Assembly: GCA_003558985.1 (NCBI GenBank)
Contig: PWNJ01000101.1
Coordinates: 1-37,577 of the forward strand
Reading direction: 5' to 3'
Source of the DNA: a candidate division CSSED10-310 bacterium
GTDB taxonomy: Bacteria > CSSED10-310
DNA length: 37,577 nt
The notes under the pieces were generated by a model. That model worked only from the letters and a program-made list of their open reading frames with translations. It had not been told where the DNA came from and ran no database searches. A program made the position numbers and the translations under genes. This document shows positions 1 to 37,577 of this stretch, piece by piece; the first letter of the stretch is position 1; every line of letters begins with the position of its first letter.

Positions 1-9
1 CCGAGGCCC

Positions 10-1575
10 GTGCCCATGACGCAAATGCCCGATCAACCCCCGCCCCGCCGTGCCGCTGTCCGCGGCCGACCGCGCATGGCATGGGTGGCGATTGTGCCAC
101 TCTTCATGGCCGCTGTTCATTGGTTTCCTGACAGAGTTTTTTCAATTGCATGGTTTTTCGGTATTGTTTGCTATGCGATCTGCTTTGCATGGGTTACATA
201 TTCAATAATTGTTTATGGAGGTTTGCCCAATTGGATGGCAGGAATAGCTCTGTTTATTATGTCGGCCTTGCTAGCGGTGTTTATTGCTTTGGCTGTTGCC
301 ATAGCTGAGTTTATCTACAAGCAAATGAATGGAAAAATCCCCCGATTGTTAATCTGGCCTGTTTGCTGGGTTGCGATGGAATATCTGCGAGCCAATATGC
401 CGCTAGGACTGGCTTTTCCCTGGAACAGTCTTGGGAAAAGCCAGCATTCCGTCGCATGGCTGCTGCAAAATGCTGACTGGGGTTCATTCTATGGATTGTC
501 GTTTTTAATAGTAATGGCTAATTGTGGAATCTATTCTATTATTGTAAAAAACACTGAAAGAAAATTGGCAGCATTGGTTGTACTACCTGTTATTATTGGA
601 GCGCTTGTATATGGAGCTTTCAGATACAATACAGAATCCGGTAACGAAAGCTTCAGAGCTGGAATCATTCAAGGCAATGTTGATTTACACGAAAAATGGG
701 ATCCGGATTTAAGATTCAAAGCGCTGTTGGATCATATAGACCTGAGCAAGCAACTTATTGAAAAAGAACCCGAACTGTTTGTGTGGGCCGAATCTTCTTT
801 GCCGTTCAACTATCGCTATGCCTGGTACTACGACAATGGAAAAGACGGGGCTTTGGGATTTCATCTGACGAGTTTTATAGATAAAACTGGAATACCTTTG
901 CTGACTGGAACGCTGGACCATGATCGCGACAAAGACAAAGTGTACAATGCTGTTGTGCTGGCATTGCCGGATGGCTCAGATGAATACTTTTACAAGCAAC
1001 GGTTGGTACCTTTCGGTGAATTCGTACCATTAAACAGGTTTCTGTTTTTTGTCAACAGGCTTGTGGAGGACCAGATAGGTGAGTTTACTCCAGGATCATC
1101 TGTAAAACCATTGACCATTCCGGAAGGCCCTGAAATTGCTGTAACTATTTGTTATGAAAATATATTTCCTGAGCTGGTCAGACAACGGGTCCGTGCGGGA
1201 GCGAATCTTATCTGCAATGTTACCAATGATGCCTGGTTTGGCGAAACAAGCGCTTCGTATCAGCATTTTTCTGTTGCAAGGTTCAGGGCTGTTGAATCCG
1301 GAAGGGCAATCGTACGATCGGCAAATTCAGGTATCTCGGGCGCAATTGATTCAAGGGGACGAATTATTCATCAATCACCACTTTTCGAAAAAGTATCCTT
1401 TGTTGTAGATGTTACACTGGAGAATCGAACAACACCATATTTGATTATTGGGAATGCGTTTGCCATTGGGTGCACTGCTTTGACTACGATATTGTATTTA
1501 ATTGCTGCGATAAAAAACCGCAAAAAAAGTAAGACTGGAGGCATGGAATGTTTGAAGAAAAAAAGTCATCCATGA
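10..1575 (+). CDS. lnt: Apolipoprotein N-acyltransferase (5' end uncertain)
   Basis: Inner-membrane enzyme that adds the third acyl chain to the N-terminal cysteine of lipoproteins before Lol export. About five hydrophobic segments lie at residues 24-200, followed by a nitrilase-fold (CN hydrolase) domain at about 215-475 and a C-terminal membrane helix at about 477-500. The catalytic triad is visible: E261 (WAESS), K329 (YKQRLVPFGEF) and C381 (ICYEN), matching E267/K335/C387 of E. coli Lnt. The N-terminus is odd: residues 1-22 are Pro/Arg-rich and replace the usual first helix and its FxPF/Y motif, and the frame stays open to base 1, so the true start may lie upstream or the edge may be chimeric. 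GTG at 10 and ATG at 16 are the available starts. The 3' end overlaps prfB by 28 bases, and the product fits the lol genes downstream. Confidence 0.93.
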   Translation: MPMTQMPDQPPPRRAAVRGRPRMAWVAIVPLFMAAVHWFPDRVFSIAWFFGIVCYAICFAWVTYSIIVYGGLPNWMAGIALFIMSALLAVFIALAVAIAEFIYKQMNGKIPRLLIWPVCWVAMEYLRANMPLGLAFPWNSLGKSQHSVAWLLQNADWGSFYGLSFLIVMANCGIYSIIVKNTERKLAALVVLPVIIGALVYGAFRYNTESGNESFRAGIIQGNVDLHEKWDPDLRFKALLDHIDLSKQLIEKEPELFVWAESSLPFNYRYAWYYDNGKDGALGFHLTSFIDKTGIPLLTGTLDHDRDKDKVYNAVVLALPDGSDEYFYKQRLVPFGEFVPLNRFLFFVNRLVEDQIGEFTPGSSVKPLTIPEGPEIAVTICYENIFPELVRQRVRAGANLICNVTNDAWFGETSASYQHFSVARFRAVESGRAIVRSANSGISGAIDSRGRIIHQSPLFEKVSFVVDVTLENRTTPYLIIGNAFAIGCTALTTILYLIAAIKNRKKSKTGGMECLKKKSHP

Positions 1576-2649
1576 TAAAACGGCTTTTAGAGATACAGGA
1601 CAAACTTGGATACATCGGGAGGCATCTTTGACGTAGCTGAAAAACAACAGGAAATTGACAGGTTGGATAAAAAAATCGGAGAGCCGTCTTTTTGGGATGA
1701 TCCTGATACTGCCAGAAGCATTACCAAGAAACGATCTGATCTTGAAAAGGACATTGACCGACACGCACAATTAGAAAAAGATGTGAATGATATTATCGAG
1801 TTGATTCAGATCGCTGATGATGATCCTGAATTGATAAAGGATATAGAGAAATCATATGCTCGCTTTACAAATGATTTTGAGAAGTATGAATTTCTGACAA
1901 TGCTGAGTGGTGAATATGACAAGTGTAATGCAATTATGATGGTACATTCCGGAGCGGGAGGAACAGAATCGCAGGATTGGGCACAAATGTTGTTTCGCAT
2001 GTATAAGCGCTGGGCGGAGCGGCACGATTATTCATTTGAAATTCTGGATATGATTCCCGGGGATGAAGCCGGTATTAAAAGTGTTACATTCCAAATCAAT
2101 GGAGAATACGCATTTGGATATTGCCGTGCGGAGATGGGTGTGCACCGGTTGGTCAGAATTTCACCCTTTGATGCCAATTCACGAAGGCATACATCATTTG
2201 CGTCAGTCTTTGTATATCCGGAAATTGATGATGATATTGATGTCGAAATCAATCCGTCTGACTTGAAAATCGATGTATATCGATCAAGTGGGCCTGGCGG
2301 TCAGGGAGTGAACACAACCGATTCTGCTGTAAGAATAACTCACCTGCCCACAGGAATGGTTATTACCTGCCAAAATGAAAGGTCTCAACTGCGTAATCGA
2401 GAAATTGCAATGCGAATTCTTAAAGCCCGGCTGACTGATTTGGCAATAGAAGAAAAAGATGCAGAAAGAAAAAAAGCTGAAAATGAAAAAAAAGACATTG
2501 GGTGGGGCAGTCAGATTCGCTCATATGTGCTGCATCCCTATCAGATGATAAAAGACCATCGCCTGAATATTGAAACAGGAAAAGTGGATGATTTTCTGGA
2601 TGGCAATATTGATGAATTCATGGAAGCCTTTCTTCGGTGTGATAAATGA
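1548..2649 (+). CDS. prfB: Peptide chain release factor 2 (programmed +1 frameshift)
   Basis: RF2 terminates translation at UGA and UAA. The coding sequence is join(1548..1628,1630..2649), 366 residues, close to the 365 of E. coli RF2. The first 27 codons start at ATG 1548, seven bases after the GGAGG at 1537-1541, and run into an in-frame TGA at 1629-1631. A +1 slip on CTT 1626-1628 then continues as D28-V29-A30. The stop-codon recognition tripeptide SPF is at residues 205-207 and the peptidyl-hydrolysis GGQ at 250-252, inside RSSGPGGQGVN. A reading that starts at TTG 1606 gives 347 residues and misses the true N-terminus. The start overlaps lnt by 28 bases and the stop overlaps the next gene by ATGA, implying translational coupling. 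RF2 autoregulates itself through this frameshift in many bacteria; here that role is inferred from the conserved site. Confidence 0.96.
1617..1632 (+). promoter_or_regulatory. RF2 programmed +1 frameshift site
   Basis: GGGAGG (1617-1622), three spacer bases, then CTT TGA C (1626-1632). This is the classic RF2 recoding signal: an internal Shine-Dalgarno-like element three bases before a slippery CUU followed by a UGA stop in poor context. The zero frame stops here, and the +1 frame continues into the conserved RF2 body. Confidence 0.95.
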
Positions 2650-3926
2650 ATAATCGCTTAAAAAAAGTTTTTTCGTATGAACGCTTTATAGGTTTACGCT
2701 ATTTGCGGGCACGACGAAAGCAAACGATGATATCAATTGTGACATTAATCTCTATCGCCGGAGTAGCTCTGGGGGTAGCAGCCCTTATAATTGTGCTGGC
2801 TGTAATGACGGGTTTGGCCAATGATATGAGGGAAAAAATATTGGGCACGAATGCTCATATTGTAATATTACCTGCATCACCGGATGACAAAATCGAAGAT
2901 TATCATGAGATTACTGCTCTGGTGAGTTCTGTTCCTGGTGTCATTTCTTCAGAAGTATTTATTTATTCAAAAGGAATGATTCGTCGTGGTGTCAGGGGCG
3001 AAGGAGTCGTAATAAAAGGTATGGACATGGCTGATTCCGGACCTGTTGAATTACAGCATGCAATGGTGCATGGCAAGCTGGAGTATCTTGTTGAACTGCC
3101 GCAAACACAACAGCATAACACTGCTCCATTGCCCAGTGAAGGTGTTATTCTGGGGATTGAGCTTGCAAGACATCTGGGCGCTCGAATTGATGATGTCGTG
3201 ACAATTTTATCAGCAGAAATGACCCTGACACCCACGGGTATGATACCTCGGGCCAGATCATTTCGCGTGGTCGGCCTGTTTGAAACCGGAATGTATGAAT
3301 ATGACCGGTCAATGGCCTACATGACACTTGAAACAGCTTCAAGACTGCTTGGAATGCCGGATGGAGTTAATGGAATAGAAGTTCGTGTTGAAGATATCTT
3401 TCGGTCTGAAAGAATTGTGGAAGCGCTCCGGGATAAACTTGGTTTAAGATTCTGGATACGTGACTGGAAAGAGATGAACAGGACGTTTTTTGCAGCATTG
3501 AAGCTGGAAAAAATAGCAATGTTTATTATTCTGACTCTGATTGTGCTTGTTGCCTCATTCAGTATTATAAGTTCACTTACGATGATGGTAATGGAAAAAA
3601 ACAAGGATATTGGAATACTGAAAGCCATGGGAGCGACCAATGAAGGTATACGGAAAATATTTCTGGTGCAGGGTATGGTAATTGGACTCTTCGGAACCGG
3701 CATCGGAGGCACATTGGGATGTCTGATAAGCTGGATAGCCGATAAATACAAACTGATTCGATTGGAAGGCGAAGTGTACTATGTCAGTTATCTGCCTTTC
3801 GAAATCAAACTGACTGAAGTTCTGATAGTTTGTACTGCTTCATTGCTGATCTGTCTGCTGGCAACGATCTATCCGGCAAATCAGGCCGCGCGCCTGGACC
3901 CGGTTGAGGCAATTCGTTATGAATGA
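2646..3926 (+). CDS. lolC: Lipoprotein-releasing ABC transporter permease (LolC/LolE type)
   Basis: Inner-membrane permease that extracts mature lipoproteins for delivery to the outer membrane. The 426 residues show the family layout: a membrane helix at about 28-54, a large periplasmic MacB-like domain at about 55-285, then three helices at about 288-313, 337-363 and 390-412 forming an FtsX domain. The cytoplasmic loop EKNKDIGILKAMGA (317-330) is the usual coupling segment of this family. The tail LDPVEAIRYE is typical of LolC/E and FtsX-like permeases. The start overlaps the prfB stop as ATGA. Only one permease gene accompanies lolD here, so the transporter may be a homodimer, or a second permease gene lies elsewhere. 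It could equally be named lolE. Confidence 0.92.
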   Translation: MNNRLKKVFSYERFIGLRYLRARRKQTMISIVTLISIAGVALGVAALIIVLAVMTGLANDMREKILGTNAHIVILPASPDDKIEDYHEITALVSSVPGVISSEVFIYSKGMIRRGVRGEGVVIKGMDMADSGPVELQHAMVHGKLEYLVELPQTQQHNTAPLPSEGVILGIELARHLGARIDDVVTILSAEMTLTPTGMIPRARSFRVVGLFETGMYEYDRSMAYMTLETASRLLGMPDGVNGIEVRVEDIFRSERIVEALRDKLGLRFWIRDWKEMNRTFFAALKLEKIAMFIILTLIVLVASFSIISSLTMMVMEKNKDIGILKAMGATNEGIRKIFLVQGMVIGLFGTGIGGTLGCLISWIADKYKLIRLEGEVYYVSYLPFEIKLTEVLIVCTASLLICLLATIYPANQAARLDPVEAIRYE

Positions 3927-4620
3927 TATTTTGATGCGCGTTCAGAATATTCAAAAAGTATATAAAACTCCCCACGGTGATGTTCGTGTTCTGGAAGACG
4001 TCTCGTTTCAGTTGGAGAAAGGAGAAATTGTTGCAATTACTGGTGCCAGCGGAGTAGGAAAATCAACTTTGCTGCACATTATGGGAGGTTTGGACAGACC
4101 AACGAATGGTGAAATTGTATTTGAGGACAAAGTTTTGTCTGATATGACTAACACTCAACTGGCTGAATTTCGAAACACAAAAGTGGGTTTTGTATTTCAG
4201 TTTCACCATTTGCTACCGGAGTTTTCAGCAATTGAAAATGTAGCTATGCCGTTGTTAATACGCAGAACGTTATCGAAGAAAATGGCATTGCAACGCGCTG
4301 CTGAAGTTTTAAGTGATGTTGGTCTGTCACAGCGGTTTAACCATATTCCAGCTCAGTTATCTGGTGGTGAGCAACAGCGGGTGGCATTGGCCAGAGCTAT
4401 GGTCACGTCACCGTTGTTAGTACTGGCAGATGAACCAACCGGGAACCTGGACACGGGTACCGGGCGTATAGTGTTTGACATGATGTGCGAATTAAACGAA
4501 AAATACAAGGTTACATTTGTGATAGCATCACATGATATGGATTTGGCACGGTCTTCGCATAAATGTATGAAGATGGCTGCGGGTTACGTCGCACCGGATG
4601 CGTCGCATTTGAATAGCTGA
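3919..4620 (+). CDS. lolD: Lipoprotein-releasing ABC transporter ATPase
   Basis: ATPase that powers LolC/E-mediated release of lipoproteins. From ATG 3919 the protein has 233 residues, the same length as E. coli LolD. It carries Walker A GASGVGKST (42-50), a Q-loop glutamine at 94, the signature LSGGEQQR (147-154), Walker B LLVLADEP (166-173) and the H-loop histidine at 205. I chose ATG 3919 because GAGG at 3906-3909 precedes it by nine bases; an upstream TTG at 3904 would cover that site. The gene overlaps the permease gene by eight bases, so the two are almost certainly co-translated. Other MacB-type ATPases share these motifs, but the pairing with a LolC-type permease and with lnt supports LolD. 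Confidence 0.95.
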   Translation: MNDILMRVQNIQKVYKTPHGDVRVLEDVSFQLEKGEIVAITGASGVGKSTLLHIMGGLDRPTNGEIVFEDKVLSDMTNTQLAEFRNTKVGFVFQFHHLLPEFSAIENVAMPLLIRRTLSKKMALQRAAEVLSDVGLSQRFNHIPAQLSGGEQQRVALARAMVTSPLLVLADEPTGNLDTGTGRIVFDMMCELNEKYKVTFVIASHDMDLARSSHKCMKMAAGYVAPDASHLNS

Positions 4621-4671
4621 TTTGGTAAGATAACTGGGGGACGCATTCCAGAACCGTTAAGGAGATTGTCC

Positions 4672-7134
4672 ATGTTTGAAAAGTTTACAGAAAGAGCTCG
4701 ATTGGTGATTGTTCTGTCAAAAAGTGAGGCGGAACGGCTCAAACATGATCGTCTGGATACAGAACACTTGTTACTGGGCTTGATCAAGGAAGGTGGCGGT
4801 ATTGCCATAAGGGCTCTGCAAAAAATGAATGTTAATCCAAACTCACTACAGTTACAACTTGAACGACGCCTGATAATGGGGAATAGACTGGCATATCAAC
4901 GCGAATTGCCGTTTTCGGACCTGGCAAAAAGAGTCCTCGAAGCTGCTTTGATTGAAAGCCGTGAATTTGGCCATAGTTACATTGATACGGAGCATTTATT
5001 GCTCGGTATGGTTAGAGAACGTCATGGGATGGCTGGAAAAATGCTGAGGGATGTCGGGATTACTCTGGACACGTTGCGGGAAGTTATTCTTGAAATGTTG
5101 AATCCGGTTAAGGGTTCAGATCGGGGCAAGGAAAAATCAGCAACCCCAGCCCTGGATGCGTTTGGCCGGGATTTGACAAATATGGCACAGAATAAAAAAC
5201 TTGATCCGGTTATCGGTCGTTCCAATGAAATAGCGCGGGTTATTCAGATATTGTGTCGAAGACAAAAAAACAACCCGGTGCTTGTTGGTGATCCGGGGGT
5301 CGGAAAAACGGCTATTGTTGAAGGTTTGGCCCAAAAAATTGTTACGGGTGATATTCCGGAATTGCTGGCAAATAGAAGAATAATTAGTCTGGATCTGGCA
5401 GCGCTGGTCGCTGGTACAAAATATCGTGGGCAGTTTGAAGAAAGATTGCAGACAGTGCTTAAAGAACTCAGAGAAGCTGCAAATGTTATTGTGTTTATCG
5501 ATGAGTTACACACACTTGTCGGCGCTGGTGCGGCTGAAGGTTCAATAGATGCATCCAATATGCTGAAGCCATCACTGTCGCGCGGAGAAATCCAATGTAT
5601 CGGTGCGACGACGCAGGATGAGTATCGTAAACATATTGAGAAAGACGGCGCACTCGAACGCCGTTTTCAAACAATACGGGTGCTGGCTCCTACGGTATCT
5701 GAAACTGTCCGAATTCTTCAGGGTCTTAAACTTCAATACGAACAACATCATAATGCTGCATATTCAGACGATTCAATAGTTGCTGCAGTCCAGATGGCCG
5801 ACCGTTATATTTCCGACCGGCAATTGCCGGACAAGGCGATTGATGTCATTGATGAGGCTGGTGCACGAAAACGACTCGAAGCAACACGTGAACCGCTACA
5901 TCTGAAGGAAATGGAGCAGAAGGCTGACGACATAGATATTCAGGTTAAACATACATTGAAAGATTCCAAAGCAGATTTGTCAAGAATCAGGGATCTGAAA
6001 GAAGAACAACAGTCCTTGCGCAGAAAGGCTGAACAACTTAGAAAAGAATGGCGTTCTGAAATGCTGGAGCAAACTGTCGCTATTACTGCTGATGATATAT
6101 CGCAGGTTGTCAGCCAGTGGACGGGAGTTCCTCTGAGACGTATTCAGGAAAGTGAATCCCGAAAACTGTTGCAAATGGAGTCCGATATTCATCAAAGAAT
6201 TGTTGCCCAGGATGAAGCGGTCGATGCAGTTGTCAGAGCAATACGCCGTTCCAGATCAGGATTGAAAGACCATTCCAAACCAATTGGCTCATTTATCTTT
6301 CTTGGACCAACCGGAGTGGGCAAAACAGAACTTGCAAGAGCGTTGGCAGAAAACCTTTTTGGTGATGAAAAAGCCATGATTGCTATTGATATGTCTGAGT
6401 TTATGGAAAAACATTCTGTTTCAAGACTGGTCGGGTCACCTCCAGGATACGTCGGATACGGCGAAGGTGGGCAATTGACCGAAAAAGTACGCCGCAGTCC
6501 ATATTCGGTGGTTCTGCTGGATGAAATTGAAAAAGCAAGTTCAGATATATTTAACATTCTGCTCCAGGTTATGGAAGAAGGTCACCTGACAGATGGCATG
6601 GGAAGACAGGTTGATTTTAGAAACTGTATCTTGATTATGACTTCAAATATAGGCGCTAAATATATTCGAACAGGAACAATGATGGGATTTAGTCCGGATA
6701 CTGAAGCGGATCGTAGATCATACGAAAAAATGAAAAATACTGTTCTGCAGGAAATGAAAACAACGTTCAGCCCGGAGTTTCTCAATAGAGTTGATGAAGT
6801 AGTTGTTTTTCACCAGTTGAGTATAAAACACATCCGCGAAATTATGGATATGAATCTTGCCAGATTGAACAAACAGTTGCAGGAAATTGGCCTGGATATG
6901 GAAATTTCAGCAGCAGCAAGGGATTGGTTAGTCGAAAAAAGCTATCAACCAGCCTATGGCGCAAGACCGGTCAAACGCACTATTCGAAAATATATCGAAA
7001 ATCCCCTGTCTGAAGAATTGCTGAAACATCAGGACGATATGAAGGATGCCAGTGTCAGAATTTCACTTACAAAAAATCAATTGAAATTCAGTATTGAAAT
7101 TGGCAATCAATGTGTTGTTGTCACAGAAGGATAA
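4672..7134 (+). CDS. clpC: ATP-dependent Clp protease ATP-binding subunit ClpC
   Basis: Hexameric AAA+ unfoldase that feeds proteins to ClpP. From ATG 4672, seven bases after AAGGAG, it has 820 residues. The N-domain with two Clp repeats spans about 1-145. AAA1 has Walker A GDPGVGKT (206-213) and Walker B VIVFIDELH (272-280). A short coiled middle segment lies at about 400-470, much shorter than in ClpB and typical of ClpC. AAA2 has Walker A GPTGVGKT (545-552) and Walker B VVLLDEIE (613-620). MGF at 671-673 sits where the ClpP-binding loop ([LIVM]-G-[FL]) is expected. It lies 51 bases after lolD in the same direction. A Clp unfoldase between lipoprotein export and bamA genes is not a functional link I can prove; no adaptor (mcsA/mcsB) or clpP is present here. 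Confidence 0.96.
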   Translation: MFEKFTERARLVIVLSKSEAERLKHDRLDTEHLLLGLIKEGGGIAIRALQKMNVNPNSLQLQLERRLIMGNRLAYQRELPFSDLAKRVLEAALIESREFGHSYIDTEHLLLGMVRERHGMAGKMLRDVGITLDTLREVILEMLNPVKGSDRGKEKSATPALDAFGRDLTNMAQNKKLDPVIGRSNEIARVIQILCRRQKNNPVLVGDPGVGKTAIVEGLAQKIVTGDIPELLANRRIISLDLAALVAGTKYRGQFEERLQTVLKELREAANVIVFIDELHTLVGAGAAEGSIDASNMLKPSLSRGEIQCIGATTQDEYRKHIEKDGALERRFQTIRVLAPTVSETVRILQGLKLQYEQHHNAAYSDDSIVAAVQMADRYISDRQLPDKAIDVIDEAGARKRLEATREPLHLKEMEQKADDIDIQVKHTLKDSKADLSRIRDLKEEQQSLRRKAEQLRKEWRSEMLEQTVAITADDISQVVSQWTGVPLRRIQESESRKLLQMESDIHQRIVAQDEAVDAVVRAIRRSRSGLKDHSKPIGSFIFLGPTGVGKTELARALAENLFGDEKAMIAIDMSEFMEKHSVSRLVGSPPGYVGYGEGGQLTEKVRRSPYSVVLLDEIEKASSDIFNILLQVMEEGHLTDGMGRQVDFRNCILIMTSNIGAKYIRTGTMMGFSPDTEADRRSYEKMKNTVLQEMKTTFSPEFLNRVDEVVVFHQLSIKHIREIMDMNLARLNKQLQEIGLDMEISAAARDWLVEKSYQPAYGARPVKRTIRKYIENPLSEELLKHQDDMKDASVRISLTKNQLKFSIEIGNQCVVVTEG

Positions 7135-7145
7135 TGCATCTTATA

Positions 7146-7174
7146 TTGACCTGACTCACATAACCGTTTAATAT
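7146..7174 (+). promoter_or_regulatory. Candidate promoter before bamA
   Basis: TTGACC (7146-7151) resembles the -35 consensus at five of six positions. It is followed by 17 bases and TAATAT (7169-7174), a four-of-six match to the -10 element. An overlapping TATAAC at 7172-7177 is a better -10 but gives a 20-base spacer. The site falls in the 89-base gap between clpC and bamA. It is a pattern match only. Confidence 0.33.
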
Positions 7175-7223
7175 AACGCGCGGATTATGCCTGCAGCAAC
7201 AGGCAAGTTGGGATTGATTTAAT

Positions 7224-9602
7224 TTGATTACTCAAAATTACTTTAAAAAACTGATTCTATTTTTGCTTATAACAGTCTTTTATTGTGCTGAATCTGCAAA
7301 GATTTCTGCGGAGCTTCCGCCTGTCATAACTGATATACAGATCAGAGGCAATCAGCACATTGATATTGATACAATCCGGTATCTTATCAAGGTGACCCCC
7401 GGTGCAATACTAAATATGAACTTTATCCGGCGAGATGTAAAAAATATGTATGCATCAGGTCTTTTCGATGACATTCAAGTTAAAGTCGAAGAATTGGATC
7501 CGGGGTACAGACTGATTTATATCATCACCGAAAGACCCAGATTGGGGGAGATTGTCATTTCGGGGGCCCGCGCTATTGGCTTGAATACTTTAAGAGATGA
7601 GCTGACAATTTCGTCAGGGGATCGCTACAATCCATCCGAAGTTCAGGCAAGCATAAACAATATTGAAAACAAATATCGTGACAGAGGATATCATTTCGTG
7701 ACTGTTTCACCTCGACTGACTTCGCCCCAGGCCGCAGTATCATCGTTGGTCCTTGATATTGATGAAGGAACCCGTTTAAGAATCAGGGATGTCAATATCA
7801 AAGGTAATGAAAACATACGCACCGGAAACAGAATGTGGGGGTTGAAAGCACAACTGAAAAACAATCAGGAATGGTGGTGGTTGTCTTTTATTACTGAAGC
7901 CGGCCGGTTTCGTGAAGACAAACTCGATGAAGATATCCGGGCATTGGAAAAGTATTACAAAAATCGAGGTTTTCTTAGAGTTTCGGTCAGTGAACCGGAA
8001 ATAACCATGAATCCACCTTCCAGACCAGGACGACCCGCCTCGTTAAGCTTGACCTTTGAAATAGACGAAGGGCCTGTATATACGATTGGAGAAGTTGACT
8101 ACACGGTTACCGATGAGTCAATTATTCCAGTTGATGTGGTAAGGCGAGTCGTTGAATCAATACGGCCGGAAACCTATCGACGTTACATTGGTGGATCAGC
8201 ATTGTTTCGAGGAGGTTCACGTTTTCAGACTGGATATCGCTATTCTCTTGCGCTGGAAGATCAGGCCATAAAAACTTTAAGTGAGATTTATGGTATGCAG
8301 GGGTATGTTTATGCGCACATAGTACCCGAAAGAACGATTGATGACGAGACGCGCACGGTTGATATAACCTTTTCAGTGATAGAAGGAAAAAAAGCGTATC
8401 TGAACCGGCTGGATTTTAGAGGAAATTTTCGAACAAAGGACAGAGTTTTAAGACGAAATTTTGCTATTGCAGAAGGTGATGTATTCAACACATCACTGCT
8501 GCAATCATCTATTGCCCGACTGCAGTATCTTGCTTATATTGATGACGTCATGCCGGATATCGAGCCGCAAATAGACCCCTCATTAATCAATGTTGAGATA
8601 TCGCTGGCAGATAATCGGCAGACGGAGATTCAACTGGCGGGAGGTTATTCAGGATATAACAGATTGTATGGCACATTGGGATTATCTGAACATAACCTTT
8701 TTGGAAGGGGACAGGAACTTAATATTCAGGCAACATCCGGCAGCAGAAGTGAAACAATCCGTTTTTCATTCACTGATGAATGGGTAATGGATCGGCCGTA
8801 TTATGGATCATTTGCGCTATGGAACACACGTGAAAAATACGATCACTCAACACAGCGTAAAATCGGGTCCAGTGTTTTTACGGGTAGATCATTTCGAAGA
8901 GGTTTCTCCTCGCGTATCGGATACACTTATGAAAGAAATAAAGTCTATGATGTATCAGCATCAGCCGATGAAGTTGTAAGAGATCTTGAGGGTACGCAGG
9001 TTACATCGAGTTTGACGCATGTATGGATTCTGAATACTCTTGACAGCAGATTGGATCCTTCAAAAGGTTTTTATGGCTCAGCAAATATTCAGTATGCCGG
9101 CGGAGTTTTGGGAGGCGATAACGATTTCTATAAATCAGCGCTATCAATGTCGAATTATTGGTCACTGCCGCGAAGACTGGTTTTTATGTTGCAAGGAAGA
9201 ATTAATTACGCGGATGGTTTAAGAGGGCAGGAATTACCCTTTTATGAGTTATACAGACTTGGGGGGCCCAATACCGTTAGAGGATATCGAGATTTCAGTA
9301 TTGGCCCTATCGGTGAACGCGGAAATACTCTTGGAGGTAACAAGGCTGTTTTTTTATCCTCAGAAATTCAAATTCCAATTGCCCAACCACTCAAATTGAT
9401 TCTGTTTGCCGATGCCGGAAATGTATGGGCTTCAGGTGAGGATATTGACCTTAGAACTCTCAGACCCAGCGCAGGTTTTGAAGTTAGATTTTTTATGCCT
9501 GGATTTGGGATTCCTTTGCGTTTTATTTGGGGATACAATCTGGATCCGTATGAAAATGAAAGCCGTAATGATTTTCAATTCACCATGGGACGAACGTTCT
9601 GA
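7224..9602 (+). CDS. bamA: Outer-membrane protein assembly factor BamA
   Basis: Core Omp85 protein that folds and inserts beta-barrel proteins into the outer membrane. The 792 residues begin with a signal peptide (hydrophobic core about 9-21, likely cleavage near residues 25-29). Five POTRA domains follow at about 33-104, 105-182, 185-283, 286-388 and 391-464, then a 16-strand-type barrel from about 467 to the terminal phenylalanine. The conserved lid-lock motif VRGYRD is at 685-690. POTRA3 and POTRA4 carry small insertions, including WWWLS near 217-221. The start is TTG 7224: an in-frame TGA lies at 7215-7217, and the signal peptide is lost with any later start. The ribosome binding site is weak. 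skp, lpxD and lpxA follow, the standard neighbourhood of bamA. Confidence 0.97.
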   Translation: MITQNYFKKLILFLLITVFYCAESAKISAELPPVITDIQIRGNQHIDIDTIRYLIKVTPGAILNMNFIRRDVKNMYASGLFDDIQVKVEELDPGYRLIYIITERPRLGEIVISGARAIGLNTLRDELTISSGDRYNPSEVQASINNIENKYRDRGYHFVTVSPRLTSPQAAVSSLVLDIDEGTRLRIRDVNIKGNENIRTGNRMWGLKAQLKNNQEWWWLSFITEAGRFREDKLDEDIRALEKYYKNRGFLRVSVSEPEITMNPPSRPGRPASLSLTFEIDEGPVYTIGEVDYTVTDESIIPVDVVRRVVESIRPETYRRYIGGSALFRGGSRFQTGYRYSLALEDQAIKTLSEIYGMQGYVYAHIVPERTIDDETRTVDITFSVIEGKKAYLNRLDFRGNFRTKDRVLRRNFAIAEGDVFNTSLLQSSIARLQYLAYIDDVMPDIEPQIDPSLINVEISLADNRQTEIQLAGGYSGYNRLYGTLGLSEHNLFGRGQELNIQATSGSRSETIRFSFTDEWVMDRPYYGSFALWNTREKYDHSTQRKIGSSVFTGRSFRRGFSSRIGYTYERNKVYDVSASADEVVRDLEGTQVTSSLTHVWILNTLDSRLDPSKGFYGSANIQYAGGVLGGDNDFYKSALSMSNYWSLPRRLVFMLQGRINYADGLRGQELPFYELYRLGGPNTVRGYRDFSIGPIGERGNTLGGNKAVFLSSEIQIPIAQPLKLILFADAGNVWASGEDIDLRTLRPSAGFEVRFFMPGFGIPLRFIWGYNLDPYENESRNDFQFTMGRTF

Positions 9603-9626
9603 TGGTGTAAAAGGGAGAAACAAAAC

Positions 9627-10151
9627 ATGAAAAAAGGAATAATTGTAGTTGCATGCCTGTTATTCACACTGGCTTGTACATTAGTTGAAGCGGATGAAAA
9701 CATGAAAATAGGTTTTATACGCACACAACGAGTCATACTTGAGACACAGGTCGGTAGAGAGGGATATGAAAACCTGCAAAGACTTGTTGAGCAGCATCGT
9801 CAGAAAATACAGCAAAAAGAAAACGAGATCAGAGCAATGGAAGAAGAGCTGGTTAAACAGGGTCAAATGCTTACCGATGAAGCACGTCTTGAAAAACGTG
9901 AGCAATTACAGCGAGCTATTGTTAATCTCAACCGTATGAATGAAGATGCTCAAAACGAAATTGGCGGTCGCGAAAAACTGCTTCTTGATCGTATTATTGA
10001 TCAGCTTGCAAAAGTCATTGAAAAGATAGGTCAGGAACATGGCTATACAATGATTCTTGACTCAGACGGACCTTCAGTACTCTATTCTGACAGGACAAAA
10101 GATATATCAGCCAAGATAATCGAAGAATTTGATAAAATGCAGCAAAATTGA
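9627..10151 (+). CDS. skp: Skp/OmpH family periplasmic chaperone
   Basis: Periplasmic holdase that carries unfolded outer-membrane proteins to BamA. The 174 residues start at ATG 9627, behind GGGAG at 9612-9616. A signal peptide is evident (core residues 5-18, probable cleavage after VEA near residue 22). The mature protein opens with KIGFIRTQRVILET, the family's first beta strand and helix. It continues as a long charged helical pair at about 45-125 and closes with a beta strand (YTMILDSDGPSVLYSD), as in Skp trimers. LAC near residue 17 weakly resembles a lipobox, but the surrounding residues do not fit well, so I favour a soluble protein. It follows bamA by 24 bases and precedes lpxD by 38, the usual order. 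Confidence 0.92.
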   Translation: MKKGIIVVACLLFTLACTLVEADENMKIGFIRTQRVILETQVGREGYENLQRLVEQHRQKIQQKENEIRAMEEELVKQGQMLTDEARLEKREQLQRAIVNLNRMNEDAQNEIGGREKLLLDRIIDQLAKVIEKIGQEHGYTMILDSDGPSVLYSDRTKDISAKIIEEFDKMQQN

Positions 10152-10189
10152 TAACTCAAATGATCATCGAACAATTGCTCGCTTAACCT

Positions 10190-11299
10190 ATGAATCATTC
10201 AAAACCAGGGAAAACGGTGGTTTTATCGGATATTGCCAGGATTATTGACGGGCAACTGGTTGGCAATGATGCCAACAGCCCGATTACTGGAATAGTCTCG
10301 CTGGACAGAGCCCAACCCGAACATATTTCGTTCTATAACAGTCCCAAATACAAGTCCCAAATACAGACAACTCAGGCAAAAGCTGTTTTGGTCAATGAAA
10401 TTCCGGATTTCAATGTAAAATGCAGTTTAATCGTTGTTAAAGATGTCCAATTGGCCCTTGCAAAGTTATTACCGCTGTTTTTCGATAATATTCAGGCAAA
10501 ACCGGGTATTCATTCATCATCAACAATTCATCATACAGCAAAAGTTCCTGACTCCAGCTCCATTGGTCCAAATGTCGTTATTGAAGAAAAAGCGCATGTA
10601 GGGAACAACGTAGTATTGTTTCCCGGTGTGTATATTGGCAGAAATGCATCTGTCGGAGATGACTCAATAGTTTACCCCAATGGGTACATCGGTCATGATG
10701 TTTCAATAGGTAAACGGGCTGTTATTCATGCAGGAACAGTTATTGGATCAGATGGTTTTGGATTTGCCCGGGAGAGGGATAAATATGTCAAAATTATGCA
10801 ATTGGGAACCGTAGTTATAGGAGATGATGTAGAAATTGGCGCTAATTGTACCATAGACAGGGGCAGTATGGGAACTACCACCATCGGAAATGGTGTCAAA
10901 ATGGATAATCTTGTTCATGTTGCACATAATGTATCAATTGGTGAAAATACTGTTATTGCGGCACAAACAGGTATCGCCGGTAGTTCACACATAGGGAAAA
11001 GAACAGTATTTGGAGGACAGTCAGGTGTCAACGCTCACGTTTCCGTGGGTGACGATGTTATTCTTACCGCACGTGGATCAATCATGAAAAATGTCTCTGC
11101 ACAGCAAATAATTTCCGGATTTCCTCAAATGCCACACCATAAATGGAAACGAAATCAGGTTGCCTTGCGTCACGCTTCAGAATGGGCTTCCAAAATAAAA
11201 TCAATCTCTGACAGACTGAATAAACTGGAAACAAAACTCAATTCTGTTTACGATTGTGAAAAGGAGAATGCCGATGATAGCAAAAACAGCGATCATTGA
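10190..11299 (+). CDS. lpxD: UDP-3-O-acylglucosamine N-acyltransferase
   Basis: Third committed enzyme of lipid A synthesis: it transfers a hydroxyacyl chain from acyl carrier protein to the 2-amino group of UDP-3-O-acylglucosamine. The 369 residues show an N-terminal uridine-binding domain at about 9-105 (FYNSPKYKSQIQ is the conserved FxxNPKY-type element) and a left-handed parallel beta-helix of hexapeptide repeats at about 107-315. A helical tail lies at about 325-369. H246 in HVAHNVSIG aligns with the catalytic His239 of E. coli LpxD. E. coli LpxD has 341 residues, so this one has a longer, polar C-terminus. No good ribosome binding site precedes ATG 10190. The 3' end overlaps lpxA by 26 bases. 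fabZ, often found between lpxD and lpxA, is absent. Confidence 0.95.
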   Translation: MNHSKPGKTVVLSDIARIIDGQLVGNDANSPITGIVSLDRAQPEHISFYNSPKYKSQIQTTQAKAVLVNEIPDFNVKCSLIVVKDVQLALAKLLPLFFDNIQAKPGIHSSSTIHHTAKVPDSSSIGPNVVIEEKAHVGNNVVLFPGVYIGRNASVGDDSIVYPNGYIGHDVSIGKRAVIHAGTVIGSDGFGFARERDKYVKIMQLGTVVIGDDVEIGANCTIDRGSMGTTTIGNGVKMDNLVHVAHNVSIGENTVIAAQTGIAGSSHIGKRTVFGGQSGVNAHVSVGDDVILTARGSIMKNVSAQQIISGFPQMPHHKWKRNQVALRHASEWASKIKSISDRLNKLETKLNSVYDCEKENADDSKNSDH

Positions 11300-12044
11300 T
11301 CCGAATGCCAAAATCGAAGAGGGCGTAAAAATTGGCCATTATTCAATTGTTGGCCCAGGAGTTGAAATTGGTCAGGGATGCGAAATCGGCAATCATGTAA
11401 CTCTGGAAGGACCGATGAAAATCGGTAAAAACAATCGTATCTTTCACCATAGCTATGTTGGCGGAACACCTCAAGACCTTTCCTATAACAACGAAAAGAC
11501 ATGGGTCACAATCGGCGATAACAATATTATTCGGGAATACGTTACCATCCACAGGGCGACTGACAAACAGGACAAAGTAACATATGTCGGGAACAGCAAT
11601 TTTATTATGGCATATGTTCACATTGCGCATGATTGCTCAATAGGAGACAACTGCATTCTGGCTAATGCTATTAATATGGCTGGACATGTTACGATCGAAG
11701 ATTACGCATCAATAGGTGGTATGGTTGCAATACATCAGTTTGTTCGAATTGGCCGATACAGTTTTGTTGGCGGTTTTACTGCAGTGACGCAGGATGTGTT
11801 ACCGTTCAGTATGATTGCCGGTGAAAGAGCTGTTTTACGAGGTATTAACAAAGTCGGGCTCCAAAGATGGGGATTTGATGGTAATGCAAGAAACAAGCTT
11901 CAGAAAGTTATGCGGTATCTTATGACAGGTGAGTTTAGCACACCAACCGCAATTGATAATCTGATCAAGGAATATCCAGATGACCCGGAAGTCAAGGCGA
12001 TAATTGATTTCATTGGCATGTCAAAAAGAGGTATCACACGTTAG
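11274..12044 (+). CDS. lpxA: Acyl-ACP--UDP-N-acetylglucosamine O-acyltransferase
   Basis: First enzyme of lipid A synthesis: it transfers a hydroxyacyl group from acyl carrier protein to the 3-hydroxyl of UDP-GlcNAc. The 256 residues (E. coli 262) form a hexapeptide-repeat beta-helix at about 1-185 and a helical C-terminal domain. H119 in VHIAHDC corresponds to catalytic His125, with H116 matching His122. The motif GGMVAIHQF and the QDV segment are typical of LpxA. ATG 11274 is preferred over ATG 11268 and GTG 11256 because AAGGAG at 11261-11266 sits seven bases before it. The gene overlaps lpxD and closes the envelope run; lpxB and lpxC are not in the window. Confidence 0.96.
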   Translation: MIAKTAIIDPNAKIEEGVKIGHYSIVGPGVEIGQGCEIGNHVTLEGPMKIGKNNRIFHHSYVGGTPQDLSYNNEKTWVTIGDNNIIREYVTIHRATDKQDKVTYVGNSNFIMAYVHIAHDCSIGDNCILANAINMAGHVTIEDYASIGGMVAIHQFVRIGRYSFVGGFTAVTQDVLPFSMIAGERAVLRGINKVGLQRWGFDGNARNKLQKVMRYLMTGEFSTPTAIDNLIKEYPDDPEVKAIIDFIGMSKRGITR

Positions 12045-12080
12045 CAACCCGCTGACGAACTTCGGGAAAGATAAAAAGAG

Positions 12081-12980
12081 TTATAATGCACGACCCAGAA
12101 AATAGACAAGAGGGTCAGCAAATGTTCCTTTAATATTGAAAGGAATATACATATCTTCATCAAATGGCTGCTCACTACTAATAAAATGTAGTCGAACCTG
12201 AATATCCATCAATGAGTCATCTATTGGAAGCTGCTGATAAATTTTACCCATTACCCGAACAATTGTATCTGGACTGAATAAGCGAATATCTTCAAGAATT
12301 ATTTCGGAGTATTTTAACTCAATATAAGCAGTCGCAGTGTCAAATTCAGGCAAATCAAAATCTCCGGAAAAAAAATCCGGTGTTCTGAACCGGGTGTCCT
12401 CAAATGTTAAACTTATCCTGCCATTATAACCAAATCGCCTGCTCACGTCTGCTGTCAGATTCAGATGTCCCGAAACTAATCCACTGTCTAATTGAAGGTC
12501 ACTGTAATCTTTTGACACAAGCTCCATATCAAGATCATTCCATGAAACCGTAATCAAAAATGGCGCAGGTGTGGTTTGAATCAAGGTCTCTAATAAACCT
12601 TCAAAACCTCCGCCGTAAGCATTTCCATGAAAACGGATTGCTGCCTTTCTTTGTAACAGCGGCAAAAACGCAATTCGGAATGTGAATGATTCACCGGTGA
12701 ACCAGATGTTTTCGGTAACACTTTGATCAGGCAGCTTGAGAGGCTGAGTTGTTGTCTGACCAAGCGTCACCTGCTTTAAATTAAGGCTGCCCGGAAATTG
12801 AAATTTAACGGTTTCATATTTCAAAACAATACCTGATTGATCATAAAGCTCCTGGGATATGATCTGCATAAGATACATTTCAGGCTGAAATATACGGATA
12901 AAAAATACGATCAGAATGAAAGGTATCACAACCCAAATGACAAAATGTCGAAACATAAAACGAAATAACTTACGAAACAT
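12081..12980 (-). CDS. gspN: GspN/AsmA-like inner-membrane-anchored protein
   Basis: The 299 residues have one N-terminal membrane anchor (about 11-30) and a long beta-rich periplasmic part. The early motif FQFPGSLNLKQVTLG (about 61-75), the repeated short beta strands and the central variable stretch resemble the deltaproteobacterial-type GspN family. Those proteins share the AsmA-like fold of bridge-type lipid transport proteins and are often linked to type II secretion. No other gsp gene is visible here, so a secretion role cannot be claimed; an AsmA-like envelope role is the alternative. The start codon lies inside the 3' end of glgA (11-base overlap), so the two are probably co-translated. 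It converges with lpxA, leaving 36 bases between them and no obvious terminator hairpin. Confidence 0.62.
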   Translation of the reverse strand: MFRKLFRFMFRHFVIWVVIPFILIVFFIRIFQPEMYLMQIISQELYDQSGIVLKYETVKFQFPGSLNLKQVTLGQTTTQPLKLPDQSVTENIWFTGESFTFRIAFLPLLQRKAAIRFHGNAYGGGFEGLLETLIQTTPAPFLITVSWNDLDMELVSKDYSDLQLDSGLVSGHLNLTADVSRRFGYNGRISLTFEDTRFRTPDFFSGDFDLPEFDTATAYIELKYSEIILEDIRLFSPDTIVRVMGKIYQQLPIDDSLMDIQVRLHFISSEQPFDEDMYIPFNIKGTFADPLVYFLGRAL

Positions 12981-14445
12981 CTAAGGTGTCATCCAGTATC
13001 TTTTTGTAAAGATCAAGATATTGAAGCGCTGATTGGCTCCAGGAAAAATCCTGACTCATCGCTGTTTGTCGCAAATGAGTGAATGCCGCAGCATCTTGGT
13101 ACACAACCAATCCCCGATTAATTGCATCCAGAAGCGCTTCAGAGGAGTATTCTTTGAACTTGAAACCTGTTTGGATGCCGGAATCATCTGTTTTACTATC
13201 GAATACTGTGTTATCCAGGCCGCCTGTTTGATGTACAATGGGCATAGTTCCAAAGCGCAGAGCATACATCTGATTCAAACCGCAAGGTTCAAAACGCGAT
13301 GGATTCAGTAAAAAATCACTTCCGGCTATCACTTGTTGTGTTGTTTCCGAATCAAGATTGTTAATAAACCTGAATAAGCCGGAAAAACGCTTTTCCATTT
13401 CAGAAAAAATGCGAACATAGTTTCGGTCACCAACCCCCTGAAGAATAACGTAAATACCCTGATCAGCCAAAGAAGGCAGGATAAACTCCAGCAAATCCAG
13501 CCCTTTATGACTATAAAGAGGTGAAATCATAGCGATAAGGGGATCATGTATTGATTTGTTTACCAGTCCGGTATTTTTCAAAAGCTCAGTCTTGCAGAGG
13601 CGTTTTCCTGAATGATCATGGATAGTGTATTGGGCCGGTATTACAGAACTGCTTTGGGGATCCCATAAATCATAGTTTACACCATTAAGAATACCATAAA
13701 GCTTGGGTTTCAATGACTGCAATACACCTTCAAGTCCACATCCAAATTCGGAGGTTTGTATTTCCTTGCAATATCGGGGTGAAACCGTGTTAATTGCGTT
13801 GGAATAAAGCAGTCCGGCTTTTAAAAGATTAATATCACCATAAAATTCAATGCCTTCAGAAGTAAAATAACTCCAGGGTAAACCGGTTAAGTGCATGTCA
13901 AAACGCCAAAATAAACCCTGTTTTGATAAATTATGCACAGTGAAAAGGCTTTTAACATTCCTGTATTTGCCATTGCATTGTCCAAAACGCTTCAAATACA
14001 AAGGGATCAAACCGGTTTGCCAGTCGTTACAGTGTATTATGTCGGGTTCAAACTGGTAATAAGGAAGCAATTCTACAACAGCTCTTGAGAAAAATATAAA
14101 ACGTTCAGCATTATCGGGATAATCTCCGTTTTCATCGCAGTAAATGGAATTACGATGATAGTAATCGGGCATATCAACAAGATATACTGACATGTTGTTC
14201 AATGTGGTGCGATACAATCCAGCATGTTTGATTTTTTCGCCAATTGAGATAGCAATGTTATCAACTATACATTCCTGAGTGAAACTGTCGGGTATCAAAC
14301 TGTACCGCGGAATGACCAGCGATATACACATACCCAATCTCTGTAAAGCTTGCGGAAGTGACGAAATAACGTCTGCAACATACGATGTGCGAACAAGAGG
14401 TGAAACCTCAGACGCGGCAACAAGTATCCTGATTTTCTGATCCAC
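12970..14445 (-). CDS. glgA: Glycogen synthase-like GT5 glycosyltransferase with altered signature motifs
   Basis: Family GT5 enzymes transfer glucose from ADP-glucose to a growing alpha-1,4-glucan. The whole GT-B fold is present in 491 residues (E. coli 477): HCNDWQTG, EFYGDINLLKAG, EIQTSEFGCGLEGVL, GILNGVNYDLWDP, SRFEPCGLNQMYALRFGT and TGGLDNTV. Two substrate motifs deviate. The N-terminal KTGGL that contacts ADP-glucose reads RTSYV, and SRLTxQKG reads SPLYSHKG, replacing the arginine equivalent to E. coli R300 with proline. The lysine equivalent to K305 and the glutamate equivalent to E377 remain. GTG 14445 is preferred because GAGAGG ends eight bases before it; GTG 14454 would add three residues and overlap that site. 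Donor specificity or activity may therefore differ. No glgC or glgB is nearby. Confidence 0.88.
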   Translation of the reverse strand: MDQKIRILVAASEVSPLVRTSYVADVISSLPQALQRLGMCISLVIPRYSLIPDSFTQECIVDNIAISIGEKIKHAGLYRTTLNNMSVYLVDMPDYYHRNSIYCDENGDYPDNAERFIFFSRAVVELLPYYQFEPDIIHCNDWQTGLIPLYLKRFGQCNGKYRNVKSLFTVHNLSKQGLFWRFDMHLTGLPWSYFTSEGIEFYGDINLLKAGLLYSNAINTVSPRYCKEIQTSEFGCGLEGVLQSLKPKLYGILNGVNYDLWDPQSSSVIPAQYTIHDHSGKRLCKTELLKNTGLVNKSIHDPLIAMISPLYSHKGLDLLEFILPSLADQGIYVILQGVGDRNYVRIFSEMEKRFSGLFRFINNLDSETTQQVIAGSDFLLNPSRFEPCGLNQMYALRFGTMPIVHQTGGLDNTVFDSKTDDSGIQTGFKFKEYSSEALLDAINRGLVVYQDAAAFTHLRQTAMSQDFSWSQSALQYLDLYKKILDDTLDVS

Positions 14446-14505
14446 TGTCAGCACCTCTCAGATCCAGGTCTTCAACCGCTGTGATGTTACGATTCACCGC
14501 CGGGG

Positions 14506-14535
14506 TTGTCAAGATACTACCTGTTTCATTACAAT
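14506..14535 (+). promoter_or_regulatory. Candidate promoter for the lipoprotein/peptidase-barrel operon
   Basis: TTGTCA (14506-14511, five of six -35 positions) is followed by 18 bases and TACAAT (14530-14535, five of six -10 positions). It lies in the divergent gap between glgA and the TPR lipoprotein gene, just before AGGAGG at 14541-14546. The closeness to the ribosome binding site would give a very short leader. It is a pattern match only. Confidence 0.38.
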
Positions 14536-14556
14536 GAAAGAGGAGGCCGATGATAT

Positions 14557-14940
14557 ATGAATATAAAAATCAGCTTTAGAATCAAAATAATGTGCATCCT
14601 TCTATTTCTGTCCATTGCAGCTTTGATGAACGGTTGTACTCATATTCGACCCCGAACTCATGACGATTTAATTCGTTATGGCGTTCAACTGGCCGAAGCG
14701 GGATTTTGGCAAGAGGCAGCGGCTCAATGGCAACTGGTGCTTCGGGAAGACCCGGAAAATATAGCGGCGCTGAATAATTTGGGTGTTGCCATGGAAGAAT
14801 CTGAGAAATTTGAAGAGGCAAAACAGTTTCTGGAAAAAGCCGACTCACTTAGACCTTCGGATAGGCGAATTCAAAGAAATCGAAATGCACTGGCAAATCG
14901 ACTGAGATCCCAAAGCTATCAGGAGAGAACCAATGACTAA
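14557..14940 (+). CDS. Small TPR lipoprotein
   Basis: A 127-residue protein with a signal peptide ending in LMNGC, a lipobox-like sequence with the cysteine at residue 27, so it is probably a lipoprotein. The mature part holds about two tetratricopeptide repeats at roughly 38-108 (NLGVAMEESEKFEEAKQFLEKA is a clear TPR). TPRs bind protein partners, so a scaffold or assembly-factor role at the envelope is likely, but no partner can be named. AGGAGG lies ten bases before ATG 14557. It heads a three-gene unit: its stop overlaps the next lipoprotein gene by eight bases, and the peptidase-barrel gene follows. Confidence 0.8.
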   Translation: MNIKISFRIKIMCILLFLSIAALMNGCTHIRPRTHDDLIRYGVQLAEAGFWQEAAAQWQLVLREDPENIAALNNLGVAMEESEKFEEAKQFLEKADSLRPSDRRIQRNRNALANRLRSQSYQERTND

Positions 14941-15631
14941 CGTAAATAATCAAATAAAAATCGCCAGTCTTTTTGTTATTTGTATGATTGTGTTAGTTGC
15001 TGTCAGCGGATGCAGGTCCCACAAAAGAATACCTGTTACTTACAGAGATTATTCAGTATTGGAAACGTTGGATTCGCAAGATATTATTATTGGAAGGTTC
15101 TATCAAAAAAGTCCAAACTTTCAGGCTGCTTCAGACTTGGTGCGTTTGTTAGAACGCCAGTTTTCACGAACAGATTTGTTTGAAAATGTGTTAACAGATA
15201 ACAATGTAATAGAAATACCTGATGAGCATGAAGGTATAGAATCGATAATGAAAGTGTTAGCTGAAACTGACTGGTTACAGGAATACCCTGACCGGGATGC
15301 TGACCTTTTGTTGACCGGGGCTATTGCATATTTAACCAAAGATCGTTCTGGATATGATTCAGAATGGCGTGAAGACAGATATGGATACAGGGTTCCGCAA
15401 AAGGTTTACAGAAATCGTATCGCATTTGATTTGCAGCTCGGGTTTTTATTGGTTGATTTACGAACGGGGGAAGTTATTTTCAATAATATTTATGATGACA
15501 GTGACCAGGTCGAGGGTGCGGCTGATGAAATCAGCATTTTTTTTGATCTGATTGATGAACAGACAGAAGAGTTTTTGGATGAATTACTTGGCAAGAAACA
15601 GCAGACCTATCGCTTTTTGGTTTATAAATAG
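14933..15631 (+). CDS. Predicted lipoprotein of unknown function
   Basis: A 232-residue protein with a signal peptide closing in AVSGC (cysteine at residue 27), a good lipobox. I do not recognise the family with certainty. The mature part has an alpha/beta pattern: a helix near residues 61-75 (DLVRLLERQFSRTDLF), a strand-turn motif LLLTGAIAYL near 121-130, and LGFLLVDLRTGEVIFN near 165-180. This order recalls the CsgG/LpoB-type fold of outer-membrane lipoproteins, in which a variable 'LTG' strand is followed by a 'D.xTGEV' hairpin. That comparison is by eye and weak. The protein sits between the TPR lipoprotein and the peptidase-barrel protein, overlapping the former by eight bases, so a shared envelope task is likely. 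Confidence 0.8.
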   Translation: MTNVNNQIKIASLFVICMIVLVAVSGCRSHKRIPVTYRDYSVLETLDSQDIIIGRFYQKSPNFQAASDLVRLLERQFSRTDLFENVLTDNNVIEIPDEHEGIESIMKVLAETDWLQEYPDRDADLLLTGAIAYLTKDRSGYDSEWREDRYGYRVPQKVYRNRIAFDLQLGFLLVDLRTGEVIFNNIYDDSDQVEGAADEISIFFDLIDEQTEEFLDELLGKKQQTYRFLVYK

Positions 15632-15649
15632 ACATAAAGGAGTCATTAG

Positions 15650-18517
15650 ATGAAGACTTTTATGATACGGCTGTTAGCTGTGGCGGGATTGTGTATGACT
15701 GTTGTGTTGGCGTTGACTGCTCCGGCGGAAGGTTTTGGTAAAAATAAGGTTACCTACACCAGATTTGACTGGAAAGTTCATACAACAGCCAACTTTGAGT
15801 TCTATTACTACATGGAAGAACCGGATTTGATGCCTGAAATAATCAACTACTTCGAAACGGCATATACCAGAATATCCAGTGATCTGGGTACAGACCTGAC
15901 GGGAAGAATACCGGTAATTCTGTATACAACGCATTCGGATTTTCGGCAAACTAACGTATTGGCCGGATTTATTCCAACGGGTGTGGGGGGATTTTCCGAA
16001 CTGCTTAAGCGAAGGATTGTAATTCCGTTGCAAAGTCCCAGGAGCGATCTTGAATCATTGATTAATCACGAGCTTGTCCATTCATTTCAATTTGAGATTT
16101 TTTTTCAAAACAGACTTAGCAGAATAGCCCCGGTGCCAATGTGGGTAATGGAAGGAATGGCTGAGCATTTTTCGGCTGACTGGGATGCCTATGGGCGTAT
16201 GGTTGTAAGAGATGCTGTTATCAATGGATATCTTCCAGGACTGGAAAGACTGAATACGTTTGATTTTTTACCTAATCCGTATATTGGATATAAGATCTCG
16301 CAATCAGCAGTCGATTTTATACGCGAGGAATATGGTATTGATAAATTCCGTGAGTTTTTGTGGGAAATCCGCAAAACATTGCGTTCTCGTGAATATATTC
16401 AAGTAGCCATGCAAGATATTTATGGGGTTTCATTACAGGAAATGTCCGCATTATGGCATGATGATTTGCGCCGTCGAGTTATTGAGATTGAACGTCGCAG
16501 GGAGAGTATCAGCGTATTTGATTCATCAATTCCGTTAACCCATGCTGGGTACCGACGTTTATCGCCAGTATATGGCATTGGAAACGAGGTTATTCATTTT
16601 CTGGAAGCCGGCAGGGATGGGTTGCATATTAAAACCGGAGCAGTCAGGAAACCGGACAGAGACAAGCTGGATATTTGTCTGACATGCCGTCTGAATGGCA
16701 GAAGATTCCGTCAGATTGTAACTCAGGGAAGACCATTGGCCAGATCATTACAGGATGGAATGCTGGCGTATATCAATCATTTCGAAAACACTCATTCAAT
16801 CAAATTACTCGACCCCGCTTCGGGCAGATTGGTCGATTCATTTCGGTTGTCTGAAGATTCACCGACATCGCCGGCATTCAGTTCAGATGGCCGCTATATC
16901 GCTTATGCCGCTTGGTCCGGGTTGCAATCAGATATCTATGTGCTCGACCGTGAAACGGGAAACAGTCGGAACGTGACTGATGATCAATATGTGAACCGAA
17001 CACCATATTGGTCACCTGATAGCAAGCATATTGTCTATTCATCGGAAAGAGATGGTCAGTTTGATTTGGTTCTTCTGGAAATCGAATCCGGTACTAAACG
17101 ATTGTTATCTGAACCGGGAGATCAAATCACACCGGCCTGGTCTCCGGATGGAAAAAAAATAGTCTACATTTCCGATACAATTGATGGTGTTCAGGACCCA
17201 TATATCCTGGATGTTGAAACGTTACAGTCACGAAGACTTGCTGCTCCGGTTACGGGTTGTCTGCTCCCATCATTCTCAATCGACAGTCAAAAAGTTGTTA
17301 TGCTGTATTACCTGCGCGGTACAGAACGCATCGTTGTCATATCGGCTGACCGTACTCCGATTATTCCGGAAGTTGCTCAAGATGCTGAACCTCTGGGTAT
17401 AACTGGTGAAGCTCGCTTCACAGAATTATCCGAGGCTTTCCCCAGAGTTACAGTTCCGGAATCGGTAGCTGATTTGGATGCTGACCCGGTCCGATTCAGA
17501 TTAATACCCGATTATGCTGTGGGTATGCTCAGCTATGGAACCAGTGGCGACTTTTTCGTTGAAGGAGGAGTGGTTTTATCTGATATTCTGGGTGATCACA
17601 GAGTTGAGATTATCGGTCGCAGACGGGATAACAGAAGCGGGTTGCTTGCACAGTATCAATACTTGCGAAACAGGGTTAACTATGGCGCCATGTTTATGCA
17701 GGACAGCAATTATTACTACATTTTCAATCCGCAACGGAATATATATCAGCGGGTGGGATGGGATGAGTATTGGGGTGTCTTTGCTGTCCATTATCCATTT
17801 TCCACTTATTACAGAGCTGAGCTTAATTTTGGTTATCAACATCTTGAATATGATTCACCACTATCGGGCTTTACCGATTTAAACAGACGATATGCCTATA
17901 TTGAACCAGGCTTTGTAGGTGACACAATTCAGTATAGGTTCATGGCCGGCTATCCGGAAATATACAGGGGGTGGCGTTTTCGGTTAAGTACAAGAATACC
18001 GGTGGATGCAGGTGACAAGTTTGACAATTATCTAAACACACATTTTGATTTTCGTGAGTATATTCCGTTGACAGAACGATCCGTCATTGCGGCCAGACAA
18101 TGGGGTGTTTTTTCTGAGGGCAGCCAACCTCAATATTTTGGCGTTGGCGGGCCGGGTACAGTACGAGGTTTTGGGTACAGGCAGTTGGTTGGAAACCGTA
18201 TTGTTATGACGAGTACGGAGTTGAGGTTTCCGCTGCTTGACCACTTAATTTTCCCCGGAGGCATTTCATTTCACGGGTTTCGCGGAAAATTCTTTGTCGA
18301 TGTTGCCGCTGTCTGGTCGGATCGTGACTCTTTTGAATGGGAGTTTAATGATCCCAAAACATCTGTCAGAGAAGGGTCACTGGTTGCGTCTTATGGCTGG
18401 GGAATCAATTTTTGGATGATTGGTGTTGAATGGCACTTTGAATGGGCCAGACGAACTGATTTTAAAAAGACCTCAGGGGATTGGCATTATGAATGGTCTA
18501 TTCGCAGGAGTTTTTAG
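15650..18517 (+). CDS. Metallopeptidase-propeller-outer membrane barrel fusion protein
   Basis: A 955-residue protein with a signal peptide (core about 6-22) and three recognisable parts. First, a gluzincin-like peptidase domain (about 35-285) with HELVH at 140-144 and the third-ligand segment WVMEGMAEHF at 165-174 (E168), as in peptidase MA-like families. Second, TolB/PD40-type propeller blades at about 300-560; three are clear, with cores PAFSSDGRYIAY, PYWSPDSKHIVY and PAWSPDGKKIVY. Third, a C-terminal Omp85-like surface-antigen barrel (about 600-955) with VRGFGYR at 838-844 and a terminal phenylalanine. There are no POTRA domains. In Omp85 proteins the N-terminal part faces the periplasm, so the peptidase and propeller are inferred to be periplasmic. 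It is the last gene of a unit with two lipoproteins. Substrate unknown. Its last 20 bases overlap the end of the convergent ligase gene. Confidence 0.88.
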   Translation: MKTFMIRLLAVAGLCMTVVLALTAPAEGFGKNKVTYTRFDWKVHTTANFEFYYYMEEPDLMPEIINYFETAYTRISSDLGTDLTGRIPVILYTTHSDFRQTNVLAGFIPTGVGGFSELLKRRIVIPLQSPRSDLESLINHELVHSFQFEIFFQNRLSRIAPVPMWVMEGMAEHFSADWDAYGRMVVRDAVINGYLPGLERLNTFDFLPNPYIGYKISQSAVDFIREEYGIDKFREFLWEIRKTLRSREYIQVAMQDIYGVSLQEMSALWHDDLRRRVIEIERRRESISVFDSSIPLTHAGYRRLSPVYGIGNEVIHFLEAGRDGLHIKTGAVRKPDRDKLDICLTCRLNGRRFRQIVTQGRPLARSLQDGMLAYINHFENTHSIKLLDPASGRLVDSFRLSEDSPTSPAFSSDGRYIAYAAWSGLQSDIYVLDRETGNSRNVTDDQYVNRTPYWSPDSKHIVYSSERDGQFDLVLLEIESGTKRLLSEPGDQITPAWSPDGKKIVYISDTIDGVQDPYILDVETLQSRRLAAPVTGCLLPSFSIDSQKVVMLYYLRGTERIVVISADRTPIIPEVAQDAEPLGITGEARFTELSEAFPRVTVPESVADLDADPVRFRLIPDYAVGMLSYGTSGDFFVEGGVVLSDILGDHRVEIIGRRRDNRSGLLAQYQYLRNRVNYGAMFMQDSNYYYIFNPQRNIYQRVGWDEYWGVFAVHYPFSTYYRAELNFGYQHLEYDSPLSGFTDLNRRYAYIEPGFVGDTIQYRFMAGYPEIYRGWRFRLSTRIPVDAGDKFDNYLNTHFDFREYIPLTERSVIAARQWGVFSEGSQPQYFGVGGPGTVRGFGYRQLVGNRIVMTSTELRFPLLDHLIFPGGISFHGFRGKFFVDVAAVWSDRDSFEWEFNDPKTSVREGSLVASYGWGINFWMIGVEWHFEWARRTDFKKTSGDWHYEWSIRRSF

Positions 18518-19877
18518 CGATTTGTGAAAGTATTGTTTGGCAGAGCTCGGAAAGTGATGGATCGCGCGCTCCCATGACTACAACCCAGTCTCCAGATTCA
18601 GAATCTGTTGTAATTCTCTTGGGTAGCTCACTCCGCCTGATAAAACAGGCATGTTTACCCCTTGTGACAAGACTCCTTGCAATATCTTCTGAGCTGACGG
18701 TTTTTTCAGCAGTGCCTCCGGCATAAAAAATCGGAAGGATAAAAAGCAAATCCTCCGAGCGTAAACTGAGTTCGAATTGGTTGATAAAATCATCAAACAG
18801 GAATCGGGTTGGTCCATAACCATGAGGTTGAAAAACATATAAAACACGCCCGGTCAAATCATTCAAAACATTCATCGTAGCTCGTATTTTGTCTGGATTA
18901 TGCGCAAAATCATCAACGACAGTAATACCTTTTACCGAACCGACTATTTGAAATCGACGCTGTATTCCTCGAAACCCTTTAAGCGCATTAATTGCCTGTT
19001 CAGCATTTTTTCCCATACAACGGAGCAATACAAAAACCGATATGGCATTTTCAAGATTGTGAATACCAGGCAATTCAATCGTCAATCGATGTCCTTCAAC
19101 AATACATTCGGCATGCATTCCTGAAACACGGGGATGCATGATTTGAAAATCTGCATCAGAATCATATCCGAAACTTGAAGTCTTTATGGCATTTTTCGCA
19201 ACATCGCGACAGTAAGAACAGCTTGCATTGTATATTAAACAATCGTTTATGTTGGCTGCATAGCTTCTGAAAATGTCCAAAAGATCCGGAACGGGTTTGT
19301 GATCTTTGCTGATATTCGTCAACAAACCTATGTCAGGTTTAAAACGGATTAAACTACCATCACTCTCATCCGCCTCAAAAATAGCCCACTCACCATTACC
19401 GCATAAATAATCGGTATCCGTGCCTGATGGTCCGATTTTCAGTATTTTTGCTCCGTTGACTACCGTGGGGTCATAGCCAGCCATTGAAAGGGCCCAGGCA
19501 CCCATTCCCGTTACAGTGCTTTTGCCAGAGGTTCCGGCAACAGCGATTGACTTATTATTTTCAACAAGTCTGGCAAGAGCCTCGGAACGATGGATGACAG
19601 GTATGACCAATTGTCTTGCGCGAATAAGATCCGGTATTTGTGATTCGACTGCTGTTGAAGCAACAACGCAGTTCAGACCCTTATGTATGCCGGACCCATC
19701 CTGAGGATATAAGCTGATTCCGGTGTGTATCATTTCGCTGTAGAATTCATGACGTTTTCCTGCATCGTATTCCCGGTCCGAACCACTGATCTGATAACCT
19801 TTCTGGTGCATTATTCGAGCGATACTGTTCATCCCTGAACCACCAATACCGGTAAAAAAAATTTGCTTCCCATTCAT
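18498..19877 (-). CDS. Mur ligase family protein (MurC/Mpl-like)
   Basis: A 459-residue ATP-dependent ligase with the three Mur domains. FTGIGGSGMNSIA (8-20) is the UDP-MurNAc-binding N-terminal motif of MurC/Mpl. The central ATPase domain has the P-loop GTSGKST (115-121), EADESDGSL (168-176) and GIHNLENA (271-278). The C-terminal domain has VDDFAHNPDKI (321-331) and VFQPHGYGPTR (348-358), both in the positions used by MurC and Mpl. MurC joins L-alanine to UDP-MurNAc; Mpl recycles the tripeptide. Two signatures deviate: the usual GTHGKTT reads GTSGKST, and DYGHHP/DFAHHP reads DFAHNP. I therefore do not decide between MurC, Mpl and a divergent paralogue. It is not in a dcw cluster but follows two ArsA-like ATPase genes by 51 bases. 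Confidence 0.82.
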   Translation of the reverse strand: MNGKQIFFTGIGGSGMNSIARIMHQKGYQISGSDREYDAGKRHEFYSEMIHTGISLYPQDGSGIHKGLNCVVASTAVESQIPDLIRARQLVIPVIHRSEALARLVENNKSIAVAGTSGKSTVTGMGAWALSMAGYDPTVVNGAKILKIGPSGTDTDYLCGNGEWAIFEADESDGSLIRFKPDIGLLTNISKDHKPVPDLLDIFRSYAANINDCLIYNASCSYCRDVAKNAIKTSSFGYDSDADFQIMHPRVSGMHAECIVEGHRLTIELPGIHNLENAISVFVLLRCMGKNAEQAINALKGFRGIQRRFQIVGSVKGITVVDDFAHNPDKIRATMNVLNDLTGRVLYVFQPHGYGPTRFLFDDFINQFELSLRSEDLLFILPIFYAGGTAEKTVSSEDIARSLVTRGKHACFIRRSELPKRITTDSESGDWVVVMGARDPSLSELCQTILSQIAKNSCE

Positions 19878-19928
19878 TCATGCACCTTCATTCATTGAAT
19901 ACTCGATGACAATGACCAGACAAAAATA

Positions 19929-21050
19929 CTAAAAAAACCTGGTGCAATCCATTAAATAAGGATGCAAACGTTTCAAGTCCGACAAAGATGTAATTTCCAA
20001 TGGCAGCAAAGGAATTCGGTAACTGTCTATTTCCCGGGGTAATTGCTTCATGAATTTATTCATTAAGCGTGTCTCATATTCAAGTCGGCGATGGTGGTTA
20101 TCTATGAAACTTCGTAATTCTTTGCGTTGCTTTTCCGATGGCCGGATTTCGATATTAGGGTTAATGCCTGATTGATGATTAACGGGAAACAGGGGTGGGG
20201 TTACACGATTAAATATAACTGCTTTCAATGGCAATTCTGATTTAACAAGCATGGATGCAATCATGGATGTTTCACGAAGACTTGAATCATTGGGTAGTGA
20301 TACAAGAAAAATGGAGGTCTTGTCAGGATTATGCAGTATTTGCTGCAGATGATGCACTCTATCACAAAAGTCATCATATAACTCAGCCAATGAAATCAGT
20401 AATTGAACTGCATCATCCAGCCATTTTTTTCCAGCTACGCCTGATAAAAGTGTTTCCGTAACCGAAAATGATCTGGCGCCTGACTTTTTATGTCGAAAAG
20501 CGAATCGTTTTATGGGTTTTTTTATCATTTGAATATGATTTGGATTTATAAGATTCAACAATTGCCGAGGGGCATCGAAAAAATCCAGAGCGCTTTGAGC
20601 GGGCGCCGTATCGACAAAAAGTGTGTCCATAGAAACAGATGTTAAAAGTTGATACACCTTTCCCCAGGCCAGGTATTCTTCAGTATTGCTCATTTGAGTG
20701 ACAGCTATTTGAAAAACCGGATTCGAAATAATACTGTCGGCAAGCTCGGAAGATGGAGAGTAAAGGTGTGTCAACTCTTCTGCAGCAGTTTTCAGATTCA
20801 GCATGGCTGCTCTGAATCGGCCTTCAGAATGTTTGGTCTTAACAGGTAAATCTATTTCCGATAATTGATCATCCAGTTCTTGCAATCCTAAAGTGTTGGC
20901 CAAACGTCTGGCCGGGTCAACAGTAAAGGCTATTGAATCCATTCCATTACATGCAGCCAGCAACGCCATGGATGCCGATATACTTGTCTTTCCAACACCT
21001 CCGGCTCCGCAAAAAAGCATCATGGAAGCATTTGCTGGGTTTTTAACCAT
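19929..21050 (-). CDS. ArsA/Get3-family ATPase (second of a pair)
   Basis: A 373-residue deviant-Walker P-loop ATPase. The signature CGAGGVGKTSISA is at about residues 14-26, the switch I element VDPARRL near 46-52, and the switch II signature DTAP in FVDTAPAQSALDFF near 146-159. FNRV in the C-terminal half fits the ArsA/Get3 adenine-binding region. ArsA homologues either energise arsenite export or, as Get3, handle membrane proteins; no arsB, arsR or metal-binding cysteine triad is visible, so the arsenical role is unlikely. ATG 21050 gives an eight-base overlap (ATGGTTAA) with the upstream partner. A TTG at 21116 would only add an out-of-frame reading of that gene. It is co-oriented with the MurC-like ligase downstream. 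Confidence 0.85.
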   Translation of the reverse strand: MVKNPANASMMLFCGAGGVGKTSISASMALLAACNGMDSIAFTVDPARRLANTLGLQELDDQLSEIDLPVKTKHSEGRFRAAMLNLKTAAEELTHLYSPSSELADSIISNPVFQIAVTQMSNTEEYLAWGKVYQLLTSVSMDTLFVDTAPAQSALDFFDAPRQLLNLINPNHIQMIKKPIKRFAFRHKKSGARSFSVTETLLSGVAGKKWLDDAVQLLISLAELYDDFCDRVHHLQQILHNPDKTSIFLVSLPNDSSLRETSMIASMLVKSELPLKAVIFNRVTPPLFPVNHQSGINPNIEIRPSEKQRKELRSFIDNHHRRLEYETRLMNKFMKQLPREIDSYRIPLLPLEITSLSDLKRLHPYLMDCTRFF

Positions 21051-21978
21051 GGTAACCGCTTTCCGAAATATGTCTACATAAAGTTTTGGAGACTTTTCCG
21101 GATGAAAACGAATCAACAGACGGCATTATCAACAAAGGTTCCTGCCACCACTTTTTCAGAGTTGCAATACAGGTGTTTGCCAGCAATTTTCGTTGCCTTT
21201 CAAGGTTTACGATATACTTTAAAGACTCTGCGGATACGTCGGACTGTATACAGTGGGTCAGAAGATATTCCAGATGAGTACTACTGGTTTGAGTAATCCA
21301 GTTTATTGTATCTTCGGATAATATGTCCGCTTCATGACGATTGACAATGATTGTGTCAACAACCATGGAACAACGGTTTTGCAATTCAAGGATCATTTCT
21401 CTGGATTCCTGTACGGGTGTTTCTTCCGGAACTGTAACAACGATCAGACGGGTAAAAGCAGGATCAGACAGGTAGTCACAGTTGCGCCTGATTCGTTTTA
21501 AAAGTGGGGCGTGAGCTATCACATGTGACGCTTTCAAAGTTGAAGCAAAAAGATTTGTTGTAAACCCTGTTGAAGGCATATCGACGATAATAGTGTTCCA
21601 GGATTTGTGTTTGTGTGATAACGCATACGAGAAAATTTTGTCAATTAGTAAAACCTCACGAAACCCCGGCAAAATTTCAGACAAGGATGGATATAACGGA
21701 TGATTAATGATCCATTTCCTGAACGGTTTTAAAGCCAGCATGCCAGTGATGTATTCAGTCAAAATTGTATGACGGTCCAGAACCGTGGCATATAAACCAG
21801 GTTTGACTTCAATCGGGTTTGATGTCAGTTCAACGGCTTCCAGATGATTTCGAAAACTTTCAGACCAGTCCAGAGATATTGCAAGCGCTCCGCCGCGCTT
21901 GGAAAAGAAATGGCTGAAACCACCGGTAATGGCTGTTTTTCCAGTTCCACCTTTTCCACATATAAACAGGACTCGCAT
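21043..21978 (-). CDS. ArsA/Get3-like ATPase (first of a pair)
   Basis: A 311-residue P-loop ATPase with the deviant Walker A CGKGGTGKT at residues 7-15, starting at ATG 21978 behind TTGGAG. It lacks the strict switch I DPAxS (it reads DWSES) and the DTAP switch II (it reads VDMPSTGFT), so it is the more diverged half of the pair. The hydrolytic logic resembles the two unequal halves (A1/A2) of ArsA, here as separate genes. No membrane segment is seen. The pair probably forms a heterodimer, an inference from overlap and adjacency. Pairs like this occur in several diderm bacteria without a settled function. Confidence 0.82.
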   Translation of the reverse strand: MRVLFICGKGGTGKTAITGGFSHFFSKRGGALAISLDWSESFRNHLEAVELTSNPIEVKPGLYATVLDRHTILTEYITGMLALKPFRKWIINHPLYPSLSEILPGFREVLLIDKIFSYALSHKHKSWNTIIVDMPSTGFTTNLFASTLKASHVIAHAPLLKRIRRNCDYLSDPAFTRLIVVTVPEETPVQESREMILELQNRCSMVVDTIIVNRHEADILSEDTINWITQTSSTHLEYLLTHCIQSDVSAESLKYIVNLERQRKLLANTCIATLKKWWQEPLLIMPSVDSFSSGKVSKTLCRHISESGYHG

Positions 21979-22102
21979 AAAACTAACTCCAATCAGAATT
22001 CTAGTTTTTTATCAAAAAAAAGCAACTGGGACAAAACGGGGGTATTGAATAAAATGCTTATATAGGTTAAACTGCACAGTGTTTTGATGGGAGGATATAG
22101 TT

Positions 22103-23281
22103 TTGAAAATTCATGAATATCAAGCTCAGGAGTTAATGCGGAATTTTGGAATACCGGTTTTGGATTTTGAAATATCAGATTCGATGAAGTCAGGAATTAC
22201 GGCAGCCGACCAACTGTTTTCATCAGGAAAAAAGAAACTGGTCATAAAAGCTCAGGTACATGCTGGAGGTCGAGGCAAGGCTGGAGGTATTGCTGTTGTT
22301 AAAAATCTGATAGAGGCAGAGAAGGCTCTGGACCGAATATTGGGCATGCGTTTAGTCAATCGCCAGACCGGCCCGGAGGGCAAACTGGTTCGAAAAGTTA
22401 TGATCGTTGATGGTGATACTGGTATTGAGCGCGAGCTTTATGCTGGTATTGTATTGGACCGTGATCGTGAACGTCCGGTCATACTGGCTTCGGCTGAAGG
22501 GGGAGTTGATATTGAAGAAACGGCTGCATCAAACCCGGATGCAATTGCTACAGTTGCAGTGGATCCATTTCCGGGCCTGTTGATGTTTCAGATTCGTTAT
22601 CTGACAGAAAAACTGGGGCTGACCGGTGATGCAGCCAGATCTGCAAGCAGGGTATTCAAGGGTTTGTATGATATGTTTATCAAGCTTGACTGCTCGCAGG
22701 CCGAAATTAATCCTCTTGTTCTGACACATGACGGTAATTTGGTTGCTTTGGATGCAAAGGTCAATCTGGATGAGTCGGCTTTTTTCAGACATCCTGATCT
22801 GAAAGAGCTTAGAGATACCCATGAGGAATCCGAGTTGGAGGTATGGGCATCAGAAAACAGTCTGAATTATGTGAAACTGGATGGTAATATTGGTTGCATG
22901 GTTAACGGAGCTGGCTTGGCAATGGCAACAATGGACACAATCAGTTTGCATGGAGGTATGCCGGCTAATTTTCTTGATGTGGGTGGTGGAGCAAATAGGG
23001 AAACGGTAACAGAAGCGTTTAAAATATTGCTGGCTGACAAATCTGTAGAAGCGGTTCTGGTCAATATATTCGGTGGGATCGTTCGATGCGACAGGGTTGC
23101 GGATGGTATCATTCAGGCTGCAAAAGATGTTCATATGGATCGGCCGCTTGTAGTAAGATTGGCTGGTACAAATGCTGTTGAAGGAATGGAATTACTCAAA
23201 AAATCCGGTTTATCATTAAAGACTGCAGACAGCCTGGATGAAGCAGCAAAATGTGCTGTAAAGCTTGCAATAGGAGGTTAA
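22103..23281 (+). CDS. sucC: Succinate--CoA ligase (ADP-forming) subunit beta
   Basis: Beta subunit of succinyl-CoA synthetase, which converts succinyl-CoA, ADP (or GDP) and phosphate to succinate, CoA and ATP. The 392 residues (E. coli 388) have an ATP-grasp domain at about 1-240, opening with [19 protein letters not shown] and containing [14 protein letters not shown] near 48-61. The CoA-ligase domain follows, with the loop [17 protein letters not shown] near 317-333. The start is TTG 22103, eight bases after GAGG; no ATG is available near the conserved N-terminus. It begins a + strand unit divergent from the ArsA pair, and sucD follows directly (TAATG). Confidence 0.97.
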
Positions 23282-24162
23282 TGCAAATTATGGGTGTTCT
23301 TATCGACAAAAATACCAAAGTGGTTGTACAGGGTATAACTGGTGGGGAAGGAGCATTTCACACGGAACGGATGCTTGAATATGGAACCCGGATTGTTGCC
23401 GGGGTAACTCCCGGTAAAGGCGGAACAGAATGTAAAAAAGTGCCGGTGTTTAACTCGGTTGAATCCGCTGTCAAAGAAACAGCAGCAGACACCTCGGTTA
23501 TTTTTGTTCCGCCGCATTTTGCGACAGATGCCATTTATGAAGCTGCTTATGCCGGAATAAAACTGATTGTTTGTATTACCGAAGGTATTCCTGCGCTTGA
23601 TATGATGCGAGTAAAACAACAGTTAAAATCTATGGGAGTTCGGTTAATCGGACCCAACTGCCCGGGCATAATTACCCCGGGACAATGTAAAATCGGTATA
23701 ATGCCGTCCGAGATACATAATCCGGGACGTATCGGAATCGTCTCCAGAAGTGGAACACTGACATATGAAGTCATTCATCAGGTAACAGCAGTAAACATGG
23801 GTCAGTCCACTGCGATAGGGATAGGTGGAGACCCGATACCGGGTATGGACTTTGTTGATTGCCTTGAACTTTTTCAGAAAGACAGCGAAACGGATGCTGT
23901 CATCATGATTGGTGAAATTGGAGGCAATTCAGAAGAAAAAGCGGCCGATTACGTTAAAAACAACATGACAAAACCGGTGATTGGTTTTGTTGCAGGTAAA
24001 ACAGCTCCACCAGGAAAACGGATGGGACATGCCGGCGCGATTATTTCAGGCGGCCAGGGAACAGCAGCAGATAAAATCAGCAAAATGAAGAAAGCGGGAA
24101 TTATTGTTGTTGAAAACCTGGGATTCGTGGGAAAAACTCTGGTGAACACACTTGAACAATGA
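23281..24162 (+). CDS. sucD: Succinate--CoA ligase subunit alpha
   Basis: Alpha subunit of succinyl-CoA synthetase; it binds CoA in a Rossmann domain and carries the phosphorylated histidine. The 293 residues contain [20 protein letters not shown] at the N-terminus, GGVTPGKGG-type CoA contacts ([10 protein letters not shown], 41-50), [11 protein letters not shown] (124-134) and the active-site loop [11 protein letters not shown] with H250, matching His246 of E. coli. ATG 23281 overlaps the sucC stop by one base and lies three bases after AGGAGG. ATG 23290, giving [10 protein letters not shown], fits the family N-terminus as well and has a spacing of 12 bases. The product of the kor genes downstream is this enzyme's substrate. 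Confidence 0.97.
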
Positions 24163-24185
24163 GTTTGGTTATGATTATATCCTGG

Positions 24186-24242
24186 TTTGAACCATTCGAT
24201 TCCTTATGCTAATGTTCGAATGATTCAAATTTGATTTTTTTT
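24186..24242 (+). terminator. Long dyad with T-run between sucD and korD
   Basis: Arms 24186-24199 and 24216-24229 are 14-base inverted repeats that pair at 13 positions around a 16-base loop. The core is CATTCGA...TCGAATG. A T-rich stretch (TTTGATTTTTTTTAAT) follows immediately, as in intrinsic terminators, although the stem is AT-rich. It could instead be an operator for a dimeric regulator. Either way it marks a break between sucCD and the ferredoxin oxidoreductase genes. Confidence 0.55.
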
Positions 24243-24280
24243 AATACCATGTATTTTTTTATTAAATCAGGAGATTTAAC

Positions 24281-24502
24281 TTGAGTAACTCAAGAAAGAT
24301 AAAGGAAATCAGGATACGTACAGAATGGTGCAAAGGATGTGCTATCTGTGTTGATGTCTGTCCGAAAAATGTATTTGCCATGAAACGGTTTAAAGCCATT
24401 GTAACCGATCAGGATGCCTGTATTGTTTGTGGGCGTTGTGAAGAGGCGTGTCCTGACTTTTGTCTTGAAATCATACCTGATGAATTAAGCCAACAGGAAT
24501 AA
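24281..24502 (+). CDS. korD: 2-oxoglutarate:ferredoxin oxidoreductase delta subunit (ferredoxin-like)
   Basis: A 73-residue protein with two [4Fe-4S] binding motifs of the CxxCxxCxxxCP type, CKGCAICVDVCP (residues 17-28) and CIVCGRCEEACP (47-58). It is the electron-carrying delta subunit of the four-subunit 2-oxoacid oxidoreductase, passing electrons from the thiamine diphosphate site to free ferredoxin. The start is TTG 24281, seven bases after AGGAG at 24269-24273. The stop abuts the korA start directly (TAA then ATG). A stand-alone ferredoxin is possible but unlikely in this position. Confidence 0.92.
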   Translation: MSNSRKIKEIRIRTEWCKGCAICVDVCPKNVFAMKRFKAIVTDQDACIVCGRCEEACPDFCLEIIPDELSQQE

Positions 24503-25648
24503 ATGACTATGAATCAAAAAATAAAGCCTGTATTTGTCCAGGGAAATCATGCCTGTGTGTTGGGAGCTTTAAAGGCTGGATGTCGTTTCTTTGGTGGTTA
24601 TCCGATTACACCGTCATCAGAAATCGCCGAATTGCTTGCGCTGGAATTGCCAAAAGTGGGTGGAAAGTTTATTCAAATGGAAGACGAAATTGCGGCTATG
24701 GGAGCGGTAATAGGAGCTTCTCTGACCGGAATGAAAGCGCTAACAGCAACCAGCGGCCCCGGTTTTTCATTAAAACAGGAAAACATCGGGTATGCTATTA
24801 TGGCCGAAGTTCCCTGTGTGATTGTTAATGTTCAGCGGGGAGGCCCGAGTACTGGATTACCAACACAATCTTCACAGGGTGACGTTTTGCAAGCGCGCTG
24901 GGGAACTCATGGGGATCATGAAATTATTGCTCTGGCACCGTCAACCATTCCGGAAATTTATCATCACACGATTCGAGCATTCAATCTTGCAGAGCAATAC
25001 AGAACACCGGTGATTCTTTTGCTGGATGAGATAATCGGGCATATGCGTGAGTTGCTGATAGAGGTGCCTGACGATCAGATTGAACTGATCAACAGGGTAA
25101 AACCTTCGTGTCCACCGGAGGAATACCTTCCGTTTCAAATGGTTGAAAGCGATATTCCACCCATGGCAGATTTTGGTTCCGGATACCGATATCATGTGAC
25201 TGGGCTTTGCCATGATGAAACCGGTTTTCCAACAAATGATCCACAAAAAATTGATGCGTTTATGAAACGATTAAACCGGAAAATCTCCCGCTATACAGAT
25301 CAGATTGTAGAATACCAGACAGCCGGTAATCAGGACTCGGATATCCTGATAATGGCATACGGCTCTTCTGCACGCTCAGCACGACAGGCTTTGCGATTGC
25401 TGAATTCAAACGATAAAACCGCAATCCTGTTCCAACCGCTTACAATTTGGCCTTTTCCCGAGAAAGCATTTCAGGAAACAGCAAAATCACGCAAAAGTAT
25501 TGTTGTTGTGGAAGCAAACGCAGGACAAATGAAGCGTGAAATCGAACGCCTGGTCAATTGTGATATTCCTGTTCGTCTGGTCAGTTCGCTTAATGGAGAA
25601 CCCATTGATCCCAAAACAATAGCGGATGCAGTGATGGAGGTTGTCTGA
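24503..25648 (+). CDS. korA: 2-oxoglutarate:ferredoxin oxidoreductase alpha subunit
   Basis: Alpha subunit of a CoA-dependent, ferredoxin-linked 2-oxoacid oxidoreductase. The 381 residues open with GNHACVLGALKAGCRFFGGYPITPSSEIAE, the pyrimidine-binding domain motif that includes the conserved YPITPS. QMEDEIAAMGAVIGASLTG and the substrate loop TSGPGFSLKQE follow, then QRGGPSTGLPT. The C-terminal transketolase-type domain contains MAYGSSARSARQAL. KorA and the related PorA/VorA types are hard to separate by eye; the sucCD genes just upstream favour 2-oxoglutarate. The second ATG (24509) is an alternative start six bases on. The stop overlaps the korB start. Confidence 0.92.
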   Translation: MTMNQKIKPVFVQGNHACVLGALKAGCRFFGGYPITPSSEIAELLALELPKVGGKFIQMEDEIAAMGAVIGASLTGMKALTATSGPGFSLKQENIGYAIMAEVPCVIVNVQRGGPSTGLPTQSSQGDVLQARWGTHGDHEIIALAPSTIPEIYHHTIRAFNLAEQYRTPVILLLDEIIGHMRELLIEVPDDQIELINRVKPSCPPEEYLPFQMVESDIPPMADFGSGYRYHVTGLCHDETGFPTNDPQKIDAFMKRLNRKISRYTDQIVEYQTAGNQDSDILIMAYGSSARSARQALRLLNSNDKTAILFQPLTIWPFPEKAFQETAKSRKSIVVVEANAGQMKREIERLVNCDIPVRLVSSLNGEPIDPKTIADAVMEVV

Positions 25649-26460
25649 TGTTTAATTATGAGAAATATCTGCGCGCAAACAAGTTGCCTCATATATGGTG
25701 TCCCGGATGCGGCGATGGAACAGTTTTGAAAAGTCTTATTCGGGCTATTGACAAGCAGGGGATTGATAAAAACAACATTGTGCTGGTTTCGGGTATTGGA
25801 TGTTCTTCCCGAACACCCGGCTATGTTGACTTCAACACGCTTCACACGACTCATGGCAGAGCGCTGGCTTTTGCCACAGGTGTCAAGCATGCAAACCCCG
25901 ATTTGCATGTAATCGTTGTATCCGGTGATGGTGATGCGACCGCAATCGGCGGTAATCATTTCATTCATGCTGCCCGACGGAATATTGATATAACCATGAT
26001 TTTATATAACAACTACATATACGGAATGACTGGCGGACAGGCATCACCCACGACACCTCTGGGAGCCTACGCAAGCACAGCGCCATTCGGTTCCATTGAA
26101 CCTAATTTTAATGTAAGCGAACTGGCCAAATCAGCAGGGGCGTCATTTGTCGGACGATCAACGTCCTATCATACAAAACAAATGGAAAATCTCTTTGTTA
26201 AAGCGCTTGCAAAAAACGGTTTCAGCCTTGTTGAAGTCATTGTTCAATGCCCAACAGCTTTTGGACGACGAAACAAGTTGCGAACAGCCGTAGAGATGCT
26301 CAAGTGGCAAAAAGACCATGCCATACCGGTAAAAGCAGATTTGACTCCTGAACAGCTTGAAGGCAAGTTTACAACGGGAGTACTTTGGGATATAGACCGG
26401 CCGGAATACACTGAGCAGTATGCTCAGGTGATTCGGAAGGTAACCGGCAAGCAGAATTAG
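25648..26460 (+). CDS. korB: 2-oxoglutarate:ferredoxin oxidoreductase beta subunit
   Basis: Beta subunit carrying the thiamine diphosphate. The 270 residues include WCPGCGDGTVLKSL (17-30), GIGCSSRTPGYVDFNTLHTTHGRA-type [4Fe-4S]/substrate contacts near 49-72, and the thiamine diphosphate motif GDGDATAIGGNHF followed by NNYIYGMTGGQ. The cysteines at 18, 21 and 52 are the usual cluster ligands in this family. GGAGG at 25636-25640 lies seven bases before ATG 25648, which overlaps the korA stop by one base. The enzyme is oxygen-sensitive in characterised relatives, suggesting anaerobic or microaerophilic growth. Confidence 0.94.
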   Translation: MFNYEKYLRANKLPHIWCPGCGDGTVLKSLIRAIDKQGIDKNNIVLVSGIGCSSRTPGYVDFNTLHTTHGRALAFATGVKHANPDLHVIVVSGDGDATAIGGNHFIHAARRNIDITMILYNNYIYGMTGGQASPTTPLGAYASTAPFGSIEPNFNVSELAKSAGASFVGRSTSYHTKQMENLFVKALAKNGFSLVEVIVQCPTAFGRRNKLRTAVEMLKWQKDHAIPVKADLTPEQLEGKFTTGVLWDIDRPEYTEQYAQVIRKVTGKQN

Positions 26461-26483
26461 ATATATATTGGAGAAGTATTACT

Positions 26484-27029
26484 ATGAGATATGAAATACG
26501 TCTTAGTGGAGCTGGCGGACAGGGTATGATTCTTGCCGGAGTGATTCTGGCAGAAGCTGCTGCAATTTATGACGATAAGAACGCAACTCAGAGTCAGTCG
26601 TATGGTCCGGAAGCGCGTGGTGGAGCAAGTAAATCTGAAGTAATCATCAGTGATGAGGATATTTATTATCCTAAAGCCACGAATATTGATTTGTTGCTTG
26701 CTTTGACTCAGGAAGCCTGTGACAAGTATATCCATGACCTGAAACCTGACGGTATTCTGGTTGTTGATACAGACCTTGTGCAGAAATTGCCGGATGGGAA
26801 ATTTAAAACGTATACCGTTCCGATTTTGAACATTGCCCAGGACAAAATTGGAAAAATGATAGTTGCCAATATAGTCGCTCTGGGAGTTATTGTTGCTCTG
26901 TCAGAGGTGGTAAGTGAAAGCGCGATAGAAAATGCTGTTTTGGCCAGAGTTCCCCGAGGTACGGAAGAGCTTAACAGAAAAGCCCTCAAAGCAGGAATTG
27001 AAGCCGTAAAAAAACTGAAAAAAGACTAA
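26484..27029 (+). CDS. korC: 2-oxoglutarate:ferredoxin oxidoreductase gamma subunit
   Basis: Gamma subunit (181 residues) of the pyruvate/ketoisovalerate oxidoreductase catalytic-domain family. It has the N-terminal nucleotide-like motif LSGAGGQGMILAGVILAEAA (residues 7-26) and TQSQSYGPEARGGASKSEVIIS, which binds near the CoA site. GGAGAAG at 26470-26476 lies seven bases before ATG 26484. It ends the operon korD-korA-korB-korC. The gene converges with the phospholipase D-like gene, with 64 bases between and no clear terminator hairpin. Confidence 0.94.
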   Translation: MRYEIRLSGAGGQGMILAGVILAEAAAIYDDKNATQSQSYGPEARGGASKSEVIISDEDIYYPKATNIDLLLALTQEACDKYIHDLKPDGILVVDTDLVQKLPDGKFKTYTVPILNIAQDKIGKMIVANIVALGVIVALSEVVSESAIENAVLARVPRGTEELNRKALKAGIEAVKKLKKD

Positions 27030-27093
27030 GTTTCAGTTTCAACTACACAAAAGCGGAATTCAATTACGGTTTGAAAGACAATAATCAGCGACT

Positions 27094-28554
27094 CTATCGG
27101 AATTCAAACGTTACAAAATCAATATCACCCAGTAAATTGCCTGTCGCATCGACCATTCCACCCCAAATAGTTAACGGCCCGATAGGAGGCATATCAGCAG
27201 GCGCTACAAACTGCAGTATATTCTGATTTATTCTACTGTTAGCGCCCATGACGATATATTGCGAATCCAAATTAGCAGACCAGGAAGGCCAGAAAAAATA
27301 ACGGTCAGCTCCAAAACCTTCACCAATATCAAGAATGACATACTCATAAAAAGAGACCGAGGTATGACTCGGATTGGTTAAAGATGCAGTGCAAACAAAT
27401 ACGCTGCCTGGATAAAAAACCGTCTGATTCAGTCTCAACTCAATAACAGGATCATTGGCGCCAGGATCATAACCATAGTAGTTTCTGTGAAACTCTTTGT
27501 AAAACTCATACGCTATGGACTGATCATGGATAAATAATGTGTTTTCATCATTGTGGTTTTGCGCGGCTAATGTCCAGTTATATGAACCGGTGACAACACT
27601 TGCAGATGACAGATTGAAATCAAATACAGCGAACTTGTGATGCAAAAGATTTCCATGAGGTATGACATCCTTGTTAAGAATAACGTCAATATCGTTATCA
27701 ACAAGGTAGTTATATACCGAATACTGGCCTTTCCCCTGAAACTCGTCCATTACGCCCTGAACACATATTCCCGAGTTATACCGCTGAACGAGTTTGCCGG
27801 CCAAATTCATTTGAGTGAACGTAAACATTGAAAAATTTATAGATTCAACCGTATCATCCATTCGGTTCATTATGGCATCATAAGCTGTCAGTGGAAAAGT
27901 ATTGTTTGTCGGAGAAAAATAAACTTCAACGGGAATATCATTGCAAATATAAAAGTGGTCAACAACAGTGTTTTTATTTCTGGAAAAAGCGCAGTCACCG
28001 GGAGGTCCCCATTCAGCTCCCCACATCTGATTAAACTCCACCAGATAGGCTTCTGCTAAAGGTATGCAGTCAATTAAAACGGCATGATTGTTGTTATAGA
28101 TAGTACCAGAGTCAGTTATATTGTATGAGCCGGTCCAGACTTTTTGTCCGTCCACAACACAAAACTTGTGGTGCATGTGAAAACTGTTTCCGGACCATCC
28201 ATCACAGGTTTCGTCGATAATAAACAAGCCAGCATCTTCTATTCGTCGGCAGGCCGACAGATGACGATAATTCGCATCGGTAACGATTCGAACATTCTCA
28301 AATCCCAGCCGATGTGCAGCATCAATAAGAGCATCGGCTATGACTACTCTGCCAATAGAATAAAACGCCGCTGATACAGATTCTTCAGCGCTGTCAATCA
28401 GTTCAACCAGCGCCAGATCAATACCATTGCTTTGACTTTGAGATGCCTTGTTAAAAAATAACTGAAATCCATCGGGCAGATCAGCCGCAGAAACTCCCAA
28501 TGTAAAGAATATTGCGATTAACGCAAAGAATGCTATAAATATGTACTGTTTCAT
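27094..28554 (-). CDS. Secreted phospholipase D-like phosphodiesterase
   Basis: A 486-residue exported protein of the phospholipase D superfamily. The signal peptide (core about 4-20, cleavage after VSA near 23) leads into two catalytic HKD motifs: H128-x-K130-x4-D135 in HHKFCVVDG and H305-x-K307-x4-D312 in HHKFAVFD. Each is followed by GSYN and later an N/E-containing segment, as in bacterial endonuclease- or cardiolipin-type members. The C-terminal ~115 residues form a separate beta-rich domain. ATG 28554 is chosen because GGAGG lies six bases before it; the frame is open to 28704, but that stretch is uncharacteristic and lies in the divergent promoter region. Substrate unknown: DNA, phospholipid or another phosphodiester. 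Extracellular or periplasmic location is inferred. Confidence 0.88.
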   Translation of the reverse strand: MKQYIFIAFFALIAIFFTLGVSAADLPDGFQLFFNKASQSQSNGIDLALVELIDSAEESVSAAFYSIGRVVIADALIDAAHRLGFENVRIVTDANYRHLSACRRIEDAGLFIIDETCDGWSGNSFHMHHKFCVVDGQKVWTGSYNITDSGTIYNNNHAVLIDCIPLAEAYLVEFNQMWGAEWGPPGDCAFSRNKNTVVDHFYICNDIPVEVYFSPTNNTFPLTAYDAIMNRMDDTVESINFSMFTFTQMNLAGKLVQRYNSGICVQGVMDEFQGKGQYSVYNYLVDNDIDVILNKDVIPHGNLLHHKFAVFDFNLSSASVVTGSYNWTLAAQNHNDENTLFIHDQSIAYEFYKEFHRNYYGYDPGANDPVIELRLNQTVFYPGSVFVCTASLTNPSHTSVSFYEYVILDIGEGFGADRYFFWPSWSANLDSQYIVMGANSRINQNILQFVAPADMPPIGPLTIWGGMVDATGNLLGDIDFVTFEFR

Positions 28555-28646
28555 CGGGTACCTCCAATACCTGATGTACTGAATAATGCGTTGGGCGTCA
28601 AGATCAATGAAAAGGAAAATCAACGCCGATTTTTGGAGATTCATGT

Positions 28647-30578
28647 ATGAGTCGAAATATAAATAAACCTTCATCAGCTTTAATGCTAATTGTTGTCGTC
28701 GCATTTGTATTTCGATTCGGCCACCTGATTATGATGCACAGCGATCCTGTCGCTGATGTACTTGTTTTGGATAGCCAGGCATACGACACTACAGCCAAAC
28801 TGATTTTACATCGCCAGTTACCTCAAACCGTGTATTTTCAAGCGCCACTGTATCCATACATTCTTGCGGCGCTTTATGCTGTGTCAAACAACAGTTTGAA
28901 TATGGTCAGAATAGTTCAGATTTTGTTCGATATTCTGTCAGTTATTTTTGTGTTTCGCATAACTCTGAATCTGTTTAATCGCAAGTCAGCCATTATTGCC
29001 GGATTAATTATGGCAATATATCCAGTACTGATTTTCCATACCGGACTCATCTTGAAAACAACGTTGAATACTTTTTTTGGCGCCGTTATGGTTTGGCTGG
29101 TTCTGGAACACAAAATACGAATTCCTGTGTGTGCGCGATTGTTCTTTCTGGGATTATTAACCGGATGGGCGTCTGCCATGCAGGGTTCGGTGATTTTACA
29201 AATTCCATTTTTAGGATTATGGATTATTGCGTATTCAGGCTGGCGTAACGTCAGAGTTTGGATGATCCGGGGATTATGGCTGTTTTTGGGTCTGGTTTTG
29301 AGTATTGGTCCATTCACTCTGAGAAATTATCGTGTCAGTGGTCGTTTTGTTTTGATTACATCACAGGGCGGAGCAAATTTTTATCTGGGTAACAGTCCTT
29401 ATTCGGATGGGACCTCAAAAAGACCTCCCAGAGTCCGGATTACACCAGAGTTTGAAGAAGCTGATTTTCACAGAGAAGCCGAACGTGCAGTCGGCAGAAA
29501 ACTGACACCGGAAGAGGCAAGCAGGTACTGGTTATCTGAATCGTTTCGTTGGATGCGGAACAACCCCGGTGATGCGTTTATGCTTCAACTCAGAAAACTG
29601 GGACTTTTCTGGAATAAAGTTGAAATACCGGATAACTATGACTTTGATTTCCAAAGGCGGTATTCATGGTTTATCCGATACCCCAGATATCCGTTCTGGA
29701 TACTGGGTTCCCTTGGGTTGGCCGGAATGTTGTTTTTGATAAAAACATGGCGCAAAACCTGGTTTTTGTATATCTGGATGATATCTTATTGTATGATCTG
29801 GGTGGCGTTTCATATCTATTCAAGATACCGGCTTCCGGGAGTGGTTTTTCTGACACCGTTTGCGGCCGCTTTTTGTGATCAAAGTGTTCGTATTTGGAAA
29901 TCCGGACAATTCAAACGCCTGGGGTTAATGGTCAGTGCAGTTATAGTGATAGCGTTTCTTCAGGGATTGCCTTTAACATCATATACTCATGCGCAGCCAC
30001 TATTTAATCTGGGATCAGGATTGACTCGACTGGGTAAAACAGCGCAAGCTCGGGAAGCGTATTTACAGGCTTTGGAGGCATCGCCAGGTTATGAACCGGC
30101 CATGGTCAATCTGGGCAAACTGGCATGGGCAGAAGGTAAGATACAAGAAGCCGTCGAGTGGTGGCAAAAAGCGCTGAAGCTTCATCCGGATTCTGTTGAA
30201 TCGCATTCGAATTTGGGTACCTGGCAAGCAATTCAGGGAAACATGGATGTGGCCAGAGAACATTTTGCCCGCGCCACCGAAATACAACCGTATTATATGT
30301 TAGGTTGGTTACATCTGGGACAGGCAGAACAAGCGCTTGAAAACTATGAAAACGCAGTAAAAGCGTTTGAAAAGGCTCTTGAATTAACACCGTACAATCC
30401 TCAGGCGCTTTATGGAAAAGCGATGTCACTTGAAACTGCAGGATTAAATGAAAAGGCATTAAAAACCTGGCTAATATACCTTGATGTGGCTGTTAGATTA
30501 CCGGAAGAAGCACAGTTTATACCCGAGGTTCAAAACCGGGTTCGAATCCTGTCCGCTGAAAACAATGAACATAATTAG
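28647..30578 (+). CDS. GT39-like membrane glycosyltransferase with C-terminal TPRs
   Basis: A 643-residue membrane protein. Residues about 10-445 hold roughly nine to eleven hydrophobic segments with the layout of ArnT/PMT-type (GT-C) glycosyltransferases. An acidic residue in the first external loop lies in LDSQAYDTTAKL (about 40-51), followed by FQAPLYPYILAALY; both are typical of this fold and use a lipid-linked sugar donor. Residues about 451-620 form four or five tetratricopeptide repeats, for example IQEAVEWWQKALKLHPDSVES and AVKAFEKALELTPYNPQALY. The TPR part follows the last helix and is inferred to be periplasmic, by analogy with the eukaryotic TMTC O-mannosyltransferases. GGAG lies eight bases before ATG 28647. 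The acceptor could be protein or lipid; it lies beside a surface-glycan block. Confidence 0.83.
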   Translation: MSRNINKPSSALMLIVVVAFVFRFGHLIMMHSDPVADVLVLDSQAYDTTAKLILHRQLPQTVYFQAPLYPYILAALYAVSNNSLNMVRIVQILFDILSVIFVFRITLNLFNRKSAIIAGLIMAIYPVLIFHTGLILKTTLNTFFGAVMVWLVLEHKIRIPVCARLFFLGLLTGWASAMQGSVILQIPFLGLWIIAYSGWRNVRVWMIRGLWLFLGLVLSIGPFTLRNYRVSGRFVLITSQGGANFYLGNSPYSDGTSKRPPRVRITPEFEEADFHREAERAVGRKLTPEEASRYWLSESFRWMRNNPGDAFMLQLRKLGLFWNKVEIPDNYDFDFQRRYSWFIRYPRYPFWILGSLGLAGMLFLIKTWRKTWFLYIWMISYCMIWVAFHIYSRYRLPGVVFLTPFAAAFCDQSVRIWKSGQFKRLGLMVSAVIVIAFLQGLPLTSYTHAQPLFNLGSGLTRLGKTAQAREAYLQALEASPGYEPAMVNLGKLAWAEGKIQEAVEWWQKALKLHPDSVESHSNLGTWQAIQGNMDVAREHFARATEIQPYYMLGWLHLGQAEQALENYENAVKAFEKALELTPYNPQALYGKAMSLETAGLNEKALKTWLIYLDVAVRLPEEAQFIPEVQNRVRILSAENNEHN

Positions 30579-30626
30579 CTTTAAGCAGTTGATTCATCGG
30601 ATTTTGAGTTGCGCGGCTGATTGATT

Positions 30627-32036
30627 TTATCTGGTTAATCGTCGAAGTCCGGGTGTTCTGGCAAGAATCCATTGGGCTGTATGAACCAGTCCTCCAGAAC
30701 GTATATTGTTTACAATAGATGCTTTATAATGTCTGAAAAGATGCTGGAATGTTTCAGGGACGGAAAATGAATCAGGCCTGAAATAATCAACGTGATCCGG
30801 AGCTTTTTCAGGTGAAACAACCCATTCCTGAAGTGGTTTTGTAGTTGCATCAGCCGAATAATATCTGTTGCAGTAATCGAATGCTTTTTCTGCGAAGGAT
30901 TCAAGCATAACTGAATTGGTGATCGTTTGACACAACACGTCGACAAGTTCAGATGTGTTTTCAGGCTGAAAGGTTATACCCAGCGAGTGTTTTTTTATAA
31001 CTTTGGATAGTTCACAAAGCTCGGAAGTAATAATAGGCAGTTTCGAATGCATCCAATCCATTAATCGATTTCGACTACCAAGGATACCTTCATAAGAAAA
31101 CAAATCAATATTGATCCCGACATTTGATTCGCGAACATATGCCGCAACTTCATTAAATGGAATCCAACCTCGCATTACAAAACGGGAGCGATATCGTGAA
31201 TTTTGTATTTGTTTCAGAAACTGCTTGTATGTAATTTCATCATGCGATGTAATTTCGCCTCCCGTACTGACAAAATATACATTTGAAAAACGACTGAAAA
31301 CTTCTTCCAGTGCGGAAAACAGAGTTGTAACGTCCGTCCAGGTATTGTATCCACCACTCCAAAGAATAATGAATGCATTTTCCGGAACATGCACTCCTCG
31401 TACAAGACTCTTTTCCGGTACAGTTTTTTCTATAGTTGTTGTATTACTTATCGAGCAGGGAATAACATGTGTGAACTGGTACCCTGTAGTCAGACGATTC
31501 AATCGGAATCGAGCGCCCAATTCACCGATAGTCGCATATTCTTGCGGTTGTGAAACAACCGATAACACATCCGCTCTATCCAGTATTGCTTTTTCCTGAT
31601 TCCACAATCTTGCAACATAATAATTATCTGTAAACACTTTTGATTTAGTTTGAGCTTCAGCCATGATATGTCCAAACAGATCGGCCCAGAGCGGGCGATC
31701 TGAATTGAGTTGAGCAGCCATATAGGAGGGATAAACAGTAGCGCCTACTATACAGTCAGGCTCAAAGTGATCATGGATACGTTGCAGCCAATGGATATTT
31801 TCAAAAACACTTTGGGTGACGGAATAATATATCAGATTTCCATGTTCTTCAGCATTAACAAGTTTTTGATCGGATTTTTGTTGGGCTGCCAGATGACGAC
31901 TGCATATAAGACAAACCCTGTGACCGTTTTTCAATAGCGGATTCAAAAACTGCCAGGTCCGTTTCCCGGGAGCCAACGTGCAAATATCATTTTGAGTTGG
32001 TAGAGGATTGAGTCCAAGCAGCAAAACTTTGCTCAT
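30627..32036 (-). CDS. GT-B glycosyltransferase (GT4-like), paralogue of its neighbour
   Basis: A 469-residue cytosolic GT-B enzyme. It is clearly homologous to the N-terminal ~420 residues of the gene upstream: both have a LLxxGLxPLP start, WxDLFGHxMAEAQ, IGELG, LWSGGYNTWTD, FVSTGGxIxxHDEITY, ESNxGINID and YEGxxGSxNRxxDWM followed by ELCELS. These place it with retaining GT4-type transferases, whose donor site lies in the C-terminal half. ATG 32036 is used since it overlaps the upstream stop as ATGA; an earlier start at 32096 would reach far into that gene. It has no coiled coil or GT2 domain. Its short basic tail (ARTPGLRRLTR) could touch the membrane. Probably adds a sugar to a surface polysaccharide. 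Confidence 0.85.
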   Translation of the reverse strand: MSKVLLLGLNPLPTQNDICTLAPGKRTWQFLNPLLKNGHRVCLICSRHLAAQQKSDQKLVNAEEHGNLIYYSVTQSVFENIHWLQRIHDHFEPDCIVGATVYPSYMAAQLNSDRPLWADLFGHIMAEAQTKSKVFTDNYYVARLWNQEKAILDRADVLSVVSQPQEYATIGELGARFRLNRLTTGYQFTHVIPCSISNTTTIEKTVPEKSLVRGVHVPENAFIILWSGGYNTWTDVTTLFSALEEVFSRFSNVYFVSTGGEITSHDEITYKQFLKQIQNSRYRSRFVMRGWIPFNEVAAYVRESNVGINIDLFSYEGILGSRNRLMDWMHSKLPIITSELCELSKVIKKHSLGITFQPENTSELVDVLCQTITNSVMLESFAEKAFDYCNRYYSADATTKPLQEWVVSPEKAPDHVDYFRPDSFSVPETFQHLFRHYKASIVNNIRSGGLVHTAQWILARTPGLRRLTR

Positions 32037-34381
32037 GAAATAACCTTTCGTTTGAAATCTCTGAAAAATGCCCATACAAATCGGTGTGATACACACGTAT
32101 AGGCGCGAATCAGAGGTATCAATTGTTCACGTGGCATGTGTTGACGAATCCAGCGCCATTCGAAACGTCGGAAAGTACCAAGTAAATATTTGAAAGAAAA
32201 ATGTTTTAAAATAAACTTTAACCGGTTTCGGGGATACAGATAATAAAATCGGGAACTGAATTTTCCTGTTGAGGTTGATTCCCGGTGAATGGCAACAGCT
32301 TTATGACAATACACGACTCTGTATCCGGATTGAATAGCGCGATAACAAAAATCCAGTTCTTCGTAATATGCTGGAGAAAAGCGGGGATCAAATCCTCCGA
32401 TTTCGAATAGAAGTCCAGTTTTGAATGCAAATGCGGCCCCGGTAACATAGCAGACATCCTTGTTTTCATCCCATTGGCCTTCATCCATTTCATTAGCGCC
32501 AAAATGATCAGTCAAGCCATTTTTATGTAGAATCCCACCAGCGTGCTGCAACGTTTTTTCATCCGGGTGCAGAATCTTGCATCCGGCAATACCTACCCAC
32601 TCATCCGATAAAACATTCACCAGTTCTTGCAACAATCCGGGTTTTACAGCAGCGTCCTGGTTCAATAAAAAAACTACCTCACCGCCAGCTTTTGATAGCC
32701 CCTGATTAACTCCATGTGTAAATCCTTTGTTGTTTTCGTTTCGATGCAAAACCAGTTGTGGATAATTGTCTGATATATGATTTGGAGTGCCATCAGAGCT
32801 TCCATTGTCGACAATAATGCATTCGGTATTCAAATAATCATGTGATATGACGGATTGTAGACAGGTATCAATATCCTCCATAGCGTTCCAGGTAACAATA
32901 ACGATGCTTACAAGAGGATTTTTCGAAAGCGGTAACGGTTGTCCCGTAATAGCAGGACGATTCGCTGGCAAATCGGCGCCCTGCATGGATGTTTTGCTTT
33001 TATGAAATTCTGTTTCCAGATGGTGAATATACTTCTCAAGATCCTGAATGTGTCCGTTTTTCTGTTTCAATTCATGTTCCAGTTGCAGAACTAGCTGATT
33101 ATTCGGATGACGGACATTATCACATCCAGATGACTCATTTATACAAATCATTTTATCGGGAGCTTTAACAGGTGATTTGATCCAGTTCTGAAAAATCAAG
33201 GTTGTTTTATCAAACGTTAAATTTTCAAGTCCGTATTTCTGCGCTTTCAATCCAGTCGCTTTTACTGAATCCCGATTATTGGCCAGCTCCAGAATTTTAG
33301 CTGATAAAGCACATGCATCACCAAGAGGATAACCGTACGCCACACCATGTAAAGGCAGTTCAACTGATAATTCACAAAGCTCACCAACAAGCGAGGGCAA
33401 ACCGGCACGCATCCAGTCAAGAATTCTGTTCTTGCTGCCAAAAAGACCCTCATACATGTACTTATCTATATTTATACCAATGTTGGATTCAAAATAGTAA
33501 TTGTGCACATCATGTTTTGGAACCCACCCTTTTAGAACAAAACGCTCGGAATACTTTGAATTTCGAACTTTCTTGCAAAATGCCGGATATGTAATTTCAT
33601 CATGCCCATCAATTTGTCCTCCAGTACTGACAAACCAGACATCCGGGTTTTGGGCCATGGCTGATTCCAATCCGCTGAACAGTGTCTCTGTATCCGTCCA
33701 TGTATTATATCCGCCTGACCACAAAACCACGAAAGCTGATTCTGGAATGTCAACACCTCGTAGAACCGTCTTGTCATGCCGGTACAATTCAGGTTCCATG
33801 GCGCACGGAATCGTATGACAGAAATTGTAACCGGTTGTTTCTGCTGTCAGACGTTTCAAAAGTCCCAATTCACCTATTGTAGCATGAGCCTGGGCATTAG
33901 ACACTGTTGAAAAAATATCTCCGCGCTGCAAGGCTGTTAGTTGGTGATTCAGGAAATGCTCAAGGAACGAATTGTCCTGGTAACAGAATGCTTTTGCTTG
34001 TGCTTCCGCCATAACGTGACCGAATAAATCAATCCAGACGGGACACGCTGTTTTAAGACCTGATAGTGGGACACAGGCAAAAAGTGTTGCAGCCAGAATG
34101 GCATCCGGCTTGAAGTGGTCGTGTATGGATTGAATTCGGGAAGAATTTCGAAACACCGTGTCTGCCATGTTGTAAAACCTGAATCCGTGACTATCTGTTA
34201 CGACTTCATCCGGTGTCTCGTCGGGATAAATAAAAGGGATTCTGTTTGCAAGCAGTATCACTTCAACACCCTGGTCAAGAACGGGCTTTATGAATTGCCA
34301 GGCACGAATACCGGGACCAAAGTTCTTGGAAGTGTTCTCAAAAGGAAGTGGACATAATCCAAATACCAGCAATCGGGTCAT
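32033..34381 (-). CDS. Bifunctional glycosyltransferase: GT-B domain, coiled coil, GT2 domain
   Basis: A 782-residue fusion. Residues 1-420 are a GT4-like GT-B domain paralogous to the gene downstream. Residues about 427-461 are a charged heptad-like coiled coil (LEHELKQKNGHIQDLEKYIH). Residues about 488-782 are a GT2 (GT-A fold) domain of the rhamnosyltransferase type: PLVSIVIVTWNAMED, VDNGSSDGT, FLLNQDAAVKPG holding the metal-binding aspartate, and GGFDPRFSPAYYEELDFCYRA, followed by a basic C-terminus. Two active sites on one chain suggest that it adds alternating sugars during polymer synthesis, as fused polymerases of some O-antigens and capsules do. The start overlaps the methyltransferase stop as ATGA. 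Confidence 0.88.
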   Translation of the reverse strand: MTRLLVFGLCPLPFENTSKNFGPGIRAWQFIKPVLDQGVEVILLANRIPFIYPDETPDEVVTDSHGFRFYNMADTVFRNSSRIQSIHDHFKPDAILAATLFACVPLSGLKTACPVWIDLFGHVMAEAQAKAFCYQDNSFLEHFLNHQLTALQRGDIFSTVSNAQAHATIGELGLLKRLTAETTGYNFCHTIPCAMEPELYRHDKTVLRGVDIPESAFVVLWSGGYNTWTDTETLFSGLESAMAQNPDVWFVSTGGQIDGHDEITYPAFCKKVRNSKYSERFVLKGWVPKHDVHNYYFESNIGINIDKYMYEGLFGSKNRILDWMRAGLPSLVGELCELSVELPLHGVAYGYPLGDACALSAKILELANNRDSVKATGLKAQKYGLENLTFDKTTLIFQNWIKSPVKAPDKMICINESSGCDNVRHPNNQLVLQLEHELKQKNGHIQDLEKYIHHLETEFHKSKTSMQGADLPANRPAITGQPLPLSKNPLVSIVIVTWNAMEDIDTCLQSVISHDYLNTECIIVDNGSSDGTPNHISDNYPQLVLHRNENNKGFTHGVNQGLSKAGGEVVFLLNQDAAVKPGLLQELVNVLSDEWVGIAGCKILHPDEKTLQHAGGILHKNGLTDHFGANEMDEGQWDENKDVCYVTGAAFAFKTGLLFEIGGFDPRFSPAYYEELDFCYRAIQSGYRVVYCHKAVAIHRESTSTGKFSSRFYYLYPRNRLKFILKHFSFKYLLGTFRRFEWRWIRQHMPREQLIPLIRAYTCVSHRFVWAFFRDFKRKVIS

Positions 34382-35445
34382 TCTTTAAACTTTCTGTTTT
34401 TCCGCTCTGTAAGCAAATTGGTTAACTGCTCCTGCAAATCAACAATCATATTGTCTTTGTTCAAAATTGTATTTTCAAGATGAAGCGCATATTTTTCAAG
34501 CGCATCATAATCAGCAGAAAGCGTTTGACCGTACTGTTTTAACTCCTGTTTGAATCGTTCGTTTTGATGGTTGGCTTTTTCCAGTTCACAGGTTGTTTTC
34601 TTCAGTTTGTTTTCCAGATCTCTGGCATACACATTCAATTGTTCCAGAGCTGTTTGGGCTGATATGATGGGTTCAACTATATTCGACGAAGTCAATTCTT
34701 CATCAGATGACATTTTGCCATAAAACCATTGTTCATCTATCGGGGGGTACTGTTTATGTCCAGCAATGATAAATGCGCGGTAAGCTTCTGTTATGTCTAA
34801 ACTCCGAACAGGTACAGTATTAAATAGTTGGTTCAACGATTCCTTGATTGCTTCTGTTTTTGATAGCATGCCCAGATACCGTTCAACCAAATTTGATAAC
34901 AACCAGAATTGCCATGGAAATGTAAAGAAGAGCCGGTTGTGCTGAAACGATTTTTTCAGATGTTCAATAACTCCCGATGGATTAACCAGACCATATTTAC
35001 GATGTTCCATTAAAAATTCATTGGGTGCTTGATACAGACGCTCCCACAACTCGGAAAACAGCAATTCGATTGTTGTATTGTTAGAATGAGCAATTGGAAA
35101 TGCAAGAATAGTTGAATGTGCAGTTATTCTGATTATTTCGTCCAGAATTCTGTTACGTTTTGATGCGTGAACATGCTCCAATACGTCAAGGCAAACGACA
35201 ATATCGATTGAGTTGTCCGGAAATGGTATTGATTCGGCAGAGCATTTAATAAAGTTTAATGCAGATGGACTGGCGACAATATCGGCTTGAATAACGGGAT
35301 AACCGTTCAGAAAATAAGTAAGAAGATTTTCATTGGAACCCAAATCAAGTATTCTTGGCCGGTTCAGTCCATTTTGACATAATGATTCAATATACCTGGC
35401 TGCTAAAACAAAACGATTGAATTTATCTGGTGCAATTCCAATCAT
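34378..35445 (-). CDS. Class I SAM-dependent methyltransferase with C-terminal coiled coil
   Basis: A 355-residue protein. Residues about 25-200 form a Methyltransf_11-type domain: motif I reads ILDLGSNENLL (32-42), an acidic ribose-binding residue falls in QADIV (53-57), and motif IV is CLDVLEHVH (85-93). The glycine-rich loop is GSN rather than GxG, so activity is likely but not certain. Residues about 262-345 are an unbroken charged coiled coil (ARDLENKLKKTTCELEKANH and following). It heads the block with two glycosyltransferases, overlapping the first by ATGA. Terminal methylation that stops or trims a surface polysaccharide is one suggestion. No strong ribosome binding site is seen at ATG 35445. 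Confidence 0.85.
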   Translation of the reverse strand: MIGIAPDKFNRFVLAARYIESLCQNGLNRPRILDLGSNENLLTYFLNGYPVIQADIVASPSALNFIKCSAESIPFPDNSIDIVVCLDVLEHVHASKRNRILDEIIRITAHSTILAFPIAHSNNTTIELLFSELWERLYQAPNEFLMEHRKYGLVNPSGVIEHLKKSFQHNRLFFTFPWQFWLLSNLVERYLGMLSKTEAIKESLNQLFNTVPVRSLDITEAYRAFIIAGHKQYPPIDEQWFYGKMSSDEELTSSNIVEPIISAQTALEQLNVYARDLENKLKKTTCELEKANHQNERFKQELKQYGQTLSADYDALEKYALHLENTILNKDNMIVDLQEQLTNLLTERKNRKFKE

Positions 35446-35476
35446 AACTTGATTATTTTAGCAGAAAAATGGATAC

Positions 35477-35503
35477 TTGAACATCAGGAAAGCGTTTTAT
35501 AAT
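35477..35503 (+). promoter_or_regulatory. Candidate promoter for the small secreted protein gene
   Basis: A perfect -10 hexamer TATAAT (35498-35503) lies 15 bases after TTGAAC (35477-35482), a four-of-six -35 match with a short spacer. It faces the gene at 35554, within the divergent gap from the methyltransferase gene. It would give a leader of roughly 45 bases. The -10 is the convincing part. Confidence 0.45.
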
Positions 35504-35553
35504 GCAATCCTGTTTTAAGGATACATTGATTTAACTGTAGTCGGGAGGTTCAC

Positions 35554-35949
35554 ATGAAAAAAATTAGTTTTGTTATCTGTTGTGCGGTAATTTTTGGTGT
35601 CTCAGCATTAGCGGACAATAACTGGATTGATGTTACTCAGGAGGTGGCAGGCAATCCGTTGGAGCAAGCTGGTTGGACAATTGATGACAACGGAAAGGTG
35701 TTTCGATCAGAGGATGGCAATAAAGTTAAAATTGAGCATTCGGAGTACGGTGTTTTTATAATTGACTTGCCAGGTGAAAAAGTCGAAAAAATGCAAGATG
35801 AAAAAGCAGTTTCTCAGAAAAACGCTGAGCTGTTGCAAAGAGATGGCGGTATGATGCTGGTTGTCAGAGTTGATGAGTATAAATTTCGAGTTCGTTTTTC
35901 AGAAAGAGTTTCTGGAATGCATTCAATATCAGGTATCAGAGGTATGTGA
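35554..35949 (+). CDS. Small secreted protein of unknown function
   Basis: A 131-residue protein that I do not recognise. A signal peptide is clear (core about 5-17, cleavage after ALA near 21). GGGAGG precedes ATG 35554 by six bases. The mature part is short and mixed alpha/beta: a strand-turn GWTIDDNGKVFRSEDGNKVKIE near 40-61, a charged helix near 75-95, and MMLVVRVDEYKFRVRFSERV near 100-119. No cysteine remains after cleavage and no membrane segment follows. It stands alone between divergent and co-directional neighbours, with a candidate promoter just upstream, and would be periplasmic or secreted. Confidence 0.75.
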   Translation: MKKISFVICCAVIFGVSALADNNWIDVTQEVAGNPLEQAGWTIDDNGKVFRSEDGNKVKIEHSEYGVFIIDLPGEKVEKMQDEKAVSQKNAELLQRDGGMMLVVRVDEYKFRVRFSERVSGMHSISGIRGM

Positions 35950-36106
35950 TCGCTTTCTGTCAGGTAAAAATACGCCATTAATATTTCTGATAATGTCGGC
36001 GGGCAATTTATGCAAGGTTGGCATTGGATGAAACTGACATGACTCATTATTTGATTGGAACTCTGTTTTTGTCGAGAGTCTATGGTTGACCGGGTAAAAT
36101 TTTGGA

Positions 36107-37577
36107 ATGAATTTGCAGATTACCGGATTATATCGCATTGTTTCATGGATACTGCTTTTGATTTGTGTTGGTGTATCCGCAGGATATTCCGGAAATGATA
36201 CGGTTGAACCAATCGGAATAACCGATTTGTGGCTCAGGCAAACAGCGGCGTTTTATCAAAGTGCGTTATCCAGGGAAAGCATTGATGCCAGAAATGAAGT
36301 TCATAATTTTCTGATAAAAAATGGAGTATTTCGATCACCTCAAATTAGCGCCGCTTATATGATTCTTGGTTATCGGGCTTTAGATTATGGCAATCGACTG
36401 GATGCTCAGTGGGCATTTAACTCAGCGTTACAGGTAGATCCACTTAACCTGGAAGCTTCAAATGCCTTGCTTGGCAATGCATTTTTTCTGGGCACATCAG
36501 AAGTTATATCTACCATACCGGTATGGTTTGAAACAGCATTTCGCAGACTGACAGCGCCAGGAACAAGGCATCTTATAGCAGGCAATATAGCGCTGGCTAT
36601 AATATATGCGCTGATAATATTCCTTGTTTTGACAGTTATTGTAGTCACGATAAGCCAGTACCGTCTGTGGGTTAATGATGTCTTGCACGCGTTACCTTTT
36701 GTTTCCGACGTCAGATTCGTTTCAGTTGCATTGATTTTGGCGATAGTTGCTGTCATAGCAACACCCGCAGGTATGCCCGGTTTGTTATTGATAACCTTCA
36801 CTGTCGCTTTTATATATGCTGAAAAACACCAAAAAAGAATATTGTGGTATGCAAGTATTGGCCTGGTTCTGGTATTTCCACTCTCGTTAATACATGTTCA
36901 ATCAGTGCTTCTGGAAAGTAACACGAAGCTGAATATTAAACGATATGCACTGAATGGGGGGTTTTCTGATCCTGCAATCAAAGCGATAGATACCATACTT
37001 CAGCATGATCCCGATGATGTTACAGAATCCCGTATGATATATATAAGAGGTTTAATAAATAAACGGGGTGGCTTTTACAGTGATGCCAAAGAAGATTTCA
37101 AACAATATGAAGCATTAAATCCCAGGGATGCAGGCGTATATATCAACCTTGCAAACCTTGAATATATTAATGAAGACGTTCAATCAGCAATAGCATATTA
37201 CCGTAGAGCTGAAAGCCTGGATCCGCACAATCCACTGATATTTTTTAATCTGTCCAAAGCTTACTTAAGTCTGTTCCGGTTTGATGAGGCACGCAATATG
37301 CAAAATCGGGCGATGGACCTTAACAGGACTTTGGTCAACCGATTGAATCAGCGGTATGGTTCAGAGCGTGTGCGAATGGTTGCTGATTCCGGGGTGCCAT
37401 TGGATTGGCTTCAAGAAGAGTCAAGGAAAACCTGGAAACATGCTATGAATCAAACAATGGAAAAATGGCGTATTCCATTTTTTGAAGTAACAGTTCTACA
37501 AGCTATAATCGTCTGGTTATCAATGATACTGTTCGCTTTAATCCTTCGATTTCTTTCACACAAATTTGCCTTCAGCA
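36107..37577 (+). CDS. TPR-containing membrane protein (3' end beyond window)
   Basis: An open frame of 490 codons that runs off the window, starting at ATG 36107; an in-frame TAA lies at 36095-36097. The protein begins with a hydrophobic signal-like segment (about 10-25, VSA near 23-25). A helical TPR-like region follows at about 75-120. Three membrane segments lie near 156-185, 204-235 and 245-265. A clear TPR block lies at about 310-410, for example SDAKEDFKQYEALNPRDAGV, IAYYRRAESLDPHNPLIFFN and FDEARNMQNRAMDLN. Another helix starts near 466. The pattern of TPRs between membrane segments resembles uncharacterised inner-membrane TPR proteins; I cannot name a family. The ribosome binding site is weak. 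Confidence 0.78.
   Translation, partial: MNLQITGLYRIVSWILLLICVGVSAGYSGNDTVEPIGITDLWLRQTAAFYQSALSRESIDARNEVHNFLIKNGVFRSPQISAAYMILGYRALDYGNRLDAQWAFNSALQVDPLNLEASNALLGNAFFLGTSEVISTIPVWFETAFRRLTAPGTRHLIAGNIALAIIYALIIFLVLTVIVVTISQYRLWVNDVLHALPFVSDVRFVSVALILAIVAVIATPAGMPGLLLITFTVAFIYAEKHQKRILWYASIGLVLVFPLSLIHVQSVLLESNTKLNIKRYALNGGFSDPAIKAIDTILQHDPDDVTESRMIYIRGLINKRGGFYSDAKEDFKQYEALNPRDAGVYINLANLEYINEDVQSAIAYYRRAESLDPHNPLIFFNLSKAYLSLFRFDEARNMQNRAMDLNRTLVNRLNQRYGSERVRMVADSGVPLDWLQEESRKTWKHAMNQTMEKWRIPFFEVTVLQAIIVWLSMILFALILRFLSHKFAFS

Follow-up and report, generated by a model that had tools for sequence, protein, structure and literature searches.

Here, we identify a conserved three-gene cassette encoding a small TPR protein, a lipoprotein with a CsgG-like fold (lip2) and a fusion of a gluzincin-type peptidase, a TolB-like propeller and an Omp85 barrel in a candidate division CSSED10-310 bacterium, a representative of a candidate group of phylum rank. 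By computation, we demonstrate the three-domain architecture of the fusion, the invariance of its catalytic residues, the fold of its lip2 partner and the linkage of the cassette. We suggest, in a reading that we consider evenly balanced, that the three genes encode one outer-membrane, periplasm-facing zinc protease complex acting on outer-membrane or exported proteins, either to mature or to dispose of them.

Within the window, i.e., the whole stretch of 37,577 nucleotides analysed, the cassette and the sites preceding it are arranged as follows:

14506..14535, + strand: promoter-like site preceding the three-gene run, with 10/12 consensus matches; weak, the regional count of such sites being near chance
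14512-14484, − strand: divergent promoter-like site for glgA; weak, the regional site count being near chance
14557..14940, + strand: gene 1, small TPR protein of 127 aa (Pfam TPR_2, 2.6e-8), with a signal peptide and a probable lipobox (LMNGC)
14933..15631, + strand: gene 2 (lip2), lipoprotein of 232 aa with a CsgG/FlgT-middle/PelC/GNA1162 fold (AlphaFold2, Foldseek) and lipobox VSGC
15650..18517, + strand: gene 3, peptidase-propeller-Omp85 fusion of 955 aa (Pfam, AlphaFold2, Foldseek)

Neighbouring genes of the run overlap or abut, with the fusion gene starting 19 bases past the end of lip2, and Shine-Dalgarno-like sequences lie ahead of both the TPR gene and lip2. The lipobox of lip2 (VSGC) is canonical while that of the TPR gene (MNGC) is weaker. 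Upstream of the trio, positions 1-12044 hold lnt, prfB, lolC/E, lolD, a clpC-like gene, bamA, skp, lpxD and lpxA. The BamA encoded there, 6 kb upstream of the fusion, is complete with five POTRA domains, and the fusion was therefore rejected as the BamA of this organism. Beside glgA, a 299-aa protein (12081-12980, − strand) that is conserved in CSSED10-310 has an AsmA/TamB-like N-terminus by eye and had no match in the Pfam search. Downstream of the trio (19929-21978, − strand), two ArsA/Get3-like ATPases are encoded side by side; one matches the NCBIfam BagB model at 199 bits against a cut-off of 521, and the other matches no model.

Architecture and conservation of the fusion

The first-pass annotation had read positions 15650-18517 as a single protein made of an HExxH peptidase, a TolB-like propeller and an Omp85 barrel, lacking POTRA domains. 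Its coordinates and motifs proved exact, and the domains are arranged as follows:

15650..15733, + strand: Sec signal peptide, residues 1-28 (from sequence)
15734..16504, + strand: gluzincin-type peptidase domain, residues 29-285; H140, E141, H144 and E168 invariant in 103/103
16505..17359, + strand: TolB-like beta-propeller, residues 286-570, ~22 strands, probably six blades (TIGR02800, Foldseek 1c5k)
17501..18514, + strand: Omp85 beta-barrel, residues 618-955, 16 strands (Pfam Omp85, DSSP on the model, Foldseek BamA)

The signature motifs fall at residues 140-144 (HELVH), 168 (glutamate of the EG motif), 838-841 (VRGF) and 955 (terminal F). Pfam matches the fusion to PD40 (5e-21) and Omp85 (5e-14). 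Peptidase_MA_2 (PF13485) scores 28.9 bits on the fusion of the window, under the gathering score of 32.4, and is matched at E<0.001 by 21 of 26 homologues. The curated NCBIfam models for TolB (TIGR02800; 102.5 bits against a cut-off of 343, over profile positions 160-356 only) and BamA (TIGR03303; 34.4 bits against 297) score far too low for membership. No Pfam POTRA model matched the fusion in a search that did find POTRA domains in the neighbouring BamA, in agreement with the first-pass annotation. The order of the three domains is kept in full-length relatives down to ~20-25% identity, and the architecture is thus not the product of chance.

Conservation is highest in the peptidase domain: across 103 aligned full-length proteins, it has 30 columns conserved at ≥90%, compared to 27 for the barrel, although the latter is longer, and 11 for the propeller. 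H140, E141, H144, W165, E168, G169 and Y214 are invariant, and the HExxH motif, the loss of which in close homologues would have spoken against the earlier interpretation, is thus retained in 103/103. The fusion carries the HExxH motif and downstream glutamate ligand that define clan MA(E) gluzincins by sequence. In a PDB search, the peptidase profile matched M9 collagenases (2.7e-5) as well as a cold-active aminopeptidase, with a weaker match to aminopeptidase N, which places the domain among the gluzincins. The invariance of the HExxH+E and EG motifs in all 103 homologues suggests an active enzyme under selection. In the barrel, the L6 position reads VRGF, in line with the Omp85 motif (V/I/L)RG(F/Y), and R839 and G840 are kept in 101/103 and 100/103 homologues, respectively. 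The mature N-terminus, FGKNK (residues 29-33; window 15734-15748), is near-invariant directly after the signal peptide (F29 in 88, G30 in 98, N32 in 99 and K33 in 98 of 103); such conservation of a mature N-terminus is unusual.

These data also bear on the idea that the fusion is an extra assembly factor of the BamA/TamA type, in which the propeller replaces the POTRA domains or BamB and the peptidase serves mainly the maturation or regulation of the protein itself. The L6 RG motif and the BamA-like barrel are compatible with this idea, and a comparison to a BamA-BamB fusion has been made for WD40-Omp85 proteins (PMC4104836). However, the genome already encodes a complete BamA with five POTRA domains 6 kb away, and the peptidase is more conserved than any other part of the fusion. 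We therefore consider a role as an assembly factor quite improbable.

An AlphaFold2 model of the fusion built on 26 homologues (pLDDT 83.8, pTM 0.81) has a helical peptidase domain, ~22 propeller strands at residues 302-565 and exactly 16 long strands at residues 619-951. In Foldseek searches against the PDB, the propeller ranks with TolB (1c5k, rmsd 3.1 over 262 columns) and the barrel with BamA/TamA. Structure prediction, which had been proposed as a check for a closed barrel, thus yields a predicted 16-stranded, BamA-like barrel. In Omp85 proteins, a barrel with an even number of strands is known to start and end on the periplasmic side. With 16 strands, the enzyme and the propeller of the fusion should therefore face the periplasm. 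The earlier placement of both domains at the mouth of a pore resembling BamA agrees with this predicted topology, in which the N-terminus is periplasmic.

Alternatively, the peptidase domain could be displayed on the cell surface, carried there by the barrel of the same protein, similarly to type Vd autotransport. Surface display was the first reading of PlpD and has been suggested for the "Metallo" Omp85 subfamily (PMC4104836); however, the enzyme domain of PlpD stays in the periplasm (PMC11116518). Moreover, the barrel would have to pass a folded peptidase and propeller of >500 residues, and the conserved partners have lipoboxes or signal peptides and are expected to be periplasmic. Altogether, these considerations make surface display very unlikely.

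The two partner genes and their linkage to the fusion

We searched for relatives of the fusion in genome contigs of 84,980 species using two short patterns, with five close rows as the working query, and found at least 453. The best 80 of these are mostly from Poribacteria and Acidobacteriota, the latter represented among others by the isolate Acanthopleuribacter pedis, with one from Ignavibacteria; farther stand-alone homologues of the fusion occur in additional genomes from other groups. lip2 was traced by an iterative profile run over all ORFs of the fetched loci. In these loci, the profile matches only beside the fusion, and lip2 lies directly upstream of it in 74/80 named loci, with the TPR gene upstream of lip2 in 69/80. 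Four loci without an adjacent lip2 (L076, L137, L140 and L141) are only apparent exceptions, as lip2 sits elsewhere in those genomes. In two loci, one ORF ahead of the fusion gene encodes both the TPR and the lip2 part (L084:8967-9986 and L098:8919-9953), which argues that the two parts work together. Upstream of a relative at 3216-6053 (L043, genome G006), a 250-aa gene and a 132-aa lipoprotein-like gene on the minus strand, beside ExbD- and TonB-like genes, may be part of a strongly diverged trio; the profile match is weak.

Linkage holds at the level of whole genomes. Among near-complete genomes of Poribacteria, 53/53 have both the fusion and lip2, as a rule in single copy, and the two genes are adjacent on one strand in 53 of the 56 Poribacteria genomes that have both. 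In a sample of 60 Acidobacteriota, both genes occur together in 28 genomes and are jointly missing from 29; a further 3 have the fusion alone, and lip2 never occurs alone (Fisher 4e-14, kinship ignored). In this sample, the small 1.9 Mb genomes G126, G142 and G169 have the fusion with lip2 not detected and represent a natural test of lip2 dispensability. In a tree of 88 fusions, cassette-bearing members form one clade (SH-aLRT 99) and the cassette state changes four times. In a distant clade of homologues, the fusion is retained but the partner genes are not beside it; the partners are therefore not obligatory for every member.

The trio is constant while its flanking genes vary between phyla. 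The envelope-biogenesis neighbourhood is specific to CSSED10-310; trio neighbours are dprA, topA, mnmG and purL in Acidobacteriota and UPF0182 in Poribacteria. A larger conserved operon was rejected because the genes outside the trio change by phylum. The gene for the UPF0182 membrane protein follows the trio on the same strand at L066:12921-16334 and in 11 other Poribacteria loci. Altogether, these findings strongly support the two upstream genes as partners of the fusion.

lip2 of the window alone had no match in the Pfam search, and its family lacks a dedicated Pfam entry. Among 47 relatives, Pfam FlgT_M was matched in 21 and LpoB, CsgG or FlgO in a few. Its AlphaFold2 model (pLDDT 93.5) retrieved the FlgT ring, HpaA, GNA1162, PelC, CsgG and LptE in Foldseek with E values of about 1e-5 (2e-6 to 1e-5 for FlgT, GNA1162, PelC and CsgG) and modest TM-scores of ~0.3-0.57. 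An assignment to BamD (17 bits) was rejected because the fold is that of CsgG/FlgT. A lipobox is present in lip2 of CSSED10-310, Poribacteria, part of Acidobacteriota and one further clade, while most Thermoanaerobaculia have a plain signal peptide; lipidation of lip2 is thus, as judged from these N-termini, not constant across phyla. Hence, the earlier suggestion that two upstream lipoproteins serve the fusion as accessory subunits, to be looked for beside its homologues, holds with regard to conserved adjacency but not with regard to lipidation as a general trait or to the distant clade lacking the partners.

The fusion could be a secretion pore with a processing protease. In this case, specific polypeptides would be recruited by the propeller together with the TPR and CsgG-fold partners, exported through the barrel in the manner of FhaC, and trimmed by the peptidase while passing or afterwards. 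True protein translocators exist among Omp85/TpsB barrels (PMC4104836), and lip2 is similar in fold to PelC, which assembles into a ring on a barrel that exports its cargo (PMC12141448). By contrast, a conserved gene for a substrate is not found next to the trio in the different phyla, and the fusion is a near-universal, single-copy protein in Poribacteria, unlike dedicated exporters of one substrate. We therefore regard a secretion pore as unlikely. Handling of a polymer or lipid at the outer membrane, by analogy to PelB-PelC (TPR, barrel and CsgG-fold ring) or LptD-LptE, would account for a parts list of TPR, CsgG-fold lipoprotein and barrel (PMC12141448) and for LptE among the Foldseek matches of lip2. 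However, it would leave the Omp85 barrel, the TolB propeller and the invariant peptidase site, which have no role in the PelBC and LptDE systems, without a purpose, and outside CSSED10-310 the trio is not accompanied by clusters of polysaccharide or lipid genes. We give this analogy very little credence.

A proposed role at the outer membrane

We return to the zinc protease complex, of which the periplasmic side, the physical association, the proteolytic activity and the substrates are what we infer. The fusion would be exported by Sec and its 16-stranded Omp85 barrel would reside in the outer membrane. The propeller, in place of the POTRA domains of BamA, would offer a docking surface for substrate or partners, and the peptidase would cut polypeptides held at the barrel, either at its periplasmic mouth or at its lateral seam. 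As periplasmic subunits, the CsgG-fold and TPR proteins would bind to the fusion, with a lipid anchor in some phyla. The substrates of the complex would be exported or outer-membrane proteins, which it would mature or dispose of, similarly to BepA at BAM except that protease, propeller and barrel would act within one chain. By analogy, BepA at BAM is the nearest function for the trio, while PlpD is the nearest structural precedent for a periplasmic enzyme domain as proposed for the fusion. The first-pass interpretation is thus partly supported; the BAM-side quality-control role that it assigned to the fusion is still one that we infer.

How cells check and clear outer-membrane proteins without ATP is still an open question. 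E. coli distributes the parts over separate proteins, with BepA as the protease, BamB as the propeller and BamA as the barrel. In the fusion, equivalents of these parts are joined in one chain, and both partner genes accompany it in several phyla; a single purified complex and a single catalytic mutation would therefore suffice to test the question. The fusion also widens the range of what Omp85 proteins carry instead of POTRA domains. Tentatively, and with somewhat less than even confidence, we suggest that the trio is an undescribed, deeply conserved machine, core to Poribacteria and many Acidobacteriota, in which an Omp85 barrel with a propeller for POTRA domains and a built-in zinc protease is served by dedicated TPR and CsgG-fold proteins.

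Comparison with known systems

Heinz and Lithgow (2014) named a WD40-Omp85 subfamily, which they compared with a fusion of BamA and BamB (PMC4104836). Compared by description, these proteins and the fusion have in common an N-terminal TolB-like propeller immediately preceding an Omp85 barrel and the lack of POTRA domains. The text of that paper mentions a peptidase domain 0 times and reports neither partner genes nor a tested function (PMC4104836); the peptidase domain and the partner genes are features reported here. We found no account of the three-gene cassette in the open-access literature. Thus, the earlier description of the system as little described applies to the cassette but not to propeller-Omp85 fusions as such: the type is partly known by domain name, and the conserved protease site and the cassette appear undescribed.

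Two other Omp85 groups carry an enzyme domain. The patatin-Omp85 protein PlpD, like the fusion, has its enzyme domain, later shown to be periplasmic (PMC11116518), N-terminal to the barrel; however, PlpD is a lipase with POTRA and no propeller, while the fusion is a peptidase with a propeller and no POTRA. The "Metallo" subfamily, called metalloprotease-Omp85, carries PF00149 (PMC4104836), a fold different from the HExxH gluzincin. The Pfam search found no PF00149 match in the fusion, and membership in this subfamily was rejected because of the different domain. Canonical BamA, TamA and FhaC share the Omp85 barrel and the L6 motif with the fusion but differ from it in having POTRA domains.

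BepA at BAM degrades outer-membrane proteins stalled at a late stage (PMC13067283). BepA, which is periplasmic, and the trio have in common an HExxH peptidase tied to outer-membrane proteins and a TPR element. However, BepA is an M48 peptidase with its TPR in the same chain and with neither propeller nor barrel, while the fusion has no M48 match in the Pfam search and the TPR is encoded by a separate gene. TolB shares the propeller fold, but the fusion lacks the N-terminal domain of TolB and stays far below the TIGR02800 cut-off. Relatives G002 and G005 encode a separate true TolB, and the propeller was therefore rejected as a TolB replacement. PelBC and LptDE resemble the trio in that an outer-membrane barrel is served by a CsgG-fold lipoprotein, and PelB also has TPRs; by contrast, their barrels are not Omp85 barrels, no protease is present, and the cargo is a polymer or lipid. 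Finally, a partial homologue on a plasmid of Salinibacter ruber is labelled "basic secretory protein-like protein" in the database. This label captures the shared HExxH peptidase segment but ignores the propeller and the barrel, and our analysis offers a likely function for a family that, where annotated, is labelled only in this way.
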